A DNA stretch of 64,000 nt, taken from positions 1 through 64,000 of the forward strand of contig JAAXWG010000002.1 in NCBI GenBank assembly GCA_013350285.1, given 5' to 3'. The notes below the pieces were generated by a model, which was given only the letters and a program-made list of their open reading frames with translations, did no database searches and was not told the DNA's origin. This document shows, piece by piece, positions 1 through 64,000 of the stretch (positions within the stretch are counted from its first letter, which is position 1; every line of letters begins with the position of its first letter). This stretch comes from Candidatus Altimarinota bacterium. Lineage in GTDB: Bacteria; Patescibacteriota; Gracilibacteria; BD1-5; UBA6164. A program made the translations under genes and the position numbers.

Positions 1-126
1 TAAAAAAACTTTCTTATAGATACTTTTTGTTTACTTTGATATCTATGAGTACCAAGATAAACTATGATAGTAGAAATATCTGATTAGCCTCCTAAGATGT
101 GGGTTCAAATCCCACTAGCTCCACCA
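1..126 (+). ncRNA. ssrA: tmRNA (ssrA), 3' part only
   Basis: This is the 3' tail of transfer-messenger RNA, which rescues stalled ribosomes; the 5' half and most or all of the tag reading frame lie before the window. A T-arm is visible (GTGGG, loop TTCAAAT, CCCAC, 99-115), followed by the 3' acceptor strand TAGCTCC, discriminator A and encoded CCA ending at 126. No anticodon or D arm precedes it in tRNA spacing, and the AGCTCCACCA ending is typical of tmRNA rather than most tRNAs. The large serine recombinase on the other strand ends inside this gene, which suggests ssrA is the island integration site. A tRNA with a long variable region is the main alternative. Confidence 0.72.
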
Positions 127-1860
127 AATAGGATTAAATAAGGTTTCAAGACCAGGTTTTACCTGTAATTGAAGCCTTTTTTTGTTGTTTAAAAGTATGT
201 TCGAAAACAATATTGATACAATTTTACCCTTTTGAACATAATTTCATTTTTTATAATACTCTTTCGCATTATTAAGCACATTTATAAAGATTTCTAGTTC
301 TAGTATTTGATTTCTTTCTCATTCATCTAATGCTTCTATTTCTTTTCTTAAAAATTGAATTTTTCAATTATAACTATCAACTTCTTTTTGATATATCTCT
401 CACTCTAATCACTCTTTTTTGAATTTCATATTATCTTTAATAAATTTGTTTCTTTGATTTTGTACTCTTGATATTTCAAGATTTTTTCTTGAGATTTTCT
501 CTTTAGTTGTAAGATTTATTTTATCTAATTCTGTGTTGGTAAAACTTACATATTCATTAAATTCTTTTTCTCAAACTTTAAAATGTGATAAAGCATTTAA
601 AACTTCTTTATCAATATCTTCTTGAGTTATTCTAGTTAAATAATATTTACTTTCTTTTCTTTTGCACTCATAAATTATTTGATTAGGACTAATTACATCT
701 TTTAGTTCTAAATGGATTCATTTTTGAGCTTCTTTTTCTATTTTTTTTCTATGTCTTAATTTATTTGGAATATTAAAAGTCATTCAATATCAATCTTCGG
801 TTAATATAAAATCAGTACTATAAACTTTTATATCATCATGTTCATCTTTAGTTACACTTTTATTAGCTACTTTAGGATTGTTATAATATCTATCTTGTAA
901 AATTTGATATTGTTCTTCTGTTATAATTGCTTTATAATATGGATTTAATAGATTATCTCTTAAATCTGTAATTGTATCTCAATTTACTAACATTCAATAA
1001 TAAAATTCATCTTTAAACATATTATTTAAAGAAGTCTTATTCATAGATCTAAACTCTTTTGTTTTTTTATAATATCTAGCATATCAATTAGCATTTAAAA
1101 ACTCTAAAATATTTAATTCTGGTTCTCAATCTAATTTCATCATAAAAGCTTCCTTGATTAAAGGGAAGTTTCTTTCATCTGGTTCATGGTATCATTGCTC
1201 ATTTATAAAATAACCGTGTTTATAAATTCAAATTCATTTTCACGATTTAACTTTATTTTGATTTCATCTAGCTATATCTTCTGCTAATTTATCACTATAT
1301 TGTTTTGAGAAAACAAACCAAATTCATAACATCATTTTTCAAGCTGCATTATCTTGAAAATGAAAATTTGTATATTTTAAATCTAGTATAGTAAGTCATT
1401 TTTCTTTATTTTCTGGTAATTTATTTTTATCTACTAAATCAATAAGTTCTCAACCTTCTAGCATATTTCTTGCTTGTCTATCTGGGGAATAACTAATTAT
1501 TCAATTTATTTGTCCTTTTTTTACTAGTTTAATAATATTTTTCCATTTTTCTCTAGCTCAAGGAATTTTTCAAGTTTTTTCTTCTTTTACTATAAAAAGA
1601 TGTCTAGTGTCTTTAAAAATTCTGTTATTTAATATATCGGGTTCTTTATTTTCTTTATCAATTTCTCCTTCACTTTCAAACATAGAAAAATCTTTTGGTT
1701 TTTCTTTTATTTTTAATTTTTCTCTTTTAGCATAATCAACACAAGCCCTTATTTGGTCTGGTATGGATTGTTTTTGATTATCTGAAGTTTCATCAGATGA
1801 TTTTCTACAATAAATAACATATTCAATGTTACTATCATTTTCATTATACATTTTGTTCAA
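115..1860 (-). CDS. Large serine recombinase (site-specific integrase)
   Basis: This 581-residue serine recombinase probably cuts and joins the island att sites. The resolvase domain is N-terminal, with the nucleophile region Y-C-R-K-S-S near residue 21 and the D-R-Q-A-R motif further on. A central recombinase domain and a C-terminal helical, coiled-coil part follow. No clear four-cysteine zinc ribbon is visible, unlike the second large recombinase at 18775. Several glycines are TGA. The frame continues through the hairpin at 141-177 and ends W-W-S-TAG inside the tmRNA acceptor, so its last codons are ssrA sequence. The start is the first ATG; an ATG three codons later is possible. The orientation, reading out of the island into ssrA, fits an integrase at the left end. 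Confidence 0.9.
119..130 (+). repeat. Left copy of 12-bp ssrA-end direct repeat (candidate attL core)
   Basis: CTCCACCAAATA at the 3' end of tmRNA recurs in the same orientation at 22456-22467. The two copies enclose both large serine recombinases, the restriction-modification genes, the reverse transcriptase and Hachiman. The att role is inferred: 12 bp can recur by chance, but both copies sit at the end of an acceptor-like stem with CCA. Confidence 0.5.
141..183 (+). terminator. Rho-independent terminator after ssrA
   Basis: AGGTTTCAA pairs with TTGAAGCCT (one G-U), enclosing a smaller CAGGT/ACCTG hairpin and followed by seven T. It lies inside the reading frame of the serine recombinase on the other strand, so one sequence serves as the ssrA terminator and as recombinase C-terminal codons. 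Confidence 0.75.
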
Positions 1861-2164
1861 ACTGTAAGTAATATAGTTTAAGTTTATTATATCTATTTTG
1901 AACGAAAATACAATAAAAAAGAAGAAGAAAATTATTCATCTTCTTCTTCAATTTCTTCATCAATTTCTAGAAAAACTTTAGATAATTCATATAAAGCTTT
2001 TCAAATTGACTCGTTAGTACTTTGTACCATATTTCTACATTTCGTAGAGGTTCTACTTGTATTTCAAAGCGACTATTTCTACTTCTGTAAGAATCTCTTA
2101 TATACGATAAGAGCAATGTTATTATAATAATTTTTAAAATAAATAAAGTTTTATGCTTTTGTAA
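1861..2164. other. Intergenic region with one possible tiny gene
   Basis: About 300 bases lie between the recombinase and the nuclease-like gene. Apart from the small acidic reading frame at 1932-2030 and AT-rich stretches able to act as promoters, no repeat, RNA or operator is recognised here. Confidence 0.5.
1932..2030 (-). CDS. Possible small acidic protein
   Basis: A 32-residue frame beginning M-V-Q-S-T-N-E-S and ending in a run of Glu and Asp. One glycine is TGA. It lies upstream of, and in the same direction as, the large serine recombinase. Small acidic proteins next to phage or island integrases can be directionality or regulatory factors, but nothing here proves that. The skewed composition may also be chance in AT-rich DNA. 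Confidence 0.3.
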
Positions 2165-2626
2165 TTAAATTATATTATTATTTAAACTGTAAGCTATTTC
2201 AATATTCTCTCAATCATATTCAATAATAAAATCAACAAATTTTAAATATTTATTGTATTTTTCTTTTATTTTATCTGATTTTGGTAGTCATATTCAATAA
2301 AAAATATTTTTATATTGAAAATTTTTTAATAGTCTTTTTATTGATTCAATATAAAAATCATTATTTCTTAATTCATTAACCTTATAAAAATCTTTTAGAT
2401 AAAATCTATCCTTATTCTCAAAAAATAAGACAATATCTCATTTTATAGCAACTATATCTGGGATAAAAGAATTTTTATTTTTTGAATCTCATTTATTATC
2501 AGAATGCAGAATATAACCAGTTCAACTTTGAGGAAAATCAAAACATACTATATGCCATTCATTTTTTTGTAGCCATTTTATTATATTCTTTGTAACTTTT
2601 TCTTCAGTAATTATGCATCTCTCCAT
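2165..2626 (-). CDS. PD-(D/E)XK-like nuclease protein, partner of restriction enzyme
   Basis: A 153-residue protein whose ATG lies inside the last codons of the preceding gene (16-bp overlap), so the two are probably translated together. The middle reads F-I-P-D-I-V-A-I-K-G, then V-L-F-F-E-N-K-D-R-F. The spacing D-x(n)-E-x-K matches the PD-(D/E)XK nuclease core. Gly codons include TGA. It is last in a regulator, methyltransferase, endonuclease operon. It may be a second restriction subunit, a nicking enzyme or a Vsr-like repair nuclease. The fold is inferred from motif spacing only. Confidence 0.6.
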
Positions 2627-3846
2627 AAAGCTCAATCATTAAATAAAATTCAGTCTGCAAAATAAGAATAAACTCTTATATGTTTAACTTTAGAAAAAGT
2701 AGATCAATACCTTACTTGCATATAATATCTAGAAATTTCTGAGTTTTTTAAATCAGTATAATTTTTATTTAGTATATTTTTATTTTCGCTAGCTTTTACA
2801 GCCATAGTAAAATCCTCTATAGAGGCTTTATTACTGTTTATAGATATGCTTTTATTTTCATTATTTATTATAACTTCTCACCAAGCTAGTATTAGATTAT
2901 ATTTTCTGTCTTCAAAAGTTTTTCATTCTCTACATAATAAATAATCAAGTGCTGCTAAAGCTCAAGGATAGGGGTCTCATCTAAATTTAGCATCTACTTG
3001 ATAAATTATTGTTTCATTTCTACTTTTTAATAAATTTCATATTTTGTAATTACTATCTTCATAATTTGATAAATAATTTAAAAGATATTCCGTAGGTATT
3101 TTTTTTGTAGCTGTAATAGGTGATGAATCAATACTTCATCATTTTTCAATAAATTCTCTATTCATAATGCTACATCTATCAATAAATGTTCTTTTTGATA
3201 ATAACTTTTCTCTTCAGTTAATTATTCAATCTAATTCTATACTTTGTATTATTTCATTTATTGAATTGAACATACTTATCATTTCTCAATCTGTTCATTC
3301 TGGACTTCAAGCATAGTCTATTCTTGTATCAAATTTTAATCATTTATTCATTAAATTTGGGGAACTAGATGCATCATTAGGAAATAATCTATAATCTGAA
3401 GGAAAATAATATAAAACAGCAGGAATTTTATATATTGACATCACATCGTTTAATGCCTTGAAAATCAAAGGGTTTATTTTATCCCATTTTGGTAAACTAT
3501 CTTTTCTTGTAATTATAGCAGCTTCTGGATAAATATAGAATGCTGGTACATTATTTTCAACAGATGCAGCTAACCTTGCAAATCTTTGAAAAGCATTATG
3601 TCATGTTCAAGCTTCTGTTGAAACCTCTATTGAGAATATTGGTTCAGAATTAAATTCAACAATAATATCAGGTGCATCTAAATATAATATTTTTTTTATA
3701 TGATCTGGTAAAGTATGAAAGTTAGCAGAATTATTTGCATCACTTTCATACATTTTTGATTTAGATATATTTTTTCAGTTCAGTATTGTATTATCTATTA
3801 TATAGTCTGCAAAACTTTCAGTACTATACCATATTTTATATTTCAT
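2611..3846 (-). CDS. Probable type II restriction endonuclease
   Basis: A 411-residue protein that I cannot place in a named family. It starts 8 bases after the cytosine methyltransferase stop and its end overlaps a second nuclease-like gene, so it is most likely the cognate restriction enzyme. Near residues 60-80 there is D-A-P-D-I-I-V-E-F-N-S-E-P-I-F-S-I-E-V-S, an acidic arrangement resembling a PD-(D/E)XK core with the lysine replaced. The C-terminal half has D-A-K-F-R-G-D-P, another possible D-x-K element. Several glycines are TGA. The assignment rests mainly on operon position. Confidence 0.6.
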
Positions 3847-3853
3847 AGTAAAA

Positions 3854-4993
3854 TTATTTAAAATATTTAAAAAGTGCTTTTGCTACAGCTTTTGCTAATA
3901 ATGGGGGAACTGCATTTCCAGTTTGAACTCTTCATTGAACTATTCATCACATTACCTCAAAATTATCTGGAAAACTTTGTAGTCTACATCTCTCTCTTAT
4001 AGTTAATCATCTATTATCTGATGGATGTCAAAACTGAAATTGTGGTCTAATTCATCAAGAAACTTGAGTGGGGCTTAATATATCCCAAGATAACCTAATT
4101 CTTTGTTTATATTTTTCATAGATAGGTTCTCAAGGTATAGTATTTTTTATTTTATCAATTGTATCTTGAGGGTGATTTGGAGCTTTATGATTAAGTAATA
4201 TATTTCAATTATTTCTCATTGTTTTTTGATAATCAGAAAAGGCTTCTTTATTATATTTCATTTTTTCAGTTCCTGGTTCTAATTCAGGTAAATCTCAAAT
4301 TGCATTTTTTATATTGACATATTCTTTATCTGTTCATGGTCAATGAGTTTTTATTATATCATCAAAGTTAAATTCTTCTCATAATTCTTTATCAACTCAA
4401 ATAAAAATTAGTCTATTTCTTTTTTGAGGGACTCAGTAATCTGGTGCATAAAGCATCTTATGAACAACTTTATAATTTCATATGCTTTCAATTGATTTTG
4501 ATATATCATCTACAAATTTTCAATTTGCGGTACTCTTCATTCATGAAACATTTTCTAATACTACTATTTTTGGTGATAGTTGTTTAATTAGCTTTACAAA
4601 CTCTAAATAAAGAAAATTTCTTTTATCTAACTCATTTCTTTTTTTGTTATTCAATGAAAATCATTGACAAGGAACTCATCAAATTAAAACATCGATATTT
4701 TTTACTCAAGTAATTTTTTTGATATCCAAGGAGTTAACTTTTCTTATATCTCATAAGATAGAATATGAATTAGGATGATTCTTTTTAAATGTATCTATTG
4801 CTGGTTTTAATATATCAATTCATAATCATATTTCATATCAAGCCATTTCAAATCATAATGAAGTTCATCAACATCAACAAAAAGCTTCAAATACAATTGG
4901 TTTTTTTCAAGATATTTTTCATTTTTTAATTATAGGCTCTTCTTTATGGTAATAAGCACTTTCTTCTACCTCATTTTCAGATTTTTTAGTCAT
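3854..4993 (-). CDS. DNA (cytosine-5) methyltransferase
   Basis: A 379-residue C5 methyltransferase that would protect host DNA at its recognition site using S-adenosylmethionine. The motifs are in canonical order: F-E-A-F-C-G-C-G-G-T-S-L-G-F (motif I), G-G-V-P-C-Q-G-F-S with the catalytic Cys (motif IV), V-V-L-E-N-V (motif VI), P-Q-K-R-N-R-L-I-F-I-G (motif VIII) and G-N-A-V-P-P (motif X). Several motif glycines are TGA, which strongly supports code 25. It follows a 66-residue helix-turn-helix gene by 5 bases and precedes the candidate restriction enzyme by 7, forming a compact type II operon. The target-recognition region lies between motifs VIII and IX; its site cannot be read from sequence. 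Confidence 0.95.
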
Positions 4994-4998
4994 TTTAA

Positions 4999-5199
4999 TT
5001 ATTTAATAATAAATAAATCATTTGGCTTACATTTAAAAGCTTCTAACAGTTTTCAAATAGTATCAAAATTTATTGCTTTTGTTTTACCATTTTTCATACT
5101 CCATAAAGCTTGATAACTTATTCAAGTTTCTTTTTCAAGCCATCTTAAGTTTTTAGCTTTCTTTTCAAGTAAAGTAGTTATATTTAGCTTTGTATTCAT
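4999..5199 (-). CDS. Cro/C1-type helix-turn-helix regulator (C-protein-like)
   Basis: A 66-residue single-domain XRE-family DNA-binding protein. Its helix-turn-helix reads W-L-E-K-E-T-G-I-S-Y-Q-A-L-W, then K-A-I-N-F-D-T-I-W-K-L-L-E-A-F and C-K-P-N-D-L-F, the usual pattern of this fold. It sits directly upstream of the methyltransferase. Small controller proteins in this place commonly time methyltransferase and endonuclease expression in type II systems. It probably binds an operator in 5200-5300; none is identified with certainty. Confidence 0.85.
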
Positions 5200-5304
5200 A
5201 TCTTATTATCATAAAATAATCATTTTTATTATATCTAGACTTGATAAAAAAGCAAAAAGAAAAATGAAGAACTTATCTTCATTTTTTTGTGATTGTTTTA
5301 TGCT

Positions 5305-6066
5305 TTATTCATCATCATTATTAAGTTTTGTTAATTCTTTTACTTTGTATGTTTTAGTTTTATTTTTATATATTTTTGATGTTATTTCTGCATGAGCAAA
5401 TTTTTGTTCTAAATCTACATATTTTGTATTTGATGAATCAAAATCTAAGTTTCATTCAATCATATAAGCTTCTCATTTTTTCTTTTTAATTTTGATTTCA
5501 GAATAATTTGGATCGTAAACCTTATCAATAAAACTTCATATATGATTTTTAATATTTTCATTTAAGGCTATGTCATTAAATCTAAAAGCTATAAATCAAC
5601 TATTGTATCATCAAGAATTAAAAAGTAAATTAAATAAAGTATTTGTTATTATTTCTACATTTCAATTATAATAAACCAATACTAAGTCGATTTTTTCAAA
5701 TAAACAAGCTGAAAAATATAATTCTTTTATGTGTTCTTGTTGTTTTAATGTTTTTGCTATTTTTATAAAAATTTCTTCATTTACCAATTCATAAAGCTTA
5801 TAAAACATTAAAAAGTAAAATCAACTTATATATCAAACAGTAAAAGTTCAATCTTTATTATCTTCATAAAATCATCAAGTTCTTAAGCATACAATAAGAA
5901 ATTTTTTTCTATCAAATCAATATTCTTCTAAATTTATTATAAATTTCTTATCAGAGTTAATTTCCATCAACCTTAATATAAGATTGTAATTTTTTTTATT
6001 TTTTTCTATATAATCCATCAATTTTACTTGTTCTGGAATATTGTATGATTTTTGCTCTGTTATCAT
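5305..6066 (-). CDS. Hypothetical protein in island
   Basis: A 253-residue protein of unknown family. It begins M-I-T-E-Q-K-S-Y-N-I-P-E-Q and has no signal peptide. It is rich in Tyr, Phe, Lys and Glu, with predicted helices and strands and a Lys-rich segment I-K-I-K-K-K-K-G near residue 200. It uses TGA for glycine. It lies between the left inverted arm (outer end 6092) and the restriction-modification regulator, in the same direction as both. A role in defence or its control is possible by position only. Confidence 0.65.
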
Positions 6067-6091
6067 ATTTTATAATAATTATGTTTTATTG

Positions 6092-6191
6092 TGTCCAAAA
6101 ATTAGTTGATTTTTGAACTTTATTTTTCTAAAATTATTATATGAATTTTAAGGGATTTTTCAACTAGGTTTTTTCATAGTTTTTTTGGACA
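6092..6191. repeat. Imperfect palindrome at outer end of left arm (res-like site)
   Basis: The 100 bp begin with TGTCCAAAAATTAGTTGA and end with a TTTTTGGACA copy, with TCAACTA as a further inverted match. It adjoins the 3' end of the resolvase-type recombinase. The mirrored copy is at 18648-18747. A recombination site is inferred from the symmetry and position. Confidence 0.5.
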
Positions 6192-6197
6192 AAAACT

Positions 6198-6788
6198 TTA
6201 CACTTGATTTAACTTATAAGAGTTATATTTATTATAAACATTAGATTTTTTTAGCTTCATTTTTTCTGCAATATCTCTAAAAGTCATTCAGCTTTCTTTT
6301 AATTTTACAATCTTTAAAATATCTGTATCAACTTTAGGTCTTCATAAAGTCTTTCATTTTACTCTTGCTTTATGTATTCAAGCTCTAACTCTTTCTTGTA
6401 TTATTGATTTTTCAAATTCTGAAAATGCTGAAATCATTGTAAATAAAACTTTACCAACTGGAGTAGATGTATCGATATTTTCGTTATATGAAATAAAATC
6501 AATTCATAAGTTATTGAATAACTCTAAAGAATTTATTAAATGTCTAGTTGAACGGCTAAATCTATCAAATCTAAAAACTAAAACTCAATCTATTTTTCTT
6601 TTTTGAGCATCTTCAATAAGCTTGTCTAATTCAGGTCTACTTTCCTTTCATCAAGATATTTTATCAACATATTCGTTATAGATAAAAAATCATCTTGCTT
6701 TTGCATATTCTCTTAATGGAATTAACTGAGTATCTAAATCTTGCTTGTCGGTTGTTGAAGTCCTTCAATATATAGCTATTCTTTTCAT
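6198..6788 (-). CDS. Serine recombinase, resolvase/invertase type (left copy)
   Basis: A 196-residue small serine recombinase, the usual length for resolvases and invertases. The catalytic N-terminus reads R-I-A-I-Y-G-R-T-S-T-T-D-K-Q with Ser near residue 11. F-R-F-D-R-F-S-R-S follows, then the E-helix region I-S-A-F-S-E-F-E-K. The C-terminal helix-turn-helix reads G-R-P-K-V-D, then G-M-T-F-R-D-I-A-E-K-M. Glycines in these motifs are TGA. It ends 7 bases from the res-like palindrome. A near-identical copy lies in the other arm (18051-18641). It could resolve co-integrates, invert DNA between the arms or mobilise an arm. Confidence 0.92.
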
Positions 6789-6924
6789 AAGTAAATATTA
6801 AAATATAATATCTAATTATTATAACAATTTTTGTTTTAAATACAAGTAATAATGGCTTGAAATAAAGAAAAAGCAAAGTTTTTAATTTTGCTTTTTCTTG
6901 TAATATTTATATGTTACTAAGTTT

Positions 6925-7815
6925 TTAATTTTCGTATATTTCACAATTTATTTTATAAGCATTTTTATCTTCAAAATCATAAGTTACAAAACATACGAAA
7001 TTTGTTCTAATCATTGCTCAAAATCAATTTTGAGAATCAACATAAGATTCAAATTTATGTCTTTCTGCTGACGGAATATATTTTGCATAAGAACAAGATT
7101 GAAATTTTGCTGTACTTGGAGCTTTTAATTTTCTTTCTATTTCTAATTGAGAATATGAACAAGTTTCAACAAGTCTATCTTTTTCTAAAAACTCTCTTTT
7201 TTCTTTTTTATCAGCAAGTTCTTTTTGTAATATTTTTTCATCTTGTATTCTTTTTTCTTCAGCAATTTTTTCATTATTTATTTTTTCTAAATATTCTTTT
7301 GTAACTCTTTTAATTATATTTTTATATAAATCTGTTTCATCTCAAATTATACTTATATTATTTTCTCATAATTTTAAATCAATTGAATAATCAAAATGAT
7401 TATTTTTTAATGGTATTTCATTTCAATTTATTCTAAGTACTTTAATATTTTCTACTGTTCAACTTAATGATAACTTATCTTCAACTATAATAGCTCAACT
7501 TGAAATTTTAGGTATCATATCAAGTTTTAAACTTGGAGAAGGAAAAAATATTGAAATTCAAATGGAAAAAACTATAAATATCAAAAATAATCATCATAAA
7601 GGCTTTATAACTTTTTTTGATATAAAACTAGCATCTTCTTTATTTTGAAGCTTAAAAGCTAAAATTACATCAATTAACCACCAGATTCAATATCATCAAA
7701 CAGTAATAAGTTTTAATAATCAAAGTATGTATTTTCATTGATAAAATTTATCTAATCAAAATAATCATCAAAAAAGAGAAAAGTAAAAAAGAGTTCTTGG
7801 GTTTATATTTTTCAT
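6925..7815 (-). CDS. TM2-domain membrane protein (left copy)
   Basis: A 296-residue protein. The N-terminus holds a TM2 domain: F-G-G-Y-F-G-L-D-K-F-Y-Q-G-K, then G-G-Y-G-I-W-W-L-I-D, giving two membrane helices joined by a short turn. A further hydrophobic helix lies near residues 85-105. Then come a beta-rich segment with L-S-L-S-G-T-V and a strongly charged coiled coil of about 45 residues. The C-terminal domain contains L-K-A-P-S-T-A-K-F-Q-S, a motif of a small secreted domain. Glycines are often TGA. The second copy is at 17024-17914. Its function in a mobile arm is unknown. Confidence 0.8.
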
Positions 7816-7900
7816 AATGAAAAAAGAGTAACAAAATAAAATTTTTATTACTCTTTAATTTGGATTTTATAATTGAGAGTAATAATTCTAAATATTGTTA

Positions 7901-8000
7901 CCACACAAATAACCCTTAAGTATCCATTAAAGATAGATGAGGTGAATTACTACTCTCTTCTTATATTTAATGGAAGAATTTTTAAAAGTTATTTGTGTGG
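7901..8000. repeat. 100-bp palindrome in left arm
   Basis: CCACACAAATAAC at one end is the exact complement of GTTATTTGTGTGG at the other, and TCCATTAAA pairs with TTTAATGGA inside, leaving a loop of about 25 bases. It lies upstream of the TM2 gene and downstream of the DUF488 gene. The same structure is at 16839-16938. It may be a structured 5' leader, an operator or a cut site. Confidence 0.7.
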
Positions 8001-8035
8001 TGGATTTATACTATTTATTTTTTATAAAAAGTAAA

Positions 8036-8069
8036 GAAAAAAGCTTGATATATTTTAATAAATCAAGCT
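8036..8069 (-). terminator. Terminator of left DUF488 gene
   Basis: AGCTTGAT pairs with ATCAAGCT across a 12-base AT loop, and the minus strand continues into a T run. It lies 26 bases beyond the stop of the DUF488 gene. Confidence 0.65.
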
Positions 8070-8094
8070 CTTGTAGTTGCTAAAAATAGCATTT

Positions 8095-8469
8095 TTATAA
8101 ATGAATAACCTTAAATCATCTTATTTCTAATTCTGGTGTTATCTTATAAAATCTGTGACATTTTTTATAGTCTTTTTCCGAACAAAAAAAGACCACAATT
8201 TGGTCTTTTGCAAGATTAGACAATTTTTCAATTCAATACATAAAACTTTCATAAGAAATATCGTCATCCATTCATCAAAGAGTATCTCACATAAAAACAT
8301 ATTTACTTCAAAATAATTCTTGAAGTCTATTTTTATTATATTGAGGAACAAAACGAGAATAGGGTGAAGAACGAACATCAACTAAATAAGTAAATTCTAC
8401 TGAATTTATTTCAAATAAAAATTCTTGAATAGTTCTCGTAGAGTGTCAAATACTATATATTACTTTCAT
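8095..8469 (-). CDS. DUF488 family protein (left copy)
   Basis: A 124-residue DUF488 protein. The family signature is clear: S-I-G-H-S-T at the N-terminus, L-V-D-V-R-S-S-P-Y-S-R-F near residue 35, G-D-T-L-G-G in the middle, and F-F-C-S-E-K-D with C-H-R near the C-terminus. The conserved glycines are TGA. The length is full for the family. The biochemical function of DUF488 is not established; conserved Cys, His and Arg residues suggest an enzyme. It is transcribed separately from the TM2 gene, with its own terminator. The second copy is at 16370-16744. Confidence 0.85.
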
Positions 8470-8558
8470 TTTGGCTTTGTTAAGAGATAAATAAGTGATT
8501 TCATTATACTTATTTTATCTCAAAAGCAAAATGTTTTTTGGCTTAAAATCTGGGTTAT

Positions 8559-10757
8559 TTAATCAGTTTTTCATAATAATTCTTTATCTATCAATCATAA
8601 AATATATGTAATTAAACTGTTAATTCATCAATTAAAAGTAATTAAATCATTATTTTTTTTATAAATAAAAAAATCTATATCTTTATCTATATCACTTTCT
8701 TTATGATTATAAATTGCTCTTTTTTTTGAAATATAAAACAATAAATGAATATGATTTAAATCAAAATTTGCTATATGCTTCCTTAATGATTCCTTTCATT
8801 TATCTATTTCTTGATTATTTTTATTTATTTGTTTTATAGTAATATATCACTCTTCATTACCTCCATTTATTTTGATATCTATATTTTTTTTATCAATAAT
8901 ATTAAAAAGAATAGTTAATAATATATTTAATATGGAGTACAAATCTGCAATAAAAGATGGGTGTTTTAAATAAAAATTTGGGGAAATATTTTTTATAATC
9001 AACATATCGTCCATTATATTATTTAATTTTAATTTTAATTTTGAAATTAAATCCGTTTTATTTTTTTCTAGATAAATATTTATATTTTCGTAATTTATAT
9101 TTATTCAGAAAAGTGAAAAAAACTTAATTCAAATAATATTTTCTTTAAACTTAGATATGTTTTTATGTGTGTAAATTAAATCATACAATCATACTAAACC
9201 ATTATCTTTTAAAACTAAGTCCAATGGTTTAGTTTTACTATTTAAAAAAGATCTAATAATTTTATTATTATTTCATTTTATTAAATCTATAATATATTTT
9301 TTAGTATTCTTATATTCTAAATCATAATATTTTGAATCTAAATCAATATAAAACTTTACTAATATTGAATCTGTTATGTAATAATGATACTTCTTAAAAA
9401 TTTTTTGTAAAAATAAATTTTCAAATGATTTATTATACTTTTCTTGAAAATAATCTTCCATTATTTTTACTAAATATACAAAATTACTAGGGGAGATAAC
9501 TAACAACAAATAATTTTTTTTTATTTTTTCGTGTTGTTTACTTCAATCTATATCTTCAAATAATATTTTAAAAAGATTTAATGCAAATGATTTTTGAACT
9601 TGTTTTTTTGCATTTTTTAAATTATGAATCCATTTAAAATATCTTTTCAATCATTTTATATCAATAATAGAAATATCTTTTTTTAAATATTCTAAAAAAA
9701 CATTTTTTAATTTAGTTAATTCTAAAGTATCTTTATTTTTAATCTTCTCAAAATCAATTTCATTATATCTTTTATAATTTTCTGATAATGAAACTAAACT
9801 AGTCTTTTCTAAACTTAATGGTAAATTATTTTCTTGATATAAAAATTTTACTTTAGAATTAAAGATACTGTCTAAATTATCATTATTTGTAAAAAATATA
9901 AAATCATCATTATAACTAATATAATCAAGTCAAAATATTTCAGAAGCTCAATTTCTTTGCTTATATCAAGTGTAGTCTTTATCAATAAAAAAAATTAGCC
10001 ATAAAAATAAATTAGCTAAAATATCAGAAGCAATTACTCACTGAGGCAATCACGATTTATTATATCAATTTACCTTATATAAAATATTTCAAAAAATGTA
10101 TAAAAAATTATCTAAATTTTCAATTCAATATTTATTAAAAAAATATTTTAATTTTCATATTAAAATTTCATGGTTTATATTATCATAGAATCATTTTATA
10201 TCAGTTTCAATATAGTATTTATATTTATCTAATAACTCAGCCTTTAAATCTTCAAATTTTATCCAATTTGAGTCATAATGTTGGTATTTTAAATTTAAAA
10301 TATTAAAATCAGAATCTACATCGTAGCTTATACTTGAAAAATAACCAAAAAATTTTCAATCAATTAAAAAATTAGTTAAATTATGTTTATGAATTAAATG
10401 AAGTATAAATTTAAAAATTTTAGTTACATAAATTTCATATAGTAAAACATTATACAAATTTGTAATCCTAAATTTTCTTTCAGAAAAATTTAAGTTAGAT
10501 TTAACATCATTTATTTCATATAAATAATCTGTATTACAATATTCAATTGCTTGTATAAAATTTTTTACTCATTCATCGTCTTTTAAAATTTCATCATTAT
10601 TTAATATATGATAAAGTCTTTTAAAAAAATGATCATACACTAAATTTCAAATATTGTTTTTTCTAGAAAAGTAATAATATTTATCATCTCACTCAAAACT
10701 ATATTTAAAAAGGACATCATTTAAATCAGATAATGTAATTTTATTATCTATATTCAT
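8559..10757 (-). CDS. Abi-type reverse transcriptase with C-terminal HEPN-like motif
   Basis: A 732-residue protein. The RT fingers and palm occupy roughly residues 180-320: Y-I-E-T-D-I-K-G-F-Y-D-N-I-N-H (first catalytic Asp), G-L-P-Q-G-V-I-A-S-D-I-L-A-N-L and Y-N-D-D-F-I-F-F (YxDD, with Asn at x). About 400 helical, Lys-rich residues follow. Near the end is K-K-R-A-I-Y-N-H, an R-x4-H pattern as in HEPN nucleases; AbiA-type abortive-infection RTs combine these two parts. No group II maturase domain or diversity-generating repeat is seen. It is expressed divergently from hamA from a duplicated promoter and ends just inside the left arm. A phage-defence role is inferred. Confidence 0.8.
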
Positions 10758-10774
10758 AATATTTATTTATAACT

Positions 10775-10890
10775 AAACATATAAACCTTACAATTACTAT
10801 TATTATAATTATTTTCTTTAAAATATCAATTTACTTTTTATATATGAAAAACTATAAATACATATCTTAGATTTTAAATTTTCTATCAAG
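10775..10890 (-). promoter_or_regulatory. Duplicated promoter region driving the reverse transcriptase
   Basis: On the minus strand this reads TTGATA (10824-10829), a 16-base spacer and TATAAT (10802-10807), 44 bases before the RT start codon. The same stretch, inverted, lies before hamA (about 12625-12752), identical over most of its length. Identity through the -35 and -10 suggests shared control of both systems. Confidence 0.65.
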
Positions 10891-10944
10891 TTTTTATTGA
10901 TTTATTATTTTATAATTAAAATAAGTAGAATAATAAAGATTTTT

Positions 10945-11460
10945 ACTTTTTTAAAAGTGTGGCATAAAAATACACCATTTTTAATACTTTTTACATAAAA
11001 TAACTTTACACTTTATAGCTTCTCTAAACGAAGCTAAATTACTTTTTTATTACTTTGTCTAAAATGCGACACTTTTTAGCTTTTTTTTGAAAAAATGATA
11101 CAAAATGCGACACTTTTAGGTTTTTCTAAAAGTGTAACATAAAAAGTTACATTTTTTAGTACTTTTTACATAAAATAACTTTACAATATGTAATAAGTCT
11201 AAATTTAGCAAACTTATTATTCTTATATTATATATAAAAGTTTACACTTTTGGACTTTTTTGAAAAAAATGATGCAAAATGTTACACTTTTGGAATTTTC
11301 TAAAAGTGTAAAGTAAAAACCTTACACTTTTAAGGTATTTCAAATAAAATAACTTTACAATATGTGATAAGTCTAAATTTAACAGAATAATTATTATTAT
11401 AAATTTCAAATAGTTTACACTTTGTGATTTTTCTAAAATTATCTTATTAAAATCTTACAT
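10945..11460. repeat. Cluster of AAGTGTAA-type repeats, left group
   Basis: Several copies of a short motif related to AAAAGTGTAA, in both orientations, some as hairpins. The best hairpin, AAAAGTGTAA with TTACACTTTT, is at 11301-11333. Longer blocks also repeat: ATAAAATAACTTTACA occurs three times (about 10998, 11173 and 11347). No gene is present in this stretch. The same motif recurs at 12400-12560 and beside the recombinase ends (about 6190 and 18635). It may bind a protein or mark sites of past rearrangement. Confidence 0.7.
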
Positions 11461-11551
11461 TATTTTATTATTTATATTATTACTATAATATCATTGTTCA
11501 ATTATGGTTAGCTTATATAAAATAACATTAGTTTTAGCTTGTATACTTAAT

Positions 11552-11795
11552 TTATAATTTAATTCAATAAGCTTCTTTTTGCTCTAAAGTTAATCTATTT
11601 GAAATTATTTCTTTTCATCACATCTCAGTAATATAAAATGCAATAAGTCCTTTAGCGAATCTAATAGGGCTTTTTTTAATGAATCAAAAAATGTGTTCGA
11701 AATTTTTCTTATCTGTCCACCAATCTATCCAATCTGGAAGTAATTCTGAATGAAATAAGTTCAGATATACATTTAGAATTTGAGATAGAATTTAA
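11552..11795 (-). pseudogene. Gene remnant without start codon
   Basis: An open frame of about 80 codons on the minus strand reads H-S-E-L-L-P-D-W-I-D-W-W-T-D-K, then S-P-I-R-F-A-K-G-L-I-A-F-Y, and ends K-L-TAA. It has three TGA glycines and a protein-like composition but no ATG. An in-frame TAA precedes it, so its 5' end seems lost, probably where the divergent gene at 11815 now begins. I do not recognise the family. Confidence 0.4.
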
Positions 11796-11814
11796 CTTTA
11801 AGAAGTAAAATTTT

Positions 11815-12120
11815 ATGACTAATAAGCAAAAAGATATTCATATTGAGATTACTAGATGAATATGACTAGATTTTTGAATTGATGAAAATTTTATAAAATC
11901 TAAGAAGAAAAAAATATTTTTAGATTTAACTGAAAATGAAGTTTGAAATGAAACTTTTGTAGAAAATTCTTCAATTATTGATTTTAATAAATCCTTTAAA
12001 ATAGCTAATTGTAGAAATAAAAGCACTAGCACTGTTATTTCAAATATGGAAATTGAAATACAATGAATTCCTCTGAAAGATGAAAAGGACTTTTGAAGAA
12101 GATTAAATCATTTTTTTTAA
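11815..12120 (+). CDS. Hypothetical small protein between reverse transcriptase and Hachiman
   Basis: A 101-residue protein beginning M-T-N-K-Q-K-D-I-H-I-E-I-T and ending R-L-N-H-F-F. It has five TGA glycines and no signal peptide or membrane helix. Composition is charged and beta-rich, with no motif I can name. It is flanked by repeat clusters and gene remnants on both sides, so it may be cargo, a small regulator or itself in decay. It could be part of the neighbouring defence locus, but it is not a standard Hachiman component. Confidence 0.5.
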
Positions 12121-12219
12121 TAGAGCTAGAAAGAAGTAATTATAATATATATAATAAGAAAGAGATATAAAATATTGTTTTTATGTCTCTTTTTGTTTTT
12201 GAAAAATTATATTCCTACC

Positions 12220-12352
12220 AGAAGTAAAAGAACCTATTCATACTTTATGAATTAAGATAAGCTTTGAAGATAAGTCAGTTAAAGTAATTCCTATGTTTGA
12301 TAAAGAAGTAAAAGAATACTTAGAGTTAGATGAAGTAACTGTCATAAATTAA
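12220..12352 (+). pseudogene. Gene remnant (C-terminal fragment)
   Basis: An open frame without a usable start reads L-P-E-V-K-E-P-I-H-T-L-G-I-K-I-S, then V-I-P-M-F-D-K-E-V-K-E-Y-L and ends V-T-V-I-N-TAA. One glycine is TGA. It resembles the end of a lost protein; the family is not recognised. Confidence 0.3.
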
Positions 12353-12397
12353 AGCAAATAGCAATTATTCCTAGATTTTTTCTAGTATTTTAGTCAT

Positions 12398-12565
12398 TCC
12401 AAAAGTGTAACATTTTTGTTGATTTTTTACTAAAAAAGCCTAAAAGTGTAACATTTTACATAAGCTACAGAAAAAGTAATTTTGCTCCGTTTAGAGAAAC
12501 TATAAAGTGTAAAGTTTTTTTTCATAGAAAACCCCAAAAATGTTGCATTTTCTCGCTACACTTTT
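12398..12565. repeat. Cluster of AAGTGTAA-type repeats, right group
   Basis: Copies of AAAAGTGTAACATTTT and relatives occur at about 12401, 12443, 12506 and 12554 in both orientations. The stretch around GTTTAGAGAAACTATAAAG is an inverted counterpart of 11005-11045 in the left group. The whole intergenic region is thus partly mirrored around about 11,765. Confidence 0.65.
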
Positions 12566-12696
12566 GAAAAATAAAAAAATAGAAATTATTTAGCTTTTAA
12601 AATCATTATTTATAAATAATCAAAATTTGATAGAAAAATTAAGTTTTAAAATATGTCTTTATAGTTTTTCATATATAAATAATACTTTAAAGTAAA

Positions 12697-12724
12697 TTGA
12701 TATTTTAAAGAAAATAATTATAAT
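12697..12724 (+). promoter_or_regulatory. Promoter of the Hachiman operon
   Basis: TTGATA, a 16-base spacer and TATAAT lie 40 bases before the hamA start. This is the inverted duplicate of the reverse transcriptase promoter at 10802-10829, with an extra insertion further upstream. Confidence 0.65.
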
Positions 12725-12764
12725 AATAGTAATTGTAAAGTTTATATGTTTAATAAAATTGTAA

Positions 12765-13697
12765 ATGGATTCATCATTTAGTTCAGATAGTAATGAGTTT
12801 TTATCTATCTTTAAAGAGATTGATAATATAGCATTAGACAAAAATTGAGAAAAATCTTTAAAAATTTTTATGCTTCAAATAGATTCAAAAGACTTTGATT
12901 ATTTAAGTTTAAAAGAAAAGCTATTAGACCCTATTCTTTGATATTCATTATCAAGAAAAACACTTAGTGAATATAAATGAGTATCTGTATCAGCGGTAAA
13001 AAAAGCTACATCTAAGATAAGAGATTATCTTTCAAATACTTGAGAGCTATGAGAATATTTACTTTATTGTTTTCTTGAAAGTGACTTACAAGCCCCTAAA
13101 ATATTAAGTAAACTAGAACTTAAAACATCTCCTAACGATTATGTAAAATGAGCTGATTGAGTTCATTATAAAAAAATATGAGATGATTATGTTTTATTAT
13201 TCGGAGAATCAAAAACAATTATAGAATTAAAAAGATGAATAGATAGTGCATTACTATCAATATATGATTTTAAAAATTGAATAAAAAGAAATAAAGACTG
13301 AAAAGAGACAGATAGAAATACTTCAAAATTTTGAATTTGATATGAAAAAGCTTTAATCTCAGATAATTTATGAAAAGAAACTTTTACAGAGGAAGAAGAA
13401 AAATTTTTTAAGTCTTTAATTTACCCTTCAAGAGAAAATAGTTGCAATGTAAATACTGGTTTTGCAATTTTTATTTGATTTGAGATGGATATAAGTAAAT
13501 TTCAAGATTTATCAAATGTAGAATTTTCAAATAAATTAGAAGAAGTATTAAAAGAAAAAATAAACAAAAAGAAAGATTATATTTTAGAAGAAATAAAGAC
13601 AAAAAATTTACAATGACATAATCTTTATTTTTATTTTTTACCATTTTCAAGATTAAATGAAACTCGTGAAGAAATTACAAAACATATAACAACTTAA
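12765..13697 (+). CDS. hamA: HamA-like nuclease of the Hachiman defence system (DUF1837)
   Basis: A 310-residue protein matching the DUF1837/HamA pattern: an N-terminal accessory part, L-G-E-Y-L-L-Y, then S-P-N-D-Y-V-K-G-A-D-G-V-H followed by L-L-F-G-E-S-K. The Asp and the E-x-K of that stretch form the PD-(D/E)XK-type nuclease core. In characterised Hachiman systems HamA is held inactive by the HamB helicase and degrades DNA once HamB senses damaged or phage DNA. Of 18 glycines, 16 are TGA, one GGA and one GGT. hamB follows after 3 bases. Identification combines the motif and the helicase partner. Confidence 0.88.
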
Positions 13698-13700
13698 AAT

Positions 13701-16280
13701 ATGATTAAAGAATGGGCTAAACAAGTTATAGAAGATGAATATTTTTTAGAACTTTTTAAAAAAGCTGAAGAATACTCTATAAGTAAACTATTTTGAACTA
13801 ATAACATTGTATTTACAGAAAAAGAATACAATGATTTATTTCGTTTTTCAGATATTTTATCATTTTCAGATAAATCTGAAGATAAAAATTTATCTCTAAA
13901 AATTGTATCTTTACTATATGAAATAGAAGATTTTTTTAGTGCTTTTAAAATATATTCTGTATCTATTCTAACAAGATTATGAAACTTTCCATCAATAAAA
14001 TTTATTGATAATGAATGAACTATAGAAAAAGAAATCCCATTTGATATTTTTATAAGTAAAAAATTTAAAGAAGAAAACCAAGTTTCTCCATTTTGAGATA
14101 AAGTATTTACCGACTCTCAATATAAAATTTATAAAGAGTTATTAAATCATAATAATTTTAGCTTTTCTTGACCAACCTCACTTTGAAAATCATTTTTAAT
14201 AGAATCTTATATTTTTGAAATAGCTAAAGCAAAAAAAGAAAATATTGTTCTTATTGTTCCTACAAGAGCTTTAATAAATCAAGTATCTAATAAGTTGAAA
14301 ACAGAATTTAAAGATAGATTAGAAAAATATAAGATTTTAACTCACCCAGTAGTGCCAGATTTACTATACAGCAAAGAAAACAATTTTATTTTCATATTTA
14401 CACCAGAAAGATTTATAACATATCTATGAAATAAAAATAACCCTAAAATTTCTTATCTATTTGTTGATGAAGCACATAAAGTAATATCGGAAAATGATTC
14501 TCGTTCTCCTTTGTACTATCATGCACTTTATCAAGCACAAAAAAAATGAATAAACTTATTTTTTGCATCTCCAAATTTACCAAATCCAGATATATTTTTA
14601 AAAGTATTTTGAGCTAGTCCAGAAGATAATTTAACAGTTACTGAAACAACAGTAACTCAAAATAGATATTTTATAGACTTAGTACAAAGAAATATTACAT
14701 ATTATTCAGATTTATGAAATGAATATAATATTGAAAATAATAGTATATTTTTAAAAAGCACATTTGAGATAATTCGTGAGTTATGAAATAATACTAAAAA
14801 TATAATTTATTGTAATACAGTTCAAAATACTATAAATTATTCATTGAAATTTTCCAAACTTTTAAATGATGTTTCAGATGAAGAAAAACTAATTCAAATA
14901 AATAAACTTATAGATTTAATAAAAAAAGAATTACACGAATATTATTATTTAATTCCTTGTTTAAAAAAGTGAATTTGATTTCATTTTTGAGCAATTCCTC
15001 AAAGAATTAGAAATATGATAGAACAATTATTTCAAGATAAAGCTATAAGTTATATTTTTACAACTTCAACATTATTAGAATGAATAAATCTTCCAGCAAA
15101 AAACATTTTTATTTTAAATAATAAAATTTGATTAAATAAATTTAAAAGTATAGATTTTTGGAATTTAGCTTGAAGAGCTTGAAGGTTAACAAAAGAGTTA
15201 TCTTGAAATATAATTTGTATTAGAGAAGATATAAATGAATGGGTTAAAGATTATACTAGTAAAGCTGTAGATCATGATATTATAAAAAATAAAAAAATAG
15301 AAAAATTAGAATCACAAGTTATAAAGTGATGAAATAATTTTTATAAAAATATTAACAACTCGATTTCTTGAGAAAATTTTACAAAAAAAGACTTTTCTTC
15401 TACAGAAAAAGAAATATGGGACCACTATTGAAATATATTACTATATCATCATAAAAAGTGATTTGATAGTAATTTAATTACAAACTATACTAAAAAACTA
15501 AAAGATAATTCTAAACTTGAAAAAATAGCGAAAGAAGTATCGGTTCCAGATGATTTACTCTTAATATCTTCAAATATAAAAGTAAAATATCAAAATAATA
15601 TTTATAAAAATAATGAACAAACCTACGAAGCATTTCCAAATGAAATAAGTTATGATAATTGTAAAATGTTACTAAAAAAATTATATAAAGATTATAACTT
15701 TAAAGAAGAAGAAAGTTGTTGAAAAAAAGCAATGTTTCCAGATTATATTTCTCACGACAAGAAAATTGAATATTATGCTACAATTATGGAAAAATGGTTA
15801 AATTCAGCATCATTAAAAAAAATTATATCTAGTACCATTAAATATAAGCAAGAAAAAGATTGACTTATTTATATAAACCAAATATTTGAAACTTTTGATA
15901 AGAATAACCCTATTCATATAAATCAAATAATAAATGATTTAATGAATGATATTGACTATGTTTTGAGATATAAATTAGAAAAATATTTTAATAATTATTA
16001 TCTTATTTTAGTTGAAAAATTATGAGAAAATAATGCTGGAAGTAATTGGGCTGAATTTTTAGAATATGGTACAAATAATAAGAAAATGATTGAATTACAG
16101 AATTTAGGAATAGAAAGACATTTGGCTAAATATTTATTAGATAATTTTCAAGATTATATTAAATATGATGATTTTGAAAAATTAACATCATTTGAATATG
16201 AAAAAATTTTAGAAAAAATAAATATAAAAGATATTGAACATGAAGAATTCCAAAATTTCATAAATAGCTTCATAGATTAG
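13701..16280 (+). CDS. hamB: HamB-like SF2 helicase of the Hachiman defence system
   Basis: An 859-residue superfamily 2 helicase. Walker A is F-S-G-P-T-S-L-G-K-S near residue 150, the DExH box is L-F-V-D-E-A-H-K, and motif VI is N-L-A-G-R-A-G-R-L-T. Motifs S-T-L-L-E-G-I-N-L-P-A-K and H-F-G-A-I-P fit the Ski2/Brr2-like helicase core seen in HamB. The C-terminal 300 residues are helical. Many glycines, including those in the ATP-binding loop, are TGA, so a standard-code search would see only fragments. It forms a two-gene operon with hamA and ends 14 bases before the right inverted arm. Confidence 0.9.
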
Positions 16281-16369
16281 TTTTTATCTTAAATAAGCCA
16301 AAAAACATTTTGTTTTTGAGATTAAATAAGTATAATAAAATCACTTATTTATCTCTTATCAAAGCCAAA

Positions 16370-16744
16370 ATGAAAGTAATTTATAGTATAGGTCATTCAA
16401 CAAGAACAATTGAAGAATTTTTATTTGAAATAAATTCTGTAGAATTTGCTTATTTAATCGATGTTCGTTCAAAGCCTTACTCTCGTTTTGTTCCTCAATA
16501 TAATAAAAATAGACTTCAAGAATTATTTTGAAGTAAATATATTTTTATGTGAGATACTCTTTGATGAATGGATGATGATATAACTTTTGATATTTTTATG
16601 TATTGAATTGAAAAATTGTCTAATATTGCAAAAGACCATATTGTGGTCTTTTTTTGTTCTGAAAAAGATTATAAAAAATGCCACAGATTTTATAAGATAA
16701 CACCAGAATTAGAAATAAGATGATTTAAGGTCATTCATTTATAA
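16370..16744 (+). CDS. DUF488 family protein (right copy)
   Basis: A 124-residue copy of the left-arm protein with the same signatures: S-I-G-H-S-T, L-I-D-V-R-S-K-P-Y-S-R-F, L-G-G-M-D-D-D and C-H-R. It differs at scattered positions, for example S-K-P instead of S-S-P and I-T-F-D-I-F-M instead of I-S-Y-E-S-F-M. Both copies remain open, which argues against simple decay. It starts 90 bases after hamB in the same direction, so read-through is possible. Confidence 0.85.
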
Positions 16745-16769
16745 AAATGCTATTTTTAGCAACTATAAG

Positions 16770-16800
16770 AGCTTGATTTATTAAAATATATCAAGTTTTT
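16770..16800 (+). terminator. Terminator of right DUF488 gene
   Basis: AGCTTGAT pairs with ATCAAGTT across an AT-rich loop and is followed by T residues; counterpart of the left-arm terminator. Confidence 0.6.
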
Positions 16801-16838
16801 TTCTTTACTTTTTATAAAAAATAAATAGTATAAATCTA

Positions 16839-16938
16839 CCACACAAATAACTTTTAAAAATTTTTCCATTAAATATAAGAAGAGAGTAGTAATTCACCTC
16901 ATCTATCTTTAATGGATACTTAAGGGTTATTTGTGTGG
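16839..16938. repeat. 100-bp palindrome in right arm
   Basis: Ends CCACACAAATAAC and GTTATTTGTGTGG are exact complements, with TCCATTAAA/TTTAATGGA inside. Same position relative to the genes as the left-arm copy at 7901-8000. Confidence 0.7.
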
Positions 16939-17023
16939 TAACAATATTTAGAATTATTACTCTCAATTATAAAATCCAAATTAAAGAGTAATAAAAATTT
17001 TATTTTGTTACTCTTTTTTCATT

Positions 17024-17914
17024 ATGAAAAATATAAACCCAAGAACTCTTTTTTACTTTTCTCTTTTTTGATGATTATTTTGATTAGATAAATTTTATCA
17101 ATGAAAATACATACTTTGATTATTAAAACTTATTACTGTTTGATGATATTGAATCTGGTGGTTAATTGATGTAATTTTAGCTTTTAAGCTTCAAAATAAA
17201 GAAGATGCTAGTTTTATATCAAAAAAAGTTATAAAGCCTTTATGATGATTATTTTTGATATTTATAGTTTTTTCCATTTGAATTTCAATATTTTTTCCTT
17301 CTCCAAGTTTAAAACTTGATATGATACCTAAAATTTCAAGTTGAGCTATTATAGTTGAAGATAAGTTATCATTAAGTTGAACAGTAGAAAATATTAAAGT
17401 ACTTAGAATAAATTGAAATGAAATACCATTAAAAAATAATCATTTTGATTATTCAATTGATTTAAAATTATGAGAAAATAATATAAGTATAATTTGAGAT
17501 GAAACAGATTTATATAAAAATATGATTAAAAGAGTTACAAAAGAAGAGTTAGAAAAAATAAATAATGAAAAAATTGCTGAAGAAAAAAGAATACAAGATG
17601 AAAAATTATTACAAAAAGAACTTGCTGAAAAGAAAGAAAAAAGAGAATTTTTAGAAAAAGATAGGCTTGTTGAAAGTTGTTCATATTCTCAATTAGAAAT
17701 AAAAGACAAATTAAAAGCTCCAAGTACAGCAAAATTTCAATCTTGTTCTTATGCAAAATATATTCCGTCAACAGAAAGGCATAAATTTGAATCTTATGTA
17801 GATTCTCAAAATTGATTTTGAACAATGATTAGAACAAACTTTGTATGTTTTGTAACTTATGATTTTGAAGATAAAAATGCTTATAAAATAAATTGTGAAA
17901 TATACGAAAATTAA
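17024..17914 (+). CDS. TM2-domain membrane protein (right copy)
   Basis: A 296-residue copy of the left-arm protein: TM2 domain at residues 8-50, a further membrane helix near 85-105, beta-rich segment, coiled coil and C-terminal L-K-A-P-S-T-A-K-F-Q-S domain. Substitutions include E-L-E-K for Y-L-E-K in the coiled coil and K-D-K-L for E-R-K-L before the last domain. The lack of frameshifts suggests both copies are maintained or recently duplicated. Confidence 0.8.
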
Positions 17915-18050
17915 AATTTTAATAACATATAAATATTACAATAAAAAGCAAAATTAAAAACTTTGCTTTTTATTTATTTTAAGCCGTTTTTACTTGTATT
18001 TAAAACAAAAATTGTTATAATAAATAGATATTATATTTTAATATTTACTT

Positions 18051-18641
18051 ATGAAAAAGATAGCAATTTACTGAAGGACTTCAACAGTCGACAAGCAGGA
18101 TTTAGATACTCAGTTAATTCCATTAAGAGAATTTGCAAAAGCAAGATGATTTTTTATTTATAATGAATATGTTGATAAAATCTCTTGATGAAAAGAAAAT
18201 AGACCAGAGTTAGATAAACTTATGGAAGATGCTCAAAAAAGAAAAATAGACTGAGTTTTAGTTTTTAGATTTGATAGATTCAGTCGTTCGACTAAACATT
18301 TAATAAATACACTTGAATTATTCAATAACTTATGAATTGACTTTATTTCATATAATGAAAATATCGATACATCTACTCCAGTTGGTAAAGTTTTATTTAC
18401 AATGATTTCAGCATTTTCAGAATTTGAAAAATCAATTATACAAGAAAGAGTTAGAGCTTGAATACATAAAGCAAGAATAAAATGAAAAACTTTATGAAGA
18501 CCTAAAGTTGATACAGATATTTTAAAGATTGTAAAATTAAAAGAAAGCTGAATGACTTTTAGAGATATAGCAGAAAAAATGAAGCTAAAAAAATCTAATG
18601 TTTATAATAAATACAACTCATACAAGTTAAATCAAGTGTAA
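18051..18641 (+). CDS. Serine recombinase, resolvase/invertase type (right copy)
   Basis: A 196-residue copy of the left-arm recombinase with intact R-T-S-T nucleophile region, F-R-F-D-R-F-S-R-S motif and C-terminal helix-turn-helix. Conserved glycines are TGA. It reads outward toward the res-like palindrome at 18648-18747. Two active copies in opposite orientation could in principle invert the 7.75-kb segment between the arms or act together in transposition. Confidence 0.92.
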
Positions 18642-18647
18642 AGTTTT

Positions 18648-18747
18648 TGTCCAAAAAAACTATGAAAAACCCGAGTTGAAAATTCCTTTAAAATTCATAT
18701 AATAATTTTAGAAAAATAAAGTTCATAAATCAACTAATTTTTGGACA
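18648..18747. repeat. Imperfect palindrome at outer end of right arm (res-like site)
   Basis: TGTCCAAAAAAACTATG at one end and ATCAACTAATTTTTGGACA at the other form the mirrored version of 6092-6191. It lies between the arm recombinase and the start of the second large serine recombinase. Confidence 0.5.
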
Positions 18748-18774
18748 AATAAAATATATTGAAATGTAAATAAT

Positions 18775-20556
18775 ATGGAAAATGATATAAATGATTTTGA
18801 TGATATTTTCTTAGAAGAAGATAATATTATATTAAAGAAAAAATTAAAAGTTGCTTGTTATATAAGAGTTAGTACCGTAGAGCAAACAGAAATGTATTGA
18901 GATGAGTTGCAATTAGAGAGAATAAAAAAATATTTAGAAGCTAGAAAAGATGATTTAGAATTTGCTTGAGAAGAGTTAAATTTTGATGATCCATTTGTTT
19001 TTTATGATTGATGAGTTAGTTGAGCAGATAAAATAGAATCAAGAGAAGAGTTAACAAGGTTATTTCACACATTAGACTATTCTTGAAAAGAAAATAAACC
19101 CTTTGATATTGTTATAGTTTTTAAAATAGATAGATTTGCAAGAGATTTAAAAGTTTTACTTGAAATATCAGATAGATTAAAAGAATTTTGAGTTTGATTT
19201 GTTTCAACACAAGAATCAATTGATACATCAACTCCTTTTTGAAATGCTATGTTATGAATTTTATGAGTTTTTGCAGAATTAGAAAGAGAAATGATTAAAG
19301 AAAGAACTATGCTTTGAATGATTGAAAGTTTTAAAGATTGAAAAGCAAAAAAAGTTCCATATTGATATAGAAAAGATGCAAATTGAAGACCTATGATATA
19401 TGAAAGTGAGGCAATAATTATTAGAGAAATATTTGATAAAATAATTCTGTGAAGTACTATACCAGAAATTATTAGAGATTTAGTAAAAAGAAAAATACCA
19501 ATTCCAACGGCTAGTGGTTCTGATACTTCTCATTTATCAAGAATGAAAGACTCATATAAGTGGGAAGATAAAACTATTAGATGAATATTAGAAAATGAAT
19601 TTTATATTTGAAAACTTTATTATAATAAATCAAGAAAAATAAAAGATGAAAAATGAAAGAAAAAAACAGTTCATTTAGATAAGTCAAAATGGAAACTTTC
19701 ACCAGTATTTCATAGTCCTTTAATTTTAGAAGATGATTTTAAAAAAGTTCAAGAGATGATTTGACTAAAAAAATGAAATTTTCATAGGTCAGAGAAAAAT
19801 TATATTTTAAGTTGATTATTAAAATGTTGATATTGTGAACAACATAGACCATGAGGTTCAATTTGATGGAGTTGAACTTGATGAGCTGGTAAATATTCTT
19901 ATTATCATTGTAATTGAAAGAAATCAAGAAATTCTATAAATGGGTATTTATGTAAATGTTCACAATTAGATAAAAATGAACTTGAAGAATTAGTAATAAA
20001 TGAAATAAAATCAATATTTAATAATTTAGATGTACTTAATTCTTATATAAATAAAAAAAATAATTTACCAAATATATTAAAAAGAAAAGAAAATGATTTA
20101 AGTAAGTTAAACGATGAAGTAAAAAAGGCAGAAAATATTTTGGAAAATATTAAAATTTGAGCTTTTACCTTATGACTTTATAGCTGAGAAGAATTTAAAC
20201 TAAAATATGAAGACCAAAAGAATAAAGTAGATGAAGTTAAAAATAAATTAAGAGTTTTAGAGAAAAGTTTTGATAAAATTTTCAATTCTGATAAATATCA
20301 AAAATGATTAAAAATTTTAAAAACTATTGTTCAAGAAGATTTAAATATTTTGTTTAAAGATAAAGAAAAAATTTGAAACTTTTTAGAATTTATAATCGAA
20401 GATATTGTGTTATATTCAAGAGATAGGCTAGATACTGATGTAATCAGATGACAAAAGCCAGACTGACAACAAATCCCTTATAAAATGAAAATAAAATTTA
20501 AATTACCTCAAGAATTTTTAAAAGAATACATTAAGTTTAGTATTAAATGAGTTTAA
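18775..20556 (+). CDS. Large serine recombinase with zinc ribbon
   Basis: A 593-residue large serine recombinase. The catalytic domain has A-C-Y-I-R-V-S-T-V-E-Q with Ser33, F-K-I-D-R-F-A-R-D and F-A-E-L-E-R-E-M-I. The recombinase domain follows (K-K-V-P-Y-G-Y-R, then W-E-D-K-T-I-R-G-I-L-E-N). The zinc ribbon reads L-K-C-G-Y-C, then Y-Y-H-C-N, with C-K-C beyond, and a coiled-coil C-terminus ends the protein. TGA glycines are abundant. It differs from the recombinase at the left end, so the island has two integrase-type enzymes. It starts 28 bases outside the right arm. It could be the integrase of a second, nested element. Confidence 0.92.
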
Positions 20557-20558
20557 AT

Positions 20559-21617
20559 ATGAAAAAATGAGAAATTGATTTTTGATTACTAGATAAAAAA
20601 GTTGAGGATTTTATCAATTCTAATTTTGATATTAAAGATATTGAAAAAAACTTTAAAAAGAGTATTAAAAAGAAAGACTTAATAGACATAATTGAAACTT
20701 TAGAAAAAAATAGACTTTATAATTGAATAGAAGAAGATTGATTTTCTAAAAGATTAGATATTAGATGGTGAAAGTTATTCAATAAAATTAGTTATATTAT
20801 AGATTTTTCATTTTATAGTATTTATGAATGACAACAATTTATTGATAGGAGTAATGTTAGAAATCATGTTTTACTTAAACTACATTCAAAACAAATTTTA
20901 CTTGCAAAAGAAATACTTATTTTATTGAGAAATTGATATTGAGAATGAGCAAATGCTAGGTGGAGAAGTTTATATGAAAATGTAGTTATTACTTTATTTA
21001 TATCTAATAATTGAAATGAATTAGCTAAAAGATTTTTAGAACATAAAAATATTTTTAATTATAAAGAATCTTTAAAATATAAAGATAGTTATAAAAAGTT
21101 AAAACACAGATGATATTGAAAAGATAATTTTAAAGAATTAGAAGAAGAAAAAGAAAGATTATTAAAGAAATATTGAAAAAGCTTTTTTTGAGATTATTGA
21201 TGGATTACAGATGATATTTTAAAAAATAAAAACTTTACAGAAATTGAAAAAATTGTAGATATGGCACATTTTAAACCTTATTTCAGTTTATCATCTAGGT
21301 CTATTCACTCTTCATCAAAGTCGTTTGATAATTTATGAAAAAGAAATGATGATTTAAATTTAATTTGACCTAGTAATATATGACTAATAGACCCAATTCA
21401 AAATACTACTATGTTTTTAATGAAATGAGCTACTTTTATTTTAATAGATTTTATTAAACAATTAGACGATAAAGATATTAAAAATAAAATAATTTTATTG
21501 TATTTTACAAAAATCTTAATTTGACTTGATATAAGTACTTGAAAAGAAGCAATAAAAGTTCAAGATGAAATTGATAGAGATGAAATACTTCTTAATGAAT
21601 TTGAAAATGAAAAATAA
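20559..21617 (+). CDS. DUF5677-like protein
   Basis: A 352-residue protein, helical, starting 2 bases after the recombinase stop. The segment G-A-N-A-R-W-R-S-L-Y-E-N-V near residue 130 and the later S-I-H-S-S-S resemble DUF5677, a HEPN-like family often found in accessory and defence loci. No membrane helix is certain. Gly is mostly TGA. It overlaps the next gene by 11 bases, so the two are likely co-expressed. The family assignment comes from the arginine/tryptophan motif and is moderate. Confidence 0.6.
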
Positions 21618-22323
21618 TTATTTAGATTCTAATATAATTTTTGAAAATAAATTTTCTCAAGAAATTCTTATATTAGCACAAAATATTGTGATAAAAGATA
21701 AGTTAGATTTAAAAGATAATTTCATAATGGAAGTATTCAAGTATTTTTGTGAAATTAGTGAAAAATTTGATGATATAAATTATTCATATTTACATATATT
21801 GAATTATCCAAATAATAAAACATATAGAAAAATTTTTCCAATTAAAAAATATAATTCGTATCACACAGAAGTATATCTTATTAAAATTATAGCTTTATTT
21901 GATAGATTTTTACATCTTATAAATTTATTATATGATTTAAAATTAAATTGATTAAATTTAAAAATAGATAACATTAAGAAATCTAATAAAATTGGAGACA
22001 ATATTTTATTAACTTTAGAAAATTTTAATAATAAAATCACAGAATTAAGAAAATCACAAAATTATATAAAACACGAATGAACTTTAGATATAGTAGAATT
22101 ACAAAAAATAAGTACCTATGAATTTTTATTAAGTCATGGTAAGGATTTAGATGAAGAAACAAAAAGAGCTATGAATTTATTTATTAAATTAGAATTTAAA
22201 AAATATAAAAGAGGTCATAGAGATAAACTTTTAGCAAATACTAAGTGAATAGCTGAATTTATAAATAATATTTTATGAGAATTATGTCCAATTTTTACAA
22301 ATAAAATAAATGAATTTAAATAA
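21607..22323 (+). CDS. HEPN-like hypothetical protein (Cthe_2314-like)
   Basis: A 238-residue helical protein whose ATG overlaps the end of the DUF5677-like gene. The segment R-K-S-Q-N-Y-I-K-H-E-G has an R-x(n)-H spacing like HEPN-type domains, and I-K-I-I-A-L-F-D-R-F-L-H-L-I fits the Cthe_2314-like HEPN group. I chose the inner ATG because upstream in-frame codons lie within the previous gene. It could form a two-protein toxin or defence module with that gene. The link is inferred from helical content and a short motif. Confidence 0.5.
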
Positions 22324-22392
22324 TATTTTATCATTGAATTATAAAAAAAAATTATTATAATAGAGTATATGTTATTTTATAACAAAAATTAT

Positions 22393-22463
22393 GGAGTTAA
22401 TAGATATAATAACCCTTATTAAAAGGGAAAACTTAATTACTTCCACTTTGGATAACTCCACCA
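22393..22463 (+). other. tRNA-like remnant at right island end (candidate attR arm)
   Basis: GGAGTTA (22393-22399) pairs perfectly with TAACTCC (22453-22459), followed by A and CCA, total 71 nt, the size of a tRNA with its CCA. The inside does not form normal arms: CCCTT/AAGGG gives a stem, and TCCA/TGGA replaces a T-arm. It is therefore not called a tRNA gene. It may be a degenerate tRNA or tmRNA fragment carried by the element. Confidence 0.4.
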
Positions 22464-22467
22464 AATA
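22456..22467 (+). repeat. Right copy of 12-bp ssrA-end direct repeat (candidate attR core)
   Basis: CTCCACCAAATA, identical to 119-130. If these are att cores, the element is about 22.3 kb, and the sequence after this point is the original downstream flank of ssrA. Confidence 0.5.
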
Positions 22468-22522
22468 AAAATAACTGAATCAAACTTTTATTATTTAGAA
22501 ATAGAGGTTACGATTAAAAGAT

Positions 22523-22557
22523 AAAAAATAGCTTAGGTTTAACTTAAGTTATTTTTT
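22523..22557 (+). terminator. Rho-independent terminator, probably the original ssrA terminator
   Basis: AAAAAATAGCTTA pairs with TAAGTTATTTTTT (one G-U). No complete gene ends shortly before it except the tRNA-like remnant. It would follow ssrA directly if the island were removed. Confidence 0.65.
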
Positions 22558-22688
22558 ATATGTTTAAACTAATTTACTTTATTCTAATATTTATTATATT
22601 ATAAGTAATTTTAATTAGTAATATTTAGTGTAATGTATCTTTCAAACATAAAAGGTTGAGGAAATAATATGAGATTTATTTAAAAAAC

Positions 22689-25415
22689 ATGGATAAAACT
22701 TATTACAACACCAAAAAACATTTAATTATTAATGAAAACGATGAAATATTAGAAAAGATTTCATATTTTCAGTTTGCTCAAAAAATAATAAATATTAACT
22801 TTAATAATTGAAATAAAGTTTATCCATATAAATCTAGTTCTATAACTATTTTAAAAGATCCAGAAAATATAGATATAAATAGTAATTTATTTTATTTTGA
22901 AAAAACATTATTATTCAATATTAAAGAGGTTTTATCTTTTTGAAATAAATATTATAGAGTATTTTTAAAAGAAGGTTGAGTTATTACTAGTAATAAAATA
23001 AAAGTTGTTGAAAATCTAATGAAAAATGAGAAAGTTTCATCCATTATAGATTACTTGAAATTAGTTCTAAACAATATAAAAAATGATGAGATTACAGTAT
23101 ATTTAAAAAGAGAATATGAAAAGTTAGATACTATATTACCTGATAGTGTTTTATGAGATTTTCTTTTTAGAAAGTTTATAAATAAATCTAATTTTTTAAA
23201 ACCTAAAGAATTAATTTATCCTTTTAATTTCAATCTCAGTCAAAAGAAAGCACTAGAAAGTATATTTGATTCAAACATATCAGTTATTGAATGACCTCCT
23301 TGAACTTGAAAAACTCAAACAATTTTAAATATAATTGCAAATCTAGCAATAATGCAAGATAAAACTATTGCTATTGTCTCAAACAATAATTCTGCAATAG
23401 CAAATGTTAAAGAAAAGCTAGAAAAAGAGTGATATGATTTTTTTATTGCAATGTTATGAAATAAGGAAAATAAAGATTACTTTTTTTCTCATATTCCTGA
23501 AGTAAAAGAATTTAAAGTAGATAAAATCTGAAATTATACTTCAAAATTAGAAGAAATTTCTAATTTAATGAATACTGATAATGAAAAACATAGATTAGAA
23601 TTAGAATTATCAGATTATGTTCTAGAACAAGAACATTTTGAAAATTACTTTAATAAACAAGAAATAAAAGAAATTTTCAAGTTACCACTTTGGGCAAAAA
23701 ATTCTGATAAAATAATGAATTTTTTAGTATTAAATTCTGAAAAATCTAAACAATGAAAAAATAAATGATGGTTTTATAAAATAGAGCTATTTATAAAATT
23801 TTGATTTACTGAATTTAAAAAGTTGGATACAAGCGAAATAGATTTGATATTATCATATCAAAGAAAATTTTATGAATTAAAAATATGAGAATTAAAAGAT
23901 TTAATATTTGAATTAGATAAGAAACTTAATGATAATAAATATGATAAATTAGTTTCTGAATATACCAAATACTCTAAAATATTTTTTGAGAATAAATTAA
24001 ATTCAAAATTTAAAAAAAATAAGGATGTTTCTTTTACTCAAAAAGATTATTTAAAAAGATCTTCAAACTTTAGAGATAGATTTCCTGTAATTTTAAGTTC
24101 AACTTATACATTATTGAATTCCATACCAAAATGATTTTTGTTAGATTATGTTATAGTTGATGAATCTTCTCAAGTAGATCTTATTACATGAATGCTTATA
24201 TTTTCATGTTGTAAAAATATTATAATAGTTTGAGATAGAAAACAACTTACCCATATCGCTAATTGAGAAATGGTTCATGCAAATATTGATGAGGATTTTG
24301 ATTATTATAAGCATAATATTTTATCATCTGTTTTAAGTATTTATGAAGATAATATTCCAGTAACATTATTAAAAGAACATTATAGATGTCATCCAAAAAT
24401 AATTAATTTTTGTAATCAAAAATATTATAATTGAGAACTTATTATTTATACTTCTGAGTGAGATAATAAAAATCCACTTGTTATTTATCGTAGTCCAGAA
24501 TGAAATCATATGAGAAGTATAACTCAGTGAGAGAGTACATGAAAATATAATCAAAGAGAAATTGATATTATTCAGGATATTTTTAATAATAAAAGAGAGA
24601 ACATTACTGAAAAAGATGATATATGAATTATAACTCCTTTTAGAAAACAAGTAGAAAAACTAAATAGTGTATTTTGAAAAACAATAGATATTGATACTGT
24701 TCATAAATTTCAATGAAGAGAAAAAGATATTATTATTTTTTCTACAGTACTAGATAATTCAAAGGATTGAAATTTAACTCTTAAATTTGCAGATCAAGCT
24801 AATTTAATAAATGTTACAGTTTCTAGAGCTAAAAATAAATTAATAGTAGTAACGGATCATGAATTATTCTTTAAAAAATGAAGAGAAATTAAGGATTTAG
24901 TAAAATATGTTGAATATAGCTCATTAGATGAAACTATTATAAATAGTGAAATAGTTTGAGTTTTTGATTTATTATATAAAAATTACTCTGATAAAATATC
25001 TATCAATAAAAATAATTTAGAAAAAGTTTCTAGATATGATTCTGAAAATATAGGAAATACTTTAATTAAGGAAATATTAACAAGTGATGAAGAATTTTCT
25101 AATTTACATTTTAGTAGAGAATATTATCTAAAAAATCTTGTAAATGACACAAGTAAATTGAATGATATTGAAAAGAAGTTTATAAATAATAATTCAAGAG
25201 TAGATTTTCTTATCTATCAGAAATTTTGAAAAACTCCTTTACTTGTTATTGAAGTAGATTGAGTTTCATTTCATGAAAATAATTTAGATCAAATAGAAAG
25301 AGATAAAAAGAAAAATAGTATCCTAGAAAAGTATAATATTCCATATCTTAGACTATCTACCAATTGAAGTTGAGATAAAGAAAAAATTATAGAAAAATTA
25401 AAGCTATTAATCTAG
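22689..25415 (+). CDS. SF1 (UPF1/DNA2-like) helicase with C-terminal nuclease-like domain
   Basis: A 908-residue protein. Walker A is I-E-G-P-P-G-T-G-K-T near residue 205 and Walker B is V-I-V-D-E-S-S-Q-V-D. G-D-R-K-Q-L, H-Y-R-C-H-P and V-T-V-S-R-A-K-N-K-L place it in the UPF1/DNA2 branch of SF1. The last 100 residues read R-V-D-F-L-I-Y, then V-I-E-V-D-G-V-S-F-H and I-P-Y-L-R-L, a DUF2726/Vsr-like PD-(D/E)XK fold. Many glycines are TGA. It stands alone next to the candidate attR. A 16-codon frame (22633-22683) just upstream reads M-Y-L-S-N-I-K-G-G and may be a leader or ATPase remnant. DNA-targeting defence is plausible. Confidence 0.85.
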
Positions 25416-25431
25416 TTTAATAGCTTTTTTA
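25401..25431 (+). terminator. Terminator of the SF1 helicase gene
   Basis: AAGCTATTAA pairs with TTTAATAGCTT, followed by six T; it begins within the last codons of the gene. Confidence 0.8.
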
Positions 25432-25855
25432 TTATTTTCCCTTTGAATTCAATACAATATTAAAAATCCTAACAATAGTATCTCTATAGATTGGTTTATC
25501 TCAAAAAATCTCTATAACTTTTCTTTCTTTTTCTTTTTTTCTCATACTTCTTAAATGAATGTAAAAATTTTGATAAATCAGAATTTGAGAATTTTAAATC
25601 TTTATTTTGATTTAATAAATAGTTTTTAATTTTTCAAACTCTTCTCTAATTCTTCAAGACAATCAAGACATACTAAATATAACGATTTAGACCACAACAC
25701 TCAGGTTTTCCCTCCATTTTTCGCTAAAGCTTTGATGAGAAAATGGGATAAAATGCAATATAGAAGCATAATAGTTTATTCTTCTAATATCAACATTGAT
25801 TCTTAGTTATATTTTTGTACTAATAAACTATTTAATAAATCATACAATTTTTTTA
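25432..25855. other. Intergenic region between helicase and TyrA-like gene
   Basis: About 420 bases without a convincing gene. A 47-codon minus-strand frame (about 25,630-25,775) reads K-A-L-A-K-N-G-G-K-T-G-V-L-W and is more likely a remnant or chance. No repeat or RNA structure is recognised. Confidence 0.4.
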
Positions 25856-25882
25856 TTGACAATTACAAAATACTATTATAAT
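25856..25882 (+). promoter_or_regulatory. Promoter of the tyrA-like/aroK pair
   Basis: TTGACA and TATAAT separated by 15 bases, 32 bases before the start codon. Both hexamers match consensus; the spacer is short. Confidence 0.55.
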
Positions 25883-25914
25883 ATAAATTATTATTTTTGT
25901 AAGTTTCATACTTT

Positions 25915-26823
25915 ATGACACTTTCCAAGCCTTCTTATGATGCCTGTGTATTCTGATGGAACCTAAATGATGAAAAAAGTAGTAAACATTTTTCGGATCT
26001 TTATCCTAGGTGAGTTTTTGAGTGATTTAATCTTCGTGGTATATCAAGATGAAAATCAGCAAATGGTATTCCGGAAAACCTTGTAATTCTAACAACTACT
26101 CTTCGAGTAATTGCAAAACAAGTAAGACATATTACCGATAATCCAGATATCACTCTATTATCTCTTGCTGGACTAATGAAACCAAAAATTATATGAAAAG
26201 ATATTCCTATTAAATGTCCTGATAATATAATAAATATGCATTTTCTGTTTTGAGCATGAGCAGAAAAAGATTTAAAAATTGCTCTTTCTACAAATGGAAG
26301 AAATATTGAGGATCTCCCACCATCAATACAACAAATCATTAAAAAGGTACGAAACTTATGAATGGAAATAATTGAAACAAATCCAGAGGAACACGATGAA
26401 AAAATGGCTTATGTACAATGACTTCCTCATCGTATTCTAGCTGTACTTTCTGCTGTGGGAGAAATATTACCTCCTGAAGTAGAAAATCCATGGAAAAATA
26501 ATGTTCCTGTCTCTACTTGTGTAGATATGATTTTGAGAAATAAATATATGCAAGAGGTGACAGAATCTTTTTTATCTCATTTTAAAAGTAATTGAAAAAA
26601 TATATCTGTAGCATGGAAGTCTATTTTTACAGAAGATATTATGCAAAATTTGGAACAATGGAAAACTCCAAATTTTAGACGAGTTGATAAATTTTTGAGA
26701 GAAAACGAAATTATTATTGACTCTAACGAAGCATCAAAAGTATTTTACAGGGTCTTTACTTGAGAAAATCCAAACAAGCTTACAAAAATTATTATGAAAG
26801 CAAGAAAAATTAAAGATAAGTAG
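25915..26823 (+). CDS. Prephenate/arogenate dehydrogenase-like protein
   Basis: A 302-residue protein resembling TyrA, which makes the tyrosine precursor by NAD(P)-dependent oxidative decarboxylation. Visible parts are L-V-I-L-T-T-T-L-R-V, L-L-S-L-A-G-L-M-K-P, M-H-F-L-F-G-A, then L-G-M-E-I-I-E-T-N-P-E-E-H-D and Q-G-L-P-H-R-I-L, as in the TyrA C-terminal domain. The usual N-terminal glycine-rich nucleotide loop is not evident and an in-frame stop just upstream excludes a longer start, so activity is uncertain. aroK follows after 47 bases, so both serve aromatic amino acid metabolism. Confidence 0.6.
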
Positions 26824-26870
26824 ATTTTTTTTGATTATTATAATCTTATTTTACTAAATAATTTAAAAAA

Positions 26871-27395
26871 ATGAAATTTGAAAATTTTGCACTCTCTTGA
26901 TTTATGGGAGCAGGGAAGACCAAAGTCTGAAAATGATTAGCAGAAAAATTATGAGGAGATTTTAATGATAGTGATACCTATATCTCTGATAATTGATTAA
27001 CAAATGGTATAGCAATAGGAGATTTTATTACAACAAATTGAATAGATATATTTAGAAAAATTGAAACTCAGGCTATACAAGAAATATTATGAGTAAATCC
27101 AAAAGTTTTAGCTCTTTGATGATGAGCCATTACAATAGCTCAAAATGTTCAAATGCTAAGAGAAGCTCATTATGGAATAATTTATCTTGAATGTAATTTT
27201 GATACTTTAGCAGAAAGAATACTGAAAGCAGAAAGAGAATGAAAAAACAATAGAAAACCTTTTAATGAAAGCGACTTTAGAAAATTATATGAATCAAGAC
27301 AAAAAATCTATAAGGGAACTGCAAATTTCATAATACAAAATAATATCTGAACCGCTCAAGATGCAGTAAACTTGATATTAGAAGCTATAAAATAA
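26871..27395 (+). CDS. aroK: Shikimate kinase
   Basis: A 174-residue kinase that phosphorylates shikimate in aromatic amino acid synthesis. The P-loop is S-G-F-M-G-A-G-K-T-K-V-G-K near residue 9. The shikimate-binding D-S-D-T-Y-I-S-D and the G-G-G-A motif follow, with the conserved Arg of the lid in N-R-K-P. The family is normally about 170 residues. Glycine codons are mixed TGA, GGA and GGG. It is adjacent to the TyrA-like gene and ends in a strong bidirectional terminator. Confidence 0.9.
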
Positions 27396-27428
27396 AAAAA
27401 ATCCCTCTAGTTCTAGAGGGATTTTTTA
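27395..27428. terminator. Bidirectional terminator between aroK and next gene
   Basis: ATCCCTCTAG pairs with CTAGAGGGAT across a two-base loop, with A runs on the left and T runs on the right, so it serves both convergent genes. Confidence 0.9.
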
Positions 27429-27728
27429 TTAATAACGAACCATATGTGGAACAAAAACTTCTTCATCATCTTGATGCACACTAAGATCTTCTAGTTGAAG
27501 TTTGAGTGTCAAAGTGTAATCTTCTCAATACACTTTATGCACGGTATGAAGAAGTGCTTGGATATCTTTTGACTTATGAAGTTCATTCATAGCATATCTT
27601 TTATTAACTACGAGAGTAATATCTTTTTCTTCATCATCTTTTACTATTTTAGAAAGATGATTTTCTAGTACTTCTTTTATTTCTTTCGGAGAAACATTTT
27701 CCAAAAACATTTCAATACTTTTTTCCAT
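27429..27728 (-). CDS. Conserved hypothetical small protein
   Basis: A 99-residue acidic protein, M-E-K-S-I-E-M-F-L-E-N-V, with predicted helices and strands and ending V-F-V-P-H-M-V-R-Y. One in-frame TGA (position 67, V-Y-G-E-D) must be read as glycine to reach the terminator-proximal stop. No known domain is recognised. It is monocistronic and convergent with aroK. Confidence 0.7.
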
Positions 27729-27843
27729 AATCTTAAATTTTTAAAAAAATAAATAACTTATTTTCCAGAGAAAAATGTGCAAACGATTATACTCCTTTTT
27801 TCTTATTTTGAAAAAAGTATTTTGAAAAATCATTTTTTACAAT

Positions 27844-27879
27844 AAAAAACTAGAGATGATATATCATCTCTAGTTTTTT
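27844..27879 (-). terminator. Terminator of small membrane protein gene
   Basis: Perfect palindrome with AAAACTAGAGATGAT on the left and its complement on the right, flanked by A and T runs, 30 bases beyond the stop of the 40-residue gene. Confidence 0.85.
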
Positions 27880-27908
27880 ATAACTTTTATACTATCACAA
27901 ATAAACCA

Positions 27909-28031
27909 TTAAACTTGGAGAAGTTGTATTGCTATAATAGCAGATGTTGCTAAAACAAGAGACCAATGAATTACTTGTGACATTTCTGTTCTAAAGGCAT
28001 GAGCAAGTGTTCCTATTTCTATTTTTGCCAT
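27909..28031 (-). CDS. Small single-helix membrane protein
   Basis: A 40-residue protein, M-A-K-I-E-I-G-T-L-A-H-A-F-R, whose second half is one hydrophobic helix (V-I-H-W-S-L-V-L-A-T-S-A-I-I-A-I). It has its own strong terminator and a long AT-rich leader, which supports a real gene. The function is unknown. Confidence 0.55.
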   Translation of the reverse strand: MAKIEIGTLAHAFRTEMSQVIHWSLVLATSAIIAIQLLQV

Positions 28032-28184
28032 ATTTATATAGTTATAAAATAATAAAGTAAATATATTTTACTATATAAATTTTTTGGTGTCAAATTTTGA
28101 AAGGATATTTTTTTATAAAAAACAAATAACTTGCTTTTTATTATATTAATTTTATAATATATATAATATATTACAAAACTAAAT

Positions 28185-29066
28185 ATGAATTGAAAAGATA
28201 AAGAAATCCAAATAGGGCATCAAAATACTGGAATGGGAATAAATTATGAAACTAAATTATTTCATTCCCTTTATTGAAGTGTCGCTTTTTTCCTCGCAAA
28301 ATATAACGACTATATTATGGAAATTTCTAACATAAAAAAATCTATCAATCCTATTTTAGAAAGATGATGAGATATTATAGGGTTCAATGAAGTATTATGA
28401 AAAGAACAATGTTATATTGTACAAGAGGAGTTAGAAAAAAGAGGATATACAGTTTTTTGTGAAATATCTACAGAAATGTGGAGTCAAAATAATAAAGAAA
28501 ATAATCCTTCTAATATAGTTTGAATAAAAGATAGAAATGCACAAATTATCAAAAAAACTGAAATAAAAAATAAAAGAAAAGTAGAATGAATTCTTATTTC
28601 TCTTGCTTATATGTTACAAACTATGAAAAAATGACAAGAAGGAATTCAGGAGTGAATAAATCTTTATAAAAGACTATCAAAATGAATACTTGATTGACAA
28701 ATTACAAGTTTTGATTTATGAGATTTTATTTTTTCCTATACTCATTTTCACTCTGATAATCCAAATTTACTCTCCTATTTTACAGATCATCTACAAAATA
28801 AAAATCCACATATAATAGTATGAGACTTCAATATGGGAAACTTAGAAAAACTCTTACAAACATATCCTTTTTTATGAAAGGATTATCAAGATTTAAGTCC
28901 TAAAGAAAGAACCTTTCCATATTCCAAATGATTAGAAATATTTTCAAATCTTTTTCTAAAAATTCCAGATAAGATAATTGGAAGAGGAGTAACACAAAAT
29001 TCTATAGAAATTATTCTATGACCTTCTGATCATGCTTGAATTATAACAAAATTAACAATTGATTAA
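28185..29066 (+). CDS. Endonuclease/exonuclease/phosphatase (EEP) family hydrolase
   Basis: A 293-residue protein of the EEP fold, metal-dependent phosphoesterases that cleave nucleic acids or phospholipid headgroups. Motifs are I-I-G-F-N-E-V-L (metal-binding Glu), F-S-Y-T-H-F-H-S-D-N, V-G-D-F-N-M-G-N and a C-terminal P-S-D-H-A-G with the catalytic Asp-His pair. No signal peptide is seen. Glycine codons include many TGA. It converges with a NUDIX gene and overlaps it by 4 bases. The substrate cannot be told. Confidence 0.82.
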
Positions 29067-29509
29067 TTACTTTTCAATAACTTCTCAATTAAAGCAAAGT
29101 TTTTAATTAAAAAATTCTCTAAAATATAAAATTTATTATTGGGAAAATTATCTAATTTTACCCATACCCATTCATAAAATTCATCAAAAATACTAATATC
29201 TATATCTCAAGATAAATAATCTGCAAATATAAAAATCGTCACATAGTGTTTATCTTTTGTAACATCATTTCCTATTCAAAGAAATTTCAAATTTTTAATA
29301 TCTACATTAAATTCTTCTTTGGTTTCTCTTATTGCACAATCCTCTATAGATTCTCAAAACTCTAATAATCATCAAGGTAAACACCATTTTCAATCTCAAT
29401 GAGTAGACTTCCTTTTTCATAATAATATTTTTCAATTATTTCTGACAAAAACTGCTGTTCAAATGATAGGAATATTATTTATATTTAATTTTTTATTAGA
29501 TTCTGACAT
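29063..29509 (-). CDS. NUDIX hydrolase
   Basis: A 148-residue NUDIX protein. The Nudix box runs from G-G-L-L-E-F-G-E-S through R-E-T-K-E-E-F-N, with the metal-binding glutamates in place. Substrates of the family are nucleoside diphosphates linked to another group X, such as oxidised nucleotides or sugar nucleotides. Upstream, W-C-L-P-G-G matches ADP-ribose or MutT-like members. It follows the U32 gene by 19 bases on the opposite DNA end and converges with the EEP gene. Confidence 0.88.
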
Positions 29510-29528
29510 AATGCACTAAATTAAAAAT

Positions 29529-30923
29529 TTAAAAGCTCTCTTCTTCACATTCACTTGCTTGTTTTCTGATGATTGCAAATTCTCACGGATCAAAAGGGGA
29601 ATGTATCCAAGTTTCATAACTTCCTCCATGAGCAGTATCTACATTCTCAGCAACTGCTTCTACAAATATATCTGTTGTTTTTCAAGTTTTTTCTACAGAA
29701 TGATTTACATTGTTGATTTTGTAAATTTTATCTACTTTTGTTGTCCAAATTTTTTCTGGAGTGAGGAATTCTATTTCTTCACCGAGTCCAAATCTATTTT
29801 TTACTTCTATACGAGCAAGTTTTTTTTCAGAGTCATAAGCTCTCACAATTCATAAAAATATTTTTGTCTGGAACCCTCAATTTTTTTCATAAAACTGAGC
29901 ATTTGTATTTGGATTTCCTGCAAGAAATCAAGGAATATATCCTCTATTTGCAATAGAAAAAAGTTCTCAAGCAAGACTTTGTGAATTATATTTTTCTCAT
30001 TTTTCAACTGCATCAAGAGCTTTTCTATAAGCAGTTCCAACAGATGCAAGATAATTTACCGTTTTATTTCTTCCTTCTACTTTGAAACTCACTACTCAAG
30101 CATCTGCTAAATCTTGTATATAATCAATCGCACAAAGATCACGACTATTCATAAGATAAGTTCCATATTCATCTTCATCTATTTCCATAAGTTCTCATAG
30201 TCTTTCTTTTTCTTCTAGGTAATAATTTCCTGTCAATTCTTTATAATCTTCTGGTCTTCAAGTAGCTTTTTCTAGCTCTGCTTCACTTGAATTATCTTTA
30301 AAAACTTTATATTCCCATCTACACGAATGGCTACAAGTTCATTGATTTGAATCTCTATAAGAAAGATAATTTGAAATAAGACACCTCCCACTATAAGCCA
30401 TACAAATCGCTCCATGTACAAAAGCTTCCAGCTCGATATTAGGAACTTTTTCGTGAATTTCTTTGATTTCTTTTATACTGATTTCACGACTAAGAATTAT
30501 TCTTTTTATTCCTATTTCTTTCCAAAATTGCACTTGAGCCCAGTTGGTATTATTGGCTTGGACAGAAAGATGCATTTCTACTTGATCTCAAAATTCTTTT
30601 TTTACGAGATAAATAAGTCAAGGATCAGCCATAATAAAAGCATCTGGCTTCATATCAAGCATTGTTTTAAACTGAGCCATAAATGGTTTTATTTTGGCAT
30701 TGTGAGCATAGATATTGGTCGTAAAATAAATTTTTTTATTTCAAGGGAGGCTTCTTGTATATTTTACACATTCTTCCAAAGTTTCCAAAGTAAAAGTATT
30801 GGTTCTTGCTCTTAGTGAAAACATAGGAGCTCCAACATATACAGCATCAGCTCAGTAAGCAAAAGCAAATTTCAATTTTTCAAAGTCTCAAGCAGGCATC
30901 AAAAGTTCCAGTTTTTTTTGCAT
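29529..30923 (-). CDS. Peptidase U32 family protein, tRNA hydroxylation type (TrhP/YegQ-like)
   Basis: A 464-residue U32 protein. The N-terminus has L-L-M-P-A-G-D-F-E-K-L and A-Y-G-A-D-A-V-Y-V-G. A later segment has F-V-H-G-A-I-C-M-A-Y-S-G-R-C, then C-S-H-S-C-R-W, the cysteine pattern of RlhA/TrhP-type U32 members that bind an Fe-S cluster. The C-terminal beta domain is present. TrhP-type proteins use prephenate for tRNA wobble uridine hydroxylation in E. coli. A role in RNA modification rather than proteolysis is therefore likely. Start: first ATG after a stop. Confidence 0.85.
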
Positions 30924-31008
30924 AAGGGAATATTATATGATAAACTTCTTTTTAAGATAACTAAAATAAAATTAATATACAAGAAAACTATTTTTTTACA
31001 AATCAAAA

Positions 31009-32178
31009 ATGAGTAAAAATTGATTTAAAACTTACTGAGATTTAGTTACTGAAAGAATGAATTTATTTCCTGCTTTAATTCAAAAACATGCTTGAGAAAT
31101 TGAAGGAGCATTAAAAAAAGAAGTTCCTGAAATGTTAAGTGCTATAAAATTAGTTAATAATTCAATAAATCAAATATTAAATTTAGACAATTATAAAGAA
31201 TTTATATCCGACTCTTTTAATGTATTTATATTAAATGCAAAAAATTATTATGATTCTATAGTAAAATGAGAAGAGTGAAATATATGAAAAGAAAACTTTG
31301 TAAAATATATAAATCTATTATTTTTATTTTTAAGAGTCAGAAAATTATATAATACTTCTCCGAGAGATAGTTTTTCCGATTTTTATGACATGGAACTAAG
31401 TGAAAGATTTTTAAAACTGGTAATCCCTAAGTGAATTGAATTACCTTTTTTAAATACAAGTACATGATGATCTTGTCATAATTATAGTATGGTTTTTAAA
31501 GATTTTTTTGATATCCTTTGAATTGATTCAAAAGTTATTTTTTGTAATCCTATTTCTAATCATTCTTTTGTTCTTGCAAATATATTTTGAAAATATTATA
31601 TTATTGATCCATTATTTAATAAAAAATGATTTATAGAAGAAGTAAATGTATGAGATACAATTAAACTTTGATTTATATCAGAATGAGAAATTAAAGAATT
31701 ATCTTCTAACCTTCTTAAAATTATACACCATAAAGAATTTTCATCAGAAGATAAAATTGAAAAATTAGTTATTTTTGATAGTATTGATGATTTTAAAAAA
31801 ATACTTGATAATAGAATAATAAAATATATTATTTTTGAGTATTTTTCAGAGAAAGAACAAGAAATATTTAGATTTGAACTTTCAAACGAATTTATGGATA
31901 AATTAAATATTGAAACTTTTTTATGAAATCTACATTTTAAATATCAAATTAAAATTCATAAAATTAAAGAATTTTTTAAGGATAAAAATATTGAGGAACT
32001 TTCAAATTATGATATAATATTGCATATAATTAAAAAAGTATATAAATGTAAATCTATTTGAAAAAAACCTATTATTTCAGAAGAAAAAACTTTAGAACAT
32101 ATAAAATTATTTGCTGACATGATAAAAAGAGAAGATTTGTTGGAATTATTAAAATTAAAAAAATTTGATAAAAATTAA
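31009..32178 (+). CDS. Transglutaminase-like cysteine hydrolase, cytoplasmic
   Basis: A 389-residue protein without a signal peptide. Residues around 160-205 read T-G-G-S-C-H-N-Y-S-M-V-F, then N-H-S-F-V-L-A-N and Y-I-I-D-P-L-F. These give the Cys-His-Asp triad of the transglutaminase/arylamine N-acetyltransferase fold. The rest is helical and Lys-rich with no other known domain. Many glycines are TGA. It stands alone between divergent and convergent genes. It could be a peptidase, amidase or acyltransferase. Confidence 0.6.
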
Positions 32179-32181
32179 TAC

Positions 32182-32796
32182 TTACACATCCACTTCAAAT
32201 CTTTTTTCTTTTCAAGAAATAATATCTTCAACAATTTTTAAAATTTCCTCTAAAGAATTTTCTCTGTAATTACTCATATCAAGCCTATTTTTTTTATGAA
32301 AATCTGTTTTTACTATACTCGGATTGATGATTTGAATTTGCAATTTTTTATAATCATTCTTAAGTCCCATAGCAAGACCTCTCAGTCAAAATTTACTCGC
32401 CATATAACTTGCCCCATTTTTGAGTGATTTTTTACTCGCAATACTTCCAATAAAAATAATTCAAGTTTTGATTTTTTTATTTTTAAGAAGTTTATGAGCA
32501 AGCAAAAGAGGGGAGAGGAGATTTGTTTCAAGAATCTCTCTATGATTTTCTTCACTTATTGCTTCAAAATCTCCAAAATAGCCAACTCAAGCATTAAAAA
32601 TAATATAATCAAGAATTCCTACTTTTTCAGTTAATTTTTCTAAAAAATCATTATCACAAATATTTCATTCAAAAAAATCTATGGTATTTATAGTATTTTT
32701 TCTTCTTGCAACTCAATATATTTTATGTTTTTTACCCAAATTTTCTGCAAGGAATTTACCAATTCCTGAACTTGTCCCAGTGATAACTATGTGCAT
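32182..32796 (-). CDS. Short-chain dehydrogenase/reductase
   Basis: A 204-residue SDR. The nucleotide loop is I-V-I-T-G-T-S-S-G-I-G near residue 5, the N-A-G-V-G motif follows, and the active site is G-S-I-A-S, then S-Y-M-A-S-K-F with Tyr and Lys spaced as Y-x3-K. At 204 residues it is shorter than the usual 250, with a reduced C-terminal substrate part. Basic residues after the loop (V-A-R-R-K) suggest NADPH. Seven bases separate it from the PPC-domain gene upstream. The substrate is unknown. Confidence 0.88.
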
Positions 32797-32802
32797 AATA
32801 AT

Positions 32803-33198
32803 TTATTTTTTATCAATAATAAGTTCTTTAAATCATGTTTTTTCATCAAATTTTCTTGAAAAAATCATATCCTCTAAAGATCCTATTACTATTTCAGCTG
32901 TTGTATAAAAGATATTTCATTCTAGTAAATGTCATCATAAAAGTTTTCCTTCTTCATCAGAGATAGAAATATGAAGATGAATTCAATCTTGAGAAAAAGT
33001 TCCTACAAGTGAATTTATTTCATAATTTTTTTCAAAGATTTTACTAATTTTTTCATCAGCCATTCTTACATGTATCTTTTTTAAAGATCCAACACAAGTA
33101 AGAATACAACCAGCTAAAATATTATTTTTTCTAGTAAAAATGAGTATTTCTTTTTTTAGGTCTTGTCATTCTGTGAGACGAATAGCAAAAGTTTTCAT
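32803..33198 (-). CDS. PPC/DUF296 domain protein
   Basis: A 131-residue protein consisting of one PPC (DUF296) domain: R-L-T-E-G-Q-D-L-K-K-E-I near the start, A-G-C-I-L-T-C-V-G-S-L-K-K, and H-L-H-I-S-I-S-D-E-E-G-K-L-L-G-G-H-L. The last has the conserved His and G-G-H motif. Bacterial members form trimers; some bind DNA or metal. It is upstream of and probably co-transcribed with the SDR. Confidence 0.82.
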
Positions 33199-33338
33199 AA
33201 TATCTTGATTAATAAATCTTTTTTTGAAGTATATTTATTTTAACTTAAAAGTAAAAAAAGTTCTTTTGATTTTTTTATAAAAGTGAATATATATGCATAA
33301 TAATCTTATAAATTATTAAAAAGATCTTAACAAAGCCT

Positions 33339-33938
33339 ATGAAAATTATAATAACAAGACACTGAGAAACAGAAGAAAATAAAGCTGGAATTATTCAATG
33401 ACAACTTCCTTGAAGTCTTTCTGCTGAGTGAATTATGCAAGCAAAAAAAGTTGCTTTGAGACTAAAAAATGAAAAAATTGATTATATCTATTCAAGTGAT
33501 TTAACAAGAGCACATAATACAGCTCTTGAAATAAGAAAATATCATCAAAATATTCCTCTCATACTCTCAGAAGACTTAAGAGAAAGATATTTTGGAGAAT
33601 TACAAGGAAGATATTTTGTGGAATTACAAGGAAAAAATGAAAAATGAATTTCTTTTAATACAATTTCTTGAAATAATATTGAAACAAATGAAAATCTTTT
33701 AGAAAGAGCTAAAATTTTTTTAGATAAAATTGATAAAAAATATTGAGATAAAAATCTTACTATCTTGTTTGTTTGACATAATTGAATAAATAGAGCAATT
33801 ATATCTAAATTGCTCAATAAAGATTTTAAACAAATAGAAAACTTACAAAATACAAATATAAGTATTTTTGAAAAATGAGATAACGGAAATTTTAAAATGT
33901 CTCTCTTTAATTGTGCAAAACATTTAGAAGACTCATAA
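33339..33938 (+). CDS. Histidine phosphatase (phosphoglycerate mutase-like)
   Basis: A 199-residue histidine phosphatase. The catalytic R-H-G-E-T is at residues 7-11, the second arginine is in Y-S-S-D-L-T-R-A, and the second histidine is in F-V-G-H-N-G. Such enzymes remove phosphate from small metabolites such as adenosylcobalamin precursors or sugar phosphates. It contains a tandem copy of eight residues, R-Y-F-G-E-L-Q-G then R-Y-F-V-E-L-Q-G, exactly where the family has a single E-x-x-F-G-x-x-E-G loop. This is a recent 24-bp duplication that may change activity. Confidence 0.88.
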
Positions 33939-34011
33939 ATTAAATTTGATTTTTAGAGAAAAAAAATATAATCCAAAAGCAGATTTATTTTATTACATTA
34001 TTCAAAAAATT

Positions 34012-34455
34012 ATGCAAAGAAGTTTAGTTTTACTCAAACCAGATGCAATTCAAAGAGGACTCGTAGGAGAAATAATTGCAAGACTTGAAAAAAGAGGTTT
34101 AAAAATCGTTGCTATGAAAACTATGCAACTTGATGAAACTATTTTAAAAGAACATTATGCACATCTTGCATCAAAACCATTTTTTCCAGAAATAGTAAGC
34201 TACATGACAATTTGTCCTGTCGTTGCTCTTATTGTAGAAGGTCCAAATGCAATTGCAGCACTCAGAAATACACTTGGAGCAACAAATCCACTTGAGGCAG
34301 TTCCTTGAACGATTAGGGGAGATTATGCTCTTTCTATTGGATTTAATCTTATTCATGCTTCTGATGGAGAAGAAGCAGCAGTTGCTGAAATAAAAAGATT
34401 TTTTAAGGAAGAGGAGGTTTTAAATTACAATAAAATTGATAGCAATCTTCTTTAA
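34012..34455 (+). CDS. ndk: Nucleoside diphosphate kinase
   Basis: A 147-residue enzyme that balances nucleoside triphosphates. R-S-L-V-L-L-K-P-D-A is at the N-terminus, and the catalytic His is in N-L-I-H-A-S-D near residue 120. The P-G-T-I-R-G-D-Y segment has its first glycine as TGA, one of the clearest proofs of code 25; the other eight glycines are GGA or GGT. I chose ATG 34012 over an upstream in-frame ATG at 33946 because the family begins at this point. Length is normal. Confidence 0.96.
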
Positions 34456-34476
34456 AAAAAAGGGAGTTAAAAAAAT

Positions 34477-34589
34477 GTCATTCTGAACTTAAGGTGAATT
34501 GCGAAGCAAAAGAGGATCCTCTGGGGGATGTTTCAGAATCATAAAAATGTATTCTCCTTTTTATAGATTCCTGTCTACACAGGAATGAC
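34477..34589. repeat. GTCATTCTGAAC-type intergenic repeat
   Basis: Begins GTCATTCTGAACTT and ends with GGAATGAC, with a TTTCAGAATC half in between. Related pieces are at 36160-36189 and 50795-50858, so it is a dispersed, partly palindromic genomic repeat. Confidence 0.6.
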
Positions 34590-34686
34590 AAAAATTTTTC
34601 ACACTCGTTTTAAAATAACAAAAAAATCTTTACAAAACTAAGACAAAAGTTAAACTTGAAAGCAATTTTAAGTTTAACTTTTTTTT

Positions 34687-36147
34687 ATGGCAAAATTTTA
34701 TGATACACTCCTTGGCGAATATATAAAAAATCCATGACAAAAAAAAATAGGACTTGATAGTCTTGCTCTCAATTATTTCAATTACAAAATGATTACTTAT
34801 GATGAAATAACAGGAAAGTGAAAAATAAACTTTAGGGATGTCCCCCTTTCTCAGGCAAGTGTTTACTCAGGCGAAGATGTTTATATGACTCATAAAATTT
34901 ATGAAAAACAAAAACAAGAAAAAATAAATGAAAATAAAGTACTCCAAGAAATAGAAATTCCTTTATTAGAAGTTTTGAAAGATATGGAAATAACTTGAGT
35001 AAAAATACAAAGAGATAAACTCAAAGAAATAGGAATAATGCTAGAAAATGAAACTCAAAGACTTGAAAAAGAAATCTATCATCTTGCAGGAGAAGATTTT
35101 AATATTAGTTCTCCAAAACAAGTAGGAGAAATACTTTTTTCTAAACTTTGACTTCAGGCAACAAAAAAAACAAAAACTGGTTTTTCTGTAGATAGTGATG
35201 TCTTACAAAGTCTTGCCCACAAATTTCCTATTGCTCAAAATATTATTGATTTTAGGCATTATAAAAAACTTCTTTCTACTTATGTGGAATGACTGATAAA
35301 AGAATTGGATGAAAATGATATTATTCATACAAACTATAATCAAACAGTGACAACAACAGGAAGACTTTCAAGCACGAATCCAAATCTCCAAAATATTCCA
35401 ATATGAGAATGAATTGCTGGGGAAATACGAACTGCTTTTATACCCTACAAGGAAGAAGATTTTATTCTTGCTTTTGATTATTCTCAAGTAGAAGTAAGAA
35501 TTCTTGCTCTTATGTCTGGAGATGAAAATCTTATTTCTGCCTTTCAAAATGGAATAGATATTCACTACAATACTGCAAAATTTATTTTTGGGAAAGAAAA
35601 TATTTCTGTATATGAGAGAAAAATAGCAAAAACAGTCAATTTTTGAGTCATTTATGGAATTAGTCCTTTTTGACTTTCTGAAATGCTTGGTATTTCAAGA
35701 AGTGATGCAAAAAATTATATTGATAAATTTTATGAAAATTATCCAAAAGTAAGCAATTTTTTTGATGCTATCATCAAAAGTTGTGAAGAAAATGGCTATG
35801 TAGAAACAATATTTTGAAGAAAAAGATATATAAATGGCATCAATGATAAAAATAGAATTATAAAACAATCTGCTGAAAGGGAAGCAATAAATATGCCTAT
35901 TCAAGGAACAAGTGCTGATGTCATAAAAATTGCGATGATTCAAATACACAATTTTTTAAAAGAAGGGAATTATAAAACAAAACTTATTATGCAAGTACAT
36001 GATGAACTCGTTTTTGATCTTGTCTCAGAAGAAAAAGAAAAAATAATTCCTGAAATACAAAAAATAATGGAAAATATCCTTCCAAATAAAAATATAAAAT
36101 TGCTTGTAGAATGGAATATTTGAAAAAACTGGAAAGAAGCAAAATAA
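34687..36147 (+). CDS. polA: DNA polymerase I, polymerase domain with truncated exonuclease remnant
   Basis: A 486-residue family A polymerase, about half the normal length. It lacks the 5' nuclease domain and starts inside the 3'-5' exonuclease region (Y-D-T-L-L-G-E-Y, then S-G-E-D-V-Y-M-T). The catalytic exonuclease acidic residues are absent, so proofreading is unlikely. The polymerase core is complete: T-T-T-G-R-L-S-S, F-D-Y-S-Q-V-E-V-R-I-L-A (motif A), K-T-V-N-F-G-V-I-Y-G-I-S (motif B) and Q-V-H-D-E-L-V-F (motif C). An RNA-primer-removing nuclease, if present, must be encoded elsewhere. Confidence 0.93.
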
Positions 36148-36159
36148 TTTCCTTTCTTT

Positions 36160-36189
36160 GTCATTCTGTCCCGACATCAGGATCAGAAT
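36160..36189. repeat. Fragment of GTCATTCTG-type repeat
   Basis: GTCATTCTG followed by a variable centre and CAGAAT, a short relative of the repeat at 34477. Confidence 0.4.
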
Positions 36190-36231
36190 AATTAAAAAGA
36201 AAAATACAATTTTATAATTAACTAAAAAAAT

Positions 36232-36741
36232 ATGTCTTTAGGAAATGAAATAATCCCAATAGTTGATGAAAATGATACCATTATTATGTATAAAATGAGA
36301 AAAGATGTAGAACTTGATGAAATTTATAGAGTTTCTGCCATTATTTTAAAAGATGGAAAGGGAAGAATTTTACTTGCACAAAGAGGATTTCATAAAAGAA
36401 ATAGTCCTTGATCTTGGTCTGTCAGTGCTGCTTGAACAGTAGAAAAATGAGAAACATATGAAGAAAATATAGAAAAAGAACTCTTTGAAGAACTTTGAAT
36501 TAATAATATTTCTATAAAAGAAATTATGAAATTCCGTTCTGTTGGAAAGCATAAATATTTTGTTGTATTTTATGAAGCAACTCTTGATAAAAAAGAGGAA
36601 GATTTTATCCTAGAAGAAGATCAAGTAGAACAAATAAAACGGTTTTCTCGTGAAGAATTTGAAGTATTTAAAAATGACAAAAATAATATAATCGGAAAAA
36701 ATCTTTTAAAAGCTTTAGAAAAACATAATTTTTTTGAATAA
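36232..36741 (+). CDS. NUDIX hydrolase (isopentenyl-isomerase-like subgroup)
   Basis: A 169-residue NUDIX protein. The Nudix box reads G-T-V-E-K-G-E-T, then E-K-E-L-F-E-E-L-G-I, with the glutamates conserved. The upstream R-V-S-A-I-I-L and A-Q-R-G-F-H-K-R resemble the IPP isomerase-like NUDIX branch. The next gene starts within its stop codon (one-base overlap), so the two are co-translated. The substrate is unknown. Confidence 0.88.
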
Positions 36742-37361
36742 TGAATTTTAATAACAAAATCCTTGATATAATAAGAAAACGATGAGCAAAACTTGTCTTT
36801 GTAACAAAATATTTTGATAGTGAATTTACAAAAGATGTTATAGAAAAATTCAAAGATGATGAAGTGTTTTTTTGAATAGGAGAAAATAGAATAGAAGTCA
36901 TAAAAGAAAAAAATATTCTTGCAAAATATGTCCATTTTATAGGAAATATTCAGTCAAAAAAAATCCAAGATATAGTGAAATATTGTGATTTTGTTCATTC
37001 TTTTTCAAAAAAAGAACACTTTTTACTCTTTGATAAATATGCAGAGAAAGAAAATAAAAAAATCCAAATTTTTTTGCAGATTTATTTGGATAATGAAAAA
37101 AAGAATGGTATACTAGAAAATGAAGTAGATTTTTATCTAAATGAAGCAAAAAAATACAAAAATATAGAAATTGTTGGAATAAGTGGAATAGGAAAATATG
37201 AATTTAGTAGGGAAGAGAAACTAAGAGAAATAGCTCTCTTAAAAAGTATTCAAAAAAACTACCCTTATCTAAAAATATCGTTTTGAACTTCTGTAGATTG
37301 GGAAATAGCTTTAGAACAATGAATTGAAATACTAAGAATAGGAAAAAATCTCTTTTTATAA
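36741..37361 (+). CDS. PLP homeostasis protein, YggS/PLPBP family
   Basis: A 206-residue protein. The pyridoxal-phosphate lysine lies in K-L-V-F-V-T-K-Y near residue 23. G-I-G-E-N-R-I-E-V and V-H-F-I-G-N-I-Q-S-K-K are hallmark motifs of YggS. The C-terminal part has G-T-S-V-D-W-E-I-A-L and I-L-R-I-G. Family members are about 230 residues; this one is slightly short but complete. It buffers free PLP and affects amino acid metabolism. It overlaps the NUDIX gene by one base. Confidence 0.9.
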
Positions 37362-37398
37362 AAAATAAAAACAAAATTATCTTTTAATATACAAAACT

Positions 37399-37821
37399 AT
37401 GTTTTGAATTGGTGAACAAGAAGAAATTTTTACACTTGAAGAAAAAATAGATTATATTTACAAAAAGGCGAAAAAGGATGAAAAAAGACAAGCAAGAAGA
37501 ACTTACTATAAAGTAACATTATTACTTCTTTTTATAGGATATTTATATTATGCTTTTATTATTTTTATTCCTATGATGAAAGAATATGTAAACATTTTTT
37601 TAGGATGATCTTGAAATACAGCCAATATGCAAAATATAGATTATCAAAGTATTATAACAAATTTTACAAACACTCTAAAACAGCAACAATTAGAAAATAA
37701 TCAAATAAATAATAATTCACAAGAAAATAATCTAAATTCTTGAACAAGTTTATCTTGAAATACTGTTGTAATAAATGAAACTCTCGTAAATGATATATTA
37801 AAAAAACATCTTAATAAATAA
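37399..37821 (+). CDS. Hypothetical membrane-anchored protein
   Basis: A 140-residue protein with an N-terminal cytoplasmic charged region (residues 1-38), one membrane helix (V-T-L-L-L-L-F-I-G-Y-L-Y-Y-A-F) and an external Asn- and Gln-rich tail of about 75 residues. No domain is recognised. It is followed 11 bases later by another small membrane protein and then by ctpA, suggesting an envelope operon. Confidence 0.65.
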
Positions 37822-37832
37822 ATTTTTAAACT

Positions 37833-38057
37833 ATGATTTTAGTAAAAATATTTTATGGAATTTTATTATTTTTTACTTGAGTTGCTCTTATAAAATACAG
37901 AAGAATAGTAAAGTCTTGGACGGGAAATTTTGTCTGGGCTGAGAGATATCTCTGAATGGGTTGAACTTACTTTGTTCTTATTCTTATTTGATTCTTCCTT
38001 ATGTTTGTAGGGGTATTATATCCTGTTTGATGACTTGACTTCATATTTTCAAAATAA
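37833..38057 (+). CDS. Small membrane protein
   Basis: A 74-residue protein with two hydrophobic helices, I-F-Y-G-I-L-L-F-F-T-G-V-A-L and Y-F-V-L-I-L-I-G-F-F-L-M-F, separated by a basic loop. The loop K-Y-R-R-I-V-K-S suggests a cytoplasmic turn. TGA glycines are needed for the frame. The function is unknown. Confidence 0.6.
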
Positions 38058-38153
38058 AATCATTATTTGAGAAACTTTATTTAAAAAATAATTAGAGTTT
38101 TTTCTTTTTTTTATTATGCTTCTTTTGATATTTAATTATTTTAGAAAAATTTT

Positions 38154-39740
38154 ATGATAAAAAAAGTCCTTATTTTTATAAGCTTATGTGTTTATAGTTT
38201 TTGATATTTTCCTTCTTATGCTCTAGAAGACAATCTTGCATCCAATACTTTTGATACAACAGAAATTACAATTTCTCAAAACAAAGAAACGGAAAATCTT
38301 ACAAGACAAGATTTTTTTGAATATATTGCTCAGTCATTTGATAAAAATATACTTCCAAGTTACAAATATATAAAACTTCATTTTCTTGATGTAAAAGAAA
38401 ATTCAAGTCTTTATGATACATTACAAAAACTTGTTTATCTTGATATTATTCCAAATAAAGAAGGAAAAATTTATGCCGATAAAAATATAAGTGCTTACTC
38501 TTTTTATGAATATGCAAAGAAAATATTTCACATAAATATAAGTAATTTTGAAGAAGATACTACAAATGATTTAAAAAAGAGATATGCAAATAAAATTGAT
38601 TTAGAAAAACTTCAAGAAATTATTGATAATAAAATAAAAAAAGAAGAAACTTTTTGAGATTTAGATACAAATACAAAAGAAAAAGAAATATTTTTAGATG
38701 TCTATAATACACTCAAAGAAAATCATTTTGATAAAGAAACTCTTGATGAAAAAGAAATGATTTATCAGGCTATAGAATGACTTACAAAAGGGACTGGAGA
38801 TAAATTTACAAATTTCTTTCCTCCTATGGAAAATCAAAGTTTTCAAGATTCTCTTTCATGAAAATACCAATGAATTGGAGCTTATGTAGATATGGAAAGT
38901 CCATGAATATTAAAAATTATTTCTCCAATTCCTTGATCTCCTGCAGAAAAAGCAGGATTAAAATGATGAGATATCATTGCCAAAGTTGGAGAAAAAGAAG
39001 TAACAGAAAAAAATTCTCTTTATGAAGTCATTAGTTGGATAAAATGACCAGCAGGAACAAAAGTTATGCTAGGTGTAAAGAGGGAAGAACAAGAAATTTT
39101 TAATGTAGAAGTAGAAAGAAGCGAAATAATTATAAAAGAAGTAGAAGCAAAAAAATATAATGACACAACTTATTATATCCAAATAAAACAATTTTGAGAT
39201 AATGTGTTTGAAGAATTTAAAATGATACTTAATGAAATAAAAGAAGACAAAAAAATTACAAAAATAATATTTGATTTGAGAAATAATCCTTGATGATATC
39301 TTGATGAAGTAAATGATATGCTTTCTTTATTCATACAAAAATGAGATGCTGTTTCTGTCGTAAAATATACAACTCTTTCTCTTATGAATAAATCAAAAGG
39401 GTATGAGGAAGGACTTGATTTATCAAAATATAAAATAATAATTCTTCAAAATTCTTGAACAGCATCAGCTTCTGAAATAATGGTAGGAACTTTGAAAGAC
39501 TATTTTGAAAATATAAGTATCATAGGGGAAACTAGTTATTGAAAATGATCTGTTCAAACTATCAAAGCTTATTCTGATGGATCAAGTCTAAAATTTACTG
39601 TTGCAAAATGGTTTACATGAAGAACTCAAATTGGAATAGATGGAGTAGGAATAAAACCAGATATTGAATTAAAACTTGATGAAGAAAAGTATAAAAAAGG
39701 AATTGATAATCAGCTTGAAAAGGCTTTAGAAATTAAATAA
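38154..39740 (+). CDS. ctpA: Carboxy-terminal processing protease (S41 family)
   Basis: A 528-residue S41 protease. An N-terminal signal or membrane helix lies at residues 5-20, a helical region follows, then a PDZ domain (S-P-A-E-K-A-G-L-K-G-G-D-I-I-A). The protease core has D-L-R-N-N-P-G-G-Y-L, the catalytic Ser in N-S-G-T-A-S-A-S-E-I near residue 440 and the catalytic Lys in G-K-G-S-V-Q. It cleaves secreted or membrane protein tails outside the cytoplasm. The gene after it encodes a secreted transglutaminase-like protein 5 bases downstream. Confidence 0.93.
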
Positions 39741-39745
39741 ATAAA

Positions 39746-41602
39746 ATGAGACTTAAAAAATGTATATTATTTTTCATCAGTATTTTTTATTTTTTTGGAA
39801 ATTTAGTATCATTTGCAAATAATGATGTATTTCAAAGCCTAGAAGTAAGTTATTTTAATTTTATTGATAAAATAGAAACAAAATATAATGAAGAAAATGA
39901 AATAAAGCTTCTTTCTACTATTACTCCTCAAATAGAATCTCTCCTTTCAAATAAAAATATTTCAGATAACAAAAAAAAGCTCCTTGAATATTTTAAACAA
40001 ATTAATCAAGATAAAATTGAAGAATTAAAAGCTTTTATAAATAAAAAAAATAAGCTTTATAATACTCAAAAAACTGAAGAATTAAAGTATATTCTTCGCC
40101 TCAAACAAATAACAAAAATAGGAGAGATTCCTCCATTTATAAAAGATCTTCAAGATTCTTGAAAAACTCTTATTTCTGTAGATGAAAATTTTGAATTTGT
40201 AGAAAATAATATTATAAAACAATTTTTTTTAGAGAAAAATACAAATTATTATAACATCAGTGCATCTACTTATAAAAGTTTTTATAATATGCAATGAATT
40301 ATTGTGTATAATATTTCTCAAGATAAATATATGTTTTTTCTTGATAATTGAAGTTATAAAATAATAACAAAAACTCCTTTTTCTAATTTTTATAAAAATT
40401 CCATAAATATAATTGATACTAAAAATAACTTTAGTATTGATGAAAAAGGAATGAGTTATATTATAAAAAAAGAATGAAATAATTATTACCTCATACAATT
40501 TGAAAGATATTTTGATCCCAATAATTCTTATTGATATTATCCTTATAGTTTAGAAAAATTATGACATAAAAATATTATTTTTTTTAAAGATTTTGAAGGA
40601 AAAATTTTTTATATAACTGAATTCAAAAAAACAAAATTTATTTGAATAAATCTAATTTCAAGTGTAAAAGATAAGGAAAATTTTATAAAAATCATCCATA
40701 ATGATAAAGCTTTTTTTTATGAAGATAGAGAAAAAATTTTTTATGAAATAAAACAATTATCAGAATCTCTTACAAAAAATATGAAAACTGATGATGAAAA
40801 AATACAAAAAATTTATTCTTGGATTATTGATAATATATCATATTTGAAAGACTATGATTTAAAAAATAAAGATATCTTTTCTTGAATTATAACTTATAAA
40901 AACAAAACATGAGTATGTGAATGATATGTCAATCTTATGATTTATATGCTTCTTTTTTCAGGGATAAAAGATATTGAAGATATTGATGGATGGGTAACAA
41001 ATTCAAAAGATTTCTTAAAAATTTGACATTCTTGGCTAAGAATAGGGAATTACTACTATGATCCTACTTTTGATGATCCTATTATTATTTGACAAAAACA
41101 AGAAAATTTAAATCTAATCAAAGAAAAAAAATATAAATATTTTAAACTACCTAAAGACTTAATGTATGCAGATAGATATGATTATGAATATTTAGCTGAA
41201 AATATAAAAACTCTTTCACTAGAAGAAAGAAATGATATAGTAAAAAAGAATTTTTATAATCTTGCCTTAAAATATAAAGACAATAATTATGAGCTTCTAA
41301 AAGCTTATTATTTCCGTATAAAGTATAACTTAAAATATAATGAAAAAATAACAAAAGATATATTAAAAAATGTAGTAATTCCATATTATGAGGTATATAA
41401 TAATAATTGGAGTATTCTTATAAATGAAAGATTAAGATATATACATCAATTAGAATATATAAAATTCGAAAAAAATGATGATTTAGAACCAATGCTTGAA
41501 GCAAAAAATTTTAATATAGATTGAATCTATATTTTAAAATGGAATTTTTGAGATAATCAATATGAATATCGTTTATGATACAATTTAAAAATAAGGGATT
41601 AA
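39746..41602 (+). CDS. Secreted transglutaminase-like domain protein
   Basis: A 618-residue protein with a signal peptide (L-F-F-I-S-I-F-Y-F-F-G-N-L-V-S-F-A). The transglutaminase-like core is near residues 350-450: K-T-G-V-C-E-G-Y-V-N-L-M-I (Cys), I-G-H-S-W-L-R-I-G (His) and Y-Y-D-P-T-F-D-D (Asp), the classic triad. It may cut or cross-link surface proteins or peptidoglycan peptides. It follows ctpA by 5 bases, so both are probably exported together. The N- and C-terminal parts are helical and unassigned. Confidence 0.78.
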
Positions 41603-41635
41603 AAAAAAATTATGCATTACTGTAATCTTTCAAAG

Positions 41636-42223
41636 TTATGATATTTGCAATTTTTTTAAATCATGATATTCATAATTTTTATATCGTATAAGGGGAATAC
41701 CTATATCTTTGAATAATTTATCTTTAAACATATCATTTTTTCTTGTGTTGTAGTTATTATGACTTTTTCCATCTAACTCTATAAGACAAAGAATTTGTCC
41801 GTTATAGTCTGTTATTATATAATCTATATGTTTTTGACTTACTTTTCTAAATAAACTATAAAATTCACTATTATTACTATAATTTTTTATTTCTACCAGA
41901 TCAGCAATTCTTACTTTTGAAAATAACAAAACTTTTTTTTCTTGAGTAAAATTTTTGAGTTGGTTATATAAAAGTAATTCTTGTTTTGTAAATAATTTTT
42001 TGATTTCAAAATTATTTATTTTTGGTATTTTTCTAATTTGATTAATTTCAGAATCATTATTTTCAAGGATGTATTCATTATATTCTTTTGGGAAATTAAT
42101 ATCTTTAATACTTAAATTTCATCTTATTGTAGAATTTTTTTCTTTTTTTATTGTAGTAGGGAATATTAATTTTATTATTAGATAAAAAATTATTATAAAA
42201 AAGATTATTGATATTATATTCAT
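41636..42223 (-). CDS. DUF2726 nuclease-like protein, membrane-anchored
   Basis: A 195-residue protein with an N-terminal membrane helix (I-S-I-I-F-F-I-I-I-F-Y-L-I) and a DUF2726 domain. F-S-K-V-R-I-A-D-L is followed by H-I-D-Y-I-I-T-D and I-E-L-D-G-K-S-H. The D and E-x-D-x-K spacing belongs to the PD-(D/E)XK fold. It resembles the C-terminal domain of the helicase at 22689. It converges with the transglutaminase gene. Whether it is an active nuclease is unknown. Confidence 0.75.
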
Positions 42224-42589
42224 ATTTATATTTTATGTTTTAATATATTTTATAGTATATTATCACATATATTTTAGAAGTCAATATTTACAAAATAAGT
42301 TCTAAACTGAAATATAATTTTTTATGAAACCTTATAAAAAATCTGGTCCAATAAAATATATCAGTGATTACAATATTATGTAAGAGAACTTGAAAATCTT
42401 AAAACTAATTACTGAGATTAAAAACGATTTTATTTAATTACTACACATAAGTTATATTATGTTAAGTATTTTAAATTATTCTTTTATCTCCTCTCTTTTG
42501 TCAAATAATAATAAAGGCATCTTTTGATTTTTTCAAATAAAACAATATAATCATCAGTAATCTTATATTGTTTATAAAAACTAATAATT
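42224..42589. other. Intergenic region with possible remnant
   Basis: About 365 bases. A short frame at about 42324 begins M-K-P-Y-K-K-S-G-P-I and stops after 18 codons, perhaps a gene remnant. Near the right end TTGATT and TATAAT form a likely promoter for the next gene, with a short palindrome CAATATAA/TTATATTG around it. Confidence 0.4.
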
Positions 42590-43639
42590 ATGAAAAAATA
42601 TTTCTTTCTTTTTGTTTTAATATTTTTATTTCCAAGTCATACTTTTGCAAATACTTTTTTACAAACAAAAATTGATGGTATTACACTCAAAGTTATTCAG
42701 TATGATTTGTCTTCAGAAAATTATGAACTTAAGGTATGAGTTTCTGACACTGCTACAACTTTAGAAAATTTAATGCTTGATAATAATTGAGTCAGTGCTG
42801 TAAATGGTATTTTTTTCTGTCCAAGTGATTATAGTGAATGTAAATGAACAAGTTTTACTATAAATGAAAGATATGTGCAAGGTGAAAAAATAGCTTTTTA
42901 TGATGATACTGGGGAAAGAGTTGTCTATTGATGGAACAAAAATAAGGAACCAATGCTTTTTCAGACAGGAAAAATAAATGCAGATAAAGAAAATGAAATC
43001 TTTGAAGGATTTGCTAACTTCCCTCTTCTTATGAAAGATTGAGAAAATATGCTTGAACATTATTATGATGTTGGTCTTATAGATAAAAAAATGAGAGCTG
43101 TATCAACAAGAAATTTTGTTTGTAATGATGAGAAAAAAGAAAATATTTATTTTTGACTTGTATATGGAGTAAGCCTTGATGATTTAATAACAGTTTTAAG
43201 TAAATTTTGATGTTATGATGCCCTTAATCTTGATGCCTGAAAATCAACAGCTTTTATTTATAATGGTAGATATCTTGTATGACCTCAAAGAAATATTCTT
43301 GATGGACTTATAATAGAAAGAAAATGACTCAATGTAAAAGAAATAAATGAAGAAGCAAAGAAGCTATCTCAAAAAATACTTTCAAAAATAAACAAAAAAA
43401 GCCTAGAAACAAAACTTACTCTTCTTGAAAACATTGATAAAAAACTTACAGATGCAAGAGGAATTATTTATACTAAATATAGTAATGATATTTATGATGA
43501 TAATCAAAGTATTGTATGATATAAGATAGAAATAGAAAATTTAAATATATTAAAAAAATTATATACTATTAATGCCCTCCAAAATTATAATAAATCTCAA
43601 ATACAAAAAATAAAAGAAGAAATTAAGAATAAGAAATAA
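42590..43639 (+). CDS. Phosphodiester glycosidase (NAGPA) family protein, secreted
   Basis: A 349-residue protein with a signal peptide (F-F-L-F-V-L-I-F-L-F-P-S-H-T-F-A). The phosphodiester glycosidase domain is shown by V-S-A-V-N-G-I-F-F, R-A-V-S-T-R, and D-A-L-N-L-D-A-G-K-S-T-A near residue 220, where most family members have N-L-D-G-G-G-S. Members act on cell-surface polysaccharides or teichoic-type polymers. A Lys-rich C-terminal tail of about 100 residues is unassigned. The alpha/beta hydrolase gene follows by 8 bases. Confidence 0.78.
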
Positions 43640-43647
43640 TTATATAT

Positions 43648-44205
43648 ATGACAAATGTTTTTTTAATTCACTGAGCTTATGGACATCCAGAAGAAAATTG
43701 GTTTCCTTGGATAAAGGGAAAATTAGAGAAACTAGGGTATAATGTATTTATTCCCTATTTTCCTACTCCAAAAAATCAAAATCTGGATGCTTGGATACAA
43801 ACATTTAAAAATTACAAAAAATATATAAATAAAGATTCTATAGTTATAGGACATAGTTTATGAGTTCCCTTCTTACTTTCTTTTCTTGAGACTTTGGAAA
43901 TAAAAATAAAAGCCTCTTTTTTCATATCTTGATTTGTAGATTTATTAGGAAATGAATTTGATAGCTGAATAAGTACTTTTGTATCAAAAAAGTTTGATTT
44001 TGAACAAATAAGAAAAAATTGAGGAAATTTTTATATTTTTCATTCAGATAATGATCCTTATGTAAAAATAGAACAAGCTCAAAAGCTTAGTAATTTTTTA
44101 AAAAATGAATTAATTCTCATCAAAAATGCATGACATTTTAATAAAGATTCTTGATATTTACAATTTGATTTACTTTTTGATAAAATAAAAACTACTGACT
44201 TATAA
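43648..44205 (+). CDS. Alpha/beta hydrolase, RBBP9/YdeN family
   Basis: A 185-residue serine hydrolase. F-L-I-H-G-A-Y-G is the oxyanion region and V-I-G-H-S-L-G carries the nucleophile serine. H-S-D-N-D-P-Y-V has the acid and N-A-G-H-F-N the catalytic histidine. Size and motif spacing match RBBP9/YdeN. It ends in a 14-base overlap with a convergent lipoprotein gene. The substrate is unknown. Confidence 0.88.
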
Positions 44206-44689
44206 GAATATCCACTTCTACCCTATCATCATTTTCAACTAAAGCACTTGGATTATCAGCAGAAAGTATAAGTTTTCAAATATGAATTCATTGAGATAAT
44301 ACACTTGGGATTTCTATATCAGATTCAAATTCTACACTTGGTTCAATAACTGCTCAAGATGTATCAAATATATTTGCTTTTCATTGTCATTGATAAATAA
44401 TTCCCCCTGTAGAACTCAAAATTTTTATTGGGAAACTTCCTTCAAATACCCAATTTGTTGGAACCTTTCATTTTAATAAAAATTTTCATACTATAGGCAT
44501 TCAAACTTCAAAATTATAGAGTATTACTTTTTTTTTCTTCGGAATAGAAGAAAGTGTAATATTTGTTTCTATTAATTGTCAGCTTTGATTTGCTTCTTTC
44601 TTTTTAGCAATATCTTTTATATTTGTGATAGAACAAGAACTTAAAAAAATAAATAAAAAGATAAAAGCAAAAATTTTTTTATTTTTCAT
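44192..44689 (-). CDS. Lipoprotein with Gmad2-type immunoglobulin-like domain
   Basis: A 165-residue protein. The N-terminal signal ends in a lipobox F-L-S-S-C-S, so Cys19 is probably lipidated. The C-terminal domain has F-E-G-S-F-P-I-K-I-L-S-S-T-G-G and later Q-G-K-A-N and I-L-S-A-D-N-P, matching Gmad2 domains of envelope and spore-germination-associated proteins. It probably sits on the outer face of the cytoplasmic membrane. Confidence 0.72.
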
Positions 44690-44712
44690 AATATAAAAAT
44701 TATAATATAAAA

Positions 44713-45126
44713 TTAAACCATTTCTTTTCTCAAGAGCGAAGACTTATATATATTTTCTTTAAAAGAATCTATCCTTTTTATTTTTATATTTTCTTTCATT
44801 ATATAATCATTTGCAAGATTTAAAAATCATTTTTGATCATAGCCAAGACAAATAATATCTGGATGATAATATTGTATCCAAAAAAGAGGATTTTTTTTAT
44901 CACCAAGCCTTAACTCTGAAGCAATAGATAAGTTTTCTACATTTTTAAGTCTTATATTTTCATTATTTAGGGGAGTTTGTTTTTTAAATTTTACTACATT
45001 TTCGTCTCTTGCAACAATAGTTATAAGTTTATCTCCATATTTTTTTGCCTCATTCAAAAAAAATATATGTCATGGATGAAGAATATCAAATGTTCAAAAA
45101 GTCATAACAGTAATATTTTTATTCAT
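44713..45126 (-). CDS. Cytidylyltransferase-family nucleotidyltransferase
   Basis: A 137-residue single-domain nucleotidyltransferase. T-F-G-T-F-D-I-L-H-P-G-H carries the H-x-G-H ATP/CTP-binding motif. G-D-K-L-I-T-I-V-A-R-D and L-G-Y-D-Q-K are further family motifs. Closest types are glycerol-3-phosphate cytidylyltransferase and archaeal-type FAD synthase; I cannot separate them. It lies between uvrB and the lipoprotein gene on the same strand. Confidence 0.82.
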
Positions 45127-45168
45127 TAGAAATACAATTTTTGAAATAATAATTTTTTTTTACAATTT

Positions 45169-47316
45169 TTATTTTTTTCCCTTCTCCCTCTTCCCTTTCC
45201 TTAAATCAATAATCATATCTCTGAGTTCTGCTGCTTTTTCAAAATCAAGATTTGCTGAAGCAATATCCATCTCAAGCTCAAGTCTTTTGATTTCTTTTTC
45301 TATATTTTTTGTATCAATATCTCAATAATCCTGTTTTTTTGATTTTACACCTATATTTTTTATAGAGCTTAAAATCGTTGTTGGAGTTATATTATTTTTT
45401 TCATTATATTCATTCTGTAATTTTCTTCTATAATAAGTGAGAGCAATAGCATTCCTCATCGCTTCAGAAATAGTCAGTCCTTCATTTTCTATTATCCATC
45501 TTCCATTATCCATCTTCCCTATTTTATATTCTTCAAAATTTCATAAAAATATGTTTTCACTTTCAAGAATATGTATATTTTCTAACTTTTTTAATTTTTC
45601 TGTATACATAATAACTTTCCCTTCATTATTTCTTGCAGTTCTTCAAATTATTTGAATAAGAGCAGAACTACTTCTTAAAAAACCTTGTTTGTCGGCATCA
45701 AGAATAGCAATTTTTGATACTTCTGGCAAATCTAATCCTTCTCTCAAGAGATTGACTCATACAATAACATCAATCGTTCCCATTCTCAAATCTCTCAAAA
45801 TTTCTAGTCGTTCTAATGTATCAATTTCACTATGAAGGTATCTCACTTTTATCCCATTTCAAAGAAGATAATCAGCAAGCTCTTCACTTGATCGTTTAGT
45901 AATTGTTGTAATAAGCATTCTTTGATTTTTTTCAATGACTCAAGAAAGAGTTGTCATAATATCATCTACCATAAATTCCATAGATTTTACTTCTATTTCT
46001 GGATCAAGAAGACCTGTTGGACGGATAAGTTGAGCAATGATTCTATTTTCTTCACTTGATTTCCATATATCTCCACGAATAGGATCAAAATCAAAAAATA
46101 ATTGTGGTTTATTACTTGAAGCTTCTATTTCAAATTTTCATGGAGTTGCAGAAACACAGACTACTTGTTGTAATTTTTCTTCAAATTCGTGAAATTTAAG
46201 TGGTCTATTATCAAGAGCAGAAGGAAGTCTAAATCCACTTTCTACAAGATTTTCTTTTCTTGATCTGTCTCAATTATACATTCCTCATATCTGAGGAATG
46301 GTCATATGAGATTCATCTATAAAGCAAAGAAAATCTGAAGGAAAATAATCAATCAAAGTTTCTGGTGAAGTTCAAGGAGCTCTTCCATCAATATGACGAC
46401 TATAATTTTCTATTCCGTTTACATAGCCAACTTCTTGCATCATTTCAAGGTCATATTCTACTTTTGCTTTCAGTCTTTCATATTTGAGAACATCACCCAT
46501 TTCTTCAAAATAAGCAAGTCTTGTTTTTAATTCTTCTTGAATTTGAGGAACAATTCTTGCTATTGTTTCTTTGTTTGTAATTGTATGACTTGCTGGAAAT
46601 ATTTGTACTTCTTGAAAATATTCAAAAATTTCTCCCGTAAGATAATTTCTTCTCGTTATCTGACTCACCTCATCTCCCCAAAATTCTATGGAAAAAATAG
46701 TTTCTTCTGATGCAGGAAATATTTCAAGTAAATCTCCCATTATCTGAAAAGTTCAAGGCTTAAAATCTGATCCTGCTCTCCTATATTGTAAATTTACAAG
46801 ATTTTTTAAAATATCTTCTGTTTTATAACTCTCCCCTACTTTGATATCAAAAGTTGCTTCTTGATATGCTGAAATATCTCCAATACCATAAATACAAGAT
46901 ACTGAAGCTACTATAATAACATCTTTTCTTGTAATAAGACTTTGAGTTGCTGCATGTCTGAGTCTATCAATTTCTTCATTGATAGTTGCTTCTTTTTCTA
47001 TATAAGTATCTGTTTTTTTGACATAAGCTTCTGGCTGATAATAATCATAATATGAAACAAAATAATGTACGGCTGAATTTGGAAAAAATTCTTTAAATTC
47101 TGTTGCAAGCTGAGCCGCAAGAGTTTTATTATGAGCAATAATAAGAGTTGGTTTCTGTTCATCAGCTATAATATTTGCCATTGTAAAAGTTTTTCCACTT
47201 CAAGTTACTCCCCATAAAGTTTGATATTTATGTCATTTCTTTAGATAAGAGAGTATTTCTTTTATTGCTTTTGGCTGATCTCAGGTTGGTTTATAATTTG
47301 ATACAAGTTTAAACAT
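45169..47316 (-). CDS. uvrB: Excinuclease ABC subunit B
   Basis: A 715-residue UvrB, slightly longer than E. coli (673). Walker A is W-G-V-T-G-S-G-K-T near residue 40. The damage-wedging beta hairpin [14 protein letters not shown] box, V-S-A-T-P-G, and Q-I-I-G-R-T-A-R-N complete the helicase core. The C-terminal UVR domain ([17 protein letters not shown]) binds UvrC. Glycines are mixed TGA and GGN. UvrA and UvrC are not in the window. Confidence 0.96.
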
Positions 47317-47397
47317 TTTCTCTTTATTTTATGCACTAAATATAATCGTTCATTATAAAGAATATATAAGAGAAAGCAAAAAACTTTTTTAAAAAAA

Positions 47398-48657
47398 CTA
47401 TTTTATGAAAATTCCCATTTTTGCAAGTACATGCCAATCTGCATCATCAGTTCATCAAGCTCATTCTATTGCCGATCAAGAATAAGAAGTATAAGGTTTA
47501 TATACCATAGGTTGTTTATTTGCTCAATAAGATGAAATATCATTTGAATAATTTACACATCTATAACAACATCCAAAATTCCAGTAATTAGTTCCATCAG
47601 TACAAGTATTTTGACTTCATTCATTAAAAATATAATACGGATCAGTTATATTTAAAATAACCTGATTTGTATCAATAGAAGTAATTGTTGCATCTGTAAT
47701 ATCATCCCAAGCTACTCCATCAATTCTAATATTTTTTGCCATAATTGCTTCTGTTGAAAGATCTTTCCAAAAATCAATATTTAATCTATACTCATTGTCA
47801 GCATTCCAATTTGGATATCATTCTGTTGTATCAAGATTTCAAACAAGATTTGCTTCACTACTTGTTGTTTTATGTACCAATGTCCGTCAACCACCATTTG
47901 TTGTCATATCACAATAAACTTCTATTTCCATCGCTCCTGTTGGATTAATCATATAGACTCCATCACCATTACTTGATCAAGATTCTTGTATTCTTTTACA
48001 TGATTTATTTGGAATACTTTGGGATAAAATTGTCCCATTTCAAGTAAGTTTTTTTGTATTTGAAATATATGAAATATAAGAACTTCAAACACTTACTATA
48101 TCAAGGATTCCTACAGATTTAATAGAAGATATTTCTTGAATAGGAGTATTATCCATATCTGTGAATATTCAAAGATTATTTCCTGTCACATAAGGACTTC
48201 TTATTGAATAATCTATAAGTGTTGCTGCATAAGTAGAAGGAATTAAGAAACTTGTTTGATTAGATTCTTTATCTTCAAGAAATAACATCAATTGAAAATA
48301 TTTTTTATCTTTTGTAACATAATAACTATAATAAGTTTTATCTTTAGGGTCTTTCCCCCCTTCTTTAAAATCAATACGAGAAAGTGTAGAATCTCATGCA
48401 TATCACTGATAACCCACTTGTATTCCAGAAGCAACTACTTGTACAGAATCTTCAGGAAGAGGAAGACTTCAAGTAGACTTTATCATTTCAAGCCCATCTC
48501 TCATAGAATTAAGTTGAGATATCCTATTTGAATCTCTTACTCATGCTAAATATCAAGTATAAGATACAAAACCAATAGCTGAAAGAATTACAAGAATTAC
48601 AGTAATAACAATAAGCTCTACAAAAGTAAATCAAAAATTTATTTTCTTATTTTGCAT
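47398..48657 (-). CDS. Pseudopilin with C-terminal fibrinogen-like domain
   Basis: A 419-residue protein. The type IV pilin signal is K-K-I-N-F-G-F-T-F-V-E-L-I-V-I with Gly before the mature Phe; that glycine is encoded by TGA. A long N-terminal helix follows. After an unassigned beta region comes G-A-M-E-V-Y-C-D-M-T-T-N-G-G-G, the signature of fibrinogen-like domains, which bind sugars or acetylated groups. The C-terminus has many Cys and aromatic residues. It may form an adhesive pilus tip or minor pilin for attaching to a host cell. Assembly genes are not in the window. Confidence 0.85.
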
Positions 48658-48845
48658 AGTGATAAATTATTTTATTAGATATATGTTACTTATTATAGAT
48701 AATATTTTATATTGAAAAGACTTTTTCCATTTACATATAAAAATAAATATTTATAAATATTTATTTTTATTTATTTAATACTTTTTTTTTATTTTTTTTA
48801 TTTTTTATGTTATACTAATAAAGAAATTAGTATTAAAAAACTTAA

Positions 48846-49676
48846 ATGAGAAAAGAAATCCTAAAAAATAGTATTAAATTAGTTATTTTTACTTCTTTAT
48901 TTTTTGTGATAATTCTTGCTGGAAAATCATTTTTTACGAGTTCTATAAAAAATCAAGAACTAAAAAGTGCTGAATATGCTAATTTATGAGGAATAGGAGT
49001 TGCTCTTAGTAGTAATATTGGTATGAGATATACTCAAAGATCTACTCTCCCAGTAAACTCTTATAGTGATACTCTTGAAATAGGAGCAAGTGCAGGTGAT
49101 GAAAAAATAGTGCATAATCAAATAATTAGCTGAAATATGCTTTTTGTAAAAGATTATTACAATTTATTGAGAACAAAAGTTCCTTCTTTACTTGATAATT
49201 CTTATAACAGAGAAGAAACTCTTGATGAATTTATAAATCAACTTTCCCTTAGATACAAAGAATGAAATCAAAAACTCCTTACTCTCAATAGTCAAAGAGT
49301 AAGCCTTGAAGGAGTCATGACAAGAAATGATACAAATGTAGAAAATCTAAAAATAAAAATTGGGACTGATTTTTCTAAATTTGATACAGCTTCTACTCTT
49401 GAAAATATTAATGAATATATTCTTTTAAAAAATGATTATACTTATGCAAGAACTTATATAATCTTTGTAAATAAATTTATATCTCAATATACTTTTTTAA
49501 ATGAATACAACAAAGTACTTCTTGATACTCTTATAAATAATAAAGATATTTTGGTAAAAGATTCTTTTGTTGTAATCCCTGACTCTTGAGATGAATTATT
49601 ACAAAAAATGAACATAATTTTTGATGAGCAAACCTACAAAGCAAGTCTATGAGAACAAACTTGAGAAGACCTATAA
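48846..49676 (+). CDS. Hypothetical membrane-anchored protein
   Basis: A 276-residue protein with one N-terminal membrane helix (K-L-V-I-F-T-S-L-F-F-V-I-I-L-A-G) and a long external helical region. The middle, G-G-I-G-V-A-L-S-S-N-I-G-M, and the rest are not recognised. It is divergent from the pseudopilin gene, so it may be regulated with it and have an envelope role. The stop codon lies inside the terminator loop. Confidence 0.6.
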
Positions 49677-49691
49677 AAAGGTCTTTTTTTT
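49666..49691. terminator. Terminator between convergent genes
   Basis: AAGACC pairs with GGTCTT across an eight-base AT loop, followed by six further T. It overlaps the stop codons of both neighbouring genes. Confidence 0.8.
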
Positions 49692-50760
49692 AGACACTCA
49701 CAAAAGGAGCATAAATAAATCTATTATTTTCATTTTTTACAAAATCTTCGCTGAGATAATCAAGATTTATACTACTTCTAAATCCAGCATTTCCCCTCTG
49801 AATAAGCTTATAATAAGAAGTTTTTATCTTGTAAAAGATATCATACCTATTACAAGTCCTTGGACAAATATCATCGGTTGCATAATATCCTTTACTTGGA
49901 TTTTCTATTGATGCTGTATCGCAAAGTCTTCATGTAAAGACAATACTCCACGGATAGTACAAATCTATTCCAAAATCTCAAAACCTTTTGTTATCATAGA
50001 GATTTCCCCTTTTTTCAATATAATCAAGAGCAACTCTTTCTATATCATACCTTTTCAAAAAATTTTGTAATTCCTCAAGACTTATTTCTGCACTATTATA
50101 AAATTTTATTTGCCATTTTATAATTTCAGCTTTCATAATTTCTATTTCTTGGCTTGTTTTATTTTTTATTGCTTCACCACTTGGATGCACATCATATCAA
50201 AAACTATCAATAAGTGGAGTTTTGAGAAGTTTATGAATAAGTCTTCAAAAAATAGGTTTTAATCTGGTATACTTTGTTGTAAGAAGACGAAGAGTTCCAA
50301 AATCATTGACGACAACTTCTATCGGATTTTTTATTTTTAAATTATTGAGATAATCAAGAGATTCTTCCAAAGCAGGAAGAAGAGCATTTCAAATATAGGG
50401 AGTAACAAAAACAAAAGTTCTTATTGTATGTGGTGGATATTTTTTATCAAATTCTCTAAACTGCTCTATTGCTTCTACAAGCTCTTTTTTTCTTGCAAGT
50501 AAAAATTCACAGTTATCACTTCCATAATAAATTCCCTCTATTTTATTAAAAGCATCAACTCAAAATTTTTTTCTTATTTCTCTCAAAGACATAAAATTTA
50601 TTTCATATTGAGGAGAAATAGTTTCTGCAAGTTCTCATGGAAAATTTTGAACAAAAAAATCTGCAACTTCTCTGTCTTTTTTTCCTTGAGAAAGCAAAAA
50701 TCATTCATTAAGTAATTTAAAATATTCAAGATTTGTCCCAAGATGGATAAAAAATTTCAT
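49690..50760 (-). CDS. U32-like TIM-barrel hypothetical protein
   Basis: A 356-residue protein. The segment I-E-V-V-V-N-D-F-G-T-L-R-L-L is like the U32 peptidase/PrtC core, and the C-terminal D-D-I-C-P-R-T-C-N-R-Y contains a Cys pair that might bind a metal or cluster. The N-terminus F-F-I-H-L-G-T-N-L-E-Y and M-S-L-R-E-I-R-K-K-F-G are not diagnostic. It precedes the cupin phosphoglucose isomerase by 150 bases on the other side of a repeat. The family call is tentative. Confidence 0.45.
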
Positions 50761-50794
50761 AAAAATTAAGTAAAAAATCTAAAAATATTCACTC

Positions 50795-50858
50795 GTCATC
50801 CTGAATTTATTAAAAGGTAAAAATCCAAATTATGATTCTGAAACGAGTTCAGAATGAC
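50795..50858. repeat. GTCATTCTGAAC-type intergenic repeat
   Basis: Starts GTCATCCTGAA and ends with GATTCTGAAACGAGTTCAG then AATGAC, which is the inverted form of the repeat half seen at 34477. Confidence 0.6.
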
Positions 50859-50911
50859 AGGAGAAAATAGAATAACAAAAAATCTTTATTCCTCGCATAA
50901 AACAAATCAAT

Positions 50912-51604
50912 CTAAAAATGGAGGAAATTATATTTTTCTGGATGACTCAAAAAATCATCATACATATTTGTTCACGAACTTTTTTCTTTTGATTCACTTA
51001 TTCAAATATCTTGATAAGCAGGATTGAGAATCCAATCGCCATTTTCATAATAATAATTTCATCATTTTTTGTCTTTGTATTCACCATAGTTAGCAGAAAA
51101 AGTATCATCTATTATATTTGCCATAACGAGATAATTATCAGAGCTTGGATTTATGCTCACATGTCAAAATCAAGATTTCATCACTGTTTTTTCTCAAGCA
51201 AATGTCGGAGTAAAGATACATTTCTCTTTGCTTTGTTCAAAATAAATTGCTTGTCATGATAAAACTTCATACACTTCTTGAAAAGTATTTTCATCTTTGC
51301 TCACAGGATGAAAATGTCCGTATGTTTTATTTTGTTCTTTTCCTATAATTTTTGGAACTAAAATAGTAATATCATATCTCAACAAATTTTCTTTGAAAAT
51401 ATTTCTATCTTCTGCTGAAAAATAAACATCTCTAAACATATAATACAATCAAAAATCATCTTCCAAAGAATTATCCAAAAGCTTATAAAGCGATTTCATA
51501 TCCCCATAACTTCTCACACTCGGAGTAAAAACTTTATCTTCATACGAAATCTCTTTTTTTTCTTCATCAAAGTGAAGTTCCCTTTCGCCTACTTTAAAAA
51601 TCAT
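50912..51604 (-). CDS. Cupin-type glucose-6-phosphate isomerase
   Basis: A 230-residue cupin. The metal-binding motif is Y-G-H-F-H-P near residue 95, followed by E-V-Y-E-V-L-S-G, then G-F-G-H-V-S-I-N-P. These match archaeal-type phosphoglucose isomerase (cPGI), which interconverts glucose-6- and fructose-6-phosphate. It is the nonhomologous alternative to the classic PGI. The MetRS gene lies 18 bases upstream on the same strand. Confidence 0.82.
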
Positions 51605-51621
51605 ATTTTCAAAAAATTAGA

Positions 51622-53259
<1,638 letters not shown>

Positions 53260-53322
53260 ATTTTATCTTGATAATAATAATGATTTTATTGTAAAAAAAA
53301 TCATAAAATTATCAATGTTTAT

Positions 53323-53352
53323 AAAAAAAATCCTCAAAAATGAGGATTTTTT
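53323..53352 (-). terminator. Terminator after the potassium channel gene
   Basis: AATCCTCA pairs with TGAGGATT across four A, with A and T runs on both sides. On the minus strand it follows the channel gene stop and precedes metG. Confidence 0.75.
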
Positions 53353-53366
53353 TACTTTATCAATTA

Positions 53367-54266
53367 TTACATCAATTCTATATCTATTTTTTTCTCTTCT
53401 CAATACTCCATATCTTTTATTTTTGTTCAACATTTTCCACAATAGTTTGCATTTGGAGAATTATCATTTCAGCAAGTAGGACATATAACTCAAGATTTTA
53501 ATATATTTTTTACTTTCCTTTGAACTTCTGCTACATCCATAAAAATTAAGATAGTTATAGATGAAACAACTGCAACAAGAGCTGGTCAAAGAAAAATTAT
53601 GATAGAACCAAGTATTTTTCACATAGGAGTAATAGGATAAATATCACCATATCAAACCGTTGTCATTGTTACGACAGCCCACCGAAATGATTCTGGAATA
53701 GAAGAAAATTTTGGATTTATTCCATTTTCAAAATGATAAACAAAAACAGAAACTACGACAAGAATAATAGCAATAAGTGAAGTAATTGCTTCATATTCTT
53801 TTTTATAATTTTTCATTGATTTTACAAACCAAAAAAGTACAGGAGTATGCTTCATAAAATCAAAAAGTCTCAAAATTCTTAGAAGTCTCAAAACTCTTAA
53901 AAATTCAGTTCCACTCAAAAGATGAATAAAAAAAGGAAGAAAAGATAATAAATCAATCGTATTAAAAACATCTGTAATAAATTCTATCTTCTTTTTTGCT
54001 CTCAAAAAACGATACACATACTCAAGTAAGAAGACAACAGAAACAATAAGATTGATAAAGAAGAATTGCTCAGCATAGACATAATAATTATCTCCAATAC
54101 TTTCAAGACAAAGACTTACAACTGATAATAAAACGAGTGCAAGAATAAAGGAATTCACATTTTGTCCAATAAGACTATTTGGATCTTCTAAAAAATTTTC
54201 ATATTTTTCTCTATCATATTTGAGAAAAACTTTGTTTGGAATTTTTTTGAAAAGCTTTCAAAACAT
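53367..54266 (-). CDS. Voltage-gated-type potassium channel with zinc-ribbon tail
   Basis: A 299-residue channel. Six membrane segments are expected, with S4-like R-V-L-R-L-L-R-I-L-R-L-F near residue 125, the selectivity filter T-T-V-G-Y-G-D near residue 205 (first glycine TGA, second GGT) and the last membrane helix after it. The C-terminal tail carries C-P-T-C-G-N, then Y-C-G-K-C-G, a four-cysteine zinc ribbon that is unusual for this family and may be a cytoplasmic regulatory or assembly element. Confidence 0.92.
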
Positions 54267-54327
54267 AGTTTAGAATATTAAATATCAACAATATTATAAC
54301 ATTCTTTTTGAAAAAATACGAAAAAAA

Positions 54328-55572
54328 TTAGTTTTCTTGTTTTATTTTTTCTAAAAATTGTAATCTTTTTAAAACAGTTGGATGAGAATAGTAAAAAAAT
54401 TCATAAGCTTTATGTGGTCTCAGATTTGAAAGATTGTTTATAGAAAGCTTTTTTAGAGCATTTTGAAGACTTTCTGGATTATAATTTTTTCATGCAAATT
54501 CATCTGCTTCTCTTTCATTTTTCCTCGAAAGAATATTTGCAAATACTCATAAAATAAGTGATAAAGGAGTAAAAAGGAAAGAAAAAGCAATAATACCAAT
54601 ATGAAAACTTGCTTCGCTCACTCCAAGAGCAAATGATACTTCTTTGATTCAGAGAGTAAGAGAAAGAATATAGAGCATAAATCCAGTTTGGATTATAGAA
54701 AAAACAAGAGTTTGAAAAGTATGTTTTCTTTTATAATGACCTATTTCATGAGCAAGAACCGCTACTATTTCATCTGTTGTCATATCTTTGATAAGAGTAT
54801 CATACAACACTATTCTTTTTTTTGGACCAAGTCATGAAAAATAAGCATTTGCTTTTGAGCTTCTTTTTGATCCATCAATCACATAAATATTATCAAGTTG
54901 AAATCATACTTTTGATGAAAAATCTTGGATAGCTGTTTTAAGTTCTCATTCTTCAAGTGGTGTTTGTTTATTGAAAAGAGGAACAATAATATTACTATAA
55001 AACATCATCATAAAAAGAGAAAAAATCGTGATAATTCACCAAGCATATAACCAAAAACTTGTTCATAATATAGTATAAATCCGAATAATAAGAGAAAGTA
55101 AAATTCATCAAATAAAAAATCAAAGTAAAAGAGATTTAAAAAAATCTAGAAAAAATAATTTTTTTGTGGATTTGTTAAAATCATATTTTTCTTCTATCAC
55201 AAATGTAAAATAATATGAAAATGGGAGATGAATAAAACTCTGTAATAAAGAAATTATCGCAAAAAAAGAAAGAGAAATAAGAAAAGTATTTGAAAAAATA
55301 TTTCTCAAAAAATCATCTAAGAATCAAAAAAATCAAGAAAATAATACTATAAGTAAAATGCTTATATCAAAAAATCATTCAATAAGTGAAAATTTATATT
55401 TTTCTTTTTCGTACTTTTGAGATTTTTTGTACTTTTCCTCATCATAAATTCATTTTAGTTCATGAGGAAGTTCTGGAGAATAATTTTTTGCATTGAGATA
55501 TCACAAAAATTCTGATAAAAGATATTCAAAAATAATAATTCCTATAATTGCATAAAAAATAGTTGTTTCCAT
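54328..55572 (-). CDS. M48 family zinc metalloprotease (Ste24-like)
   Basis: A 414-residue integral membrane protease. Several hydrophobic helices surround the active site A-H-E-I-G-H-Y, with the third ligand Glu in N-E-R-E-A-D-E-F-A. This layout matches Ste24/CAAX prenyl protease type M48 rather than HtpX, judging by length and N-terminal helices. It probably degrades membrane proteins. Glycines use TGA and GGN. Confidence 0.92.
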
Positions 55573-55648
55573 CAAAAAAATAGTAAAAAAATAAGCTTAT
55601 CAATAACTCTATTGATAAGCTTAAAAGAAATTAAAATAATTTCAAATT

Positions 55649-56779
55649 TTAATAAATATTTCTTGTATCAATAGAAATATTATCTTTTCATATTTTTTCT
55701 ACTTTCATATGAAGTTCTCTTATATAAAATAATGGAGCTCTTATACATCAATGTGATTGTGGTTCTCAATTAATTTGTCAATCTGATCAATGAATCCGAA
55801 CATCACCAACTACATGAATTGCATAAGGCATAATAGCACCTCAAGAATTTTTTATTATTTCTTCTTTTGTTTTTCATTTTCATTTTGGATAAGTTGAAGA
55901 TATATGATACATATCAAGATTTCTTTCTCATTTAAAAACTCATTTTGGAGTACTATGTCAATTTGTTGTTCATGGAGATACATAAGTAGCTATTAAAAGA
56001 TTTCATTTTTCATAAAATGTTAGTACTGATTTTCAATCTATTTGAGAAAAAATTATCGTATTTTTTCAATTTCCTAAATTTTTCCTTACTTTTCATTCAA
56101 GATTTTCATTGATAAATGTATTGTTGGTATTTTCTCACTCTCATTTTCAATAATAAGTTTCATATTTAAAAATATTTAATTTTCCTGCTAATGCTTTTTT
56201 ATTTTTTGATTTATAAAGACTCATTTCTTCATAAATATTTAATCTATATAAAATAAAATCAGGGAGCTTATTTTTCTCTTCTCATTTATAATAATTAAGA
56301 TATATTTGCTTCAATGTCTCTCATCATAAAGTACCATCTTTTTCACATCAATATTTTACTTGTATTTCTTTTACTTTTTGTTCAAATTGAAAATAATTTC
56401 CTATACCAAAAAAATCTATAAAAAATGAAACTTCCTCTTTTCAAGAAGATTTTATAGAATCTTGAATATCTGAGGATTCAAGAATTTCTTTTTTTGATCA
56501 AACATATTTTATAGATTCTTGTAAATCTAATCCTTTATTTTGTTTTGAAATTCAAATCTTTTTAAATTCTTCTTCAAATACAGAAAAAATTATTTCTTTT
56601 TCTTTTTCATAAAGATATTCATCAATAAAATTAGAAATTTTTTTTTGTCAAAAAAGTACTATATATTTTCTCATTTCTGGAGCTCATAAAAGGATATTTT
56701 TTTTTAATATATATAAACTATCATAGTTATTAGTTTCTTGTTTTTGTTTTCCAGAATCTCAATTTTCATCTAATCACAT
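55649..56779 (-). CDS. L,D-transpeptidase (YkuD family)
   Basis: A 376-residue protein. The C-terminal catalytic part reads Y-A-I-H-V-V-G-D-V-R-I-H-G, then S-H-G-C-I-R-A-P, the conserved His, Ser-His-Gly-Cys and Arg of L,D-transpeptidases that form 3-3 cross-links or attach proteins to peptidoglycan. The N-terminal 250 residues are helical and charged with no clear signal peptide. Internal TGA codons are numerous; the standard-code frame is badly broken. Confidence 0.9.
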
Positions 56780-56841
56780 AAAAAATAGACTTATTAAATA
56801 ATAAGTCTATTGTACTATACTTTTTTGAAAAATTCAAGAAA

Positions 56842-58299
56842 TTAGAGCTTTTCAAGTCTTGTCCCTTCCCTGCTATCAACTATCTTATATCAAAGTGTAA
56901 GAAGCTCATCCCTAAGAGAATCAGCCAAGGAAAAGTTTTTTTCTTTTTTAGCAGTATTTCTTGCTTCAAATTTTTCTTCTATTTCTTTTGGAATAGTATT
57001 TTCCTCTAAAAAGGAAAAATCTACAATCCCCAATATTTGATTAAAAGTCTTTAAAAAATCAATAATACTTTTTACTTCATCACTGCTTATATTTTTTGTA
57101 TCAAGTTCTTTATTTGCAAAACTGATGAAGTTAAAAAATATAGAAAGAGCTTCAGGAGTATTGATATCATCTTCAAGGCTTTCTATATAATCAGCAATAA
57201 AATACTGTAATTCTTGACTAAAATCTCTTCTTACTCATTTTTTCTTATTATTTTTTTCTGCCATAGCAAGTCTTTTTACAAGCTCATCTATTTTTTCTAC
57301 TGTATTTATATTTGCTTCTAATTTAGCAAAACTAAAATCAATACTCTCTCTATATTTCCCATTGATAAAAAGAAGTCTCAATGCTCTAAAAAGCATTTCT
57401 TTTCTTGTATTCTTGTATTTTTCTTCTATATCATTCAATGTATAAAAATTTTCAAGACTTTTACTCATTTTTTTTCCATCTACCATAAGATGTCAAGAAT
57501 GGACCCAATAACGAGAAAATTTCTTTCCTGTTACTGCTTCACTTTGAGCAATTTCATTTTGATGATGAGGAAAAATAAGATCAATTCCCCCCATATGAAG
57601 ATCTATTTCTGGTCAAAAATATTTAAGATTACAAGCACTACATTCTATATGCCATCATGGTCTTCATTTTAAAACTTTTTTCTCTTCTCAAAAAATAAAT
57701 TCTTTTTCCCAATAATTTTCCCCATCACTCTCTTTCCAAGCTTTCCAAAGAACAAAATCAGAAGCTAATTCTTTTTCATATTCATCATTATCTATTCTTA
57801 CACTTTGTTTCATTCCAGAAAAATCAAGATGAGCAAGTTGTCCATAATTTTGTGATTTAGCTATAGTAAAATAAATACTGCCATCTTCAGATATATAAGC
57901 AAATCATTTTTTAAGTAAAACATTTATCATTGATACCATTTCATCTATCAAACTCGTTACTGGGACAATATTATCTGCTTTTTTAATTCATAATTTTTCT
58001 AAATCAGTCAAAAATATATCAGCATATTTTTTGGTAAAATCTGAAAGACTCATTTTCGCTTTTTGACTTTCTCTAATAGTTTTATCATCTACATCAGTAA
58101 GATTCATTACGGTATTTGTCTTGTAACCAAGAAATTGAAGAGTTCTTATAATAATATCCTCAAAAATATAGGTTCTAAAATTTCCTATCTGAGCATAATT
58201 ATAAACAGTTGGTCCACAATAATAAATTTTTACATTTTCACTATTTTTTGGTTTAAAAATCTCTTTTTTTCTTGTAAGAGTATTATATATTTGTAGCAT
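56842..58299 (-). CDS. cysS: Cysteinyl-tRNA synthetase
   Basis: A 485-residue Cys[10 protein letters not shown] is followed by A-Q-I-G-N, where most bacterial enzymes have His-Ile-Gly-His or His-Ile-Gly-Asn. The first His of this ATP motif is Gln here. K-M-S-K-S is intact. Zinc ligands include C-G-P near the N-terminus and G-W-H-I-E-C-S-A, with H-H-Q-N-E further on. The C-terminal anticodon domain is complete. Confidence 0.95.
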
Positions 58300-58315
58300 T
58301 TTTTAAAATTATAAA

Positions 58316-58633
58316 TTATTTTCATATATACATATTTTCTAAGTCATTATCTGTATCTTCCCTATGAAGTTCTTTTTTTGATTCAGACATTTTTCTATGT
58401 TTTCCTTTTATTTTTTCCATAAGGATTTTAGAAGCCTTTATTCCAGTCATTTTTACTTCTATTTTCCCATCTATAACAATAACAGGTGCTTCATTACATT
58501 TTCATTGACAAGTACAAGTTTCTATAATTACATTATCAAGATGATAATTTTTTTTATCGTTTTCTAACCTTTTTAATACATATTCACCAAATCTTTCTTT
58601 ACAAGATTTCCCCATACACACTTGTAATTTCAT
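58316..58633 (-). CDS. Thioredoxin-like [2Fe-2S] ferredoxin
   Basis: A 105-residue protein with C-M-G-K-S-C near the N-terminus, then T-C-T-C-Q-G-K-C-N-E-A-P, a cysteine pattern of thioredoxin-fold [2Fe-2S] ferredoxins also found in NuoE-like subunits. The last codon before the stop is after a TGA glycine. A Met 13 codons upstream in frame is possible, but the family begins at M-K-L-Q-V-C. No hydrogenase or complex I genes are present nearby; the redox partner is unknown. Confidence 0.75.
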
Positions 58634-58695
58634 ACAGACATCATAAAAAAATAATAGCCCTATATTACACATTTTATGAAAAATACAAAAAAATA

Positions 58696-58722
58696 TTTGC
58701 TTATTTAAAAAACTTCATATAA
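58696..58722 (+). promoter_or_regulatory. Promoter of tRNA-Phe
   Basis: TTGCTT and TATAAT with a 15-base spacer, 18 bases before the tRNA. The short spacer resembles the promoter at 25856. Confidence 0.5.
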
Positions 58723-58740
58723 TGACAAAGCAAATTTTTT

Positions 58741-58815
<75 letters not shown>

Positions 58816-58834
58816 TTATTTAAAAAAAACAAAA

Positions 58835-58868
58835 AAGTCTGGTTTATTTCACAATAAATTCCAGACTT
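58835..58868. terminator. Hairpin between the two tRNA genes
   Basis: AAGTCTGG pairs with CCAGACTT, with TTTATT/AATAAA extending it. The A run at its left gives a T run on the minus strand; the right side has only TTAATT. It could stop minus-strand transcription or serve tRNA-Phe. Confidence 0.65.
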
Positions 58869-58880
58869 AATTATAATAAA

Positions 58881-58965
58881 GCCCAGGTGGTGAAATTGGT
58901 ATACACGTACGATTGAGGTTCGTATGCCGCAAGGTGTGGGGGTTCAAGTCCCCCCCCGGGCACCA
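58881..58965 (+). tRNA. tRNA-Leu (GAG)
   Basis: Class II tRNA of 85 nt. Acceptor GCCCAGG pairs imperfectly with CCCGGGC, the anticodon loop is TTGAGGT with GAG, the variable arm is long (GCCGCAAGGTGT region) and the T arm is GGGGGTTCAAGTCCCCC. CCA is encoded. Confidence 0.94.
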
Positions 58966-58978
58966 AAAAGAATAAATT

Positions 58979-59017
58979 AAAACAAAGCGAAACCTAAAAA
59001 GTTTCGCTTTGTTTTTT
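58979..59017 (+). terminator. Terminator of tRNA-Leu
   Basis: AAACAAAGCGAAAC pairs perfectly with GTTTCGCTTTGTTT, followed by T. The stop codon of the next gene (minus strand) lies inside the loop. Confidence 0.92.
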
Positions 59018-59554
59018 ATATTTATTTTCTTCTTCAAGTGAGAAGTAGGAAAAATTAATTCAAAGAATTTTTTTAAACACTATTTCAAGTTCATTTTTAT
59101 TTAAAAAAATTTCTTGTCAATCATATAAAATCTTATATAAATTAATATCTCTTAATTTTCAATTATAAAATTGAGCTTCATTTTTTTCTACCAATATAAT
59201 TTCTTTTCCTTTTTCTAGTCTTATGGGAATATCTTTTTTTTCATATAATGGTTTTTTATGATTTGAATTATCATCATTAGGAACAAAATAAAAAGTAATA
59301 TTTATTTCTTTTTCTAATTTAATATCTTTATCAAAAAGATTGTTAATAGGGATAATTAAAATAAGATACTTTTCCCCTTTTATTTTTCATCCATACTTTT
59401 TTATTACATTTGAATCCTTTCTAAAATTTGGACTTAAAAGACTATGTATTTTTTCTTTAAGCTGTTTTTGAAATAATCTAATTTTTTCTTGAAATAATCT
59501 AATTTTTTCTTGAATTGATTTACTCTCTTCATTTTCAAGAGAAGGTTTTAGCAT
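58994..59554 (-). CDS. Hypothetical protein
   Basis: A 186-residue protein, M-L-K-P-S-L-E-N-E-E-S, with a tandem I-R-L-F-Q-E-K then I-R-L-F-Q-K-Q near residue 18, then a beta-rich body with I-I-P-I-N-N-L-F-D-K and F-Y-F-V-P-N-D. Reading TGA as Gly makes it run to a TAG in the loop of the tRNA-Leu terminator; with TGA as stop it would end 23 codons earlier. No family is recognised. It follows the PBP2 gene by 25 bases. Confidence 0.6.
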
Positions 59555-59579
59555 AAAAAATTTTAATAAAACTAAAAAA

Positions 59580-61880
59580 TTACTTTTTTATTTTACTCGG
59601 TATTCAATAATAGTCAAATAAATATTTTGCAGTTTCTGCAAACATTTTTGATGCTGTTGTTCATCAATAAATATCTACTCTTGATCTTTCAAGTTTAACA
59701 ATGATTACAAATTTTGGATCTTCTGCTGGTCAAAATCAAGCATAAGAAGCAACGGTGCTTCCTACTCATGTTTCATATCCTCATTTATAAGCAATTTGAG
59801 AAGTTCATGTTTTTCAAGCAAGAGTATATCATGGTACTCATCAAGTTTTTGCAACTCAATTTTCTACTCCATCTACAAGCATATCTGTTACTGTTTTTGA
59901 TGTTGTATCTTTTAGTACTTTTGAAACTACTTCTTGTTTATAGTTTATAGTATTTCCATTTGGAAATATTATAGATTTTACAATTCTTGGCTTTAAATAA
60001 TATCCACCATTTGCAATTACACTATATGCTGATGCCATTTGTATTGGAGTTACACTAATTCAGAGTCCATAAGAGGTGGTAAAAAGTTGTGCAATTGACC
60101 ATTTTTGATATGGTTGAATAGGATAAAACACCTCCCCATCAAGAGTTATTCAGCTTGCTTTTCAAAATCAAAAATCACTTAAATATTGTGAAAATAAAGC
60201 CTTTCCTAGCTTTTGAGAAATTCTAATCATTCAAACATTACAAGAAAAATTAAGGGCATTATTAAAAGATTTATATCAAATACATTCTTTGGAAACATTT
60301 TTAATGGTAAATGTATCAATTTTAAGCTCTCAAGTATCATTGTACATATCATATCTTTTTATTTCTCATGTATCTATACCAGCAGAAACAGTTATTGCTT
60401 TCATAATACTTCATGGCTCATAGAGTCAAGAAATAGCATCATTTTTGTAGACTCATGCTCCAAAATCATTTTTATATTTATACTTTACAAGTGCAGGATT
60501 TCCAAGCTCTTCCCTTTCTGCAAGTCTTAAATATAGTTTTTTCCCATCATAAAAAAATTCTTCTCCTCTTTCACTATCTTCTACAAGTACAACTTTTCCA
60601 AGCAAATCTATTGCAGGATTTGGATATTTTCCATAAGTTACTTTCTCAAGTTCATAAACATCTCAAGAACTATTTGGATCAAAAGAAGGATAGTTTGCCA
60701 TAGCAAGAACTTCTCAAGATTTTGGCTCCATTACAACAATAGTTCCTTTATTTGCTCTATATTTTTTTACTCAATCTTCCAAAACTTGTTCTACTTTACT
60801 TTGAATATTTCTATCAATAGTTGTATAAATATTTGCCCCTTCTCAATTTAACTCACTTTCATCAAGATTTATAGGGTCTATTATTCTTCCCATTATATCT
60901 TTTTTACTTACTCTTTCTTCATTTTTTCCTTTTAAAAGATCATTAAAATATCATTCCAATCCATAATGCCCTACTCATTCACTATCTACAAATCAAACTA
61001 TCTGCGATGCAACTTGTTTTTCTGGATAAAACCTACTTGGATGTGCATCAAGAATAATAAATCCTCCTATAGATTTATCTTCATCAAGTACTCACTTTTT
61101 TATAGCTTCATTTTCTTCATTTATAAATTTTTTTACTTCATCCGAAAGAGAAATAGAAATTCTATTAATTATAGGAATATATCGTAATTCTCTTTTTTTG
61201 ATAAGCTCTTTTACTGTTTCTTCTTCTACTCAAATTATGGAAGAAATTTTTGAAGCAACATAAACTTCATCACTTATTTCTTCTGGATTTACATAAAGAA
61301 CATTTCCATTTGGATACACTCATCTCATATTGAGATTGGATAAGGATATGATTTTTTCATTATCTATTTCTTCAGCGAGTAAAACACTCGTAACTTTTGT
61401 CTTTGCAAGTTTTTCTTGAATATTTTTTAAAATTAACTCTTTAATGGAGTTTTTTTCCGATGAAAAATCTTCTATTTCTGGAACTTTAAGAAATTTCAAA
61501 ATATTTTGATAACAATCTTTTTTTGACTGGAGGTAACATGTCTGTTTATAAACAATATCTCTCAAAAAAATAGAAAGCTTTCCCTTATCTCAAGGCATTT
61601 GTGGATCAACAGCAATATCATAAAGACTTACAGATGTAGAAAAAACAGTTCCACTATTGGTAGCTGAATAAATAGTTCCTCTTGTTACAGGAACACTTAC
61701 TTTTCCTACTTGTTGCTTAAAAGCAAGATCATTATAAAATTTATGATGAACAACTGTATGAGAAAAAACAACAGAAATATTTATCAAAGCAAAAACAACA
61801 AAAAAAGCAAAAATAAAATACTCTCTTGGATATTTATCAAAAAAATCAAAAAATGTATTAAGAATATTTTTTTGTTTCAT
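59580..61880 (-). CDS. Penicillin-binding protein 2 / FtsI-type transpeptidase
   Basis: A 766-residue class B PBP. A short cytoplasmic tail and one membrane helix lie near residue 25-42. The dimerisation region contains V-P-V-T-R-G-T-I-Y, and the transpeptidase has G-S-I-M-K (Ser-x-x-Lys), F-S-C-N-V-G (Ser-x-Asn with Cys as x) and A-G-K-T-G-T-S. It cross-links peptidoglycan during division or elongation. The FtsI or PBP2 subgroup is undecided. Its start is 4 bases after the MurL-like gene stop, an operon. Confidence 0.92.
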
Positions 61881-61883
61881 TTT

Positions 61884-63236
61884 TTATATGTTTCTTAAAA
61901 TTGTTTTAAATTCTTCTCAAGAGAAATTATTTTCATCAAAACTAAAATATTTTTTTTGCAAATCTTGGAAATAGTTTAGTCAAATTTGAGCAATTTTTTC
62001 TTTAAAAATCTCTAAAATATCTGCTTTAAAATTTGGATTTTTTTGTAAAAACAAATATGTTGCAAGTCTTGCTTCTTCCTCTTCTCCTACACACTCAAAA
62101 GGTTTAAAATCTTTCCATCACCAAATTTCCAAAAATAAATTTTTTAAATCCTCTTTTTGATAAAGCTCTTCTCAGAAAATTTGCATATTTTCTTCATCTG
62201 TCAAAAAGGGTCTCAATATACTATATACAAAAACACATTTAGGGCAAGATTTACACCAAAGATTTTGATTTTTTTCTGTTTGATTAAGCTTAAAATTTGC
62301 ATTACAACTACTAAAAGAAGAAAAATATTTTTTCCCTTTTTCTACAAAAATTGATGCTATTTTTAACTCATACCATCATCTTAAAAGAGAAAAATATTCT
62401 ATTTCATCTGATATATAATTTTTTATATATTTTCTCAATTTTTCTTCAAAATCAATACTTTTTGAATACTGATGATTTACTTCCAAATCTCAAAGAAAAG
62501 TATTTCAAATATTTGCTGATTTTTCATTACTAAAAATTATATTTTTATAATCATAAAGATAAGCAACAAAAAGACTTACAAAAGAAATAATTCCAGAAAT
62601 AGGAATATGTCAATTATAATATCCTTGTTTTGTAAGTTTAAAAAGATTAGGAGAAAGTTCTCTTTTTATAAAAAGAGCTTCTTTCCTAAGAATATCAAGC
62701 TGTGCATTTTTTATAATATCTCTTTTTCAGAAAATAAATGGAGTATAATTTTTATTATTTTGCTCAAGTATTTCAGAAGAAACAATACTATCTTTTCCTC
62801 ATCCTATAGGAAGAAGTGATTTATTTTGCAAATTTTTTTGTAATTTTTTTTGTAATTTTTTTTGGTGTATTGATTCAAAATTTCCATATTCCCTATAATC
62901 AAGTTGATTTCTATAAAAAAATTCACCAAGTCATTGTATGTAAAAATTTTTCCAAAAATCTTTTTGATATTCATCAAGAAATCAAGTCTCAACAATAAGT
63001 TTTTTTGTTGGGAAAAGCTTATAATAACTTACTCATAAAGCAAGAGAAAGTGAAAATAAAAAGGTTTCATATTCTTGCAACTCTTGATTTTTTCTTGTAA
63101 TCTCAAAATTTAAATCATAAAAATATATTTTTTCTTCAAAAAACTCTTTTTTATCAAAACTGTAAAAAAAAGAAGCTCTTCAAGTTCCTATATCAAATTC
63201 AAATCACTCAAAATAAAATGTTTCAAAATTTTGCAT
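61884..63236 (-). CDS. MurL-like protein (peptidoglycan precursor epimerase)
   Basis: A 450-residue protein. L-P-I-G-G-G-K-D-S is an ATP-PP-loop-like motif near residue 140. S-N-E-K-S-A-N-I-G-N and E-V-N-H-Q-Y-S-K-S-I follow, and C-K-S-C-P-K-C-V-F near residue 330. These match my memory of MurL-type proteins, which epimerise the L-Glu of UDP-MurNAc-L-Ala-L-Glu to D-Glu. Its place directly before a PBP2 supports a cell-wall role. A run K-K-L-Q-K-K-L-Q-K-N-L-Q is a small internal repeat. An unrelated ATP-pyrophosphatase is the alternative. Confidence 0.55.
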
Positions 63237-63321
63237 AAAAAATCATCACTATTTAATACTTGTGATGATTATAAAAAATTATTTTTTTTTTAAAAGTATA
63301 TTTTATAAATTCAAAAAATAT

Positions 63322-64000
63322 TTATGTTATATTAGGGGTTGTAATTCATATCAAATTAGGATTAATTCAAATATTTAATTGAACCTTTTCGGTAAAAACT
63401 TTATTAGCAAATGCATTTACACTCCATGCATGCTTAATTGTTTCACTACTAAAAGCTTCTCATTTTAATACTTTTCATGGTCAAGCATTATATGCCCTAT
63501 TTATATTATCAAAATCCCAATTAGGATGTTGACTTTTTAGCATAAAAAGATAATAAGTTCCTGCAAAAATATTTTCTGCACTGCTTCAAGAAGGTATATT
63601 ATTTCTTTTTATAGCTTCCCTAAAATCTTTATTTTTTCTAATACCAGCAAGTGTTCAAGGCATAACCTGCATAAGTCATTTTGCTCAAGCTCAACTTATG
63701 CTTCATTTTCTTCAAGTACTTTCTACTGATATTTTTGCAAGTATATGTGTAGTGGAAATTCAAAATTCTTGAGAAGCTAATTCTATGGCTTTTTTTTCAT
63801 TTTGAGAAAGATGAGTTAAATTGTTTATTATTTTGTATACATCATAAGCTCCTATTTTTTTCGGAATCTCTGATAATCAAATATTAATTGAATCTTTAGG
63901 AAGTTCCCAAGTTGTAGGATCAGAAGGATTAGGGATTTTTGTTTGAGGGAAAGGAGTATCTAAATTATCTATACCAAAAGGTAAAAGGGGATTTAGATTT
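63322..64000 (-). CDS. Lytic transglycosylase (SLT domain), N-terminus outside window
   Basis: The last 225 residues of a lytic transglycosylase, which cuts the peptidoglycan glycan chain with formation of a 1,6-anhydro end. The SLT core shows K-I-S-V-E-S-T-G with the catalytic Glu, then S-G-A-G-A-K-G-L-M-Q-V-M-P and later A-Y-N-A-G-P-G-K-V. Family order E-S, G-L-M-Q, A-Y-N-A-G is complete. The start lies beyond the right edge. With the L,D-transpeptidase, PBP2 and MurL-like genes it shows an active cell wall pathway. Confidence 0.92.

What the first reader, a model, noticed from the sequence alone, without database searches (positions are those of the whole stretch)
6092..18747. Composite-transposon-like unit: 2.45-kb inverted arms with serine recombinase, TM2 and DUF488 genes flanking a reverse transcriptase and Hachiman
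Two inverted arms each encode a complete resolvase-type recombinase, a TM2 membrane protein and a DUF488 protein plus a 100-bp palindrome. Between them lie two divergent defence systems. I know of no described mobile element with this gene set. It could move defence genes or invert them.
Basis: partly seen in the sequence, partly recalled or inferred. Interest (0 to 1): 0.92.

Follow-up and report, generated by a model that had tools for sequence, protein, structure and literature searches.

The report
Mirrored defence-gene slots with resolvase
In a Gracilibacteria-type bacterium that reads TGA as glycine, two anti-phage defence systems sit head to head in two inverted copies of one cargo slot (shared promoter region, cargo, then DUF488, TM2 and resolvase genes and a resolvase site) inside an integrase island; it is a duplicated piece of an ordinary kind of genomic island, not a composite transposon.

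Summary
Inverted arms 6085-8545 / 16294-18754 (2461 bp, 114 mismatches) each carry DUF488, TM2, a small serine recombinase and a palindrome, around an RT and Hachiman. (1) The mirror continues inward: both cargos start behind the same promoter region (10774-11438 / 12396-12752; nearest 64 bp 98% identical). (2) The outer ends are a res-type site, a 28-bp crossover palindrome plus an accessory half-site in about 100 bp. The same arrangement lies downstream of related recombinases elsewhere, including genomes with no DUF488 module. (3) Large serine integrases lie outside both arms; the left one abuts tmRNA. (4) Another genome (MAG_52) has one copy of the promoter-side region and arm, with no cargo, in a 5.2-kb integrase island at tRNA-Pro; a congener lacks that island. 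I read this as a defence-cargo slot of an integrase island, duplicated head to head. Cargo probably changes by homologous recombination between shared flanks; the recombinase probably resolves dimers and might invert 12.6 kb. 'Composite transposon' is not supported. Inversion and independent mobility are not shown, and a 660-bp identical tract in both arms is either gene conversion or assembly collapse. New variant of a known kind; moderate interest.

The parts
1..126 (+). 3' end of tmRNA (ssrA); contig C1 starts here and its first 127 bp equal the end of contig C4, which carries the rest of ssrA
   Evidence: Rfam RF00023 E 4.2e-13, cut 5'; 127-bp identical overlap; tmRNA on C4 end, L096 3607-4070
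115..1860 (-). large serine integrase LSR1, its 3' end overlapping ssrA
   Evidence: Resolvase + Recombinase domains; ~61% identical homologues next to tmRNA in G172 and G169, next to a tRNA in G200
3854..4993 (-). DNA cytosine methyltransferase (left flank of island)
   Evidence: TIGR00675 E 1.3e-58; PADLOC MTase_II E 2.2e-98
5305..6066 (-). 253-aa protein directly outside the left arm; a 29% homologue (263 aa) follows the recombinase in G197
   Evidence: C-terminal part shared with proteins next to LSR1 homologues in G200 and G172
6085..8545 (-). left arm: DUF488 - hairpin - TM2 - recombinase - res
   Evidence: 95% inverted copy of 16294-18754
6092..6191 (-). left res-type site: 28-bp crossover-like palindrome 6092-6119 plus accessory half-site 6180-6191
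   Evidence: half-site scan; only two such pairs in the window, none in 100 simulated sequences
6198..6788 (-). small serine recombinase, left copy
   Evidence: PF00239 E 4.5e-42; R-x-S and DRFxR motifs invariant in family alignment
6925..7815 (-). TM2 membrane protein, left copy
   Evidence: PF05154 E 1.4e-11
7316..7975 (-). 660-bp tract identical to 16864-17523 in the other arm
   Evidence: longest run in 5000 random placements of the mismatches 245 bp
7900..8001 (-). palindrome / hairpin between DUF488 and TM2
   Evidence: z -7.7; kept in G197 with a matching change on both sides of the inner stem
8095..8469 (-). DUF488 protein, left copy
   Evidence: PF04343 E 1.4e-13; PADLOC PDC-M45B E 3.6e-26
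8559..10757 (-). cargo 1: reverse transcriptase of the UG/DRT kind (732 aa)
   Evidence: PF00078 E 4.9e-13; PADLOC RT_UG21 E 3.3e-17
10774..11438 (-). promoter-side region of the left slot, with ~175-bp repeats and CACTTTT-N10-AAAAGTG palindromes; promoter-like TTGATA-N16-TATAAT at 10829-10802
11815..12120 (+). 101-aa ORF in the central spacer, no family match
12148..12752 (+). promoter-side region of the right slot; promoter-like TTGATA-N16-TATAAT at 12697-12724
   Evidence: 89% identical to G179 5065-5629; 78% to the left region; promoter scan
12765..13697 (+). cargo 2: HamA of Hachiman
   Evidence: PF08878 E 3.8e-47; PADLOC E 7.5e-94
13701..16280 (+). cargo 2: HamB of Hachiman
   Evidence: PADLOC HamB E 1.4e-292
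16294..18754 (+). right arm: DUF488 (16370-16744) - hairpin (16837-16939) - TM2 (17024-17914) - recombinase (18051-18641) - res
18648..18747 (+). right res-type site: accessory half-site 18648-18659, crossover-like palindrome 18720-18747; promoter-like TTGAAA-N16-TATAAT 18676-18703 between them
18775..20556 (+). large serine integrase LSR2
   Evidence: Resolvase, Recombinase, zinc-ribbon domains; 37% to the G179 integrase in the same position
20547..22323 (+). DUF5677 protein and HEPN-like protein, overlapping LSR2 and each other

Best explanation
This is a large-serine-integrase genomic island, probably anchored at ssrA on its left, in which one functional block is present twice, head to head. 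The block is a cargo slot: a promoter-side region with palindromic repeats, then exchangeable cargo, then DUF488, TM2, a small serine recombinase and its res-type site, with integrase-associated genes beyond. SHOWN: the anatomy; the second copy; the same promoter-like sequence in front of both cargos; the res-type site with family-conserved spacing; one relative with the same block, a different middle gene and no cargo, inside a tRNA-anchored integrase island absent from a congener. INFERRED: cargo is swapped by homologous recombination between the shared flanks; the small recombinase acts at res, mainly to resolve dimers of the circular or replicating island; with its sites inverted it may invert 12.6 kb. 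Such an inversion would exchange only the outer neighbours, because the cargo promoters and the predicted outward promoters lie within the inverted segment, so it would not by itself switch the defence genes. DUF488 and TM2 function is unassigned; a part in the island's upkeep or in defence is a guess.
For: Slot: G179 matches the window at 12148-12713 (89%) and then, 14 bp later, at 16288-16744 (89%), skipping Hachiman. Shared promoter: 98% over 64 bp, TTGATA-N16-TATAAT in both, 11/12. Variable genes upstream of DUF488: RT, Hachiman, none (G179), KAP NTPase/PifA-like (G197), AAA_13/PDC-S06 (G183). Integration: in G179 the block lies between tRNA-Pro and a gene adjoining that tRNA in G183, where only ~320 bp lie between the matched flanks; a sequence ATACGGGTAAAAAA recurs inverted near both ends. 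res: span 100 bp in both arms and G197, 99 bp in G008, 112 bp in G179, about 90 bp in a Microgenomates genome; in G008 the neighbours are type I R-M genes and in Microgenomates a tyrosine integrase, so the site goes with the small recombinase rather than with LSR2. LSR1 homologues sit at tmRNA in two more genera.
Against: Integration ends were worked out only for G179; the right end of the window's island was not found, and LSR2 here is followed by overlapping genes instead of an att site. In G197 and G183 the cargo lies in a different orientation and without a clearly homologous promoter region, so a strict promoter-cargo-arm slot rests on the two window copies and G179. Most homologues of the recombinase beyond about 58% identity lacked a recognisable TGTCC-type site in my scan. 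No recombination has been observed. The block is rare: DUF488 of this kind in 4 of 353 genomes of the class.
Confidence: 0.6

Rival explanations
1. Composite transposon: the arms are mobile units in their own right that together mobilise the RT and Hachiman genes.
For: Two near-identical inverted ends around cargo; the module is found in other genera.
Against: The enzyme is N-terminal catalytic domain plus C-terminal HTH, a resolvase/invertase layout, with a res-type site. Longest word shared by 30-bp outer flanks is 6 bp of A/T. In relatives the module is single and lies among conserved island genes; G179 homology continues past the arm end. No second place in the own genome.
Confidence: 0.05
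2. Invertible switch: the recombinase flips the 12.6 kb between the res sites to change which genes are expressed.
For: Sites are inverted and intact in both arms. The closest solved full-length relative is a DNA invertase, and PHROGs calls the protein a DNA invertase. The beta recombinase of pSM19035 is described as inverting DNA between inversely oriented six sites (title of a reference listed in PMC8493755).
Against: Predicted promoters of both cargos and the outward promoter in each arm are inside the segment and nearly identical on both sides, so no expression change is predicted. Single-copy relatives have nothing to invert.
Confidence: 0.12
3. Two separate islands, one brought by LSR1 at ssrA and one by LSR2, fused or inserted into one another; the head-to-head pair is a by-product with no function, kept similar by gene conversion.
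For: Different integrases and gene sets outside the two arms; promoter-side regions 78% identical versus arms 95%; one 660-bp identical tract inside arms otherwise about 6% diverged.
Against: No second set of integration ends was found around the right half. It differs from the best explanation in origin only.
Confidence: 0.2
4. Assembly artefact: one block with two cargo alleles in the population, or a collapsed repeat, laid out as an inverted pair.
For: A 660-bp exact repeat exceeds the 127-bp overlap seen between contigs, which suggests a short-read de Bruijn assembly; such a repeat would leave the orientation of the interior ambiguous.
Against: The arms differ at 114 positions with mostly silent changes in two genes and open reading frames kept; outer flanks differ and each has a counterpart in relatives; promoter-side regions are 22% diverged.
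Confidence: 0.08

Closest known systems
Genomic islands integrated by large serine recombinases at tRNA/tmRNA genes, carrying defence genes
   Same: Large serine integrases; LSR1 at the 3' end of ssrA; G179 island at the 3' end of tRNA-Pro with a congener lacking it; restriction-modification, Hachiman and RT cargo
   Different: Part of the island is duplicated head to head; a second, small serine recombinase with its own res-type site and DUF488 and TM2 genes forms a fixed back end of the cargo slot; TGA is read as glycine
Sin / beta-type and Tn3/gamma-delta resolvases with res (six) sites
   Same: Crossover-like 28-bp palindrome with TGTC-type half-sites plus an accessory site near the recombinase gene; span about 100 bp, between Sin res (86 bp) and Tn3 res (114 bp) as given in PMC2428073
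   Different: Site lies downstream of the gene; by sequence the protein is nearer Gin and gamma-delta than Sin, which was not among the PDB hits; activity untested
Composite transposons
   Same: Inverted near-identical ends around cargo
   Different: No transposase, no target duplication seen, ends not independently mobile in relatives
Hachiman and UG/DRT reverse transcriptases
   Same: HamA and HamB adjacent; RT matches DRT models
   Different: RT best model (UG21) is a partial match, so its class is open

Membership tests
Composite transposon | flanking copies encode a transposase | tested here: not met
   arms encode a resolvase/invertase-type small serine recombinase, TM2 and DUF488
Composite transposon | target-site duplication at the outer ends | tested here: not met
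   longest shared word of 30-bp flanks is 6 bp of A/T
Composite transposon | arm moves as an independent unit | tested here: not met
   own genome has only the two arms; relatives hold it inside larger islands
Serine resolvase with res site | N-terminal catalytic domain with the active-site serine and arginines, C-terminal HTH | tested here: met
   PF00239 over 4-146; R9, S11, R76 and R79 invariant in six relatives
Serine resolvase with res site | crossover palindrome plus accessory site at fixed spacing near the gene | tested here: met
   100-bp site in both arms and G197, 99 bp in G008, 112 bp in G179; none in 100 simulated sequences
Serine resolvase with res site | recombination between two sites | not testable with these tools
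   needs an in vitro or plasmid assay
DNA invertase (Hin/Gin type) | inversion changes expression of genes beside the segment | tested here: not met
   promoter-like sequences lie inside the segment and match on both sides; prediction only
IS607-type element | N-terminal DNA-binding domain before the catalytic domain | tested here: not met
   order is catalytic domain then HTH; IS607 model far below its cut-off
Large-serine-integrase island (relative G179) | integrase inside, ends at a tRNA 3' end, related genome without the insert | tested here: met
   tRNA-Pro at 4633-4709, integrase 7998-9941, G183 with ~320 bp between the matched flanks
Large-serine-integrase island (window) | both integration ends identified | tested here: inconclusive
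   left end at ssrA; right end not found
Hachiman | HamA and HamB genes adjacent | tested here: met
   12765-13697 and 13701-16280
DRT (defence reverse transcriptase) | RT domain with a match to a known UG class | tested here: inconclusive
   RT_UG21 best, E 3.3e-17 over residues 163-438; several UG classes match

The most novel reading that the evidence does not exclude
A dedicated exchange slot for defence systems: a conserved bracket (palindrome-array promoter region in front; DUF488, a variable gene, resolvase and res behind) that swaps whole defence operons, can be held twice in mirror image so that a cell keeps two systems at once, and in which the resolvase rearranges the pair.
Probability: 0.2. 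Interest if true: 0.75.

Novelty: new variant of a known kind. Interest (0 to 1): 0.5.

Why it matters
How defence systems are gained and replaced within islands is mostly inferred from comparisons of hotspots. Here one genome holds two cargo alleles of the same slot behind near-identical promoters, and a relative holds the slot empty, so the exchange points can be placed to within tens of bases. It also pairs a small recombinase with a testable 100-bp site in a lineage (Gracilibacteria-type, code 25) whose mobile elements are little described.

Tried and rejected
Composite transposon (no transposase, no target duplication). Independent movement of the arm (own genome has two copies only). The AAGTGTAA / CACTTTT-N10-AAAAGTG repeats as recombinase sites: they lack the paired TGTCC half-sites found at res, so left unexplained. 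Same module outside the family: none in viral contigs, none among 80 named genome loci holding related recombinases apart from G197 and G179 themselves, TM2 query alone found nothing in genome contigs. Exact res motif in viral contigs: none. Copies of the tmRNA 3' end marking the right island end: none in the window, and genes after ssrA in relatives did not match the window's right side. G179's presumed attP motif is absent from the first 26 kb of the window. Rfam: nothing in 5000-21000. A lax blastn scoring scheme gave meaningless AT-rich matches and was discarded (redone).
Full report
OBSERVATION. The inverted arms are real and as placed: 6085-8545 and 16294-18754, 2461 bp each, ungapped, 95% identical. 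Each codes, under table 25, for DUF488, TM2 and a small serine recombinase and has a 102-bp palindrome between the DUF488 and TM2 genes that folds far better than shuffles. Between the arms are a reverse transcriptase whose best PADLOC model is RT_UG21 and a clear Hachiman pair. Chance is not an option at this length.

The mirror does not stop at the arms. Inside the cargo genes, 10774-11117 and 12401-12752 are again inverted copies (78%), and the 64 bp nearest the cargo are 98% identical. Both carry the same promoter-like sequence, TTGATA-16-TATAAT, placed to read into the RT and HamA. So the unit that is present twice is: promoter-side region, cargo, DUF488, TM2, recombinase, outer site. The two cargos differ; everything around them is shared. 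The promoter-side regions hold diverged ~175-bp repeats and CACTTTT-N10-AAAAGTG palindromes; in a 14-genome scan these clustered only here and beside the same module in G197, with other hits scattered (one possible further pair in G197). Their role is unknown.

OUTER SITE. The arms end at a site with a 28-bp palindrome of TGTCC-type half-sites and a further half-site so that the whole spans 100 bp (6092-6191, 18648-18747). These were the only such pairs in the window, and 100 first-order Markov simulations of the window gave none. The half-site weights were built from these same sites, so the scan scores are descriptive; the TGTCC-pair count is the independent check. The same layout follows the recombinase in G197 (100 bp), G179 (112 bp, with an insertion), G008 (99 bp, another family, standard code) and a Microgenomates genome (about 90 bp). 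In G008 the neighbours are type I restriction-modification genes, and in Microgenomates a tyrosine integrase lies just upstream, so the site goes with the small recombinase. Size and build resemble resolvase res sites (Sin 86 bp, Tn3 114 bp; PMC2428073). More distant homologues did not show it. A promoter-like sequence for the outer gene lies inside the site.

RELATIVES. The DUF488 of this kind was found in 4 of 353 genomes of the class, all in one family. G179, a Candidatus Gracilibacteria MAG (contig JABWCI010000014.1), has one block: promoter-side region (89% to the window's right copy), then 14 bp later the DUF488 arm (89%), with no cargo; an HNH gene stands where TM2 is, followed by recombinase, site and a large serine integrase 37% identical to the window's LSR2. 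This block lies between tRNA-Pro and the next gene; in the congener G183 those flanks are ~320 bp apart. The ends carry an inverted ATACGGGTAAAAAA pair and ACCAT at the tRNA end, as expected of an integrase attachment site; this assignment is mine and untested. Two further congeners have other DNA of 3.5 and 12 kb at that place. G197 (UBA6489, contig DJMN01000031.1) has the complete arm at 69%, with a KAP-type ATPase upstream and a 263-aa relative of the window's 253-aa gene plus two large serine recombinases downstream. G183 has the DUF488 end with an AAA_13 gene (PDC-S06) nearby.

LEFT END. Window 1-126 is the 3' end of tmRNA. Large serine integrase LSR1 (115-1860) ends inside it, and its homologues sit at tmRNA in G172 and G169 and at a tRNA in G200. 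The left side is therefore an ssrA island. The right end was not found.

HISTORY OF THE ARMS. The 114 mismatches are not spread evenly: one 660-bp stretch (7316-7975 / 16864-17523) has none, while random placement never gave more than 245 bp in 5000 trials. Either a recent gene conversion or a collapse in assembly. The contig start shares exactly 127 bp with another contig, which suggests a short-read graph assembly; a 660-bp exact repeat could then leave the orientation of the interior undecided. The duplication itself is not in doubt, because the arms differ elsewhere and have different, meaningful flanks.

MECHANISM. Most likely the block is a cargo slot of an integrase island, and the window holds two slots head to head. 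Cargo can be exchanged by ordinary recombination in the shared flanks. The recombinase and its site are most simply a dimer-resolution system of the element. With inverted sites, a beta-like enzyme might invert 12.6 kb (literature title only), but since the predicted promoters lie within the segment and match on both sides, inversion would not switch the cargo. None of these reactions has been observed.

NOVELTY. Integrase islands with defence genes, resolvases with res sites, Hachiman and RT systems are all known kinds. I found no paper describing DUF488 with TM2 or this module; the library holds open-licence papers only. New here are the fixed DUF488-variable gene-resolvase-res back end and the mirrored pair with one promoter sequence for two defence systems.

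Noticed in passing
window 1-127: First 127 bp equal the last 127 bp of contig C4, which carries the rest of tmRNA, so C4 and C1 are probably joined here; many relatives also have contig ends at ssrA.
   Followed up: partly
window 10899-11438 and L068 4532-5597: Diverged repeats of about 170-240 bp with palindromes whose outer bases change on both sides; found beside the DUF488 module in two genera, function unknown.
   Followed up: partly
window 7900-8001, 16837-16939; L068 about 8720-8850: Strong hairpin between DUF488 and TM2, kept in G197 with one compensatory change; possible RNA or DNA element.
   Followed up: partly
window 22689-25415: SF1 helicase with DUF2726, 86-87% identical at DNA level in two other genera while a core gene (peptidase U32) is about 75% identical; likely moved horizontally.
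   Followed up: no
L067 1244-1858: A code-25 viral contig carries a recombinase 65% identical to the arm enzyme just before phage structural genes, without the TGTCC-type site after it.
   Followed up: partly
L082 (G181) about 5000-17600: A different insert of about 12 kb at the same tRNA-Gly/Ile/Pro cluster where G179 has its island: an insertion hotspot.
   Followed up: no
L146 255-7295: Related recombinase and res-type site directly followed by type I restriction-modification genes and a KilA-N gene in another family.
   Followed up: partly
L069 6094-6894: HNH endonuclease-like gene in reverse orientation occupies the place of TM2 in the G179 copy; G183 seems to have the same gene.
   Followed up: partly
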